Below, piece by piece: positions 1 through 64,000 of a DNA stretch of 64,000 nucleotides (positions are counted from its first letter, which is position 1; each line of letters opens with the position of its first letter). This DNA is from Isoetes taiwanensis (Eukaryota > Streptophyta > Lycopodiopsida > Isoetales > Isoetaceae). Below the pieces are notes generated by a model. It did not search any database and was not told the origin of the DNA. It worked only from the letters and a program-made list of their open reading frames with translations. The DNA is taken from contig JAJEKV010000013.1 of the NCBI GenBank assembly GCA_021234155.1, positions 12,550,669-12,614,668 of the forward strand, given 5' to 3'. The position numbers and the translations under genes were made by a program.

Positions 1-1090
1 AAGCATCATAACTATGGATTCGCCTTATCCTCTACCCTCCTTCTCGAAGATTTCTTAAGGAATCGCTCAATATTCTAGGCTTTCTTCATAACCTAATCTA
101 TTCTCCATATCCATCCAGGTATATATGATAATATTAAGAGTTATTTTTGTAGCTATTGTGTTTCAAATACTTTTAAGGATGCAGTGGAAAGCATTTTTTT
201 ACTGACCTCCCTTTAAATAGATTTGTTTTAATTACAAGGATAAGCCACGTTCGCATCTGCAAAGGTTAAGTTGTGGTATTGCATCATGCAACTATAGTTA
301 TAATGTGTTTGTGTCCTTGATTAAATATGGATGCCGGTGAATAAAATTTCACCACAAAAATTCCACTTGAAAAATAAAGACACTTAAATCTTTGCAAAGT
401 ATTATTGGCCATGATTCGCCTAGATTTCTATAAAAAACAATCATGTCTAGAAAACATTCGCCAACATAACTAATCTTGCAACTCTATTATTCGCCCGACC
501 TTCTAAATTATGCTTAGACAAATTTGGCCTTAAGGGCAACCCTGGTTGGACATACAAGCACGTGGCCTATGAAGGAACTCCTCATATAAATTTCTATCGT
601 CTGTAAGTTGCTCCGTGACTTGGACAGAGCTCCACGCGCCGTTTGCACTAGGTGGTTCATGTGTGAAGAGGGTGTAATCATTGTGATAATATGACCACTA
701 TGGTCGCTTCACCCACTGTAATATATATTGTAATGAGCCCATTTATAAATATAAGGTATCTCAAAACTAGTATTTTTTGGTGATTAAGTAAACAATTTGC
801 TTAATTTTTGTTGGAATTTGTGATCTCTTGTCTACCCACCTAAGAAAATAGAGCCAAAATGTCTTGGTAAAGGAATTCACAGTAACAGACAAAAATTCGA
901 ATTAAGGACAGTTTTCGGGTCGGGGTGCTCCTTTTTCTGTAAAATAACAGAGTTCCGAAAAAAAGTGGGAATGGAATGAGTCCCACTTTAATTAAATACG
1001 ACTTAGATGCATCTGCTTTTGTTCCCCCCCTCCCTAGACATTTGCACTTAGAGGTAGATTTAACCCATTGACACAAGTATTTTCTAGCCA
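1..1090. other. AT-rich intergenic DNA, nothing recognised
   Basis: I read both strands and found no long reading frame with protein-like composition, no tandem array and no terminal inverted repeat. Confidence 0.6.
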
Positions 1091-1590
1091 AAATTTGCTT
1101 TGGGTTGGTCCCTGGGCTTTGGAGCTGGCCAAAATCCTCTCTTGGTTCATCCTAGAGTTTGAAAGCTAGCTGATTGCTCTTGTTGTGGATTTTTAGAGCT
1201 ATGCCAAAGCCTTTGTCGGGTATTCAAAGCATTTTGGTTTCTTGCTTGATTCTTTTGTATTTTTGTTTAGAAATGTCTGCAATGCAGATGGCATATGCAT
1301 CTAGTGAGTCAGAGAGTATTATTACTCCTGATTATCCTGATGGAGAAATGCCAGAGGCTTCGAAGATATCTAGGCCTCTGGTCCCTTCTCCTGGTTCTCT
1401 TGTCTATGATTCTTTATTGGCAGGAACACATCCTTTGAACTAGAAACAAATGCCAATGCATCCATCCCATGATATAAATATTAGGACAATTGAAGACGAT
1501 GAATTTTTTAAAATTGATGGATTGTGTAACAGATTAAGTGCTTTTGTTTCCCAACCAGTGCTTGGTAATCAATGTGTTGATCTATGAGGG
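1091..1590 (+). repeat. Duplicated segment, copy 1
   Basis: This segment matches 1920-2354 at many points in the same order. Shared landmarks are GGCTTTGGAGCT, GCCAAAATCCTC, AGAGCTATGCCAA, AAAGCATTTTGGTTT and CTGATTATCCT. The copies have diverged clearly, so the duplication is old. Copy 1 contains an 89-codon open frame that is not preserved in copy 2, so I do not call it a gene. Its right end contains TCAATGTGTTGATCTA, which reappears after the LINE inserted in copy 2. Confidence 0.7.
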
Positions 1591-1919
1591 TTATTATTTT
1601 GGGCCAAACCTGCACTAAAACCTTATGGTACTTACATGTACGTCACAGTAGTACCCTCTAATATTTTATTTTTAGGGCAAATTTGAGCTGGAACAATTTT
1701 TGGCATGCACCTATTTTGCAGGCATGACATGTGTATTTTGTTGATTATATCATGGAGCAAGAGGTGACTACATCAGCCAAATTTTGTTTAAGTAAGGCCA
1801 GAATTGTTTGTGCTTCAATGTTTCTGTACTGGAGCTGGGATAAATTATATTTGGCTTCATCATGTTGCTTAAGAACTTGCCGAAATTACCTTTGGCTTCA
1901 TCTTACTTTTTTTGAGCTG

Positions 1920-2990
1920 ATCAAAATTTGCTCTGGATTGATCCCTAGGCTTTGGAGCTCGCCAAAATCCTCTTTTGGTTTATCCTTGGGTTTGGCAGCT
2001 GGCCAATTGCTCTTGGTATTGGTCCTAGAGCTATGCCAAGGCTTTATCTAGTATTTAAAGCATTTTGGTTTTTCTTGTTTGATTCTTGTTGCTTTGTCCT
2101 TGGAGATGTTTGTAATTGAGATGCCATACCATCTAGTGTGCCAGAGCATATTATGACTTCTGATTATCCTAATCACAAGGTCCAAGAGGCTCTAAACCCT
2201 TCTCCCCGCTTTCTCCTATATACGCCTTCATATTGGTGGGATACATCCTTTAAGCCAGATGTAAATTTGCCAATGCATCTGTCCATGAGCTGAATAGTAG
2301 GATAATTGAAGCTTGTGGAATTTCTTAACATTCATAAATTGTGTATCAGATTAATTGGATTAACACGCAAGTTAATCCAACACTGGAACATGGCCCACAC
2401 CAGTACTTGAAAGCGCATATATCTATGAAGAAACGGAGAGCTATTGCCTCCGTGAGGACGGGGTCCCATCATCTCAGAATTGAAACAGGTCGTTGGACTA
2501 CAGATGGAGCGCAGAGAATCCCCCATAAGATGAGAGAATATGCGGTGTTGCCACATGCGGGGCAATGAGAGGATGAGCACCATGCTCGCAAGAGTGTCCG
2601 GCATATCGCATATCCGAGCAACACATGCTGATCTTAGATGCTCGAGGCACCGGGCGCATCAATTCTTTGCATCGCCAATGGTTGCACGTCTCGCATCCTA
2701 CATTTTGCAAGTCTCTACCGTTAGAGAATCCCTTACAGGACAAGGGATCTGAGAGCCTACTACCAGGGTTTTTCCTCCCAAGTGGGGGTTTTTTCATCCC
2801 AGTAGTAGGGACACATTGTATAGTAGCATTTGTCTTTTTGGTGTGGTTTTATCTGCTTTGTGTACTGCATGTACCGTCTCATAGGTCAAGTTTGGCCTCC
2901 GCGGACGTTAAAATATACTTCCTTCCTTCCTTCCTTCCTTCTCAGCTAGTAGAAGCGCTTAAGTAATATCAATGCATGTGTTGATCTACG
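1920..2990 (+). repeat. Duplicated segment, copy 2, split by a LINE insertion
   Basis: Copy 2 follows copy 1 in colinear order to the shared AGATTAA near 2354. It is then interrupted by about 590 bp of LINE 3' sequence and resumes with sequence resembling the right end of copy 1 (TGTGTTGATCTA near 2970). The LINE therefore inserted after the duplication. The 1591-1919 spacer shows no recognisable gene. Confidence 0.65.
2355..2944 (+). mobile_element. LINE 3' fragment with (TTCC)n tail
   Basis: This is a 5'-truncated LINE. Across frames it encodes the C-terminal signature seen in the longer LINE at 31.5-34.4 kb: a TGSHHLRIETGRW stretch, then a Cys/His-rich tail with an acidic NEEDEHH-type motif. 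The corresponding stretch at 34.1 kb reads TSSHKLELETGRW. The reading frame is broken by indels. The element ends in a TTCC tetranucleotide run (about 2917-2942) rather than poly(A). Its junctions are placed by comparison with the uninterrupted copy at 1091-1590. Confidence 0.65.
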
Positions 2991-4210
2991 TTAAGGATTA
3001 TGGATCAGGGACAGGGTAGGCCAACAACAAGTCAATCTATTATCACTCGGTCTGCTATGAGCAGGGTGAAATCATTGGTGACTAGGCATAAAAAAAGATA
3101 TGAGTTCTGTGGAAAACTATATGAACAGCCATTTGCGCCAAGTTGCATTGGTTTTTTTATTTTCAATTTTGTTGTTTAGATTGTGGTGAGTCTCTTCTGG
3201 TGCTATGCATAGTCTTATGTTGTAAATATGACGTCGAGATGATGATGGCACCAATTTTTTCTTTTCTTTTCGCTCTTGCACTCCTGTTGTGACGACGTGT
3301 ATTATCATTGTTTTCTAAACATATTCTGAACCATCCACCTTGAAAACTAATGGGGATGAAGCAATACAGGTCCTCGAAGTTCCTGTTGTAAACTGAATTA
3401 TATAGAGCGGGTTAAGAAAGGTTGTGATGCTGAATTAAGCATTCCGTCCCTTTCTTCCAAGAGCAAGGACACAACATGGCAGCAAATGCATCAAAGATGC
3501 AGGACATTGTCAATGGTGATCTTGTTTCTTCAATAGTTTCTAGTAAATGTTCCAGCTCTTATTCATCTCTCTTTTTCCCTCAATTAACATGTCTCAAATT
3601 TCTGGCAATGTGGATGTTTTGATCGCTGGTACGTGCAGAATAGCTTGCTAATGCTTTATGGTTAGGTTGTGCTTTGCATCCAAATAGGTGCAATGAGCAT
3701 ATAGTTGTACTTGCTGCAGCTTGGAAAGTTATGTTGCTAGAATTGTTGATAATTTCGGCTTCTCCTTGTGTGTTTAATAGAGGCGGCTACATACTTACAG
3801 ACTGGTTAACTCTGCTGCTAGTTAGTAGGTGTCGCACAGTAATGTAGAGATTAAAGTTCATGGACCTAGTCATGCCTGATAAGATTTTTTTTTCAATTAT
3901 CCTTATAGCCATGATGGAGTCAGATTTATATTCATACATCTTTCCTCCAGAAGGAAATAGCAAGAGAACTAGAAATAGCATCTGCAAAAGGGTAATTTTT
4001 GATTTGAATGTGCAGAATGCCCCAAAGTTCAGGGAAATGGGTAAAGAAGATGTAGGTATAATGTTACATTTGAAATGTTTAAGCTACTTGCTTGATGATT
4101 TTGGCAGGCACATGTATGGATTGTTGCTTAATGTTCAACAGGTTTGCATGCACAGCAAGGTAAAGGAATCGACAGGAATGATTCTGTTAAAGGTTTGATT
4201 TGAAGGTTTA
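2991..4210. other. Intergenic DNA, nothing recognised
   Basis: Several short open stretches occur on both strands (for example around 3400-3530 and 3860-4198), but none carries a motif I recognise and none has convincing splice sites. They may be unrecognised mobile-element debris. Confidence 0.4.
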
Positions 4211-4214
4211 GGGG

Positions 4215-4295
4215 TTGTTCACATGTTTGGAAATGTTGTAGTTCTGCATACTCTGGCTCTGACAAGGAGGGTTCAAATCCCCTTAGGAATTGTTT
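4215..4295 (+). repeat. tRNA-like sequence (SINE head or tRNA relic)
   Basis: GGTTCAAATCC at 4270-4280 fits the RNA polymerase III B-box consensus and sits in a GGAGGGTTCAAATCCCC T-arm-like stem. The A-box half upstream is poorly conserved, so this is a degenerate relic rather than a functional tRNA gene. Confidence 0.35.
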
Positions 4296-4921
4296 TGTGG
4301 ACCATTGCATATTGACTTATTGCAAAGGTTAAACAATCTTACGCTGAGGTGGAAAAAGGGATTTGACCCCATCACCGATTTGGTAAAATGGTGTAGAATG
4401 CACAAGAAGGAATATGCATGCGAATATTATGTAAATCAATGGTCCAAAACAAGCGATAAGGCAAAACAAGCGATAACTTACAGGGAATATAATCTTTCCC
4501 TTAGAATAAAGAAACCACTTGAGTAAATGTAGTTCTAGAACTTAATCTGAGTGAACACCCTCTCCTCTCCATTGTGTATTGTTGTTCTTAGTGGAGTCTT
4601 AAATGACTACGCGCATCAAGACAAGATGGTCGAGGATCTGGTGACATAACTATGGTCAAAGACAAACATATTGTGGCCCTAAAAGATAGTACATCGAGAT
4701 CTTTTTCAGAATAAAATTCTTAATGTAACCTGGGCACATGGCAAACCCTAATTGTGAGCGCCAGAGAGGGGCCAAAAATTGTAGTGGGAGGAAACTACAA
4801 GGTACTATCAGCTTGCCATGATGCATTAAAAAGCCTGGGGTTTCCAGCTATGCAATGGGCAGGCAAGAATATTCTGTTACAGGCAGTCATATTCCGGCTG
4901 GAACTAACGCCGTCTAATGTT

Positions 4922-4930
4922 CTATATAAG
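4922..4930 (+). promoter_or_regulatory. TATA-like box before the GASA gene
   Basis: CTATATAAG lies only about 30 bp upstream of the first usable in-frame ATGs (4949, 4955, 4961). If this is the working TATA box, the 5' leader is nearly absent. Otherwise the real start site lies upstream and this match is incidental. Confidence 0.4.
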
Positions 4931-4960
4931 TGGAGTTTGGAGGTTTCGATGTGTATGAAA

Positions 4961-5458
4961 ATGGCGACGAACAAGGCAGCGATTTTTGCACTAGTCATCA
5001 TCTTCCAATGCTTGGTTTCGGCTAATGCTGTAAGTAGCAAAAGATCTACATTGTTTTGAGACATGTGAGCGTGTGCCAAAATTTTTGGGCCACTTCATCT
5101 GTGCAGGAGACTCAAGACCAGCATATCACTAGGCCAACTCCAGCTGCACCAGTTCCTGCACCAGTTCCTCTCAGTATGATCAAATCTACAGCTTTCTAGA
5201 ATGTTTTTATTTTTTTTTTTTTTTTTTGGATTTTCCAGCGTCTAATTAATTTTGTTCCTGCCTCAAATCTGCGCAGACTGTTCTTCGCTGTGTACCTCAA
5301 GATGTGAAGTAGCAAGCTTGCAGAAGAGGTGTCTCAAATATTGCGGCCTCTGCTGTGATGAATGCAAATGTGTCCCTTCTGGACATCAGGGCAACAAAGA
5401 TGAGTGTCCCTGTTATCGGGACAAGAAGAACTCTAAAAAAGGGCCTAAGTGTCCCTAA
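4961..5458 (+). CDS. GASA/snakin family cysteine-rich secreted peptide
   Basis: The gene has three exons (4961-5029, 5107-5173, 5277-5458) joined by introns with GTAAGT and GTATGA donors and CAG acceptors. It encodes about 105 residues from the ATG at 4961; in-frame ATGs at 4949 and 4955 are alternatives. Exon 1 is a signal peptide with hydrophobic core [17 protein letters not shown]. Exon 2 is a short linker rich in proline and alanine ([12 protein letters not shown]). Exon 3 is the GASA domain with all 12 cysteines, including [18 protein letters not shown], the GN turn, CPCY and the terminal KCP. Family members are secreted, disulfide-bonded peptides linked to gibberellin responses, growth and defence. 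Length, domain and exon pattern are typical. No frame break is seen, so this is the best-supported host gene here. Which GASA subfamily it belongs to cannot be told by eye. Confidence 0.95.
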
Positions 5459-5639
5459 ATGCCTGTTCCATTTTATGTTGCAGAGTAGAATGCCTACTCA
5501 TAGCTTTTGTGTTGAGGAATTTAAGCCAAGCATAAGTGGACCAAAGCTAGCATCTGGGTCTGGATTCGTTATTGAAAGTCCATTAGGCTATATGAAATGT
5601 AACTTTCTAGTTTGCTCAAGAGTGTAGATCCTCTTTGTT

Positions 5640-6967
5640 CATGTGCAGTCTTCTAGATCCTTTCATCATATGTGTGGAACGTTTTTTAAGCTTGGAAATA
5701 CAAGTATTCTATGCTTGTTTTAGAGTAGAAAACCAAAAAACAAGATATTGCACTTTGGAACAAAGTTTTGTAGAAAGAAAACAAAGTTGGCCTTTCTAAA
5801 ACTCTATGTAGGAGATTGCCTTTCTATCATTGCAAAAATCAGCCTTAAAAAACATATCGTGCATTAATGATGCCAAAAGATGATAGCTTGTACTTGCATG
5901 GATCATAGCCACCTTCCACACGTAGTGAAATTGGTTCAACTAATAAACTTTGATGATTCCACATACAATAAGAGTAAGTGTTTTTTAATAATTCGCATAA
6001 CCGCACTGATTTTCGCCCAAGGTCTACAACCAAATAAATTTTAAAAGCAATTTGCATTGGTGCTATCTTTCACATTGAGAGATGTCCTTGGCATTGCTCA
6101 CATGTACATCTTGTAATATTTACTTTTTGATTAATAAACTTATTTTTGTCCTTAAAAATTAAAGCAAGGTGCTACGCACGGAGGGTTGCCCTCTATGGCT
6201 GGAGGGTGAAGTGGGTTAAATCATAGTTCAAAGTCATGTTTTGACAATCAATTCTAATTGCTACTTTAAGACAATAGAATACTTGATAACATACAAAACA
6301 ATATGAAGAATCCAAATAGAGAAATAAGACGGGGGAGGGGGAGGGGGGTGCAAAAGAACTTAGGAACTGTGAATTGTTTTGCATGTCGTGTTCACATGTA
6401 CTATTTGGTGCTCCTCGATTAGTCTTGAATTTTGGTGACAGCTAAAATTCACTGATTCATAAAAAAATCAGGGGAAAATGCAAACCATTTGTTTCAACAT
6501 TAGGATATCTTCTAGCCATGATTCTCAACATTACTTAGAATCAAGCAGAACCCAATGAGTAGCATTGGAAAATTTTCTTCGATTTGAGAACTGAAATAAG
6601 GTATAAAAGATTGAGTACCATGTTTTGGAATTTTTGGAATCTAAGAAATACCATTGCTTTCAAGTTAAGTTCATTGGCTGGATTCAATTGGAGTTGCAAA
6701 TTGTGACATTCATCTGACTTAGAGATGAGTCCTTTACAACTTAATATGCATTTCATTATTTCAGTGTACAAAAATGTTACTGTCAGTTTTGATTCATTTT
6801 GATAAATTTATACTTATCTTAAGCTATGACCATTCTAATCCTTATGAATGCATAGCAAAGACTCCTGCTTGTTCATGAGTTGGTCAAGCCAGAGCGAATG
6901 ACAATGAATAGGAAAAAATTTCGTAGACGAGAATGAACGTTGACTCAATTTTGGAACGACTGTGCAT
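5640..6967. other. Intergenic DNA downstream of the GASA gene
   Basis: The sequence is AT-rich. A GGGGGAGGGGGAGGGG purine run lies near 6330-6350. I see no gene, tandem array or mobile-element end. The GASA 3' untranslated region must lie in the first few hundred bases, but I cannot fix its end. Confidence 0.45.
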
Positions 6968-7578
6968 GCTTGCCATGTAGCATAGACTTTGGCGGACAGA
7001 CGATATCAAGAACGAAGTAAAAGCACAATTCTATGTAAACGAGGTAAACCTCTTGGGTGAATATTGTGCTCAACCTTACTTGGAATCCGGTTTGGATAGG
7101 AAGTCAAGGCATTTGCTCTCAGCAAAAGACTGTCTTCACATCATCTTGCTATTGAGGTTGGTAGATGGCAAAATATTCCCCAATCGGATCGGTTATGCCC
7201 TTGCTGTTTGGCATCTCCAAAGATTGAAAGTGAGTTTCATGCTTTTATAGAATGCCCATCTTATGATCACATTAGGCTGAAATTTGGTATTTCTTGTATT
7301 GATTTGCAAGAGTTGCTACGCATTGATCCACTAGTACTTCGGTTACATAAAGAATATATACAAGGAAAGATCGATGTTATCAAGCTTTATGAACACATGG
7401 TAAATCAAAAAACCGTGGTGTTTTTAACGTTGATGACTTTTGAAGTCGTGGAATACGACATAAGCCGCCTACGCTAAAAACATTAGTATCTGTTTTTGCC
7501 ATATAGACCTTGTTGGGTCTCAAAAATGGCGTGATAAATAAATAAAGTAAAGTAAAGTAAAGCTTGCCATGTAGCATA
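6968..7578 (+). mobile_element. 5'-truncated LINE with 17-bp target-site duplication
   Basis: The body (6985-7561) is flanked by a perfect direct repeat GCTTGCCATGTAGCATA at 6968-6984 and 7562-7578. The body encodes, with a frame change, a LINE C-terminus: EVGRWQNIPQSDRLCPCC, then SEFHAFIECPSYDHIR, which is the Cys-Cys-His-Cys pattern at the end of many LINE ORF2 proteins. The 3' end is an AAATA/AAGT tetranucleotide run (about 7530-7561) instead of poly(A). Perfect repeats plus a tail are the hallmark of target-primed reverse transcription. The insert is only about 577 bp, so it was dead on arrival. Confidence 0.85.
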
Positions 7579-9590
7579 TGCTTTCTGACCAAAACCGTTT
7601 CTAAATTAGTGTTTAAAATAATTTTTATTTAGGATTTAACAAGCAGGCACCATACCAAGTCTAGATTTTAAAAGAATAATTCAGGTTGGGTTAAGATAAT
7701 AGTACAAGGAATTTTATAATATAAAATTGCACCCGATCCACCAAGTAGAACCCAACTCATATTTGGTCGAAAACTTAATCCACCTTCAAAATGTCTTTTC
7801 ACACCACCAACAAATGATCCCAAAACAATAGGCTCTCGTCCTTCACTCCCTCGATGCTCCCACTAAAGCTGCGGTCAATTGTCTCATTTTCTTGATGAAA
7901 ATTTGTCCGGGGAAGTCTTTACATGCGCCTCAACCGTATGTATTATTCACATTACCTAGTCAATAAACCTAGATATGAAAAACGATTCCGCGTTCTTCTT
8001 CTTCCTTCCTATAAGAATCATAAATAATAATCACCTTGCACGGGTGGCCCATCCGCCAAGCTCTTGAGATATTCCCCTCGGACATGCTTCCTTAACATTC
8101 TTACCGGAATGCATTTTCTCGAAAGAGGTCTTCCTATTTCAGTATTCTTCCATCGACCATGTCCTCGTAAGCTTCCAGTAGTCGACCTAGATCATTTTTA
8201 TGAGTACACTAAACACCAAACTAACTCCGTCCGTAGAATACCAAATATATTTGTTCTTCTACGAGCTCTGGTTACTCTCAATTGGCCTTTTACTCTTCCG
8301 CCACTGATAGTGCAAAGTCATCAAGCTGCTCCTCAAGCACTCTATGGCGTTCTACTTCATTGTCCACAACATGAGCCTATGTCAACATGAGCCTCGATGA
8401 ATGCCCTTTCTTTGATCTCTATAGTTCAAAAAGAAAACTAAAAAATTGAACTAAACATGCACAGTCACGATGGCAATAGACAGTCAAAATCTTTAGCAAA
8501 CCTATTTTTCTTCACTTGAAAAGCCTTATAAATTTCATTGGAGAAAACAATACCGGCCAAAATCCAAAATTGTGACTTTTGTAGACGGAAGTAGCACCAT
8601 GACCCGCAATAGATTATGCAATCAGCTGCATATGACAGAGATACTCATAACTTCATGCCATATCAACAACTGCATGCAATGGCAAATATAAGATATAGAT
8701 TTATAGCCACATATCTATGCGTATTCTTACTACTCCAATAAGCAATGCGCAGACAAGAACTGCATATGTCTCAAGCAACTAAATGCAACTATGTTATTCC
8801 TTAGTGCACCAATGCAAAGCTGGCTTGAAATATTAAACATGAAGGTCTTCAAAACCCATCTTCCAGCGGATAACAAGGCTAGCTCCTAGACGAGCAAATA
8901 TATTTAGAACTGTGTCTATTCATAGCCGCATGCAGTAAATTATGAGATAAACTATTCTCAAATGTAATCGGCTAGGATAGATGATAATCTATGCCTTTAA
9001 CCTGGATCCGTGGCAGATCTATGCAACATGCAATATTTAACCTGCATGGTAAATTTATTCTGGATGGCAATGCATGTTCAGCAACCACCATGAAGCAATA
9101 CTACACCTACATAACCTACAGATAACATGGCGACAGGCCTAGAAGGAAAAAAAATGCAAGGCTTGCATTGCCTCCCTCGTATTGGATCAATTTGATCTAG
9201 CTTCAGCTTGCTGTCTTTTTCAGGTACCGGGTTGAGATACTACTTCAATTACGTCTCAATTGTGGTAACGCAGCATTGTGCAGTTCCTAAGGTTTTATTT
9301 CTGAGGTATGGAGCTCGCATTTTATGGAAATATAAAGTGAACAACTTACTTTGATCCACCATGAAAAGATTGGATCACCCGCATTGCACCTGTAGCAGAG
9401 TCGGCCGAATTGGCTATGAAAACAAGGTGTTGCATGCAGCCTCGAGCAAGGAGCACTGGTTCCCGGTTTCCAGTGTGCCTCTCCAGCAACAGGGGCAACC
9501 GCCATTTTACAGGCTATGATGGGTTTAGAGCAGTCATTGGTATATTTTAAGTATATACTGGCATATACCTAAAATATGCCACAAACCCAC
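7579..9590. other. Intergenic DNA, nothing firmly recognised
   Basis: Open stretches at 8064-8390 (+) and 9287-9505 (-) have no recognisable motif, no partner exons and no codon pattern I trust. No mobile-element ends are visible. Confidence 0.4.
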
Positions 9591-9632
9591 CTCAACGAGG
9601 GCTTGCCCCCTTAGGGGCAACAAAAAAAAAAA
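9570..9632. repeat. Two hairpins followed by an A-run
   Basis: GGCATAT and ATATGCC form a small stem just after 9560. A stronger stem, TTGCCCC-CTTA-GGGGCAA (9603-9620), is followed at once by a run of A. A hairpin next to an A-tail is common at the 3' end of retroposed elements, but I found no matching promoter half. Confidence 0.35.
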
Positions 9633-10059
9633 TATATGTCATAGAGGACAACACATTGCTGAAAATGACGAGCGGGTCTCCAAGTGTTGGCCTATATGGG
9701 CTATTGTATTTTCCTAATCTTATGGTTTCAGGAGGCATCATTTACGACATTTACAATCTTATTTCTCTAATCGAGTAGATCATCTAGCTCAGCTGCATTC
9801 ATATTTAAAAAAGTTGTTCTCTTATGCAACTAAATCATCTAGCCATATTAACTTGCATTGGCATTTAAAAGGTAGTGTGACTTGTATAATTTTTTAAATG
9901 ACGTGCCGTTGAACTCCACAAGGCACCCAAAATTAAAAAACTACATGGTTTTTTCCTTGGTTATGACTAGAAAACCATTCTATAAAACCAATGGGTGTTT
10001 GTGGGTTGATATCATTAAAAACCATATGTGGCTAAACTAATGGGTTCTTTTGTTAGGTT

Positions 10060-10560
10060 TGTTAGGGTGGTATTATGACATGGTAATCGCAAATGGCCTT
10101 TTAGTAGAGTTTGCCAAAGTGGTATTACATATTGGTAAATGAATGTGGTATACTTATAGTGTTTAATTGTACGGTTTGTCCATGTGGTATACATTATGGT
10201 TGTGGATGTGGTTTAATGTTGTGCTTGTTTCGGGTGATTTTATAATGTGGTTGGCTATTGTGATTTTATAATGTGGTTGGCTATTGTAGTATACTGCATG
10301 GCTAAATGTCATGGTAAAGCACATGTGTGTTTCTTCTATATGTGCACGGTTTTGTTTTGCATTAGCTATAGGGTTCTCATTTATAAACCAGTAATGGTAT
10401 GCGATTTGAAGCATTTCAAGTTTTTAAGTATAAGACTATTAAGGACCGTGGATGGTTTCTTATGCATACAAGTAATGGTCTGTTGTTTGAAGCATTTCAA
10501 GTATAGAAGACTAAAACTATTAAGGACCGTGTATGGTTTCTTATGTATAGTGGTACTTTT
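10060..10560 (+). repeat. Degenerate TGGTNT-rich repeats with short tandem duplications
   Basis: Many GTGGTAT and ATGGT units recur. GATTTTATAATGTGGTTGG is repeated in tandem at 10234-10285. A unit of roughly 80 bp carrying TTGAAGCATTTCAAG and ATTAAGGACCGTG is repeated at about 10390-10470 and 10477-10550. The composition resembles the reverse complement of the ACCA-rich array at 19.3-19.8 kb. Confidence 0.5.
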
Positions 10561-10609
10561 TACTGTTAATTCACTGTATCTGTTTTCCTCAATAGCAAAA
10601 AAAAAAATA

Positions 10610-10695
10610 GGGAGCAAGGGGATTTGAACCCCAACCATTTCCGAAACATTTTGGCCATGCAATGAGCGATTCGCTACATCTGGAGCAAGCTAGGT
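10610..10695 (-). repeat. tRNA-like sequence (SINE head or tRNA relic), minus strand
   Basis: Read on minus, GGGGTTCAAATCCCC (10618-10632) is a full T-arm with B box. It is followed by TTGCTCCC, which could form the 3' side of an acceptor stem. A TGTAGCGAATCG stretch about 45 nt upstream stands where the A box belongs but fits poorly. I infer a decayed tRNA-derived head; no clover-leaf is complete. Confidence 0.45.
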
Positions 10696-11537
10696 AAAAA
10701 ACCCAGAGCACATTTTCAAATGACGGGTATTGACCCCCTAGACAATGTGAGCTTACATTCTGATCAGTTAAAGATTGACGTTGAGTCTGAAGAGCATTTT
10801 AAATTTTCTTCCCTACATATTACGTCACAAGTGGGAGATCTTTAGACTTTAAAGATCAACAGCTCATGAAGTAATTATGACCACAAATTCTGGCCTGTTC
10901 ATTTAGAAATTCTCTCAAAAACGAAGAAGCATTCTTAAGGAAAAAAAAAACATGAGCCCAAAAGGTCCAAGGCAAGTAAACCTATAACTTCAAGGGATCC
11001 AGAGAAGAATGGTAGACGGAAAACCCACAAAGCAATGGAAATGTCATGGTACGAAGGAAGTAATCCAAAAGAATAAAAAGGCTGGTGACACAAAAAGACA
11101 CGCAGTCACTTCGCAAGAAGCCGCCTCAGAAAAGGAAATGCTAACATCAGAACTTATGTTAAAGTGGCTAAGCAGCTTCCAAGTTCCCTGCATATTTGAA
11201 TTTGTCTGATACAGTTATATTAGATGTTAAGGGTGATCCTAGCGGGTCTGAAATCCCATATCTATCAGTTAGTTCTCATAACCCCTATAGTAGGTGTTGA
11301 GGAGGATGAAGTTCTCCAAGCAGGTCAGAAATATACCCTTATACATTAAAAAAAAAAAAGAGGGGTTCTTTCTTCCTGTCAAAAAGAATATTATAGCAAT
11401 AATTACGTGCTTCCTAGCTTATAGCAATACTTGCATGCAAAAAACACATGCTCAATTATGAAAAAACAAAACGATCTTCACATCACCAGAAATTACACTT
11501 TCAACAAAATAAAAATAACAAGAATGATGCTACTTAC

Positions 11538-13111
11538 CTTGGAAACATCTGTATTCTGCGTTGATTCTCTATTGCCATCACCAGCTCCGCAATCAGCATC
11601 CTGCATTTCCTCCTGCAACAATTTTCACATGGCACAAGAAATCCTCGCCAGTGCTTATGACATATCATTATGGTATGATCATTTATTATAAAAGCATATT
11701 TCAATGTCAAATTGTAGGGATTCAAATGAACAATACTATCAAACAAAATCTAGAACACTGAAATTTCTATCAGCTAAGTGAACATGCATTGATTTTGCAG
11801 CGTACCCTTAGAATGGACTCCTCAACCTCATGATGGTTGGGAGGCTGAGGTAGTGTTGCCATTTCCTTCTCCAACCTTTCGTCTATTAGACATGTTATTA
11901 GAAGTAGTAAAATTAGAGTAGATGACAAAAAAGATTAAAAGCTAACCTTAGCATTCAAAGCATCCAGTGATGACTTTATCATCCTCTAGTTGCTTCTAAA
12001 ATATAGAAATGGTGGCGATTGTTTCCTATTTTTCCAACATTTTTATAGAAACGAATTTAGTAGAATTGGTGTTTTACCATAAAATTGAGGTTTTTACTGT
12101 AAAATGTCCATAAATTTGGCGAATTTACTATAATTGGGATGCAATAATATTAAATTTTGGCGATTTTATGAAATTCTTTAACGTACGCATCCTAGTAAAC
12201 CATCGAATCCAAATTTTAAAAAATGGTAAAATATAGCAACTTTACGAAGTTTCACACCTTAAAGTCATCACTGAAAGCATCTTGATCAGATTTCTTTTGA
12301 CTACTAGACGTTTCCCAGATTTTCCTCCTCCACAGCTTCTTCGTAGAGAGAAACATAAAGTACAAAATGTAACAGCGTCATTAGCCATTCAGAAGTAACA
12401 CCGCCGGAACTTCCCTTATTACCGCATTGCTAGAGCTTGTGGCTATCAACTGCTGTACATCACCGGCCATTCTGCTTGGCCCCTCTGCCAGGACTTCGTT
12501 ATGTCCACTCCTGTTGTCTGCAAGGTGACAGTTTTAAGAATCTTTGTAGGGAAAACTTGTATGGCATACATCGTGCAGAAGGGTTCTAAACAGCTAGTAA
12601 AGCTCAGCAGAAAGCATGATTGAAAGAACAAACTTAAAATAACTTTGCTAATATCCAATTAACACCAATTACCCATTATCGATGCTTGCTTTGAGCTCAC
12701 GACAATGCTACCTGCAATAAGTTTCTGACTTATGTGGCATTGTTCATGTAACCTCCCTTCTGGTTCACCACTGAGCTTTATTGATTGGGAGGAAGCAGTA
12801 CCAATAATACCATCTTTTTTCAGCCTGATCATGCCTCCGGGCTAGAAAAGCCTGGGCAACAAAATATTCTGAAAAGAAGACCATCAATGAGCGGTTCACG
12901 GCACCTCCCACACATGTAAAGCAAGAAGACCCTAGAAAATCCGACATGTTCAGAGCTAGTTTAAATCGATTTCGATCACGCGAATGATGATCAAACACTG
13001 ATTCAAATATGTCTGCGTTTGGTATCTTCTTGTTCTGTATAAATATTTTGCCTTAGGGCCATAAATAAAACACTTGGGTTACCTGAAAAGCCATCTGAAT
13101 CGCCAAGCTTC
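11538..13111 (-). CDS. Spliced gene of unknown product (partial model)
   Basis: Seven candidate exons on minus have good splice sites: 13083-13111, 12712-12841, 12423-12517, 12258-12338, 11947-11985, 11806-11882 and 11538-11612. Donors are GTAACC, GTAGCA, GTAATA, GTGTGA, GTTAGC, GTACGC and GTAAGT. The first five join in consistent phase without a stop, over about 120 codons. The product is hydrophilic, with pieces such as GMIRLKKDGIIGTASSQS, KLWRRKIWETSSSQKKSD, RMIKSSLDALNAK and EEMQDADCGAGDGN. The step from 11947 to 11882 is out of phase, so a small exon is missed or the gene is damaged. An ATG at 13408 (MAPK then a GTAAAG donor) could be exon 1, but the exons between are unresolved. The 3' end lies below 11538. 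I do not recognise the family. The phase agreement argues for a real or recently real host gene. Confidence 0.45.
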
Positions 13112-13371
13112 CTACAGTTTAAATAGAACACCAACAAAGCAAAAATTAGGGGTAAAATGACTGGGCTTGCCGATGAATCACGAAAGATTGCCGATAGCAT
13201 TGCGCCATAGCTACAGCTATTCTTGCAAATAAGGGGCCGGAAGAACTGGGTCTCAAAGGAAGCCTCACATGCGAGATAAGGAGAGGCATGCCTTCGCATG
13301 CGCACCAAATGATCCGAAAGCATCCTTATTTTTGCGCTCAAGCCCCAGCATCGAGCTTTCAAGTCGAATCT

Positions 13372-13660
13372 GGTTGAACACGAAAATGCTTTACTTTTTA
13401 GGTGCCATGGTTGAACACGAAAATGCTTTACTTTAGCGCATCTGTTATAAAAAAAAAGTAAAAGACCGAAGCGTTAACGTTGGAGCCATTTAAGGAGACA
13501 CGTGTGCACATTCGAAATTGCCTTGCCTCCCAACAGGCCCACAATTGCCGTTGCATAGCATTTCCCGCTTCAAAATTTTTTCCATCGTTGGAAAGATGTG
13601 TTATAGATAGCCTAGTGACTCAAACCGCGATGTGTTATAGATAGCCTAGTGACTCAAACC
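13372..13660. repeat. Two short tandem duplications
   Basis: A ~39-bp unit with GAACACGAAAATGCTTTACTTT is present twice at about 13374-13436. A ~35-bp unit with GATGTGTTATAGATAGCC is present twice at about 13590-13662. Both look like local slippage or unequal repair events upstream of the unknown spliced gene. Confidence 0.7.
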
Positions 13661-13819
13661 GCAATTTATCCGTAATAAACAATAGGTCGAAATTACAGCG
13701 GCTCTACAGAATGAAAGCCTATTTTACAGAGCCAGTCGATTTGCTCAAGTTTTCAAGCTATTCTTATGGTTATTTATGTTGTTCAAGCATCAATAGTGTG
13801 ATCAATTCTAGCCTACACT

Positions 13820-13870
13820 AGAGCCAGTTCACATGCTTGTAAAAGGGTTCACTATATGTGAACCGGCTCT
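13820..13870. repeat. 15-bp inverted repeat (hairpin)
   Basis: AGAGCCAGTTCACAT at 13820-13834 pairs with ATGTGAACCGGCTCT at 13856-13870, with one mismatch and a 21-nt loop. A further AGAGCCAGTC at about 13727 suggests a small fold-back element that lost one arm. No coding content. Confidence 0.6.
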
Positions 13871-14134
13871 TAGGTCTAAGTATTCTTTTTTCATGTATTT
13901 AAAAGTTAATCATTGGATTATAAACCATTGAAATGTTAAATATACACAATAAGTACAACAAAATATATAAATACATGCCCGAACTGCAGTTGCGCCCCAA
14001 TGAAATCAATGCAAGCATAAACCCACCAACAACTACTTCTATAGCATGCTATTCATGACTGTAAGTACAAAATTTTGGATATGTTTAAGATTCGTGACCG
14101 GCCAAAAACTCCTCGTGAAGTATGGCTACGGCCT

Positions 14135-14240
14135 TGTAGTTGGTCTAGTGGCCAAAGCACCCCTTCCAAGTGCCAGAAATTCTTCTCAAAGTATGGCTAT
14201 GGCCTGCGCAGAGATCTACTAATCCGGGTTTGAACCCCGA
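14135..14240 (+). repeat. tRNA-like SINE head
   Basis: TGTAGTTGGTCTAGTGG (14135-14151) resembles an A box and D arm. GGGTTTGAACCCC (14226-14238) is a T arm with B box. The two lie further apart than in a tRNA because a TATGGCTA-GGCCT stretch is duplicated between them (about 14121 and 14191). This fits a decayed tRNA-derived SINE. Confidence 0.5.
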
Positions 14241-14507
14241 TGAGACCAAGGTAGCATCCGCAAATAAAATGAGCATTGAAACATTTGATTTCTCCATCAC
14301 ATATATGAAAGCGGGTTGGGGGGGGATAGGTTCTATACGTACAAAATTAAAATTCCTGACGTATAAAGTCAAAAAATACGTATTTTTTAATAAAATACAT
14401 ATTTAATGTATAAAAACCTTGCGTAGGAAAAAAAAATTTAGCGCCTGTAGCTCTCGTGAGCGTCTGTGAAATTTTTTTCACGTCAACCAAAAGAAAAAAC
14501 AGCGACA

Positions 14508-14548
<41 letters not shown>
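14508..14548 (+). repeat. Poly(T) tract
   Basis: An almost unbroken T-run of about 37 nt sits between two copies of the GCGTCTGTGAA motif. It could be the poly(A) of a minus-strand retroposed sequence, but no body was recognised. Confidence 0.8.
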
Positions 14549-14632
14549 CGGTTACATGCGAAACCTTACGCTTTAGCGTCTGTGAAAAAAAAAAAACTGC
14601 GAAAATGGGTTTTCACAGACTGTAAATTTGAA

Positions 14633-14840
<208 letters not shown>

Positions 14841-15110
14841 ATTATTTGATGGGTCCTATGGGGGTTGAATGTGGGTAGAGATTAATCCTATCCGCCTAAT
14901 TTTTGAGGTGGCACTTAAATGGCCCTTGGATTTGATGGGGGCATGCATGGGCCATGCATGGGCCATGCACCCCATCCATGAACCGCTTGATCGCACGCGT
15001 GTGAAATCTTGGCCCTTGATTTTTAAAGGGAAGATGCAAGGAAGGTCCCTTAAAAGGTGCTTTTTGGTGCAATCAATCTTAACCGTTGGATCAAAAAGGG
15101 GAGGAAAAAT
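14841..15110 (+). repeat. Direct repeat R, copy 1
   Basis: The repeat starts with ATTATTTGATGGGTCCTATG directly after the AT microsatellite and matches 16606-16860 over about 260 bp. Shared features include GGGTAGAGATTAATCCTATC, GAGGTGGCACTTAAATGGCC and a GGGCATGCATGG cluster followed by CACCCCATCC. The cluster GGGCCATGCATGGGCCATGC is itself a small tandem repeat. No protein is encoded. Confidence 0.85.
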
Positions 15111-15399
15111 CCTAACCATTAAATTTTTTATTAAATTGCAATTTCTTTATTAAAAGAGGTGAGGTGGCACCCTTATTTAATAAAAAGGTAATGAGGTGGC
15201 ATCAACATTAATAGGTGGACTTTCTAGGAAGCTTCTTTTTATAATCGCTTCAAAGGCCGATAACTTGCAAATGAGGGGGCCTGATGAAGGTGAGACCCAC
15301 ACCATTGGATTCCTCTCGTCGAGAACTTTCCAATGAGTGGTGCTTTGGCATCGCTCCCTCAGCAGCTTGGAGCTAATGTGATCGAATACTAAGTTTCTT

Positions 15400-16555
15400 T
15401 TTGGAAACTTAGAATTTTACTGAGAATCTATCTTGAATTTAAAAGAATCTAGGGGAATCTCCATAGGATTTTAGAGAATTTAAAAGGAAGCTCAAGAGAA
15501 TCTTTGGGAATCTATGAGAATCGCATAGGGAATCTTTGAGATTCTATATGAATCTTTATGAAACCTTTGAGAATGTAGAAGAATCTTCATAGAATCTAAG
15601 GGAATCTAGGAGAATCTACATAGAAATATGAGAAATCTAGAGGAATCTTGAGATGATCTTTAGGAGGCTAGGGGAACCCCAACAAAATTAGGGAATTTAT
15701 GGGAATCTCAAGAGAATCATAGAGAATCTAGTAGGATCGAAGTGCATCTTCATAAAATCTTTTGAGAATCCTTGAAAATCAGAGAATCTAAGGGAATCTA
15801 CATAGAATCTAAGGGAATCTATATAGAATCTAACAAAATTTAGGAGAATCCACATAGAATTTTGGAGACTCTAGAGGTTTCTTGTGATAAGTTCGAAAAA
15901 TCTAGAGGGATCTTTATAGAATCTTAAGAATCTAGGGAAGCTTTGTGGAATCTTAAGGAATCTTTCATTAATAAGTGTGTTTAGTAGGGGAATCTCGATA
16001 GAATCTAAGAGAATCTATATAGAATCTTGGAAAATCTGGGATAATCTTTGAGAATCTAAAGAGAATCTTAAGTAATTTATGGGATTAAGAGTATTTAAGA
16101 GAATCTTCCTTAAATCTTTGAGAATCTAGGATATTTTTTCCTGAATCTTCAAGAATCTAAGTGAACCTTTATAGAATCTTCATTGAATGGCTCAGAATCT
16201 AAGCGCATCTTCATAAAATCTTTGAGAATCTAGGGGAATCTTGATGGAATTTTCAAGATTCTAGGGGAATCTCTATAGAATCTAACAAAATCTAGGAGAA
16301 TCTACATAGAATTCTAAAGAATTTAGAGGATCCTTGTGATAACGTTTGAAATCTCGAGGAATCTTTGTAGAATCCTAAGAATCTAAGGGAATCTTAGGGA
16401 ATCTTTTACACTAAGTGTGTTTTTCTAGGGGAATCTTGATAGAACCTAAAGGAATCTAAGAGAATTTATATAGAATCTTAAGAAATGTAGAGAAAATTTG
16501 GGATAATCTTTGAGAATCTAGGGGAATCTTAAGAGAATCTTAAGTTTGGATGGCT
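15400..16555 (+). repeat. GAATCT satellite-like block
   Basis: More than 1.1 kb is built from degenerate units around AGAATCT, GGGAATCT and ATAGAATCT, spaced roughly 11-14 bp apart, with longer-range repeats such as AAGTGTGTTT (about 15975 and 16415) and GTGATAA (about 15882 and 16337). No frame stays open. It is locally amplified noncoding DNA lying exactly between the two copies of direct repeat R. Confidence 0.85.
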
Positions 16556-16605
16556 CAAAATTTGTGTACTCCCTTATAGTACACTCACTTGTATATATAT
16601 ATACA

Positions 16606-16860
16606 ATTATTTGATGGGTCCTATGGGGGGTTGAATGTGGGTAGAGATTAATCCTATCCGTCTAATTTTTGAGGTGGCACTTAAATGGCCCTTGGATTTG
16701 ATGGGGGGGCATGTATGGGGCATGCATGGGGCATGCACCCCATCCCTGGGCCGTCGATCGGGCACGTGAGAAATCGTGGCCCTTGATTTTTTTTAGGGAA
16801 GGTGTAAGGAAGGTGCCCCCTTATTTGGGGCTTTTGATATGGACCGTTGGATTTGAAGAT
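16606..16860 (+). repeat. Direct repeat R, copy 2
   Basis: This copy is preceded by a short TATATATATA run and matches 14841-15110 in order, with small length changes in G-runs. Spacing between the copies is 1,765 bp. Two readings are possible: terminal direct repeats of one element enclosing the satellite, or two insertions of the same small element. Confidence 0.85.
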
Positions 16861-17426
16861 TTCATCTCGGCCATCGATTAGTAACTCATTGAAGTTAATG
16901 CATTTATATTTAATGTTGGCATTATATTTAATGTTGGCACATTATTATAATTAATGTAGGTAGCCCATTGGGAAGGAAAAAAAAAAAAAAAAAAAAAATC
17001 CCTCCCTTTGCCCGATCGAAGCTTTTGATATGGCCGCAGCTTTTCGACCTTGCGCCATTGCTTGGGACGTTGCATTTCATAGCTTTCCCTACGCTTTCCG
17101 CTTCATCTTCTATGAATGAAGATTCTTTGTGCTATCTGCTATGCACGGCCAAGTGACCTAATTGGCCGTGATTATTACCCGCTTTCTTACCATTTTGAAT
17201 AATCTGGAGCAGTTGCCTCCAAGTAAGTGGTTTTGCCCCTATTGCTTCGTGTTTATTTGTAAATCCTGTATTTCAAAATCTATTCCTGTACCATGGCGGC
17301 CTAGGCAGATTGATACGCCCTATGCATATCTTCACACCCCTTTAGCTTCTACTTGCATGGATGTTCGAATCTAGATCGGTTGTGGCTGTTGGGAGGTGAT
17401 CGAGCGCCTTCGGGTATCCCAAGATA

Positions 17427-17547
<121 letters not shown>

Positions 17548-17889
17548 TTACGGCGGTCTGTGAAACCTTAAATTTACGTCGCAACAAACCTTCGTTTTAT
17601 GTCTGCTGAAAAACTTTCGCAGACGCTGAAAACGAAAGGTTTCAGCGTCTGTAATTTGAATTTCAAAAATATATATATATATTTTTTTTTAGACGCGATT
17701 TTCAATCGTTTTCGCCGACGCTGAAAAACTTTCAGCGTCGCCGATTAGAAGGTTTCGCAGCGTCTGAAAATCTTCCGACGCCGAATTTTTTTTTTCGTAT
17801 TTTTTCGTTTTATACGGCAAATATGTGTCAGATCATACAATTCATAATTATTAGGTATAAAACGCGTCTGACAGATTGAACCTATCCCC

Positions 17890-19225
17890 TCGGGGGGTGG
17901 AGGGGGGGATTTTGCATAGCATGGAGTGGGGGCGGGGGGTTTGCATTATTCTATAAAGACCCCCATGATACTTTGTATTTCTCCATGGTAGAGGTATGCG
18001 TCCACCCATGTATGTGATGTTAGCTATATGAGATCATTATCGTTATTTGTTACATACAACATGGTGACCAACCTTCTTGATTGTGGCGTATAGACACGGG
18101 GCATGAGGCTAAATGGTCACTTGGTGGTTTTATTTAGCTCTGTTTTGGCCTTCCTTTATCCCAAAATTATATATTATGTTTGCTTTGATCAAGAGTGGCC
18201 TCCTCCTGCGCTTGTTTCTTCATTTAAACTATTCAGTTTGGCAAATCAATATCTTTTTAACTTAAATGGTTGAAAGATCCGAAAAGTCGTTAAATGATGT
18301 GGTCACAGCCTAAGTAAATATCTATAACATGTTAACCTTACTAGGCATGTTAGGCTTCAGTAGGTCTAAAATGTTTTCTTCAAGCCTTGCTAGGCCTTTT
18401 CAGAATTGACTAGACATCCAAAAGTCGTATTCTTAATAAAATCAGAGATTTCAACCTATGAATTTGAGGAAAACATTTTCAGAGCGATTGAAAATTTCTT
18501 AGTAGTCTTAGCATTTGTTGAAGGTTTGGCCTCTTAAATAGAATTGAATCGAACTGTATTGAATTTTATCATCCACGAAGACCAAATGGCCTATGGAACC
18601 CAAACAAAGGACAACAGACTTATTGCTGTCCAAGATTAAAAACCCTTGTCTCGAAGGGTTTTCGAGGGAAATAGCAGTAACAGGCTTGCTAACCAACTAT
18701 ACATTCGTAGATGATTGTGTGACGATCGTGTCTTCAACAAGAATCCAAGTGAAGCTATCTATGTTTGGCATGCTCCTATATTGATATATCAACATTAGAA
18801 AGCATCTATAGATAATTCTAAATATGAAATTGGATGGATTGTATCTTGGAACCAAACTTGCTAAAGTGTATGAATGCACTAACATTCAACTTATTATCTG
18901 CAGGTGTAAATGGATCAACAAGGAAGGAATCCGAGGTAGGGAACATATGCATCAAAAGAAAATGTACTCGGATATTATATTTGACATTTTATAATGCATC
19001 AAGTATATGCATTAGGTTACACATAATTACATTGAAAAAGTAGTTGATTCTAATGTCTAAGCAATAAACGATCTTATATTAGTAAGTAGCGACTATAGTT
19101 TTAGAACTTTCTAAAGATGCAAAACAATTTACAAGAGACCAAAAAATAATAAATTACAAAAGATATGTTTTGTGCTTTTTTCATGATATTTGAATAAGGT
19201 CAAAGTATTTCAAAAAAAAACAAAA
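17890..19225. other. Intergenic DNA, nothing recognised
   Basis: Apart from a G-rich start (17885-17940), I see no gene, array or mobile-element end. Confidence 0.45.
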
Positions 19226-19226
19226 A

Positions 19227-19811
19227 ACACAAAAGACCATATCTATAGTGGTTTGGTGGTTAATTATGATAATTGTTTTTGGGTGCCTTATGAGTAATCA
19301 CTATAGATAGCCAAGTCCTCTTAGGCGAATATCTATGAGTAATTACCATGACAATTAACTTGGTATTGAAATCATAAAATAAACCATAACCATTTTATAA
19401 CACACACCGTGATATAAAAAACTAGCATGAATAACCACCATGGCATTTAAGTTGGTATAAAAAAGCACGCCATAAAGTACTTCAACTTTATGACAGTAGA
19501 AAATCAACATAAAGAACCATTGCCGCATTAAAGTTGTGTTGAAAAACCATGCTACACAACTCTGTCGATTTAATAAACCATGTGACATTAGAAAACCAAC
19601 ATGAACGACCACTGTTGGTGCTAGAAACTATATAATAAAACAATATCGGTTTTAATAAACCATGCTATAAGAAAAAAACAACATGAATAACCACGCACTA
19701 GTTATGAAAACCACTTATGTTATGTGGTTTTTATTAGGAATAAAAATTTTGACATAAAAAACCACATCTATAGTGGTTTCCTAGTGATTTATTATAATGG
19801 TTAAATTTTTG
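19227..19811. repeat. ACCA-rich degenerate array between two direct repeats
   Basis: A segment of about 55 bp containing ATCTATAGTGGTTT and ending in TTTTTGGGTG occurs at 19227-19282 and again at 19757-19811. Between them, degenerate units such as AACCATG, ATAAAAAACCA and CATGAATAACCAC recur. CCACATCTATAGTGG can form a hairpin at the edge. No coding potential. This may be a small non-autonomous element whose interior expanded. Confidence 0.55.
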
Positions 19812-19814
19812 GGT

Positions 19815-20605
19815 GTCTTGTGCTCCCTGCAGGCGTCAGGACGAGTGTGGAGGTGTCACCCAAAAGTTGATCCCTCAAATTTTGTAAAGTCCTGTTATGA
19901 GCTTTTGGCAATTCAGGATGAACTGCCTCCTTCGGACGGCTGGAGTCTCCAGGTGTCGGGAGATGACTGGGGAAACGTCTGGAGATGGGTGTGGAGCCCA
20001 GTCTTGCCCGCCTAGATTCGGGTGTTGCTGTGGCAGATAGTGCACCGATCCCTGAGGGTGAACACGTGGGTTCACAGGATTAATCCGCTGATCAGCGACC
20101 TATGTCCAATGTGTGGTGCCTGTGTAGAGACCCTGGAGCACTGTATGTTTCTTTGCTCAGACATCCAGCCGGCATGGCAGTGGATCCAGCGCCTCTTTCA
20201 CATCTCGCTCCGTAGTCAGGAGGTTCTTTTGGGGGTGTACCCTAGCGGGTGGTCCCAGCTTCAGAGTCTGGCCTTCCATTTGTGTAAAGCCTGGTTGTTT
20301 TGGCTCATTTGGAAGCAACGCCTCATGAAGGTGTTCAGGAATGAGGAGGTGCAGCCTGGGGTTTTGATCCCACAGTTGAGGTACAAACTATATCTTTCTT
20401 ACCTGGCGTCCCTCAGAGAGAGCACTTCAAGGCAGCAGTCTGGGAAACGACCATCCTCATTGTAGACAGTATTGGCAGGTTTGTCGTAGGTAGGTATACA
20501 TGCCAGGTGGGTTCTCGCTCCAGTGTGGGCAGGAGTACCCTAGTATCGCTCGTCTTGTATTTACGCTGTATTAATATTAGTTAACTTGATCTTTCAAAAA
20601 AAAAT
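19815..20605 (+). mobile_element. L1-type LINE 3' end (zinc-binding RT tail) with poly(A)
   Basis: Two blocks in one frame, separated by a single TAG at 20013-20015, encode the reverse-transcriptase zinc-binding domain (zf-RVT) typical of plant L1 LINEs: WGNVWRWVWSPVLPA, IRVLLWQIVHRSLRVNTWV, then DLCPMCGACVETLEHCMFLC. The C-x2-C and H-x4-C pairs of the zinc knuckle are visible. The frame closes at 20465, followed by about 130 bp of 3' untranslated region and an A-run near 20597-20605. The element is 5'-truncated. Its left junction falls right at the end of the second direct repeat at 19757-19811. Confidence 0.85.
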
Positions 20606-20609
20606 TTTT

Positions 20610-22030
20610 TTTAAATGACGTGCATTTAAAGGCAAAGTTGCAATTTGGGTATCGCAGTTTGTAGTGAGGTGCCTCTGACATGTAGCAATAGGGATTAAAA
20701 ATACAAGAAATTTATCGCGGCGAACATTTCTCTTCCCTACCTACTTCGTATCCATCGCAGGATAGACGCAAACCAAAAAGGTTTTGCTTTGAAATTGAAT
20801 AGCACTAAAAGAATAAGTGCAATATTTGGTTGATGTGGCCTTTGGTACTTCATTAGAAATTGCCACAATCCAAATTTTGACATATTATATTTTTGTTCAT
20901 GTGGACTTCACATGCAATATATTTTTGTTGTTGTGGACAATTATGCGCAAAATATTGTGATTCCACTATTTCTCACACACATAGCCATGTAACATGCACT
21001 TTGTCCGTGTGCACGAGTTCCAAGACATCTTTGGTTCTTGTTTTTTATTTCTTGAATGGCAACCTATTCCACTCTTAGAGTGTAGAGATATCATAGAATA
21101 TCCTCATTGCATGTGGCATATTTTCAATTGCAATCGATGAAGGTCGACATTTGTCAATTATCTTATATATAGCAGCAATCTGGACATTTGCTGGGCGCCC
21201 TACATAAATTGTCCAACTCTATTAAGTTGCCTATCTATGATAATGGTGAATGTTTTTTTCTACATCTAACCTATGTTTATGATTTATTAATTGAGTGTTT
21301 TCTTAGCGGGTCTTATATGTTGATGGACTTTCAAGCTTTTAACCTGTATTCATGAAAGGATATGTTGAACCCTAGAGATGCAAAAGACAACTTCTAGTAA
21401 CAAAAGAAAAATAAATGTAAGCATTATTATTATTATAAAATAGAGACGTGTTGGAGAGCAGACGTACGTAAACAATTGCTATGCACATCAACTTCTTCAT
21501 GTAGTCGGGAAAAACGTTTTTATGAAGTTGCGCATATAGTCTGAAACAACATTTTATCTTATAACATACAAGAATTTAGTGCCCTTGTGCACAAGAATTT
21601 AGCACCCTCTGAACCCCAAAAAATATGTCTAATCCTATCATTTTGAAGGTTGATGCTAGAAAAAATATCACATTATGTCACATTCTTCACCTCTGTTTTT
21701 GCAAAAGGAAAAAAGAACCTGCATTATTCAAAGCAACAAATGGTAATGCTTTAATTCGAGCCCTTCTAACCTTCTAATAAGCGGTCGTTATGTCTTAGCA
21801 TTAAAAGTTTTGCTACTAACCTTCCAATAAGCACATCACATGTCTTAGCATTAAATTTTTTGCTAGAACTTTGTTTGCACATTCAGTTAGAAATGAAAAA
21901 CTCTCCCTTTTGCACAATCTGTAATGATGATAACATTCACTTGTTGCCAGTTTCTGTGAATGACCCAACTGAACCCCTAGAGCAGTCAAGAGCCAAATCA
22001 TTGAGAAAATCTAGCCCAGGCCACAAAAAA
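20610..22030. other. Intergenic DNA, nothing recognised
   Basis: AT-rich sequence without convincing coding, RNA or repeat structure. A short duplicated phrase (TAAGC.CATCACATGTCTTAGCATTAAA-like) is present twice around 21780-21870. Confidence 0.4.
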
Positions 22031-22743
22031 CACTACTACAGAATAGGCAGTTTGCGACGTCGTTTGCAACGTAACGAGGACATCAAACGTCGCATGCACA
22101 CGCTTTAATAATATTTCCCGCTCGTCGTAAATGATGTCGCCGTGGATTCGTCGCAGCGCGACGTCACGTCGCACGTGCCATGTGTTAGCGACGTCATGGA
22201 CGTCCCAAATATGTACAAAACATGTCCTTATGACGTTTTACAGACGTCGCTCATATGTTGCTAAGACGCACATATATGTGCGCCCAAAATATTTTTTCGT
22301 GGACTTGAACCCCTAACATCTGGCTAACAAACCTGAGGCCTTACCAACACCTCAATAACTCGTATTTGTATTTATTCTGTGTTTAATCTTTAAGTCACAA
22401 TAAGCTGTTGCAGTTGCGACATTTCACGTTGTAATGACGTTGCACTTGTGACGTGATACGTCGCTAGTGCGGCGTGGCACGTAGTAAGCCATTGCGACGT
22501 CTGGCCAGACGTTCCAACTGTGACGTTTGATGTTCTACCTGCGACATCGTTTGAATTTTGTGCGACGTTGTAGGAACGTACTGGATTTTTGCCATTGCGA
22601 CGTCTGACCAGACGTTCCAACTGCGACGTGGGACATTCTATCTGCGACGTCGTTTAAATTTTGTGCGACGTCATGGGAACGTACGCGATTTTTGCGACGT
22701 GGAAGTTTCATATACGTCGCAAACAACCCATCCTCTAGTAGTG
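22031..22743. mobile_element. CACTA-like non-autonomous transposon
   Basis: The left end CACTACTACAGAATAGGCAG and the inverted right end CACTACTAGAGGATGGG share the CACTACTA start of CACTA (En/Spm) transposons. The subterminal zones are packed with TTGCGACGTC-type motifs in both orientations (more than 15 GACGT or ACGTC cores), as expected for transposase-binding repeats in that superfamily. There is no transposase frame in the 713 bp, so it would need a helper. The flanking trinucleotides (AAA left, AGA right) are not identical, so the 3-bp target duplication is unproven. A tRNA-like sequence lies in its middle. Confidence 0.7.
22300..22362 (-). repeat. tRNA-like sequence inside the CACTA element
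   Basis: On minus, TTGAGGTGTTGGTAAGGCCT reads like an A box with D arm, and GGGGTTCAAGTCC (22301-22313) like the T arm and B box, at a nearly tRNA-like spacing. It could be a captured tRNA or a SINE head nested in the transposon. A functional tRNA is unlikely because the acceptor stem does not close. Confidence 0.5.
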
Positions 22744-23098
22744 AGATCTGCATGCATTGTGCTTAAAAATCTAGAAACAATAAAAAAATTAAAGTTGAAG
22801 CGAACGAAAGATCTACAAAGTGGCCACAAGAATACAAAGAGGCAGCACAAATCAGACAAAAAGTTTATTCCGTTTATGTATCAAAGTTGGTTACATATCA
22901 AAGTAGCCCAATCTAGTGCATTGTTCAAAGTTGGTTATATATCTCCGTATCAAAGTTAATTACATATCAAAGAAGCCCAATTTACTGCAATGTTTCCTGA
23001 TTGACATGTTATGTATAAAGATTTTTTGTTGAGATATAAAGCCCAGATTGTCATGGTACTTATGGAGCTGTAAGGGTATGTTTCTTAGATGTAATATA

Positions 23099-25890
23099 GC
23101 CGCTGTCTTACAGTGCTATGGTGCCTAACTTCCTAAAGTGGGATTATATCCTACCTACAAAGTGTGCATGTAAGGCAAAAGTTTTGCCCAACGGATGTGT
23201 GGTGAGTTGGTATAGGCCTAGTAATGCCAAAATAAATGTGCATTTGGTCATGGGTTCAAACCTTTCCAATGTGTGTTTATCTTTGGGAGTTGGTTACTGG
23301 AGTTATACGATAATGATGCCCGATGTGGTAGAACTTAAAAGCCTATACGTGTCCTCCACTTTGGCTGCCGCAAGGCAGTAGGATAAGCTAGCTAGTCTGT
23401 ACAAGATTAGTCTAGTATGGACCTTAAACAAGCTCTAAAAATTAATGGGCCATGGATCGATGGGCCCGTCTTACTGGCAGCTATGGTGCCTAACTTCCTA
23501 AGGTGGGATTATATCCTACCTACAAAGTGTGCATGTAAGGCAAAAGTTTTGCCCAATGGATGTGTGGTGAGTTGGTATAGGCCTAGTAATGCCAAAATAA
23601 ATGTGCATTTGGTCATGGGTTCAAACCTTGTCAATGTGTGTTTATCTTTGGGAGTTGGCTGGGGTTATACGATGATGATCCCTGACGTGGTAGAACTTAA
23701 AAGCCTGTACGTGTCCTCCACTTTGGCTGCCGCAAGACAGTAGGATAAGCTAGCTAGTCTGTACAAGATTAGTCTGGTATGGACCTTAAACAAGCTCTAA
23801 AAAATTAATGGGCCATGGATCGACCGCTGTCTTACAGCGCTATGGTGCCTAACTTCCTAAGGTGGGATTATATCCTACCTACAAAGTGTGCATGTAAGGC
23901 AAAAGTTTTGCCCAACGGATGTGTGGTGAGTTGGTATAGGCCTAGTAATGCCAAAATAAATGTGCATTTGGTCATGGGTTCAAACCTTGCCAATGTGTGT
24001 TTATCTTTGGGAGTTGGTTACTGGGGTTATTCGATGATGATCCCCGACGTGGTAGAACTTAAAAGCCTATACGTGTCCTCCACTTTGGCTGCCGCAAGGC
24101 AGTAGGATAAGCTAGCTAGTCTGTACAAGATTAGTCTAGTATGGACCTTAAACAAGCTCTAAAAAATTAATGGGCCATGGATCGACCGCTGTCTTACAGC
24201 CCTATGGTGCCTAACTTCCTAAGGTGGGATTATATCCTACCTACAAAGTGTGCATGTAAGGAAAAAATTTTGCCCAACGGATGTGTGGTGAGTTGGTATA
24301 GGCCTAGTAATGCCAAAATAAATGTGCATTTGGTCATGGGTTCAAACCTTGCCAATGTGTGTTTATCTTTGGGAGTTGGTTACTGGGGTTATATGATGAT
24401 GATCCCCGACGTGGTAGAACTTAAAAGCCTATACGCGTCCTCCACTTTGGCTGCCGCAAAGCAGTAGGATAAGCTAGCTAGTCTGTACAAGATTAGTCTA
24501 GTATGGACCTTAAACAAGCTCTAAAAAATTAATGGGCCATGGAGCGCTATGGTGCTTAACTTCCTAAGGTGGGATTATATCCTACCTACAAAGTGTGCAT
24601 GTAAGGCAAAAGTTTTGCCCAACGGATGTGTGGTGAGTTGGTATAGGCCTAGTGATGCCAAAATAAATGTGTATTTGGTCATGGGTTCAAACCTTGTCAA
24701 TGTGTGTTTATCTTTGGGAGTTGGTTACTGGGGTTATACAATGATGATCCCCGACGTGGTAGAACTTAAAAGCCTATACGTGTCCTCCAAGGCAGTAGGA
24801 TAAGCTAGCTAGTCTGTACAAGATTAGTCTAGTATGGACCTTAAACAAGCTCTAAAAATTAATGGGCCATGGATGGACCGCCTTTACAAATCTTACCTAG
24901 TATATGGTGCCTAACTTCCTAAGGTGGGATTATGTCCTACCTACAAAGTGTGCATGTAAGGCAAAAGTTTTGCCCAATGGATGTGTGGTGAGTTGGTATA
25001 GGTCTAGTAATGTAAATGTGCATTTGGTCATGGGTTCAAACTTTGACAATGTGTGTTTATCTTTGGGAGTTGGTTCTTGGGGTTATAATGATGATGATCC
25101 CCCGCGTGGTAGAACTTAAAAGCCTATACGTGTCCTCCACTTTGGCGGCCGCAAAAGCAAGAGGGATAAGATAGCTAGTCCGCACAAGATTAGTCTAGTA
25201 TGGACCTTAAACAAGCTCTAAAAATTAATGGGCCATGGATCGACCCATTTGCCTTATACAGTAGCTATGTATAGGCCTAGTAATGCCAAAATAAATGTGC
25301 ATTTGGTCATGGGTTCAAACTTTGTCAATGTGTGTTTATCTTTGGGAGTTGGTTCTTTGGGTTATCGATGATGATCCCCAACGTGGTAGAACTTAAAAGC
25401 CTATACGTGTCCTCCACTTTGTCTGTAAGCTAGCTAGTCTGTACAAGATTAGTCTAGTATGGACCTTAAACAAAGCTAAAAATTAATGGGCCATGGATCG
25501 ACCCACCGTCTTCTGGCTATGGTGCCTAACTTCCTAAGGTGGGATTATATCCTACCTACAAAGTGTGCATGTAAGGCAAAAGTTTTGCCCAACGGATGTG
25601 TGGTGAGTTGGTATAGGCCTAGTAATGCCAAAATAAATGTGCATTTGGTCATGGGTTCAAATCTTGCCAATGTGTGTTTATCTTTGGGAGTTGGTTCTTG
25701 GGGTTATACGATGATGATCCTCGGCGTGGTAGAACTTAAAAGCCTATAATGTGTCCAAAGACTTTGGTCTGCCCGCCAGGCGATAGGATAAGCTAGCTAG
25801 TCCGGCATACAAGATTAGTCTAGTATAGGCCTTAAACAAGCTCTAAAAATTAATGGACCATGGATCGATTGCTGTCTTACGGTATGCGCT
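23099..25890 (+). repeat. ~360-bp tandem array with tRNA-like promoter motifs
   Basis: Eight units start with CTATGGTGCCTAACTTCC (or a close form) at 23116, 23481, 23840, 24202, 24547, 24902, 25265 and 25517. Unit lengths are mostly 345-365 bp; the unit at 25265 has lost about 120 bp. Identity is very high in the first half. Each full unit carries GGTGAGTTGGTATAGGCC, which resembles an A box and D arm, and about 55 nt later GGGTTCAAACC, a good B box. It looks like a tRNA-derived SINE-type sequence amplified as a satellite. Six units keep an 84-108-codon open frame, but nucleotide identity alone can explain that. Copies become more damaged toward the right end. Confidence 0.9.
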
Positions 25891-26734
25891 ATGGCGGGTC
25901 TTTTTGGCTCAAATCGGGTCTTGACACCCGAAAATGCTTAAAAAGCGATTTTAAAGCGATTTTCCCTTTGAAAAGGCCCCCCGGAAACCACAAGTCATAT
26001 TTACTGATGCAAATGAATTATACGGGTATTCAAAGCATCAATTTAGGATCAAAGAGATAATCCCGAAGGATAAAAAGCTTGGATTCAAGTAGAAATGGGC
26101 CGAAACGGCTTTGGAAGAGTCGATTTTGAGGCGAAAGTGCCAGATTAAGAATGATTGATTGTTCTGTAGTGTGTACTGGATTTCTCTGAAAATCTACAAA
26201 AACATGGGAAAACAGGGATGATGTGAGCAAAATCGGACTCGGTATGCAAAGAAAGAGCCGATTTGTATTGCTAAAGGGCCGATTAAGGACTGAGGAGGAT
26301 CGATTTGCCTAGGAATCATAGAATCAGAGACTTTTACACCGATTTTGGAGCTATCAGACTGGGCTCGGATTCAAAGGAAAACAGGCCGAAATTGCTTAAG
26401 AAGAGCCGAAATTGGATTGGGCATGGTCGATTTGGCTTGGAAACGCTCCAATTTGGAAAATCGATGCTAGAAACATGCTGTGCCGTTGCTTTTCTAGAGC
26501 CACCCTTTCTGTGTCGTTGCTGCTGTTCTTTGTGGTTTAATTGTGGCCTGATGATCGCATTTTCCGGCGACGGAAAGCAAAAATCGCTTAAGCGATTTTC
26601 ACTTTCGCCTTTTTGAAAATCGCTTAAGTGATTTTCGCAAATTTGAAAATCGCTTAAGCGATTTTCCCAAATTCGCTTAAGCGATTTTGGTCCGCGCGAG
26701 ACCCCGATTTCGGGAGCCAAAAAAGGCACCGGCG
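25891..26734. other. Insert between the array and an outlying partial unit
   Basis: The last regular unit breaks off at GCGCTATGG near 25887 and unit-like sequence resumes at GGCGCTATGG near 26731, so about 840 bp of unrelated DNA sits at that junction. It contains repeated GCCGATTT and GATTTTG motifs and the palindrome cluster at 26579-26688. The rightmost part looks G+C-richer. No coding frame with family features was found. Confidence 0.55.
26579..26688. repeat. Cluster of four AATCGCTTAAGCGATT palindromes
   Basis: Four copies of a near-perfect palindrome lie at about 26579-26599, 26615-26636, 26645-26666 and 26671-26688. One copy has a G/C to T change in one arm. Half-site forms AAAGCGATTTT occur upstream near 25945-25965. 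Each copy can form a cruciform stem of 9-10 bp. Confidence 0.9.
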
Positions 26735-26858
26735 CTATGGTGCCTAACTTCCTAAGGTGGGATTATATCCTACCTACAAAGTGTGCATGTAAGGCAAAAA
26801 TTTTGCCCAACGGATGTGTGGTGAGTTGGTATAGGCCTAGTAATGCCAAAATAAATGT
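26735..26858 (+). repeat. Outlying partial array unit
   Basis: The first ~124 bp of the 360-bp unit, including the A-box-like motif, reappear here with few differences and stop at AAATAAATGTGCC, before the B box. It marks the former right side of the array. Confidence 0.9.
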
Positions 26859-26929
26859 GCCTTATATTATCTAAAAGGACGAAAAAGGTAGTCACATCCC
26901 CTAGAAAATCCCCAATTGAGGAACTGGGG

Positions 26930-27360
26930 GACTCGAGAGAAATGGGTTATTTTCTTTGCAATAGGGAATTCTTGAACAAAAGGGTATATCGTATGGGGGG
27001 AGATTAGTAGAAATGGGGATTATTGTACGAGAAAAGGGCATATCCGAATGGGGGAATTAATAGAAATAGGGGATTACAAATGCACATTGGGGTATTTTGA
27101 AGAAAGGGGGATTGAGTCAAAAGAGAATTTGCTAACGGTTTGGGGTACTTTCAAGAAAAGGGGACTGGTTCAAAAAGGGAATTTGCAAATGGACTGGGGT
27201 ATTTTTAAGAAAGGGGGATTGGTTCAAAAGCGAATTTGCAAATGGATTGGAGTATCTCCAAATAAAAGAGGATTGAATGAAAGGGGAATTACCAAACAAA
27301 CAGAGAATTGCAATAAATACCAGGGTATTTTCAAGGAAAAGGGTATTTTCAATTAAAAAT
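26930..27360 (+). repeat. GGGGTATTTT / AGGGGGATT minisatellite
   Basis: Units of about 60 bp with TGGGGTATTTT, AAGAAAGGGGGATTGGTTC and GAATTTGCAAATGGA follow each other about four times, with shorter degenerate units at both sides. The strand is strongly purine-biased. Similar GGGTATT and AAAAGGGGATT phrases return at 39.4-39.86 kb. Confidence 0.75.
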
Positions 27361-27501
27361 AATTTCAAAATACCATCTACTTTCAAAATATTGAATGGTC
27401 ATATGTAAGTGGTCGGATCAGCTCATAAGCCAGAACCTTACCTTCATGATGTGGAATAGGAATGAATTTCTGGACTAAACAGTTGATAAACTCTGTCTTC
27501 C

Positions 27502-27759
27502 TCACCATGCTTCTGTGAGTGGCTCCTTACCATGTAGAGAGAAGCACACTGCAATGTAATAGCTCTTGAGCTCTCCTTCACACTCATGGACAAATATTGA
27601 CGTTATGGTGCACTTGGAGTCCTCTGTTGACACATAATCTCCTTCTTTGTAAACAATACCATTGTAAAATACTTTGTTGAACTTGAAAGCCTTCCTTTGC
27701 ATAAGAGTTCTATCATGCAAGCCATTCAACACCATCACACCACTCAAGTCAATTATCAA
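27502..27759 (-). pseudogene. Protein-like fragment, unrecognised
   Basis: An 85-residue open frame on minus contains FNKVFYNGIVYKEGDYVST and CTITSIFVHECEGE. A hydrophobic-aromatic start followed by G-x-x-Y-x-x-G-D-x-V is reminiscent of the beginning of BAH-type domains, which also occur at the ends of some plant transposase proteins. That is a loose resemblance. The adjacent 27780-28100 has no continuing frame. Confidence 0.25.
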
Positions 27760-29300
27760 GTCGACTAGACCAAGCTTACTAGACCCAGTAAAGAAAGGCG
27801 ACGGTAAATAAACTCAGGAATATGGGACCAATTATTAAATCTTTTGAGTAATTGATCCTTTCCATGGAAGTTATTTGGAACCCATGGTGGTGCCTATTGG
27901 GAACCAGACCTGTGGAAAACATCTTCGTCAAACCTATAACCCCATAGCAAAGCACTCAACGCCCATGGCAATGGGTATTGCCCGGTGTTTTACTCAGACC
28001 ATGCGTTCCCCTGAGGTTTGTAAACCCATGGCTCTAAATATGATACAGGTAGCCTTAACCGATTTTAGCAAATGGGACTTTCTCCCCAGGCCATAAATGA
28101 TTATGAAGCATTGGTCTTAGACCCATAGTTTCTAAGAGAAATAGGAGATAAGCTTTATGATTAAATTAATAGACTATGAGAATGCATATCTAGGGGGTTT
28201 GAAAATTCTGAGTGGGACCATGCCCAACTAACTGCCATATGCAGGATCTCCAAACAGAATTATTTCCTTAAGCATAACTGGTGTATATTCACACGGGGGG
28301 TTACTCCGGGCATCGAGAGCTGTCGGATGGGCATATTTGGCCTTTATTCCTTGATCTGGACCGTACACTCGTTTGTGGGGTATGCATGTACAAGTTTTTG
28401 TATACTGTATATTGAGATTTGTAAAATACTATAAAGTTTGAGAGAATGAACTTAATGGTGTTAATTTTATACATGTATTGTAAATATATTTTGGGGGCTC
28501 TCGCTGTCCTACGTAACCCCTCGTGTGAATATGCACCCAAACCAAAAGGGGTTTAAGGGGGATTTTAATTAAAATGTGTTAAATGCAATGGTTTGTATTA
28601 ATAATGTTAATGGTAGTTGTGTGTTGATTATTATATTAAAAAAAAATTTGGGCCCTTCGGGCCCTAACTAACGCAAACATAGGTAAATAAAGCCAGTACC
28701 ACTAGTTCAACAAAATCAACTATCAAAATAAATACCCCCTTCTATTGTAAAGGGCACATTGTGATGCATATGCTAGTGCATATGGTAACATGTGCTGGTA
28801 TCAATGCAAGCCTGTTTTACCATGGCAAGCATTCATAAGCTTATGCATTCATAAGCATATGGCATATGGAAAACAAATTTAATTCTACAAAGAGGGAGCA
28901 TGAATACAAAAGAAATGGCAATCATAACCGACATTGGCATCCACAAATAAGAATATTCATAGGATCAATAAATCATCCCCGAGCTGCTAAGATTGCAAAT
29001 TCCTCTCTGGAAAAACCACATTATGGCAATGTCACAGTAGTTTTATAACAAAGTTGGGCAATCCTAATGGTTGTTTCTAGAAGCACATAATCTGTAACAT
29101 CCGTGCAAGATCTCCAACAAATATGGAATGATGTGGACCGAATCAATCCTGCCGCCCCCTATGCCAAAAGATGGCCAGTTCAACCAAAAAGTTATTCACA
29201 ATTTGGCATTGGCATTCCATTATAAGTCTCAAAGCACTTTCTCTCCTCCGTAATGGGTTAAACCTTGCTGAATGATTGATTTGTTTCAACAAGGCTTCCA
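27760..29300. other. Intergenic DNA with a GC hairpin at 28650-28664
   Basis: GGGCCC-TTC-GGGCCC at 28650-28664 follows an A-run. On minus it reads as a hairpin followed by a T-run. The rest shows no gene, array or element end. Confidence 0.45.
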
Positions 29301-29530
29301 CATGCCCCAATTTATCGAATTAGATGGTCCGACAAGAGAGAAACGTAATCTAATGAATTATAAACCATCAAACTGTACACACCGCTCACCGACTTCCAGT
29401 CTTGAAGTTTTGTGCACTCTTGAAGAAGGCCCAAAACAAAGGTGTTTGGGTATAGGCATACCCTGCTTTGCATCATCTTTGAGGACATGATTGCCCGGTG
29501 CAACCACACTTGGTTGCTCGGTCCTTAGCA
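29300..29530 (-). pseudogene. Possible PPR-repeat gene debris
   Basis: On minus, MMQSRVCLYPNTFVLG followed by LLQECTKLQDWKSV resembles the plant pentatricopeptide repeat pattern (position 'PNTFTF', then 'LL.AC.KL...'). Only about one repeat is visible, the frame is interrupted upstream and no neighbouring repeat is readable, so this is weak. Confidence 0.25.
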
Positions 29531-29599
29531 ATCTCTGTTGATAACAACAAACGTACATTCTAACTTGAACAAAATTGTACGTAAAAAAAAATGCACCCA

Positions 29600-31220
29600 C
29601 GATGAAAATATCTAGCATTATAAAGTGCCCTACCTAGATGAGGCACTTGACACAAAAACAAAAAGGCGTAAAAAAAAACCGCCGAAATCTTTGTCTCATA
29701 ACCATCCATCGGGTCAGCTGCATTGGATGGCCAAGTATAGAAGCATTAAAAATGCAAAAAAGATTTGCAGCAACCTGTTGTTCAGCCACACTATTATTGA
29801 AGCTACTCCCAACTACCCTTCCCCGCTTCTCGCCATGCATAAAAAGATAGAGATACAAGGTTTGACCATGTTTAAAAGCACAATCTCTTGCATACCCTCT
29901 TGTGGATCCTTCTCTGAAACTCTTTCTCCGGACTCTTGTCCAATCATGTCAAAGAGTTCCTTCTTTTGTGGTTGATGAGGTAGCGTCCTCATTAATAATG
30001 GAATGCCGGGGCTCTTCTTTATCTCCATCTAGTAGAACCAGATTTTCTCGCAGCCTACCGTGGGTCATGGATCTTGTAAAATACATTATTGGCAAGAAGA
30101 ACAACAAAAGAAGACTTGCACGTCTTTTGCTTGTCGTATGTCTCTTCCTCGCAAAAAGAATAATCATTGGTGCCATAACTTGCTCCGTGGTTATTCCAAA
30201 ATCTATCCTATAGGATGGCTACTGCATCATCTCTTTTCAAAGCAAGTCCCATAAATTTCAGGACCAGCAAAGCGGAAAGCATTCCTAATCAGAAAAAATA
30301 GATCCCCTGCCAATCAAATTTGCTGGTGCATGAATGAAGCATGCCCTATGACGAATTACTGTTACCTTGAAAGCTGCTACATCACTCAGATCCAATGAAA
30401 TGGGGACATCCATATAATGCACTGATCCAAATCGAAGTTGAATGATACAGACCATGGAGAGGACAAGGAAAAATGTGCCAACAATGGAGCCAATGGCTGA
30501 ACAACAATAAGAAGCAACTGAATGAAAGCAGTTCGAAGAAAAGAAGATATTTTTGTTTTTATCTTTTCCTGTGCGCACACTGTATACAGGTTGGTGTTGC
30601 CCTGTCCTAAGCTGAAGATGGTGCAACCTATCCTAAGCTGCTTGCAAGAGTTTGTATAAACTAGATTGCAAGTTAAAAAACATCCATCATTACAACCACA
30701 CTTTTCAAGTCCAAAATAGCCCAAGCCCAAATCCACGAACACCGCAAAGCTCGGCTGCCACCGCAAAGCTCTTAGCTTGCAACAAGATAGCCTAGTCACC
30801 TGCATGCAAACTCTTGGATGTCCTTGTTATTAATGCAAACCGGAAAATGGAACAAAAGGAAGTTATAGACGCCATGCTAGTTTTACTGTTGATAGAAAAT
30901 GTTTATCGCCAAACTTCAATAAGAATAATTGGAAGGTAACACACTTTCCTCGTCTCCACGACCAAGGCACCAAGAACAACAAGCATAGCCCATATGGATG
31001 ACCCCACATTCTCTAAATCTTTCAATATTCTCTAAATCTTTCAGAAAATTGCAAATAGGCAAGCAGCTCACCAAGAACAAGGGGGGCAATAGTCGCCAAT
31101 GAAGGTTCTATCAAGCCATTGTGGCCTTTAGCACCGAAACCAAAGGGTCCAATGCGAAGTGATGGTTTTTGCAGGCGTGAATGCAAATTTCTGCCCTTTT
31201 TTACCCTCACATCTACCATA
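29600..31220 (-). other. Region with possible minus-strand exons, unresolved
   Basis: Open pieces on minus with donors include a stretch ending SLDLSDVAAFK before GTAACA (near 30365) and one ending SLATIAPLVLG before GTGAGC (near 31073). The first has a hydrophobic segment that could span a membrane. Other frames are open too, so I cannot build one consistent model or name a family. This may be a decayed spliced gene. Confidence 0.25.
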
Positions 31221-31479
31221 AAATCTTTTGAAGGGCCGAACCGAACCGCTGTTAATAAAGTATTTGAAGCTTTGCCGGAACAGAGGGAGGAAGAGGGGCC
31301 AGTCCGCCATAGAACACTAAAGAACCCTAAAATATATTACTCGAGACTTGCATGTTCAATTCGGAATAATATTCCAACATTCATAGGTGACCATTGGAAA
31401 ATGCCCCAAAAATCAAGGGTCCAAAAAGGGCGCACTCTAGAAATACTATTTAGTACACCTCATCTGGATAAGGGTTAGT

Positions 31480-32850
31480 TCAGGCAGAAGAGATATAATC
31501 CTGGCAGTCTGCTACTTTGCGCCACCTAATGCATCCATCTACAACAGTCAGGAGTTAGATATCAGCGATCCCTTTCACAGCTTATGTACAGACGTCCTAC
31601 ATTACCAATCACAAGGGGAGGTACTGGTTTTAGGGGATTTTAACTCAAGAACAGGTTGCAAACAGTCCAAGGTATTTGAGGATCTTTCAGATATGCAGCT
31701 TAATGAAATAGATGATCCATTGTTCCACAGATGCTCGGATGACAAGATGTCTAATCACATGGGTGAGCTTTTTCTTCAGTTTTGTACGGTAAGCCAACTG
31801 AGAATTTTGAATGGGCTTAGTAAATTCCCAGACTCTGGGAAACATACATGTATGAATCATGCAGGGGCCAGCACGGTCGATTACATGCTTGCAAATAATT
31901 TGGAGCTGGTTCAAGACTGCAGTATTGGTGACAAACTACCCGAATCAGATCACTTGCCTATGTTTGTAGCGCTTAAATCCTGCATGAAAACTGATTTCCA
32001 GCAACCATTATTCTGTCCCAAGCTGAAGATTGATTACAAACTGCGCAAACCATATCAAACTCGTATAGAGACAATGCTCACAAATGCTAATTGGTCTGGC
32101 AAACATGAGACAGATGCAATGCTCTTTGCTAACATGATATTGGAGGCTGCAGGAAACATTTTTGGATACACCAAAAAGCATACAAAAGGCAGGCCCTGCA
32201 ACGCATGGTGGGATCTTGAATGTAAGGAAGCAAGAGCAAAGCTACCAAAGAGCTGCATTGTGAAACCTAGATGGTACAAACACTTACTGAGATCAAAGAA
32301 GCGTTCATATTACAGGCAGCAGCAAATTGAATTATCTGAGAAGTATATAAAAGCTCCAAAGACGTTTTGGGGCATGCTCCAAAACAAGGCCCAACACCAT
32401 GAGCTAAATATAGAGGCCCTGTCTAAACTTGTCCGCGATATTTATGAAAAGGAAGATGCAGAGAACATGCAAATAACCATCACAGATAGGCACCTTTTCG
32501 CCGAGTCAGAGGTACAAGAAACCATAGCAGATATGCAGAATGGTAAGGCATGTGATCTTGATGGCATATGCGTGGAGTTGTTCAAATGGGGCGGACCCAA
32601 GACTTTGACTGCTATAACAAGTTTGCTGAATGAATGTGTACAGAAAGGGTTACCAAACAGTTGGAAGATGAACCGAGTTCATCCCATTCATAAAATGGGT
32701 GACCGGAAGGATGCTGGCAACTATAGAACCATCTTAATTGGGAGTACTTTTTCAAAAATCTTAGGCAGCCTGTTAGAGAACAAGCTTAGCACATGGGCTG
32801 AGAGCAACCAGAACGCCACATTCTCAAGCGGGGTTCGGGCGGGACCATAA
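31480..32850 (+). pseudogene. LINE endonuclease and N-terminal reverse transcriptase
   Basis: The longest open part (31693-32850, 385 codons) continues upstream in the same frame through LVLGDFN and ILAVCYFAPPN, which belong to the endonuclease fold. The conserved Asp-Asn of GDFN and the Ser-Asp-His of the last endonuclease motif are present. Toward the end the reverse-transcriptase finger region starts (GKACDLDGICVELFKWGG, then PIHKMGDRKDAGNYRT). The frame closes wrongly at TFSSGVRAGP; the expected 'QAGFR...H.TLDH' motif is found in the next frame. I read this as a small indel near 32820. Confidence 0.9.
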
Positions 32851-33913
32851 CACTCTAGATCATGCTCTTACGCTCCGGGTGCTCATAGAGAAGGCCAAGG
32901 CTCCTAACTGTGCTTTATATGCTGCCTTCATAGATTTCTCCAAGGCATTTGACACTGTTCCGAGGAAGGGACTGGGAGAAAGAATGGAGAATCTTGGTGT
33001 CCCTGCAGAAATCAGAAGTGCAGTTTCGCAGCTATATGAAGAGGTCCTCATTAAGCTATCTGTGGGAGACACGGTCAGAAGCACCATTGGCGTGCGCCAA
33101 GGGTGCCCCCTGTCGCCCACATTATTTGGTATTTATATAGACGAGCTGGATGAATGGCTCAAATCACGCTCATTGGCAGGCACGAAACTGGGCACATACA
33201 TAGTTCAGATACTTTTATATGCTGATGATGTAGTTCTATTGGCAAGCAAAAAGGATGTACTCCAGCAACACTTGGACAGCCTGGGATCTTTCTGCGAGAC
33301 AAAGCACATGACAGTGAATACCTCTAAATCAAAGATTATGACTTTTGGAACCAGAGACAGACCGTCATTTGTATGCCAGGGGCAAGAGCTAGAAACAATA
33401 GAAAGATATAAATACCTTGGCCTTATTTTTTCCTCCAAATATAGCTGGAAGGAATGCATCAGCAGTAGAGCAACTGGCGGAAAAGCGGCCTTGTACAGCA
33501 TGCTTTCCAAATGTTCCAAAACAGCCTTACATGATTGGGGGCTTAAGAGAATTTTATTTAAGTCTTTGGTGCAGACAGTAGTCCTGTACGGCGCGCCTGT
33601 GTGGGGTCCAAACTTATCTCAGAAGTTGTGGAACCAAATCGAGCAAGTTCAAAAAGTGTTCATCCGCCATGAATTGGGTATCAAATATCAGACTCCATAT
33701 GCTATCATGCTCGCTGAGACCGGCCTGTTTCCGTTGGAGCTGGAGGCCTTATATCAGACTGTTAACTTTGTAAACAGAGTCCTGGAGCAACCACAAGACA
33801 AAGCCGTCGTGATCTTGGCGCTACTACACTCTCAAAGCCAAGAGGGCTGGTACAAAGAATGTGTTGAATTGGGCAAGCAAATGGGGATTGACGATGGAAA
33901 ATTGGCCAGGTAA
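32851..33913 (+). pseudogene. LINE reverse transcriptase palm and thumb
   Basis: The frame resumes with HNTLDHALTLRVLIEKAK and contains reverse-transcriptase motifs 3 to 7, including AFIDFSKAFDTVPR, RQGCPLSPTLFGIY, LLYADDVVLLASKK and ERYKYLGLIFS. Both aspartates of the YADD active site and the upstream catalytic Asp of FIDF are intact. It closes early at DDGKLAR, 33911-33913; the continuation is in another frame from about 33905 to 34167. Confidence 0.92.
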
Positions 33914-34449
33914 CAAAGTGGATGCTCGCTCCCTCCTGGAACAATTAGCAATTGACCGCATGTGGGCCTCTCAAGGCAGCAAGATGCAACACTATGTGCA
34001 ACATGTCAATCTAGCAGCTGATCATAAGAGCCAAGGGTACCTCAATGCGAATATCCCTAGGTACTTGAAAAAACTAATGGCAAGATATAGGACCAGCTCA
34101 CACAAGCTTGAGCTAGAGACTGGCAGATGGTATAAGATACCAGCCCCGGAGAGAATTTGCAGACTGTGATATGCATTGCATAGAAGACGAGGACTACGTA
34201 TTTACTGCGTACCATGCATATGTGGATGTTCGGGAAAAGTTCAACATTCGAGCACATGATTTTTGTTCCTTATTTGCAGCACCATACCCATCATACATAG
34301 ACATAGGATTATACATCAAGGCGGTGGATGCCCACCGTTCTTTTTCTTTGAAATCAGAAAAGTTTGTATACACAGGCTCCATGGCCTCTTCAAGGCCCCA
34401 AGAGAGCAAGTTAATTTATTATTATTATTATTATAAATACAACACCGAA

Positions 34450-35040
34450 ATCATAGAAAAACCATAGTAAAAACCGTACAAAAACATAAAAAAAAAACCC
34501 CTGTTATTATGCTACATATTTGCTTAGGCCATTGACCTATACTTGTAATGGAAACAAAGGTTTATACTTGTTGATAATTAAATTGATAGGCTTGATGTGT
34601 GCATGTCTGCCACTAGAATAAGGAGGGGGATTGAGCTTGGGGCATTATAAAGTACCAGTCGAGACCTCTGCTGGACCATCATTCTTAACTTAAGTGGTTC
34701 ATTGGACTTGCACAGTGGTGTATAGAATCTATAACTTAGCCATGGCATATCTGCCTAAGTTGTTTCTAAGTACTAATTTATGATAGAATACAAGGCTTTA
34801 ACCTAAGATTGAGGGCTGGAATTCAGTCTTTATGCATTGTGGCAACCTACTGATATCCCCATGTCTAAGGAAAATGGTTCTATGGTCAAAACATGGCATC
34901 TCAACATTGATGGATGTTAGGCAAACTAAGAACACTATGGAATTGGTGGGGCAAACTATATGTGCAATCAATTGCACTACCACTAAAATATTGGGCCCCC
35001 ATGGCACACTCATAGTGCTTATGCTCGTCAAAATACAAAG
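34450..35040. other. Intergenic DNA, nothing recognised
   Basis: No gene, array or element end seen. Confidence 0.4.
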
Positions 35041-36260
35041 GTAAAGTTTAGGTGCTAGGGAACCGCCACCTTTGAGGGGTTTCGGTGAAACCGGCAAGCG
35101 GCAGCCACACTGCGAAGCGTTAGGCGAAGCGCGGCACTTCAACCGGCTTCCAAATGAAAACCCGGGGGCGCTCCTCACCGTAATCCCCTGCTCCCTGGAA
35201 ATTCCGTGCACCCCCTTTTTTTTTTCTCTCTCCTCTGTTTCGCGATGGCAGAGGTCCGGAGGTCTACTCCGGCGATCTTCGCGTAGGTGTTGGCGCTGGG
35301 CGCCATTTCTGTAGCAGTGGTAAGCACGGATGCCGGGGCGACGTTAGGCATCTTTTCTTGCTAGTTTTTCATTCTTTTTTTTTTCTTTCTAATCTTTTGT
35401 TCTTGCTTTTTTCAAGGATTTGGCCGATTTGGTTCTAGGTGAAGGCGTTGGACAAAAGTAAGGTAAAGATTTAGTTTTATTTCTAGTATTGATTCAATGT
35501 TTAAACTTACTAATGTTTTTTTTCTTCTTTTAGGTTCTGCTCCCTTGTTCTTGAGGTAGATACCCGAGTTTTGAGTTTTTGAGGCAACATTCTGGAGTTT
35601 CTGAGCAAGATAGCTGAGTTTCTGAGCAAGATACCTGAGTTTCTGAGGCAAAAGTTTGGAGTTTTCGAGCAAGATACCCGAGTTTTCGAGTTCTTGGACC
35701 AAGATATTAAGATTTCAAGGTAAAGTTTTCTAGGAGCAATTTTTGTTTCTATTTTTGTTTCTTACATATATTATCTAACGAGTTTTTGCTGTTGCAGATT
35801 TGTTGCTCTTGCAGAAATGGGGGAACCAAGGTTTCTTTTGGTCCTTTTAGTTCTTTATGTTGCTAGGAGGGTTTCTGATTTGTGTTTAAGTAGCAGTCCC
35901 TCGTTTACACTTGTGGAGGATGATCTATTAGATGATAATACTATGGAAGATGACACTTTGGTTCTTTGAGAATATTATACTGATCCACGATCCTTCCGAG
36001 GTAGAAAATTTGTTAAGGGATATAGAGAAAGAGCCGTGGTTTGATGAATGTGCAATCTTTATCTGTGTGCAAACTTTTATATGAAACTGTGTGGAAAATT
36101 CTATCTGGAAATCACTTTTATATGAAACTGTGTGGAAACTTTATGAAACTGTGTGGTGGCGGCGCTCTAAGCGGCGCCGCCAGGAAACCCTTACCCAAAA
36201 TATTACAAAAAAAAAAAACTTATAGTGGAAACTCGAGGAATTTCCAGGGAGCAGGGGTTT
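35040..36260 (+). other. GC-rich start followed by GAGTTT repeats; possible decayed gene
   Basis: 35045-35330 is markedly GC-richer than its surroundings and contains an ATG (35245) whose frame stops after 13 residues, with a GTAAGC donor at 35320. From 35555 to 35700 a roughly 24-bp phrase around GAGTTTCTGAGCAAGATACC is repeated about six times. At 36069-36160 the phrase TATGAAACTGTGTGGAAA occurs three times. This pattern could be the 5' part of a mobile element, but no conserved protein is visible. Confidence 0.35.
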
Positions 36261-39200
36261 ACGGTTAGGTCTTCTTCCAAATGGCGACCAGGAACGGCAT
36301 GCTAACTGCCTGGAGAATTCCCCGCTCACTTGAGATGTAACAAACATGATGACGGATTCGATTCAAGATGCGGGTACCACTAAAGAGTATGGATGATGAG
36401 TTTAAGTGCTTGTTTTGGTCCAGCAAAGGAAACAGCAATGTATTCCATTTGGCATAAGGATCTTTGTCTTCTAAAATCGACACGGCCGCCAACTAAAGCA
36501 CAAGTTGGACTAAAATCTGCACCAAAAATCTGTGATGAGTTGTGCTTTTTCGGCTCTAACATCCTTAGGGCAAAGAACATGCGAGGGAGCTTACAACCGC
36601 TCTAGCAATTAGCGTGGATAGAAATGGCATGAAAATCTTTCACTTCTTGGAGATAGTTATGGCTTCGCCAAGTAATGCTCTTTGTTAGAGTAGAATGTTG
36701 CCAAATTAAGCGAAGAAAAATGCCTCTAAATGGCGCACAACCTCGATGATGAGTCGGATGTCAGGGCTGCTCAGAACCTAATGGCATAAAGCTTGCACAG
36801 AGTATAGAAACGCCCAGTGTCTTGCTCCAGCTATGGCCGGGATGGAGAAGGCACACATCAAGAATCTGAATCGGGCACAGCTCTCCTTGATCTAATTAAG
36901 AGGGCAGCTTACCTCTTAACACTCTCTATAAAGTCTGGGGGAGGCTCCACAACCTTCGAATCTGCAAGATTGTTGCAAAATACTGATCTAGTGGCTGCTC
37001 CCTCCCAGCCCAAGGCCTTAGGGATCGTAAAAATTCGTGGCTAGCAATGGCGAAGGTTGCAGCTCTCAAGCGGCCAGAGAACAACAATATTCGAGCAATG
37101 AACACTGAAGAAATTGTGCATCTAGACGGTGAAGATCCGAGGAAAGAAGACATGGACGCTATTCCCAATCGGGTTTCTTTAGCATTAGATCTGTTTCAAG
37201 ATCGTGGTAGCTATATAATGCTAGTGAACTTTAAATGAAATTTTCATTTTCTCGGATTGACTATGGCTAATCGCATATTGTGGATAGGCAAATAGCAAAT
37301 CGCAAGTATTGCTTAAAAATATCTCGAGATACTTTGTGTCAAGGCCCGGACACAAAATCAAAGATCCAATTATCGTGGTTCTTTGTCTTCCTTTTGCATC
37401 TCAAAATCCACTCGATTATTCATTTGTTGTTAGACTTGTTAGGCGAGAAATTATATGGAAAGAAAGTCTTACGGGGCCTTCTCTTTAGAATCTTTTACTT
37501 GCGGATCTTCTTTAGTGAAACGGACATATTCTGTGGGGAATTCTTACAAAGCTAATCAAGTTCTTGGTCCCTTGGTCTACATTATTTACATTATTTCAAT
37601 ATTGATAGTTGCTTTATTATTTCTAGATGCAACACTCTTCTTACATGCAAAGGTTCTTCTCAAGGCGAGGGGGCTGTTGTTGGTATGGGAGAAGTGTCCG
37701 CCCTTGGACCCGCAATATCACATGGCGTCCAAATGGATGCTTCATCTGTAACAATTGAAGTCCAAAAAGTCTTTCTCAACATTAGCCTTCCATTTCCAAG
37801 TATGGGAGCAGAGTTTTTAACCAAATGCCAAGGATCTTTTGTTCGTTGGCGATTCTGCACTGCTATTATTGGTGCAGACTTTTATTGGTGCGGGCACCAT
37901 CAAATGAAATTCCTAGCACCTCGGTATTTGTTAAAATAGTGCGGTTCGAATTTAAAAGTAACTCATTACATATTTCGTTGTAGCTTCATTATATAATTAC
38001 ATTTGTAGGAATAAAAGCTCGGAGGCAAAGCGGCAAAGAATCGCAGAGACAATAACCAATCAGGCCTTGACCCTTCATAATCATATTGCGGGTTACTCTC
38101 GGCTTTGGTACCCCGCCACCCACGTATCTATCTGCTCCAATTCCTACCGCCATATGCAATTTCTACATGTCATACAATGGGTCCAAAATGCTCATATATA
38201 CCGCTCTCTATCATTGTGAAGCCATAAGGTTGCTGATCCGGGCTTAACTGTCACACTTTGTTGGCATGAATTATGGCGCTACAACGCCCTCATCGACAAA
38301 ACCATTTATTATTAGCGGAACCGGTTTGCATGTGTCCGTCCCTCCATATATTGTAAGGACTTGGAAAATGGGTTAACTATGCTTAGAAACGTAGAGCCAA
38401 CTTGGACAACCCATGCAAGTGGCACTAGGTTAGCTACTTGCAATGGTGGAACGTTTAGCAATCGTCATGCAAGTACCAATGCAGAGGCTATGAGGGGGGA
38501 ATGTTTTTAGAAACGTGCATTGCTGCAGCTCTCTTTGTCCCCAAAAGGAACTTGCATCACTACTGTTGACCACAAGATGCTTAATAACTCTATCGGGGCT
38601 GCACGAGTTCACGCAGACCACCTTCATAGACTTGCAAAGTATATGTATCTTTTGTATAAATGGAATTTTTACTGAAGCTAAAGGCTTGATCACGCATTCA
38701 TGGCATTTCCTGCATGATCTTATCTTTTAGTCCACAATTTCAGCAATTTTTTGTCCACAATTTCAGTAATTGTACAATGTAGGAGGAATCTGCAGCATTC
38801 CACCTTTAAGTTCATTTTTTATCTTTAAGTTTATACTTAGTCTTGACTTGCTTTTATTTGTTCGTTTCAGAGGAAGAGGAGGAGAATGTTGTCTCTTCTC
38901 AAGAGAAGTATGCAATCCATATGAACACCTTGGAGTTAAGGTAAAAATCGTCTATCAATGTGATTAAAATCTGAAATTTGAGTATGCTTGCATTCTTTTA
39001 ATATGTTGTCTTTTTTGCAAAGTGAAGGAAAAAGAGGTCAGATGCATGTTCCTTCCGAAAAATCTCGAGCGTGGATCAAATGTATTCTCAATTGAACAAG
39101 TTCATGGCAGAGAAGAACAAAGCAAGGCAGCGAACGTTCATAGGTACTAGGAGAACTACACAAACACAAGAGTTGGACTTAGTGGTAGAGTACTTGTTGA

Positions 39201-39440
39201 GCAAAAACTCGCTTAAGTTAATCGCTAGGGAAACGGCACTGACAAGCGAAATTTTGTGCATCAGATTTGATTCTTGAAATATGATCAGTTGTTACTGCTG
39301 TTTTTGAAAATAATGAGAAATCTTATCAATTTCTTGCTGGTTCAATTTGTTACTTATCAACGTATTTTTGAAATGGGTATTATCTTACAAATGTATAACC
39401 GGGCATTTTCTTATGAATGACAATAGGGTATTATCTCACG
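36260..39440. other. Long stretch without a recognised gene
   Basis: Open frames at 36393-36605 (+), 37047-37238 (+) and 38430-38693 (-) have no motif I recognise. Their strand and frame change without splice signals. I regard the region as mobile-element debris or plain intergenic DNA. Confidence 0.35.
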
Positions 39441-39860
39441 AATGATAACAGGGATTATTCGGAGAACAGGGTATGTTATTTGAAACAGGGTATGTTATTT
39501 GGAATGGGGTATTATGTGTAACAGGGTGTTATTTGAAATAGGGTATGTTATTTGAAACAGGGTATGTTATTTGGAATGGGGTATTATTTGTAACAGGGTA
39601 TTATTTGGGTATGATCTGAAATAGGGTATCCCTTGAACAGGGCATTATCTCTTACGAATGATAACAGGGTATGAATTCACATTCTTTGAATGGGGGATTG
39701 GACACCGGTTTAATAGGGTATTAACATGCAAATGAGGAAAAGGGGATTGTGGCCAAATACCCGATTCCAAAATACATTTTATCCCCCTTTGTTTGACGAA
39801 AAGGGGATTTAATAGGTATTTTTTGGGGTATTTCTTAGGGTATTGGAGCACCTTTTTTCG
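39440..39860 (+). repeat. AACAGGGTATGTTATTTG minisatellite
   Basis: Units of 19-25 bp around AACAGGGTATGTTATTTG and GGGGTATTAT are repeated more than eight times at 39460-39680, then fade into AAAAGGGGATT and GGGGTATTTC phrases up to 39860. The latter match phrases in the array at 26.9-27.4 kb, so the two arrays may share an origin. Confidence 0.7.
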
Positions 39861-41886
39861 TTGTGTAGATCTCACTTCGTTGATAAGCACTATTGGGACA
39901 ATTTTTTAGAGTGCATGAGATGGAGCGGTAGAATGAAGTGACTTTGTTTGTATATGGCACAAATCGAAGGCACATTCATCCGCCCGATGGCAAAAGGGTA
40001 AGATTATCAAGCACTTTCGTGGTCCCTTGGAGGTGAGGGATGTAGCAAATGCGTCCTAGATGAAACAAAACAAAAATATGGTATTTAATGTGATCAAATA
40101 CATCGAATCTACATTCAATCTTATATCCTTACATCTTCATTTTCATTTATTCGTAGCACGTATATATTGACAACAAACTAAGAATATAATCACCATATCT
40201 ATGGCGGTCCCAAGGCCCATAGCAATCACTAAACGGCTTCTCAAGATCGTTCTTTCTATGAAATACTCTTTGGGTCTTTGGATCATTCCACAACACAATA
40301 GCTGCAGATATAGAAATTAGCTGCAACGAACATACACCAGCAATTGACATAAAGGAAAATAACTACAACAGACATTAAATTGTGTGTGCTTGCAAATGAT
40401 TACCCGGGCTTGCATAAATTTAGCGAGACAAATCTCCAAACTAAAGTCATGTTTGTAAATAAAAGCGCATATGGGTAAAAGCACTGTGGTGTTCCAATTC
40501 GGTACTCCCCCCCTGCCCCCCAAAATGTGGCGTTGCATCCACCACTTTTGTGGTATGAAAGTATAATTATGGCACCGCTTAGCTGCCGGTATTTAAGAAT
40601 AGAGTCCCGCTCAGCTGTGGGGGAAATTCTAATTTCAAAAACTAAAATTCAAATTCAAATTCCTATTCTTTGGCCCCTTCCTCGTTCTTTGCCACGCCCC
40701 GTTCTTTGGCTCCCTCCTCGCTAAGCGAGCTCCAATCCATTGTGGATATGGATGTCAATGAGGTAATCTGTACACACAAACCGGCATTTCGCATGGAGAA
40801 AACGAAGAAGAACCAAGGAACAAGAAATGTTGAAGAAAAAGACGCCGAGGAAAAGAAGAAGAGAAGAAAAATTGAGTTTGCGAGAATTGGCGTAAGGATC
40901 CGGTTCATCAAGAAGTGCAAGCAATGAAACGCCGTATTGTCCTTAATTTGCTAACGTCTTTCCATAAAAGCACCAAAAGAATGGAGGATAGCACGAAGAA
41001 AGAAATTTTACTTGATTTTTGAGGGATAAAACATTGGAAAAATTCATAGGTGAAGAATTAAAGGATTTGGAAGCCAAGAGCATCGTTATAAGGAGCCTCA
41101 CGGGACTCCATGCATCATCCAAACTCTCTACCAAATGATCCCTAGCAGACCAAGAATAGTCACCTTTGCAATGTACACGTACCGCGCGGTTCTCAAACAA
41201 GTGACAAAATCAGCCAAAGAGATCTTGGAAAGGTATTAGGTGTTCACCCAAGAAACCTGCAAAAGGCAAAGAAAAAGAGGGAAGAGATCGATTACAATGG
41301 TGGGAAATGGGTTTCTTACAAGAGGGCTAAAAGATTCGATGCAATTTCAGATGAATATATAGAAAAGATTCAAAAATTTTGGATTGAGAACACCAGAGTG
41401 GTCTCCTAACACAAAGGATGTTAGAACTAGAAGATTGGAGAGAAATGTAAGAGAAGAACATGCTGCCCACTATCTGGAGGAATCACAGGTTAGTTTATTT
41501 CTGTTATTCATGTTTTCTTAGTTATGGTGTTTAGTGTGGTGGTGCATGTGGTGGTTATTGTGTTGTACAGTGATTGTGGTGTACTGTATGCAGCATGTGA
41601 ATTGTGTGTAGTTGACTCTAGTCTGAAATGCAATATTTAATGTTTGGAATATTATTAGAACATTACAGAATTGAGTACTCCTTTACTGGGTGTGTGTACA
41701 GTCTAAAAATATTTGAGCTATAACTAACTGATCCTGAGATACAAATTTTTGTTGAATAAAGACAATTTTTTGTCAGATTCAAGCACAGCTCTGTTGGAAA
41801 GTATGATATATTAAAAAAAGGATCTTACAAAATTTGGCTTTCCATTGAAAGCTCTGTACCCGAGAACTAAATTTACATGCATGATC

Positions 41887-42475
41887 CTAAGCAACAGGAA
41901 ATGCTGGTATGACTGGCTCGAGAACTGGTGCACCCAAAATTATTGTTTTCTGCACTAAAGCATCTAAGCTTTCTGCAGTCATCCCAGAATTTAACAGGAT
42001 GAGGTTTGCCAGTGCTTCCTACATCCCCTGGTGGTAAGTACGCAATTCTGCCAGTAAAACCCGCTGTTGCAGAGTCAGAGCGGACAAGTGACAGAGAACA
42101 AATATACCAGCTGCCCTTGCAGCAGCATGTAACATAAGCTGATGGACCTTGTCTAAGAGCTCTCTTCCTGTCAATCTGACTCCAAGCATAGCCATTGAAG
42201 GCCCAGCATCCAGTCTGTTGTATGCCTTTAGGTTGGATTCGAAATCAGCAAAGAAGGTGGATTTAGGCATATCCACCTTCAGAGATTGATCACGAGCCCT
42301 GTTCAATATGTGCTGAATGCCCTCCTCGCTCACCCTACAATAGCCATAGTGATATCTGAACATCCCTCCTACCATGTTGCCGGAATGAACTTGTTCGAAT
42401 TGGCGCGAATTGGGAATGAAACGCAGAAAATCAGACGTAGGAACAGGATTTAGGACCCAGATCCTTTTCTAATGA
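41887..42475 (-). pseudogene. Antisense protein-like frame in the intron, unrecognised
   Basis: One frame on minus runs about 195 codons with a single TAG (42019-42021). The composition is strongly protein-like: VPTSDFLRFIPNSRQFEQ, MVGGMFRYHYGYC, then GRELLDKVHQLMLHAAARA and SALTLQQRVLLAELRTYH, probably helical, then LANLILLNSGMTAESLDAL. I recognise no family. It could be part of a second mobile element inserted in the intron, or a minus-strand partner gene of the transposase. Confidence 0.4.
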
Positions 42476-42589
42476 TTAGAAGAGGAATGTAATTATTATC
42501 AGGGTGTACGAATTTCAGAAGTGTTTATGAGAGCAGAGGCAGATTTTTTATGTCAGACGAAATAGGATAAAAGTGATGTGATGTGATGT

Positions 42590-43245
42590 GTGGTGTCGTG
42601 ATGGTGTGGTGTGGTGTGGTGTGGTGTGGGTTGCGTTATGTCCATGGTGTCATGTGGGCGTGTGCATGTGGATACAATTTTATTTATTCTCCCCCCTCAC
42701 CCCACCACACCCCATCTATCCCACCACCATAGACTACCACCACATCTTTGCGACCACCACATTACCACCACATGCACACACATCCCACCACATCCCACGC
42801 CACACCCCTCCACCACCACCACCACCACACTCCACCACCACCACATCACACCACAATCCACAACACCACACCACACCACCACCACTACACCCCCACCACA
42901 CTCCACCACCACCACACTCCACCACACACCACCACCACCACCACCACCCCCACCACCACACTCCACCACACCACATCATAGCACCACACACCGCTACACA
43001 CACCACCACCACCGCCCACCACCACGCCCCACCACCACACCACACACCACTCCACCACCCCCTACCACCACACCCCCACCACCACCACACACCACTCCAC
43101 CACCCCCACCACCACAATCCACCACCACCAACCCCCACCACCACACTCCACCACCACTCCACACTCCACCATTTGGTGTATGGTGTGTGGTGAATGGTAT
43201 GGGTGTGGTGGGGGTGTGGTGTGGTGTGTGGTAATGTACACAAAC
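42590..43245. repeat. (CCA/CAC)n minisatellite with strand switch
   Basis: The core (about 42700-43165) is almost wholly CCACCACCACA-type on the plus strand. It is bordered on both sides by GTGGTGTGGTGTGG-type sequence (42595-42640 and 43180-43232), that is, the complementary strand pattern. The ends could pair with the core. Every frame appears open only because of the repeat, so the His-Pro-Thr or Gly-Val frames are not genes. Confidence 0.95.
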
Positions 43246-45213
43246 ACTAAGGTGCTCGTTAAGTGAATATGATGAGTGTGGGGAATGGTATGGTGCATGG
43301 TTTGATGTGGTATACACATCCTAACAGTTTAGTGTTCATTTCATGCAGATGCTATTGTTCAAGAGGTTTCTGGACCAACATCCAGAAATTAAGATTCGTC
43401 TTCGAGCTTTTGAGAAGCTAAAACCCTGGTTTGTTGTGAAATTGAAGGACTTCAATAGTTCTTTGTTGCATTCAAAGACGCGTGAGGATGCAAATGCTAG
43501 TGGATGGACTCAATGGGATGAGAACCAAACATCCAAGAATTGCACTTGCACCTGCGATGTTTGTAGATCACATGAACTTGGTCAATGCAGGCACACCAAA
43601 GATAAAATTGCAAGTACAGAAGTTTGTGGAGATCTATATTGTGTCCAAAGAGTGAATTAGATGAGTTTCACAAGAAGGCGTGCATCGCAGAAATTGTGAG
43701 TCGTGTGGAATCAAGAAGTTTCAGACACTGTCCCCATGGAAGGAAGTGGCAGTAGGAAAGTGAAATGGGAGTACATTGACTATGAAAAAGACAACGTCTC
43801 GAGTTCTGGTAGGAGACTGACTCATCAGTACAATGAGACAGAACCCAAGAAGCTTCTGGATAAACTGAAAGAGCGTCTAAAAATCTTTCCACTGCATAAT
43901 TTCAGGTACCAATGGCAGGCAAAACAGTTTAAGGAGCTTCTGGAGAATCTCCCAGCAGATGCATGTCTCTCGGTAGTGGATTTTGCAGAGAACTATACAT
44001 TCAAGGAACAAGAGGAGGTGCAGTCGATGCGTTGGGTCAATAACCAGATTACCATTTTGGTTCCAATAACATATTAGTATGACTCAGTGGCAGATGAGAT
44101 TATCAAGGAAACACATTACTATGTATCAGATGATAGGGAACACAATACTTTGTTCGTGCAACACTGCTTCATGAAGCACCACGAATATCTGGAGCAGAAA
44201 GGAAGGGTTCCAAACAGACATTATGTGTTTTCAGATGGTGCAGCATCTCAATTCAAGGCTTCTAGACCATTTTACTTTGTGGCTAGGTACACAAACGACA
44301 CTGATGTCTATAATGATGTGGAATTTTTTTGGTTCTAACCACGGGAAAGGTGAACACGATGGCAAAGCTGCTGAGTTGAAGAGATGGTTAAGACAACTGC
44401 AATTAAAATACAGCAGCATAAAATTGGGTAATGCTCATGAAGTGGTAGAAGTTGCCGAAGAGATGTTTACTTGTGGAACATCCGAGTGGATGAACACATC
44501 TGAAACCAGTAAGAGGAAGAATATAAAAAGGTTCTTTTGGGAAGTCAAGGTGGAGGATATAGATAGAAAGAAAGCATGGGGTGCAGAAAGGATTTTGGAC
44601 ACTAGGCGCATCCATTGTGTACATGCATTCAATCTCACGAATCTCCCGTGCGCTTGCAACGAGGGAACTTTCATGCTTCGCAGCCTACCGCTTGGATGGC
44701 ATGTGGGGCGGTTGTGTGAACAAGCACTACGTTGATGATTGGAAACTTCAAGTTATTGTACCATCCTCCAATGTGCATGCCGACATTGAGGACCGTAAAT
44801 CCAGCCAGGTCTTTGTTCTCCTCCAATCCCACGATGTTAGCGGAGGCACTTAGAGTTGGTGATAATTTTCTTTGCCGTTGCTCGAAAGGGAATGATGAGG
44901 GTTCTGAATTTTGGATTACGATGTGCACAAAACCAAAATGGATAGTGGAGAAAGACTTCCAACTCAATGGAACATGGTACCTCGCATTGATAGTGTCATA
45001 GAAGGTATGTATTACAAGAAGGGCGCAAGATCAACCGTCGGCTATGATCTTTGCGAAGAAAGACGCCTTAGGCATAGTATTCACAACACGACTGTGCAAT
45101 CGGACTTCACATGCCACCAACAAAACGCCAAAACAGGATCAGTATATAGGTTTGATCCTTTAGATGAGGAGAAAATTTTACGAGAATTTACCCAAGTTCT
45201 TTTTTCTCGATGA

Positions 45214-46460
45214 TGATGAAATGTAAAACTATTCTGTAGTTTTCAGAACTCATGTGAAATCTTGTGCTTCAGCTGTGAAAATGAGTTTGTCTTGATTTCT
45301 TTTGAAGATTTGAATTCTTCTGAAACACTTGATTCCTTTGTTTGTGAGATGAATTGAATATGAATTTTCATTGAAATGAATCGAGGTTACAATAATAATT
45401 ATTATCCTATTATTTAAATTTGGTTTTTCTGATGTGTGGAAAACTTTTACATTTTTGTTCCGGCAAATGGTATGCCTATGATTTGCTATGATTTTGCTTC
45501 ATTTCGGCTGCTCCAAAAAAATTTCCGATTGCCAAAAATTAAAATGTCCATCGAGTTGTGTTTTTTAGGTCCGTTTTTTGGATTTGGGTATTCGGCATAT
45601 CTTCCACAAGATTTTCAATCCGCAAAACCTTGGAGAAGCTTTCGGCATGGACAACATCTGTCTGCCTGCCACATGCATTAGACGAATCCATTTGGGCTGT
45701 TCTATCTTATCCGGTGCTGCCGAGCATTTGTGGCTTTCCGATTTCTGATGCAATTTGATTTTTTGCAGCAGTTGCTTTCTTCTGCAAATATACTGGAGCG
45801 TGGAGCGTGGGTTTGGAGATCCCGCTGTGATTTGGCTGTATATGGGCTTCGATTTGGCAACAAGATGTGGATAAGATTTATTTAAAAAGTGATTTCGTCA
45901 AGACTCCTTAGGTTTGCATGGAGGTTTGGCTGTACAGCGACAATCATGTGTTTTCATCAGGTAAATGCATGCATTCCCATATGTATCATTCTTTTATTGT
46001 TAGAGTCTGATGTTTCCATGGATTTTGCACAAGAATAGGCACAGATGTTTTATAATCTCCTTCGACTGTTTTTCAGAAGCATTTGTTCCAATGCCTATGT
46101 TCCAATGTCACGTAGATTATCTTGGAAATTCAACCTTATGTACTCAATGGATTTCTTTGCTAAATTTGTTGGCAGATGTGCAGCTTCTGATTGCTTGAAA
46201 AAATCGTAACATGTAGGTGATTTAGTAGGAACGTTGGAAGACTTGCTCATGGGCGACAGTGGCAATGGCATCACCACACTAATTTCGTGAGTTTCATTTC
46301 CTAGCACTGCTCTTTCTCCTTTTCCTCCGTCTTGGTGATCTGTAGAGTAGGCCATGGTGCTGTGCATAGCTTATAGTTTCGTGCCATTACAAGTTTCTTT
46401 GTTGCTTAGATAGAGCTCCTCAACTAGACTCTGCAACCAAGTAGCATAAATCTATATTGT
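45214..46460. other. Intergenic DNA downstream of the transposase
   Basis: The 3' flank of the transposase gene contains an AT-rich stretch (45380-45420). No element terminus or gene was recognised. Confidence 0.4.
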
Positions 46461-46462
46461 AA

Positions 46463-46491
46463 CTAGTAATGGTGCCCAGCGTTGCTGGGCA
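46463..46491 (-). mobile_element. Possible Helitron 3' terminus
   Basis: Read on minus, the hairpin TGCCCAGCAACGCTGGGCA (46491-46473) is followed after six bases by CTAG and then T (46466-46462). Helitrons end in a short hairpin just before a CTRR end and insert between A and T, so the geometry fits. No Rep/helicase frame and no 5' TC end were identified to the right, so only this end is proposed. Confidence 0.4.
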
Positions 46492-47480
46492 TACTTTGGG
46501 AGGTTGTAAATGTTTTAGCCACAATGAGAAAAGTGTGCAGTATATTTGTACCTTTTTATTATAACGAAAACTTTCCAAAGGTTTAAGAACGTTTAAGAAG
46601 CCTATCTCCTTCATGTTAGATGGTTTTGCATCAGTATCTCTGAGAGCTTTGAGTAGAACATTGTGATGCTTGTTCTTAGCAATTTTGAGTGGAAGTAAAA
46701 TGTTAATCTATGCAGGTTTGAGGTGAGGTTATAGTCAAAGTCTCTATGAGGTGGCGAGGAGTTCCAAGGTGTATTCTTCGAGTATCTCTACCAAGTCTTG
46801 ATCGAATCCTGGTTGTTGGCTCCGCATATGTTGGTCATCACTCTCCTGGCTTTCTGCTTGTTGCTCTTCAGTCTCCAGTTGTTCGTCTTCTTCGGTGTGA
46901 TAGGACAACATGACATACATTGTCCAATATCCAATCCTACGGACCTATAGATTGTTGATAAATAACTCAAGTTTTGCTATGTATTTTGTTGTATGTATTT
47001 CGTTGTTTGTGATGTAACAAGGTGACGGATCAATCGCACTAATGACCTGTAGTGCGATTGCGTCCAAAAAAGATTCCTTTTTCAAAAAACCCCAAAATTT
47101 GGTACTTTTGGCATATCTTAAGAAAACATTTAGATAAACGGTCCTTTGACCTTAAAAAAAGTGCATTTTTTAGAACAAACAAACAAAGTACAACATTTAT
47201 AATTAAAAGGAGGTTGTTTTTGGTAGTATTTTAAACGCTTTTTCACTTGACCTGGGCGCACGATCACACAAAAACACAATACTAAGAACAATTAGAAGCA
47301 TCAAAGAAACTGCAAAAAAATGATACAAGGCCAAAATATGATGTAAAATAGATAAGAATGTCTATGCGCCATAGACATGCACCCCGCTTTAAACAAGCCA
47401 CATTTTAAAAAAGTCATCATTTAAGTGCAAATAATGATACAAGGGCGTTTTCATCCAAAGTGTAGTTTAAAGAAGAAAGG
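46492..47480. other. Noncoding flank, left side of the methylase/transposase unit
   Basis: No coding frame recognised. GTGCGATTG / CAATCGCAC inverted phrases occur at 47030-47062 (CAATCGCACTAATGACC and TAGTGCGATTG), a stem of about 9-11 bp that might mark an element edge. Confidence 0.4.
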
Positions 47481-47504
47481 CATGTCTATGCGCGCATAGA
47501 CATG
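47481..47504. repeat. Perfect 24-bp palindrome around CTATGCGCGCATAG
   Basis: The 14-bp core CTATGCGCGCATAG is extended by CATGT on the left and ACATG on the right with perfect symmetry. It is the leftmost perfect copy of the palindrome family found across 47.3-55.9 kb. Confidence 0.95.
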
Positions 47505-48839
47505 CTCCCCTTTTTTAACAGACGATTTCTTTTTGAAAGTCAATATTTAAAAATAAATGTTATTTTTTTCAGCTTTATAATCGACACACAATTTTTTAAA
47601 TGTCATGGGGACCTCCTTATCTTTAAGGGGGTCATCATCGAAACATTGTGTTCTTCACCGCTGTTCGGATCCGCTTTTCCTCCTCTTCCTCTTCCTCTTC
47701 CGCTTTTTCCACCTCGTGTTCTTTATCTACCACCGCAACAACTCAACATACCCGCTTTGGTGATCGGTGTTGCCCGATGCGGTGCATCCGTGGCTCAACG
47801 CTTATTCCCCGCTTGATCGCCACCGCCCTTCACACCCACTTCTTGTTTCTCATCGTGCAAGTTCATTAAAGAACATATCCTCGACTTAATGAAAGCAACA
47901 CTATCGTAATCATACTCCACCGCAAAACACGCTTTTGACCCTTCCTCAAAGCACATGAAATGGTCGCGTGCGAGCCCGAAAATGCATCCACAACCCAGCC
48001 TCCGGTTGTGAAAACATTTCCGTAAGCCCGCTGATTAGCCGCCGGGCTTCGGGTACGGTTGACAACGCCGACCGTGAACTGGCCGGTCAACTTCGGTAAC
48101 CGCAGGGAGCCGGAAGACATTTCGTAGTCCATTCCCCGTGGTGTTGTAGTGTTGTAAGGTCCCGTGCCTAGTGTGTCGTGGGTAACCGATGTGAATCTGC
48201 TCAAATACGCTTATAAGTCTAGCACCCCACCATGGCCACGGATGTTGGTCTTCACCCCAGAAACAAATGAAAGAAGTCGAGACAATTAGGGACACCAAGT
48301 TTAAAAGAGATGCAGACTTACCATATCGCAGGCTTCTAATCCAAAGATTGCAAGAAGTTCCTTCAAGCTGTTTGAACCAAGCCGGCTTGGTTGGTGGAGT
48401 GAAAGACAACGATCCTCCACAAAGGTGTCAGTGTTTAGCTTTACCACCGCTTGACAAAAGAGTCAAACTCACAGACTTAAAAGGCGCCATCCGTCACCTC
48501 TACCGTCCGCAACTTAAACCCGTAGGGTATGTCAGCAATGATCAAGGAGTAGTCACCGTGTTTCAACACTCGCCTATCTTCACACAATCCCCCGGTAGAC
48601 TTGGTAGAGACAAGTGGGGCCAAATTCATCAAAATTCTCAGCACTCTGGTATAATCGCCTGATCGGCCTCTTGTACCCTTTTCAACTTGGCTCTTTCATC
48701 TTTTGCTTGCTTCACCAAAGTCAAGAAACCTGGTGGTACCGGGTCTTTTTTTCTCTGCAAGATAAAAAGAAAGTGAGTACACTGCAACTCCATGCGTGCA
48801 TGGCAAGGCAGCATCAACTTTGTTGTGCACGCACAACAA

Positions 48840-48970
48840 AGATTTAGTTTTGTCCATGCGCGCATAGACAAAGCTGAGGTTTTGTCTATGCGCGCATGGA
48901 CAAAACTAAATCTTTGTTATGCGTGCAGAGCAAAGACTCAGCTTTGTCTATGCGCGCATAGACAAATGGT
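48840..48970. repeat. Palindrome cluster in a methylase-gene intron
   Basis: Three copies of the CTATGCGCGCATAG family (CCATGCGCGCATAG, CTATGCGCGCATGG and a perfect copy) lie within 110 bp, between exons ending at 48754 and starting at 49004. The first two copies and their flanks (TTTTGTCCATGCG...GGACAAAA) form a larger inverted repeat. Confidence 0.9.
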
Positions 48971-51119
48971 AAGATGCAAGATAAAAAGCAAGCAAATACT
49001 TACCCAGTTAGTAAAATTTGAGGCAAATTGTTTTATTTTCTCATCGGACGAGGAAATAGGGTACAGCTCCTGAACTTTTTCCCAAGTGTCGCAATTTAAA
49101 TGGAGCATTAGTTGTTGCTGACACGTAGCACAATCTTTTTGGCTGCAGTAAACAGTATCAGTACAGGACAAAACCTACAGCAGAAGTGACAGAGTACTCA
49201 CTGTTTAAACTCGTGCTGCATTTCTTCTAAGGTGAACTGCCCGTCGACAACTTTTTGCAGAACCTCGCAAACTTTGTCCATGTTTTTGAGGCCCCGTGAT
49301 TTCCAAGGCATCACACTCATATCCTTTTGTTTGAGGGCTCTCCCTTTTTCTTTTTGTCTCGTGCTTCTTCCCCTTTGTCTTCAAGGTACCGGCCCCGCAT
49401 ACATATCAAAAATTTTCTCCCCGCAGATCCCAAATCAGGGTGCACACACAAAAAAGATTGAGTGTCTATGCGCCGCATGGAGTAAGGTGAGATTCAAACA
49501 CAACAACTAGGGAAACTTACCCTACCGTGCACGAAGGCTAGGCTAGCTGAAACAGATTGTCGATTTAATCAATGAAGTCCCGCATCTTTTTGATCGTAAG
49601 TCAAACAAAGACTCAATTGCACATTGCTCCTTTAAAGCGAGATAAGCCCCCGGATCATCCTTTATGTCTTTCTTTCCGGGTTCTCTCGCCTATAATTATC
49701 ATATTCTCTCGTGGCATAAATTTAATTTTATCCGACAAGCTCATGCTCAACCTCGTAGTCGCTTGTTCACGCTTGGCTCATAGCAAGCAGCTTTTGCTTC
49801 AAAGGCCGCTACACCAACGTAGACGACAGCCAGAGAGATGAGAAGAAGATTGCTTGCTTGAGTTCTTTCCACTCGCCTTTTTGCCTTAAATGTGTGTGTT
49901 CCACCAATCACAATGTACATGTAATTGTCACCTCTTCTTTCTTAAATTCTTCCAAGGTTTTACAAGATTTAGGGGTCGACAATCACTATGTGTGGGGGGA
50001 CAGCTTGCATTCGCCCCGCCCCGATTCTCTCTTTTAAGGCCGCCAGTGGTTCGATAAATCTTTCTTACCTGAACGGCCTGTTACCCCGAGGATCCTTTGG
50101 GCACAACTTCACTCTATCAATCAGAATGCATAATGCCGTGCACCCGCACCTCTTCTCAATGTCCTCCAAAGATTTTGAGGGCCTCGTCCTTGCCCTTTGA
50201 GGCTATCTTCGTGCCGGGTCCTTGGGGCAAGTTACACTTGGAAGACTCCCCTTTTCTCTTCTTCGCCTTCCCCTTGACTTTGAATTCAGGCCCCGTTCCG
50301 GTCCACAAGGCTTGCCTTCCGCCACCACGCCGTTTTTTTTCTTCTTTTTGGCAAATCCAGTTTCTTCCTCCTCCGAACTCTCCGTCTGCTCCACCTCTTT
50401 ATCCGACCGCTCATCTCTCTCTCGCTCTACCCCTTGCTCTACATCCGATCTACCTCCGGCTCTACCTCTGGCTCTTTTCATTTCTCGCTTCACCCACCGC
50501 CTTTGGGTTCAAGAGTGGATCCTTGCACTTAAGCATCAGTTCAGTGTTTCCACAAGATCCCGCAAAAAAAAAGTTAGAAAAACCCTATGCGCCAAGATAG
50601 ACAAACTAAAGTACTTACCTTTTGTTGCTTGAAACAAGCCCAGTATGAATTCTTGGGCTTCTCATTCATGGACATACTCAGTCTAAAAACATCGGGTCAA
50701 CTAAGCACGTGGTGTCTTCTCCCTTTACTGGTGGTGATCGTTATTGTAGCCATGCCGAAAAAGTTGTATTTCGATGATTCTCGCCACACTTCTTAAAATC
50801 TGATCCGGTCAACTTCGACTTTGGCAAGGAAGATTTCGTGGGCAATGTACGATACACATAGTGCCGTGTCCGGGGATATTCACCACCTCTAATGATTAAC
50901 CATTGACAGTTCCTACGTAAGAGAGAACCGCCATCATTCATTCCGGGTCCATGTTTGCAAAGTGGTAAAGGTAGGGGAGCTTCAGGAGCTTGCACATCCC
51001 GAGAAGGCTTTTCGCGCTTTGGGTTTCTTCCTACGTAAATATAAAAGCACAACAGTCGAAAAAATAAAGAATGCTACAAAAACAAACCGAGACTAAGTAA
51101 AGAGTGAAAACAAAAACAT

Positions 51120-51435
51120 AATAAACCTATACGCCGATAGACACACTAGGTTGTTGTCTAATGACAAGTAGACAAAATACCTATTGTGTCTATGCGCATA
51201 GACATAAATGGTTTTTGTCTATGCATGCACGCATTAAAAACCTTGGATATCTATGCGAGCATAGACACCTTAAGTTTTTGTCTCTGCGTGCAAGGACAAA
51301 AAGAATTGTGTCTATCTTGCGCGCAAGATAGATAATGGTTTTACCCCAAGCGCGCAAGGACAAAAAGAATTGTGTCTATGCGCCGCATGGAGTAGAAGTT
51401 ATTGTGTCTATGCGCCAAGATAGACACAACACTAG
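51120..51435. repeat. Palindrome-derived cluster in the first methylase intron
   Basis: At least seven degenerate members occur: GTCTATGCGCATAGAC, GTCTATGCATGCACGC, ATCTATGCGAGCATAGAC, CTATCTTGCGCGCAAGATAG, and repeated GTGTCTATGCGCC forms. The phrase AAGGACAAAAAGAATTGTGT is also repeated. The palindrome core varies while symmetry is often kept. Confidence 0.85.
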
Positions 51436-51619
51436 CAACTACCTACATATTTGCCCAAAATACAAAAAAATATACCTAACAAATATCTAAAAAGTAGTGC
51501 AACTAACCTATTTTTCATTTTCCACACAAGCTAACAACATCTAAAAAATGCAACAAACTAATTCTAAAAATCACCATAACTACACTAGAGGCAGGAAAAC
51601 CGTACCTTGAACCTGCCAT

Positions 51620-52155
51620 TTCAGCGAGTGCTATACAGAGTTGTATGGAGATGTTCTGCAAACTTGGGAGAAGAGAACTCGAAGGCGGAGCGAGGCGGAG
51701 CGGCTGGCGCCTAGAAGCAAGGTATCTATGTGAGAAATGACTGCCCGGTCGGCCTATTTATACTTCGTATTCAGAAGTTGCGCTTTTCGTGGAAAGATAC
51801 ATGGACCGTTTATTTTTTTCCCATGGGGTTGCTTATAGTACTATTGCCGTCTATGCGCGCATAGGCAACTGAGTAGACTTATGTTTATTTACTGAACCTG
51901 TGCATGCAAAGTGTTTGTTTAGGCCATCTATGCGCGCACAGGCAACTGAGTAGACTTATGTTTATTTACTGAACCTATGCGTGCATAGTATTTGTTTGCT
52001 AATCCCATGCGTGCTTAGGATTTGTTAAGTGGAATGTATGGGATTTCTGTTGATTTGCCTATGCGCGCATAGGACTTGCTTGTTAGCAACCGTGTCGGCT
52101 TTTTATTCTCGCATAAGTAAGTCTTACACAAGCTGCTTTTGTCTTGCAGCAAACA
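51620..52155. promoter_or_regulatory. Shared divergent promoter interval
   Basis: On minus, GTATAAATAGGCC (about 51757-51769) is a strong TATA box about 145 bp upstream of the methylase ATG at 51619. On the other side, a unit of about 78 bp containing CTATGCGCGCATAGGC and ACTGAGTAGACTTATG is present twice (about 51850-51925 and 51927-52003). It is followed by TTGCCTATGCGCGCATAGG near 52060 and a CTTGCAG acceptor at 52143-52149 before the transposase ATG. Both genes therefore share about 540 bp with palindromes in it. Confidence 0.6.
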
Positions 52156-53054
52156 TGTCAGACAGTGATCCATGTTCGCCTGGAAGTCCACCTGACATTT
52201 TTGTTTCGTTACCTGGTGGTAAGTTCTGCTCTCCCTCACCTCCAAAGTACATTACAAACTGTGGCAAGAATCCTCAGCAAGAAATGGAGGAGTCTCCGTC
52301 CCCTGTACATTTGATCCGCCCCTCTTCCACATTTGTCACTCCTTCACCCACTCACATAATACGCCGCCGTAAATTTAGAACTCCTTCACCAGAAACTTTC
52401 CACCAAGGCAAATATTCTCCATCTCCTTCATCGCAGTAATCAAAAATGGGAGGTCCTTCTTTTTTGATACACCTTCTCCTTTTAAGGAGCTCGAACAAAC
52501 ACCGGAGGATATTTCGCTACGCTTAGCGTGATTCCACAACGGCGTAAGGGACCTTCTCCGCGCAGAGGGTTGAAGAGGAAGATATCTCCACGCTGAGAAG
52601 AAAATCAAGGACACTATTTCCACAGTCATTCTCCACCGCAGCTCAACCGAATTAAGTGACGCCGAGGTTCGTGACACCACCAAATTGTCATAACAAGCAG
52701 AGTACCACAAGAGAGCCCTCCTTTGCAAGATCTAGCTTTTAAGAATCCCTACAAAGAAGCCAAAGAGATTTAAAAGGGATCCTTTAAAAAAGTTTTTCGA
52801 CAAAGGTTACGGAACAAGCTCATGGGCTTGAAATACCCGAGGCCTTTAAGGAGGCTAACCCGCCGTCCGTAAAAAATGTTTGCAGTCCTTCACATTTTCT
52901 CGCCATTAGGAACGCAAGGCATAGCTTTCATCAATGACCGTGGGTGACCAGAAGCTTACCCGCTATTAACGCCGCCGTAAGATCTGAGACAACTTTTCTT
53001 ACTACTTGATGAGGAAAACCGCTTTGTCAACTAGCTTTCAAAAGCATACATGCC

Positions 53055-53100
53055 TTAGGTAGCCTAATGGCTAGAGTGCGTAAACGCTTGATTTGAATCC
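53055..53100 (+). repeat. tRNA-like motif within the transposase gene
   Basis: GTAGCCTAATGGCTAGAGTG resembles an A box with D arm, and GATTTGAATCC (53090-53100) a B box, only about 20 nt apart. It may be a decayed SINE head or chance. It coincides with a stretch where the transposase frame cannot be followed. Confidence 0.35.
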
Positions 53101-53519
53101 ACGTATTGATGACTACATCACACCCAAAAAAAAAATTGGCATGTAATCGCTTAGAAGCCGGCTTGGCTTGTGGATTTCTTTGACAAGAATTGCGCGAAAG
53201 GTTGCCAAACAAATCCAGCTTTATCATCTAATGGATAGCTTTTGCAAGAAAGAGGTCTATTCCTTGTACAAAGATCTCTTCCGTGCTTCGACGAAGTTCA
53301 TTTCTTACTCCTACTTCCTTCGGTTGTGGAAGCAGGAATTTAACCTCGTTAGGATTCCGAAGAGACACAGGTTTTCCGTCACAACCTCGTTCTCTTTTTG
53401 AAGGAGAAGAGATCTCCGACTAAGGTTCCCGCAGAGAGAAGTAAGTACCCACGCTCATGTTTACCTACACGTGCACAATCAATGTTTTCACTGATCATGC
53501 GCGCTTAGTCAAAAATCAA

Positions 53520-53660
53520 TCTTGCCTATGCGCGCATAGGGAAGAGTGTTTTTTGTCTATGCGTGCATGGGCAAAGAAACAAGGTTTGCACCAGTTGGTC
53601 TTCATGTCCACTGAAAGCAAAGTGTCGCGGTCTATGCGCCGCATAAGCATAGGACACGCT
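53520..53660. repeat. Palindrome copies in the transposase-gene intron
   Basis: GCCTATGCGCGCATAGGG (about 53524), GTCTATGCGTGCATGGGC (about 53555) and GTCTATGCGCCGCATAAG (about 53630) lie inside intron 53441-53710, outside coding sequence. Confidence 0.9.
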
Positions 53661-55659
53661 TTGGCAAATCTGCTTAAGTAAAACTGACAAAGCTTCTCAT
53701 TTTGTTGCAGATCAAATTTCGCAGCAGCTCCAAGAGCACAGAGAGGCTCAGGCTTTAGAGAGAAGGAAACTTGCGAAGCATCGAAAAAAATCACTGGAGA
53801 AGCCATTACAAAGATATGTCCGTTGTGATTGATGGCATGGATCGTAAAAAGACAAACCTCGCCTCACTTTGTGAATGTTCCTAAAGAGTTACCTGAAGCG
53901 GATTTTTTGAGGTTGCATTTAGTTGGTGCCCTGATTTTTAATGGTGTGGTGGACTGCAGAGTTTACTTGACTTACCCAAACATTCATGGTGATCCTAACC
54001 TTACTGTGACAATTCTTAACAAGATATTGCTGGCAAAAGAAAAGCTACCTCCTGCTTTATGTACAAATCCGGACAATACCACCGTGAGAGAACAAAACCA
54101 GTATTCTTTGCTTTCATCGTGGCTATGCCGGTAGAGCTTGGCATATTTAGGAAGGTTAAAGTGGGCTTTCTTCTAGTGGGTCACACACATGACCGTGATC
54201 GACCGATGTTCACCGCCGCTTTTGAGACTCCGCAGAAAAAGCTTTCGCCTTGACTCCTTGTTGGAAGTGATTGAACAATCTTACAATCCGTAACCTAAGT
54301 TATCGAGGTCTTAGCCGAGACTATCGATTTCCGTGAATTTGTTTTTCAAAAACAGCCTACTTCAGTGTCCTCGCCATCCACTCATAAATAATTTGACATT
54401 TCAAAGATCATGTCAAATTCAAAATTAGCAACGGAAAGCTTGTCTTCAAGGTAAATACTTTGTAACCTCCAAGTCCCGGGCTGCCCTCAACCGTGGTTGG
54501 AGTACCTTAAGTTTATCCCGCATTCTACGTAAATGAAAAGAGCTTTGCAAAGAGCCCCTAAAAAGTTCCATTGACTACACCAAAAAGAATCCAGCCAAGG
54601 ATCCCTTTGTCTCACCGGCCAACATGGAGAAAAACATACGGTTGGGATTTAAGTACTTCAAAGGACGAGACAAACGCTGGTGGGAAGACCGGTTTGAGGT
54701 CATGACAGATTTAACAAAGATCTTGAAGAGCACCGCCTTTAGAGGTTCCCTTTAGATGGCCTTGTAGTCGGCCGTCACAACCTGCTTCAAATTCCACAGA
54801 AAGTGTGCGGATCGACTCCCCAACCGGTGAACAACAAAAGATCCCGACCGGCAAATGTATTTAGGGGCTTAGAAAAGCAAGAAAAAGAAAGTCGGTCAAA
54901 CTCCAGAAAAGCTTGCAGACTTACAAAAGGACATGTTAATAGCAGTCCCTTCAACAGATGACGATGAGGAGCGTCCTTTCTGGATTGCAAGGGTCAAAGA
55001 TATTACCTACAAAGATAACCTTCCTTCAGTTGTAAAGGTTCACTGGTATGCCACTAAGGCTACAGATCCATATACTGGTAGATATGATCCTCAAGTCGTT
55101 CCTGTCAAGAAGGGAAGGAAAACAATGAACAAGAATCACGTGGATGATGTCGACTTGAATGAAACAGCTGTCCTTGCCTACGACTTTACTTTGAGGGTTG
55201 ATAATAAACTTCGCAGCACAACAGTTACATTGTTGAAGGAACAAATCGAGGACAGCTCGGACGATTAATCGAAGAAACCGAGGAGCCTACTTCGGCCCAG
55301 CTTCTTCAAAGCGAACCAACAGAGGGTCCTAGTAGTGGAGATGAAGAAGGAATCGATGAGTATGACGACGTTCCTGATGAAGCCACTCTCGCCGATTGGC
55401 AGCGCGCTAACCCTGGCAAGAAGCTGCTATTGTAAAGGTGTAAATTTGTAGTTACATTCCTGCTTTGCACGCAGAGGCTTTAATATTTTTGTACGTAAGT
55501 TGTTTGAAAAGCAAGCAAGACTTTTGGTATTTGTTGTGATACACTCTTGCTTTGCGTGCAAAGCTTGTGTAAACTTTGTAATGATGTTGAATATTAAACA
55601 AAAAGACCTTTTGGAGTACTTTTTATTTTCATTTTGCTGAAATAATTTTTTTTTAATTT

Positions 55660-55870
55660 GGACCTGCCTATGCGCCAAGATAGACATTTTATCTTAAAGT
55701 TTGTTCCAGTGCTTGGTGAATGAACCTCAGACAGCCTTCTTTGCAAGCTTTTTAGATCTTAAGTGAAAGAGATTCAAGCTCATACAAATTTTTCGAGTGA
55801 TTTGTATTATTTTTGGTATACCAAAAATTTCTAACTCGACCTGCCTATGCGCCAAGATAGCACCTTTGTC
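55660..55870. repeat. Palindrome-derived half copies in the 3' flank
   Basis: GCCTATGCGCCAAGATAG occurs twice (about 55668 and 55844). The same variant, with CCAAGATAG replacing GCGCATAG, is seen at 51411-51420, which links the two flanks of the unit. These are the rightmost members seen. Confidence 0.8.
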
Positions 55871-55899
55871 TCCCTGTGTTTTTCTAGGACTACTAACTA

Positions 55900-57690
55900 A
55901 ACTCAGATTTTTCCTTTTTTGCTAGCTTTTAAAAGTTGTACTAGCTAAGATTCCAACTATTTTTTTTTTGTTGATTTCTTGTCCGTGCTAACTTCCCCAA
56001 GTTTTTTTTTTTTTTTTAGGACACCCAAAAATGGTGCACGGAAAGTAAAAAGAACAGCATTTTTTAATAATTAGACGCCAAAAAGAGCACCTGTTAACTA
56101 AATTTGTAGTCTATTTTTTTAAGTGACCCCCCAAAAGTGGTCGAATTTATGGGAATCTTAGGGAATCTACAAAAGATGCTTTTATTATTGATAATGATGC
56201 CAAGATTTTTGGTACCTAAGTTGTGTTCATTATTGTCTTCCATCTTTGGCCTAAGATAAACAAAAGCATGATGTTAAATTGACCTAGATCCTCCGCAAAA
56301 ATGTCTTATAAGATGCTTTTTGGTACCTAAGTTGTGTTCATTATTGTCTTCCATAAGATAAGGACCTAGATCCTCTGCAAAAAAGGCTTGAGGTCGATAT
56401 AAGGGGCAAAAAAGGGGGTGAAAAGGTTAAAAAGGCAATGAACATTAGAGAGAAAGTTCTTTAAGAAGGAAGCCTTTTATCCACATCACATCATTCCACC
56501 CTTTCTTTTCATACGATCTAACAAATTTACCTATTTCCCGATCTAACAAATTTTTCTATTTCCTTCTCTATATGATGATCTAACAAATTTGTCTATTTCC
56601 TTCTCTATATGATGATATATTTTGCAACACTACTAATAGTGCTGAATTAATCAAGGGTAGTTGTAGTTGTTGGAAAATTATTGAAGTATAATGTTGTAGT
56701 TGTTGGAAAAGAACATGGCATTGAAAAGGACATTGAAATACAATTAAATATTTAAATGTAAAATTGTAATTGTTGGAAAAAAGAACATGGCAATGTAGTT
56801 GAATATGTAGATCAACTGCAATCATTTGTTTGCCACCTTGCATAATTCTTGTAGTTCTAAGCATTCTATAAATCTACCCCAATATAGCATTCCCTCCATG
56901 CAAAGAGATCTTTTTCGATTAAATTTAACCAAAGCCCCGCCAATAAAACAAATTGAGGAACGGTCAATTTCCAAGGAGAAGTTTTAAATTCTCATTACCA
57001 TTGTGCAACCTAGATTTGCTAGAGAAGGGCCATGGTTTTTAGAAAATAATGCAAGCTTGAGTACCGATGTATAAGGAATGGCGTAAAACCATGCATATAT
57101 GGGCCTTCATATTCATATTCTCCACTTTCATGTTATGTTGATAACCTAGACACATACGATTTCACCTATATTAACAAAAGCAATTATGCCACGGCACACT
57201 TGCATCAAATTATTCTATATTGTTCTTGACTTAAATACCAAATTTGTTCATAAACAGTCAAGCTAAGAGTGGGGTGGTTAATTAGCGTTTTGAGGATAAT
57301 GTTCTCCAACTCGATACCAACCTTTTATCAAACTTCTTTAATATTTTACATATTCCAGGTTGTTCAATTCAAGATAATGTATAAGCATTAGAGTTCCCTC
57401 CCAATTTTACCTATACAGAAGTAGAAAGGACTATAAAAACTGATAAACTCAAGGAAACTTATTGAGAATAACTTCTCGAAGATAAATATCCACAGTTGGA
57501 GTGAAACCTCAGATTCTTCAAAGATATCGGATTTATTTGGGTTTTTCAAAGAATCATTACATGCCTTTAATAATGCCTCTTCATGTCTCTCAATAAGATG
57601 TTGTAACTACTTCGGGCAAGGGTCCTTTTGTATCAAGAAAAGGACAACTTTTATACCTGAAAAAGGAGACTATAAAAATTGAACCAAGCC
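55900..57690. other. Intergenic DNA with short local repeats
   Basis: The phrase TTTTTGGTACCTAAGTTGTGTTCATTATTG-like (split over about 56205-56240 and 56318-56350) occurs twice, as do CCTAGATCCTC phrases. Near 56690-56800 GTAGTTGTTGGAAAA units recur. No gene recognised. Confidence 0.5.
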
Positions 57691-58149
57691 ATAGCGCTAC
57701 AACATGTAACAATGCACCGGGAGCGTAACTCCAAAGGCGAGGATCGCCCAAAGATATATCACGCTAGTGATAGGGAGCAAATTCCTAAATAAAAGAAAAC
57801 AAATATTTTGAACAAATGAGCAAGATCCCAATGCTAGACTCATGGGCATGATTTCCTCGATCATGCCTTTAAAGTTGAGTGTTATCAAATCTTCTTTTAC
57901 CGCCGGAAAAGCGACTCTTACTAATTTCTGTCTTGGCAATCCCGAAGGAGTAAAAGGTATATTAGAGCTAAGGAACAAACAAAGAGAAAATTTACAAAAT
58001 ATGATATCCTTCCTCATACTGAGCTTAAGAGCTTAATTTACAGGTAAGTACTTACATCAAATTGCCCATGCAAAGGTTTGGAAATTCGATGCCCTTCGTG
58101 AGTAAACTTCAAGTTATCTTTGTCATTATAATAAAGCTGAAAAGTCGAA

Positions 58150-59320
58150 TCAATCAGTCAAAACTTCTTCAAGCAACCGCCACAACTCAAAGAAGAAACT
58201 ACGTGAGACAAACATGCCGAATTTTGCAAAGAAACTCCCCGATCCTCGGCGAAGACTACGGGCATAAATCGAATTTGCTGAATCGATCATTGGAAAGACG
58301 AGTTTGTTGAAACCGACTTTGTTTGAAGCCAAACATGCACACCGAGGTCATTCTCGCGGTGTGCCGGTTATCATTAACCGTGCCTTGCATTTTGTGCAAT
58401 CAATCTTAAGTGCTTTGTTCTTAAGTCGCTTTTCTATCCTTTAAAAGATGTGCCTCATCCATAACCACACAGCTCCAATTCCATTTCCTCAACATACTAC
58501 GGTCCTCTTTTTGAGGATGCACCGGGCATACCTTTCAAACTTTAGAGAAATACTAATCAGCTAAATATATGATGCATAAAATACCTCGCCTCTCAAATTG
58601 TGAATAATCGGCGAAAGCAAAGACATGAAATGGTGCTGGTTGGTGAGTCTTGGCAAAGATATTGCAAATCTTCTTTTGTTGACATCCGATTAGCGCCATG
58701 GAATAGTACCACATCAAAAGAAGGACACCATTTCTCTAGTTCCCTTTGCCAGCGTTTTCAAAGCACGTATGCCGGGCGCATAATTAAATGAGGACCGTGG
58801 ATCTCCTTCCGTGATGTTGGAGGAGGGCTAGAAATGCAAGAGCCTAACAAAAAAACGGACTTAAGTTATACAATGCTAACAAATAGAACTTCTAGATGAA
58901 CCAAAGAAAGTGAATTCACCCGGATCTGTCTTTCCAAGGCCCATCTCATCCGCAAGAATGGCTGTAAGAAAAAGAAAAATCTCATGTCGAAGGCGTTCTA
59001 AGGCAAAGACCAATTGAACAACACAAAACATCGAGATTGAGGTGCGTAAGAGCTTCATAAGATGACAAATACCTCCCGCAACATTCTTCCGTAGCTCTAC
59101 AATTCCCGTGGTTCCGCACAAACATCTCGAACCAAAGCGCTTCAAATTTCCGGCCGCCTTGGACCCTAAATATTACACTGCTTTTTATCTCTTCAATCGG
59201 GCAGAGAAGATTGATTCGAAGCCAAGAAGAACATTGGCAGGTCAAAAGTGAGGGCGAGGCGACCTAATCTTGAAGAAGATTTACGAACACGGCCGCCATG
59301 CCCTCGGAGATGCCAAATCG
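58150..59320 (-). pseudogene. SNF2-family ATPase fragment (SMARCAD1/CHR19-like?)
   Basis: Helicase motifs appear on minus in the right order but in changing frames. ILADEMGLGKT (58929-58962, Walker A) follows a TTCTTACAG acceptor. Then come RWQRELEKWCPSFDVVLFHG (58.70-58.77 kb), APFHVFAFADYSQFERR, WSCVVMDEAHLLKDRKA (near 58460, DEAH box) and RLMITGTPRE (58350-58375). The APFHV...FERR and WSCVVMDEAH..KDR wording recalls the SMARCAD1/CHR19 branch, from memory. Family members are chromatin remodelling motors. The second helicase lobe is not visible to the left, and an in-frame stop follows MITGTPRE. It may be a gene fragment carried by a mobile element or a dead host copy. The N-terminal part before motif I is unreadable. 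Confidence 0.65.
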
Positions 59321-61490
59321 GAGATGCCCTAAATCCCTAAATCGCATACAGCGAGAAGAGAAAGGATATTTCGACCGTCGAAAATATTAATCAAATCTTG
59401 GCCGTCGAAAGTTTTAGGGTTTTATGCACGACATACACTAAAACTTTATAATAAAGGAGGATATACTTCATGCTTTCTCTTTATTTTCCAATGATGCAAC
59501 AATTTGTTGTGTTTGTAGTTTATTAAATCATATGAGCAGTCTGCAGTCATGGTAGCAAGCATATTGGCAAGGATATGTTGCTTTAGATTTGCGCTTCTTT
59601 GCTCTATATTCCCTCACTGCAAAGCATCCATCGAAATGTTTCTTCCCTTCTTTGCATCTTTGGTTCCCGAAAAATTACAATTACAAGCTTTTATGTTCTC
59701 GGTTATTTCACCTTGCTTATGGTATGGAGCATGCATGGCGGGGGATTCCATATTAAATTGAAACATGATGAAATGTGTTGAAGCTTCGGATTGAAGAAGG
59801 TACCTTATCTCCGCAAAAGATTAAGGCCCTAATTTTTAAGGTTCAGGTTTGGAGCTCATTGCATTGCAAAGAAAGTATTATCTACTTTCCATTTTGTTTG
59901 TTTATTTGTATATTGTTTGTTCTTCAGGTTGTTTTCAAGCTCGGGAGTTTATTTATAGGGCACTTTTGAGCAAAGATCCATAAACTTTAGTGTGCTTCAG
60001 GCATGTGCCTAATTAGGACTTCCTTCAACAAACCAAATAGGAATCGATGTCCCAAAGTGTGTCATATAAAGGTATTAGCCTCAAGTCCCAATATTCGTCC
60101 AAAGCTAATATTTGTTTTTCTTATTTCCCTGCAGTATGGACTGTGTATAAAGCTTGGATCTATCGTTACAGTTGGCTCTCATGTGGTTGTGAACGAAAGT
60201 TTGGCACAAGAGGTAATGTTAGATAGAGCATGAACAACACAAGAGACATTAAGAGATTTTATGAACCATTTCCACCATATTGATTTGGGTTTCGTTAGGT
60301 AGCAGTTATGATGGTGATTTTCGTTGCTCTATAGAAATTTATTCTTTAATGATTTTGCTTTCTAGGTAATAAAAACAACCGAAAAAGTAAGATATACGAA
60401 TTACAACTTCGTTGAATGTGCAGTTGGCGTTGCACTCAGTAGTAAACGGCTTTGACCATACTTACTGTATTAAGGTTGCTCCTTTAGTTTTGAGCTGAAT
60501 TGTGGGCCTCTGATCCGTCTAACTTATGATGGGTTACAGTTAAGCTAGGTCAATGGATGGGTTAAATGTGATCGTACCTAGAGGATATAAAAATTGTTCC
60601 TTTAGCTCAGAGGAGGTTGGCTTGCAAATGTTGCAAGGACGTTTTAAAATATATGAAATTGGCATGAACTGTAAACACCAATCTATGCAGTTGCCTGAGA
60701 TTGCAAGGGTGGATTATGATGGTGAGATATGGGTTATTTGGAATGTAACTTGCAGTAGCCTGGAGTCCTTTTACAACAATGGCTAATCTTGATAAACTTT
60801 ATATTGATTCAGTGTTTTTTCGATAGTTTTGTATTTTAGGTAGTATCTTGCGTGGAAGCTCATATTTTTGTAGGGTTTTTATGGATTAATCAGACCATTG
60901 CACCAGTTGAGCTACATGGAAGTGGAGATTGCATGTGCAACAAAATCAATGCCCTGGCTACCAAATTAGCATATTGACAGGTAACTTTCCTTTCCACAGT
61001 ATCAAGTGAAAACCGTTGGATGTCTCTTCTGTGAGCTCCATCTACATACATATTCGTCTTAACATCCTTCTTAGCATCCAGTAGTGAACGCTACCAGATT
61101 TTTACGACGATTCTTAAGACATTTTATTTTAAGCCTCGCCACATGAAGCCTTGGTTAGCAATTAGTTTATTTGTGTGTCTTTTATTCTTTAGGGTTTAGG
61201 GTTTTCTGCAACCTCGGCTTCCTCTTTCTGCATTTAGATGTTGCACGGCCCTCACTTTGTACATCAAGCTCCTTTGACATGGCCACATAATTTTACATGG
61301 GACCAGTAAAAGCCGTGGTGATTTGTCATATTTCTCATCCATATTTTTGCAGGTGGATTTGAAGCCTAAAGTATGGCTCCAGAAACAGTTTTTCAAAGTT
61401 TAACAAGGATCTCTTGCTATAATTGATTATCTTCCATTGGGTGAATCGGAGTGAAAAGGCACTCATGCTGATATGCAAAGATCTGGATGG
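59320..61490. other. Intergenic DNA, nothing firmly recognised
   Basis: Open frames at 59549-59761, 60003-60233 and 60553-60786 (+) lack recognisable motifs. Near 60908-60926 the minus strand has TGTAGCTCAACTGGTG, a near-perfect A-box/D-arm half of a tRNA without a B box. Confidence 0.4.
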
Positions 61491-61499
61491 ATATGGAGA

Positions 61500-63149
61500 C
61501 TACAGACCGAGATACAATCTCAGAAGAGTGGCCAGACTCAGATTGTGATAATCCTTCCAGATCTCGTTGAGTTTATTTTCTATCCCATTCTTGTTGGGGG
61601 AAAAGAATTCCCCTGTCTGCATTGCTTTCGAGTTGCTTTGTGTGTCTTGTGTGTATACATCTTCTCGAGCCTCCTCTAGATTCAAGGGGCTAAATCTATT
61701 ACCAGTGTCATAGTCTTCCCAATTGACAGCAGATCCAATTTGCATTGTTTCTATTTCTGTACTTTCTTTATGTGAATCCTTATCCAAATTTTGATTCTGA
61801 GCTTCTGTTTGCCCAATTACAATGGGTGTCTGTTTTTGTGTTTCCTTGTCCTTAGTGTGAATTCCTGTTACCAAGGTATCTCGTTCCTGTGTCCTCTGTA
61901 TGTAGATCCTGCTTGGAGGGCTGTCCTTATTGAATTTGGCATAAAGTTCTTTTTCTGCAAAGGACACCTCCTTACTGTGAGTTCTGATAGCTCGTGGTGC
62001 TGAATTTTTCCCCTTCTTTTTGTCTTCAAAGGCCTGTAAGATCCTTTGGGAGAGGTCCCAATTGGCTTGTCTGATTCGTTCCCTGTCTTGTTTTTTCCTT
62101 TGTAATTTTTTATAGTTTTCCCTGTGCTCTGCTTGTTTGTCTGTTCTGTCAGACCCATAGGCCATTTTCTCCTTTTTGGGGCCATACATATAACCGAAAT
62201 CATCTGTCTGTCGCATTCTGCTGTCAAAATCATACTGTTCTACCTTTTGGGTATGTAGAAGGTCCTCACAGGTGTTTCTCGGGATACATCTTCCACCACC
62301 ATGGAATTTCTTTCCACAGATACCACAGTCCGGTGGAAGGCCGCTCCAATTCAACTGCAAGACACGGTTAGTTCCAAACAGATCAACATAAGTCACTTCT
62401 CAGGGAATGGGCTTGAGCAGATCGAGTTGGACATAGACAATTGGGGGTCTATCGGGTCGAAACATTACAGAGATGAAATGGCCAATGGAATTGAAGATTG
62501 CCTTGAAGCATTCTTCACTCCAGTAAAGAGGGTTGAGGCCATGGAGTTGCATGAAGACTGTAACCGGGAGGGACTTAGGGGAGGAGGGATCAAAATAATC
62601 CCATTTTTGGAATTTGATCTGGTACCCTTTGTGTATGATTCGGCTTTTCCTGAGCAAATCAAGAGCAGCTTCCTGGGATGTTAATTCAACCATGAAAAAT
62701 GGGAACTGCAGCCAATGCATGGAAGCAATCTGCACATTTTTGTTCAGTGAGTATAATTGCTTGGCGATTTCATTCAGGTTGAAACCTTTCTTTTCCACCC
62801 AAACCTACAACCGCATTTTTTCCAAAGTATGAAGTTTGTTTTGGGCAGACTAGAAGTTCAGTTTGATACCTTTGGTGAAATCTTCATCAGGAGCATGCAG
62901 ATACTTCTGTTGACAGAGAATGTTCATCCAGTCCGAGTTTGAGAAGATAGGATTCACAGGTCTCGGCAGTTCCGGTTCCTCTTCTCGAGTGATATTATCC
63001 CATTCCGGGATCCCTTGATTCTGCAACATCCATGCAAAGAAGGCCATGTCGAAGCTCCCAAATTGTATGAAGTTTTTCGAGATTGAATCAGTAGCTCTTG
63101 TAACAGCTGGGAAGATCTTAGGAATGAAGGGTACCTTGGGTGCATTCAT
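61500..63149 (-). mobile_element. L1-type LINE ORF1 (DUF4283 and zinc knuckle), broken
   Basis: On minus the sequence begins MNAPKVPFIPKIFPAVTR (63149). It continues after a break near 62810 with FNLNEIAKQLYSLNKNVQIA, FFMVELTSQEAALDLLRKS and PVTVFMQLHGLNPLYWSEEC, then VYVQLDLLKPIP. This is the DUF4283-like RNA-binding domain of plant L1 ORF1 proteins. After a frame change at about 62400 come LPPDCGICGKKFHGGGRC, a Cys-x2-Cys-x4-His-x4-Cys zinc knuckle, and a long hydrophilic tail ending at 61500. ORF1 binds element RNA. No ORF2 follows to the left, so the element lacks its endonuclease and reverse transcriptase. Sequence from 63150 to about 63350 may be its 5' untranslated region. Confidence 0.85.
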
Positions 63150-63444
63150 GATTCGAAATTATGGGGGGCTGCAGGAAGACAGAAAGAATTTTGGGGGAAT
63201 GGGATGGATAATTGGTGATGTGACTGTTGGGAGGATCGAGGGTGGAACAATCTGAAGGATGGGATGGGATCGAGAAGTGACTGGCAGTTGATCTGCCAGA
63301 ACCTTACCTGGGGTTCAAGAAACCCTAGTTAGCGCGAGGTCGAGCGCCAATACTCTCCATTGCAGGTTGCAATATTAGGTAAGCTCAGAAATACAAAATC
63401 CAGGTAATCATAAATCCGACAACTTGCTCTATTTTAAATCCATC

Positions 63445-63806
63445 CTATTCATCCATGTTGATGCTCTTCATAAAGCGGGCATCAAATGGAGCGCCATCAC
63501 TGAAGCTAAGCACAGTTGCAACTTTGTGAATGAGCCAAATTTGTTTTGCCACCTTAAAAAATGATTCTGTAACTGATTCATGCAACTCACCTACGACTAC
63601 GGCTTGGCGGCGAAGATCTACACATTTGATATGGCAAAACTTGGAAAATAGAAGATCATCTTTCAGCATATCTTGCTCTTTGACCTCTCGTAATAGCTCA
63701 TATGCTTTAAAAGCCCATTTTCTCAGTTCTGCTGGATCCCTAAACACAATATCCTGCATCCACGCCAAAATCCTCAGTCTCAAATCCGGTAAATAATATT
63801 CTGCAG
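63445..63806 (-). CDS. Exon of a probable DUF641/GIL1-like gene (partial)
   Basis: The exon reads on minus from a possible TCTGCAG acceptor near 63800 to a stop at 63445. It contains LRLRILAWMQDIVFRDPAEL, ELLREVKEQDMLKDDLLFSK, VGELHESVTESFFKVAKQIW, LIHKVATVLSFSDGAPF and RFMKSI. The order 'SFF.VAK..WLIH.(L/V)A...F....G..F....M.S(I/V)' resembles the C-terminus of DUF641 proteins such as GIL1, which act in light-dependent growth responses. The match is from memory and partial. There is no internal stop. Upstream exons would lie beyond 63.86 kb. If the acceptor is not used, the frame opens at 63855. Confidence 0.45.
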
Positions 63807-63909
63807 ACTGTGCATCTATAGAGGAGCCAAAAATGCAAAGCAATATTAAATGCAAAGCAAGCTTTGATTAAAGCATTGGCCTCTTCAAAATATAGGCTCG
63901 ACCATTCAA

Positions 63910-63933
63910 AGGAAGGAAGGAAGGAAGGAAGAA
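63910..63933 (+). repeat. (GGAA)n microsatellite
   Basis: Five to six GGAA units followed by GAAAGGG. On minus it is (TTCC)n, the same motif as the tail of the LINE at 2.36 kb, but no LINE sequence is attached here. Confidence 0.9.
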
Positions 63934-64000
63934 AGGGCACAAGAAATGAACATACAATCCGAAAGAAATAAAACAGAGCAATGGCCAGGCAGAAAAAAAA

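Follow-up and report, generated by a model that had tools for sequence, protein, structure and literature searches.

A putative DNA transposon in Isoetes taiwanensis that may combine a DUF7869 transposase gene with a divergent beta-class amino-methyltransferase gene

DNA methyltransferases have been described in eukaryotic mobile elements, including DIRS retrotransposons, which carry a DAM domain, and Ty3/DIRS elements, in which a C5 cytosine methyltransferase is found (PMC6338049, in the sections available). Fungal KDZ and other DNA transposons encode TET/JBP dioxygenases, which are thought to help against silencing by methylation, while the plant VANDAL (MuDR) elements carry a second gene for an anti-silencing protein that acts sequence-specifically on the element's own silencing (excerpts of PMC12730594). 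Bacterial-type amino-methyltransferases are also found in eukaryotes, examples being N4CMT in bdelloid rotifers and a 4mC methyltransferase in Marchantia (excerpts of PMC8885841). The locus described here lies in a stretch of 64,000 nucleotides from the Isoetes taiwanensis genome (contig JAJEKV010000013.1, positions 12,550,669 to 12,614,668, hereafter the window), in which a DUF7869 gene and a gene with a beta-class amino-methyltransferase domain are transcribed away from each other.

The putative element has a minimum extent of 47350–55880, which is the stretch holding a palindrome family common to both genes; repeats of this family start at about 47359, slightly to the left of the start given previously. 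The minus gene (47800–51619, minus strand) consists of several exons with a likely ATG at 51617–51619, where the start, intron and exon limits were set by eye from three-frame readings. The plus gene (52155–55435, plus strand) runs through several frames from an ATG at 52155–52157. The spacer between the two ATGs (51620–52154) measures 535 bp, in agreement with the head-to-head layout over about 540 bp reported by the first-pass annotation, and contains a word on the minus strand, TATAAATA (51755–51762), that may act as a TATA box about 136 bp before the minus-gene ATG. Neither terminal inverted repeats nor a target duplication were found in this error-prone sequence around 46.6–47.5 and 55.7–56.7 kb or in a wider comparison, and the best matches between the left and right sides were no better than those of shuffles. 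A larger element that takes in an SNF2-like gene at 57.7–59.3 kb was ruled out because the palindromes are too few there, with only one core (58776) between 55847 and 64000. Just left of the element, at 43350–45220 on the plus strand, lies a second transposase-like reading in which VFSDGAASQFKASRPF is followed by NHGKGEHDGKAAELKR in another frame; its longest frame has no meaningful Pfam family. Further away (31441–33913, plus strand) is a nearly intact LINE-type retrotransposon with two overlapping frames for an endonuclease and a reverse transcriptase (PF14529, PF00078), and its CAG/CTG content is near normal.

On the strength of its sequence, the plus gene can be assigned to DUF7869 with certainty. 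Two separate frames score above the Pfam gathering cut-off of 26 for this family (PF25273; 33.4 and 30.6 bits, E-values of 4.2e-8 and 3.1e-7). A stitched reading of the gene has 17 protein relatives (best E-value of 3.5e-117, with 40% identity and 84% of the query covered), and a profile made from 12 of these aligns to 53698–55265 with 470.1 bits in a frameshift-tolerant scan, crossing 15 frameshifts and 3 stops. The named homologs are one protein of the liverwort Riccia sorocarpa (35% identity, 89% of the query) and two of the fern Adiantum nelumboides (50–51% identity, 25–32% of the query); DUF7869 had no match in viral contigs. The core VGFLLVGHTHD noted by the first-pass annotation is present at 54161–54193, and its residues G154, H155, T156, H157, and D158 are invariant in the 12 relatives. 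The predicted structure of one relative (P0001) resembles DDE transposases and integrases with modest scores and has BAH matches at residues about 375–493. Based on this model, the plus-gene product would be a DDE-type transposase composed of an RNase-H-fold core and a C-terminal BAH-like domain, the latter suggested for the open frame at 54873–55268.

Palindromes common to the introns of both genes and to the spacer provide the best evidence that the two genes form one unit. A perfect 20-bp palindrome, TGTCTATGCGCGCATAGACA, is located in the left flank (47483–47502), and its only other perfect copy is at 48945–48964. With a threshold of 15 matching letters out of 20, it has 16 occurrences in the window, of which 15 lie within the element (two of these overlap each other), while 20 random 64-kb sequences give 0–2 matches; the single repeat family previously seen across both genes is thus borne out. 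The window holds 44 short palindrome cores, and 31 of these fall within 47350–55880 (binomial p = 6e-18). The minus gene has 8 and 4 cores in two introns, the plus gene has 5 in one intron (53440–53710, limits judged by eye), and the spacer has 7; the remainder are in the flanks (3 and 2) and in less clear stretches of the minus gene (2). The most densely packed intron (48760–49015, minus strand) carries its 8 cores in 255 bp and has the ends GTAAGT and TTGCAG. The exon intervals, with limits set by us, are free of cores over 4,768 bp, and the nearest cores outside the element are as far away as 40465 and 58776. The right flank (55661–55871) contains copies of this repeat family (D6) at 55661–55694 and 55838–55871. 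A second type of palindrome and hybrids of both types apparently also occur, as seen in CTATCTTGCGCGCAAGATAG (one copy, 51312–51331) and CTATGCGCCAAGATAG (four copies, at 50585, 51408, 55668, and 55845).

The same arrangement could in principle result from two independent insertions, wherein a DUF7869 transposon came to lie beside an unrelated methylase gene, belonging to the host or to another element, and a small repeat then spread into both. Consistent with such a history, the element ends were not found, the adjacency of the two genes is seen at one locus in a single copy, and no fusion of DUF7869 with a methylase is seen among the 17 relatives, as motif IV-like words are absent from all of them and P0017 is the one protein in which a word resembling motif I occurs; a Pfam scan of four of the relatives likewise found no methylase family. 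The concentration of the cores in 8.5 kb, their presence in introns of both genes as well as the spacer, and the distance to the nearest cores outside are hard to explain by chance neighbours, and we regard two insertions as unlikely, though it is the alternative that survives best. The first-pass suggestion that the genes moved as one element is supported as far as the common intron and spacer repeats are concerned, but terminal repeats and target duplications were not found, and the case rests on the one copy in the window.

Both genes had also been described as decayed. While the frames are indeed broken in both, the breakage tracks a loss of CAG/CTG and a gain of CCG, and the apparent decay is probably in large part an artefact. 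In the damaged stretches, CAG and CTG together number 89 as opposed to about 168 expected, while the counts are 43 against 42 expected in the undamaged parts of the plus gene and 389 against 395 in reference stretches. On the plus strand of the damaged stretches, the ratio of observed to expected counts is 0.38 for CTG and 1.74 for CCG; among all 64 words counted there on both strands, depletion is strongest for CAG/CTG and enrichment strongest for CCG/CGG. Furthermore, 10 of the 15 frameshifts are no more than 9 bp away from a CCG, where random placement gives a mean of 3.05 and none of 5,000 draws reaches this number. The damaged stretches were chosen after the CAG loss was noticed, which leaves the comparison inside the plus gene and the association of frameshifts with CCG as the less circular parts of this analysis. 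A Spearman test was not relied on, as its outcome is partly built in, with CAG/CTG counts entering into each of its measures; it left out 8 of the 64 tiles, which belong to three repeat-rich stretches. When the damaged parts of both genes are pooled (47500–54880), CCG is raised on the plus strand while CGG is not, and the error or bias therefore appears to be strand-specific.

CAG and CTG are symmetric CHG sites, which are methylated by plants. Deamination of methylated CHG was ruled out as the main cause of the damage, because the expected excess of TAG and CTA and low CpG are absent (TAG 0.97 and CTA 1.10 of expectation in the damaged stretches; CpG 0.87 compared to 0.40 in reference stretches). 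According to the available portions of two base-calling papers, methylation in plants is, or is likely to be, a source of difficulty for nanopore base-calling; the words CAG, CTG, and CCG are absent from these texts, and a literature search on nanopore errors and CHG methylation found nothing. Base-calling error at methylated CHG sites, in what would presumably be nanopore data, could be the cause of the broken frames. The rival reading is that of a truly decayed ancient element, in which the frameshifts and stops are real and the methylase is a relic. The sheer number of lesions (15 frameshifts and 3 stops in 1.57 kb) speaks for true decay, which could also be present on top of errors. The patchiness of the damage within one gene argues against it, as do the loss of CAG/CTG, the gain of CCG, the high CpG and the near-expected TAG and CTA, and we consider it rather improbable.

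The element is flanked on its right by a broken SNF2-family helicase gene (57650–59420, minus strand), recognizable by ADEMGLGKT, MDEAH, and ITGTP and by a PDB match of its stitched reading (E-value of 1.2e-12). Around this gene (57000–59500), CAG/CTG are found 23 times compared to 59 expected, or 0.39 of expectation; this is a host-type gene with the error signature of the transposon. Consequently, the similar degree of damage in the minus and plus genes, which had been read as a hint that they moved as one element, is not evidence of shared age. Given this finding and the possible link of CHG methylation to base-calling, the element may have suffered less damage than its sequence suggests and may carry heavy CHG methylation. 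Other 1-kb tiles in which CAG and CTG fall below half of expectation are 7001–8000, 24001–26000, 37001–38000, 40001–41000, and 56001–60000. The stretches at 15–17 kb and 24–26 kb are also low but rich in tandem repeats, and an array of about six 362-bp units lies at 23100–25245 on the plus strand. This patchy loss across the window may reflect CHG methylation, or else polishing that was not uniform.

The three methyltransferase motifs claimed for the minus gene are present on the minus strand, namely DIPYG (motif IV, 48519–48533), DAFSGS (motif I, 47971–47988), and the acidic motif AVEYD that follows motif I (47909–47923); the D, P, and Y of motif IV, the D, G, and S of motif I, and the E of the acidic motif are invariant in alignment A2. 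DAFSGS lies 530 bp beyond DIPYG, and AVEYD comes next in a different frame from DAFSGS. This order, IV then I, is the same as in the beta-class adenine methyltransferase YhdJ of Escherichia coli. When the stitched reading is compared with five viral relatives of YhdJ, the D, P, Y, F, P, D, G, S, T, and E columns are invariant at 18–23% identity. In contrast to the usual DPPY, the motif of YhdJ, and the SPPY of N4CMT and N4-cytosine methylases, the minus gene has DIPYG.

Curated families gave weak results for the minus gene. None reaches its cut-off, including PF01555 in the motif I stretch (E-value of 0.11) and UPF0020 at DIPYG (0.034); the stitched methylase core scores 12.8 bits against PF01555 where 26.7 is required, and a broken frame lowers such scores. 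The PHROG family 3008 ('DNA methyltransferase') matches with an E-value of 0.11. Unrelated families score much like these three, and an NCBIfam search gave nothing relevant. In a search of the sequences of solved structures, the methylase reading had carboxysome shell proteins on top at chance level (E-values of 0.19–0.59) and two methyltransferases at 0.85–0.91. Because the library profiles were weak, an independent beta-class profile was built from YhdJ of E. coli together with 25 of its viral relatives (26 of 51 YhdJ-type loci, picked for diversity and length). This profile, like that of the plus gene, was run with our own frameshift-tolerant script, which allows introns and whose penalties for gaps, frameshifts and introns were fixed a single time and left untuned.

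The best match in the 64 kb, both strands considered, is the minus gene at 47674–48592 with 41.1 bits, compared to 23.3 bits for the next best elsewhere; a further match of 26.8 bits represents the same locus in an overlapping piece. The highest score is 23.9 bits among eight random 16-kb sequences, 29.6 bits among 400 random 5-kb sequences, and 23.7 bits among 60 column-permuted profiles run over 5 kb, and a Gumbel fit gives p = 1.4e-6 per 5 kb, or about 4e-5 for the whole window. The score remains 39.3 bits without the Glu-rich tail. The two halves are each significant, with 26.8 bits on the motif IV side (p = 7e-4) and 31.8 bits on the motif I side (p = 1.5e-6). In the traced alignment, DIPYG is paired with DpPYn and WVVDAFSGSHAT with vVLDpfmGsGTT; since this alignment takes another frame after motif I, AVEYD rests on the by-eye reading and the stitched alignment. 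From these sequence comparisons we conclude that the minus gene was probably once a beta-class amino-methyltransferase gene, whose product would act on adenine N6 or cytosine N4. The earlier beta-class call is upheld by a scan that is independent of the motifs on which it was based. The methyltransferase domain is C-terminal; the N-terminal part has no recognised domain (no Pfam match up to an E-value of 10), and a ParB-like domain, read there by eye, was dropped for this reason.

The first-pass annotation had proposed searching both proteins for relatives. This was productive for the plus gene, but protein searches, tblastn and an 8-residue pattern scan found none for the minus gene. One explanation that places the minus gene outside any transposon is that it represents a DNA methylase of the host, either domesticated or gained by horizontal transfer, comparable to rotifer N4CMT and the Marchantia 4mC enzyme, and enzymes of this kind are known in eukaryotes (PMC8885841, in part). 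This is quite improbable, as the minus-gene introns carry the palindromes of the transposase gene and a conserved host gene might have given a relative in the protein searches. Least credible of all is that the gene is not a methyltransferase and that its motifs arose by chance, for although no curated family reaches cut-off and the tblastn and pattern searches gave no match, the whole-window scan singles out this locus with two separately significant halves.

We favour, with moderate confidence, a single land-plant DNA transposon that spans at least 8.5 kb and in which a DUF7869 transposase and a beta-class amino-methyltransferase are encoded divergently. The palindrome array in the non-coding parts would be a putative binding site for one or both proteins. 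The transposase would recognise the palindromes, or ends that escaped detection, and move the element, while the methylase may mark the element's own non-coding DNA. Such a mark might gate transposase binding or transposition by methylation state, or it might help the element escape host silencing. Dam gates transposase binding in some bacterial transposons. Escape from silencing is put slightly ahead of gating in view of the BAH domain that the transposase apparently has as well. The sequenced copy is probably silenced and CHG-methylated, and this methylation would lead to base-calling errors that resemble mutations. A broader proposal, which we advance tentatively and give slightly less than an even chance, is that of a land-plant family of DDE transposons whose own beta-class amino-methyltransferase writes 6mA or 4mC on palindromes in introns, spacer and flanks, and whose transposase reads host chromatin marks through its BAH domain. 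If intact copies confirm this, a plant DNA transposon would write a mark other than 5mC, and its location on the palindromes could be read from PacBio kinetics; such elements would also be a mobile source for the amino-methylases found in eukaryotes. The error signature suggests that methylated elements judged 'decayed' in plant assemblies made from noisy long reads may be less damaged than they appear, and that a deficit of CAG/CTG could be used to map CHG methylation roughly.

Several distinctions separate this locus from the known systems. The DIRS/Ty3 elements, as their available description has it, are retrotransposons, and the DAM domain of DIRS is part of a polyprotein, whereas here the methyltransferase is encoded by a separate, divergent gene beside that of a DDE-type transposase. 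The elements with TET/JBP enzymes are likewise DNA transposons with a DNA-modifying enzyme; as far as their partial account goes, that enzyme acts on 5mC, while the minus-gene product would methylate an amino nitrogen. KDZ (Kyakuja-Dileera-Zisupton) elements are defined by homology to the KDZ transposase and a target duplication of 7–8 bp, and no target duplication was found here. VANDAL elements have motif arrays in their non-coding parts, and their anti-silencing protein is not known to be a methyltransferase. They resemble the present element, in the account at hand, in having a second gene aimed at the element's own silencing, as proposed here. N4CMT and the Marchantia enzyme are host genes in the available excerpts, N4CMT with an SPPY motif and a chromodomain, whereas the minus gene has its DIPYG motif beside a transposase. 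In a literature search, whose coverage leaves out many journals, neither the word DUF7869 nor a DDE transposon with an amino-methyltransferase was found. With retrotransposon methyltransferases, TET enzymes of DNA transposons and bacterial-type N4C enzymes of eukaryotes already known, the pairing of an amino-methyltransferase with a DDE DNA transposon would count as a new variant.
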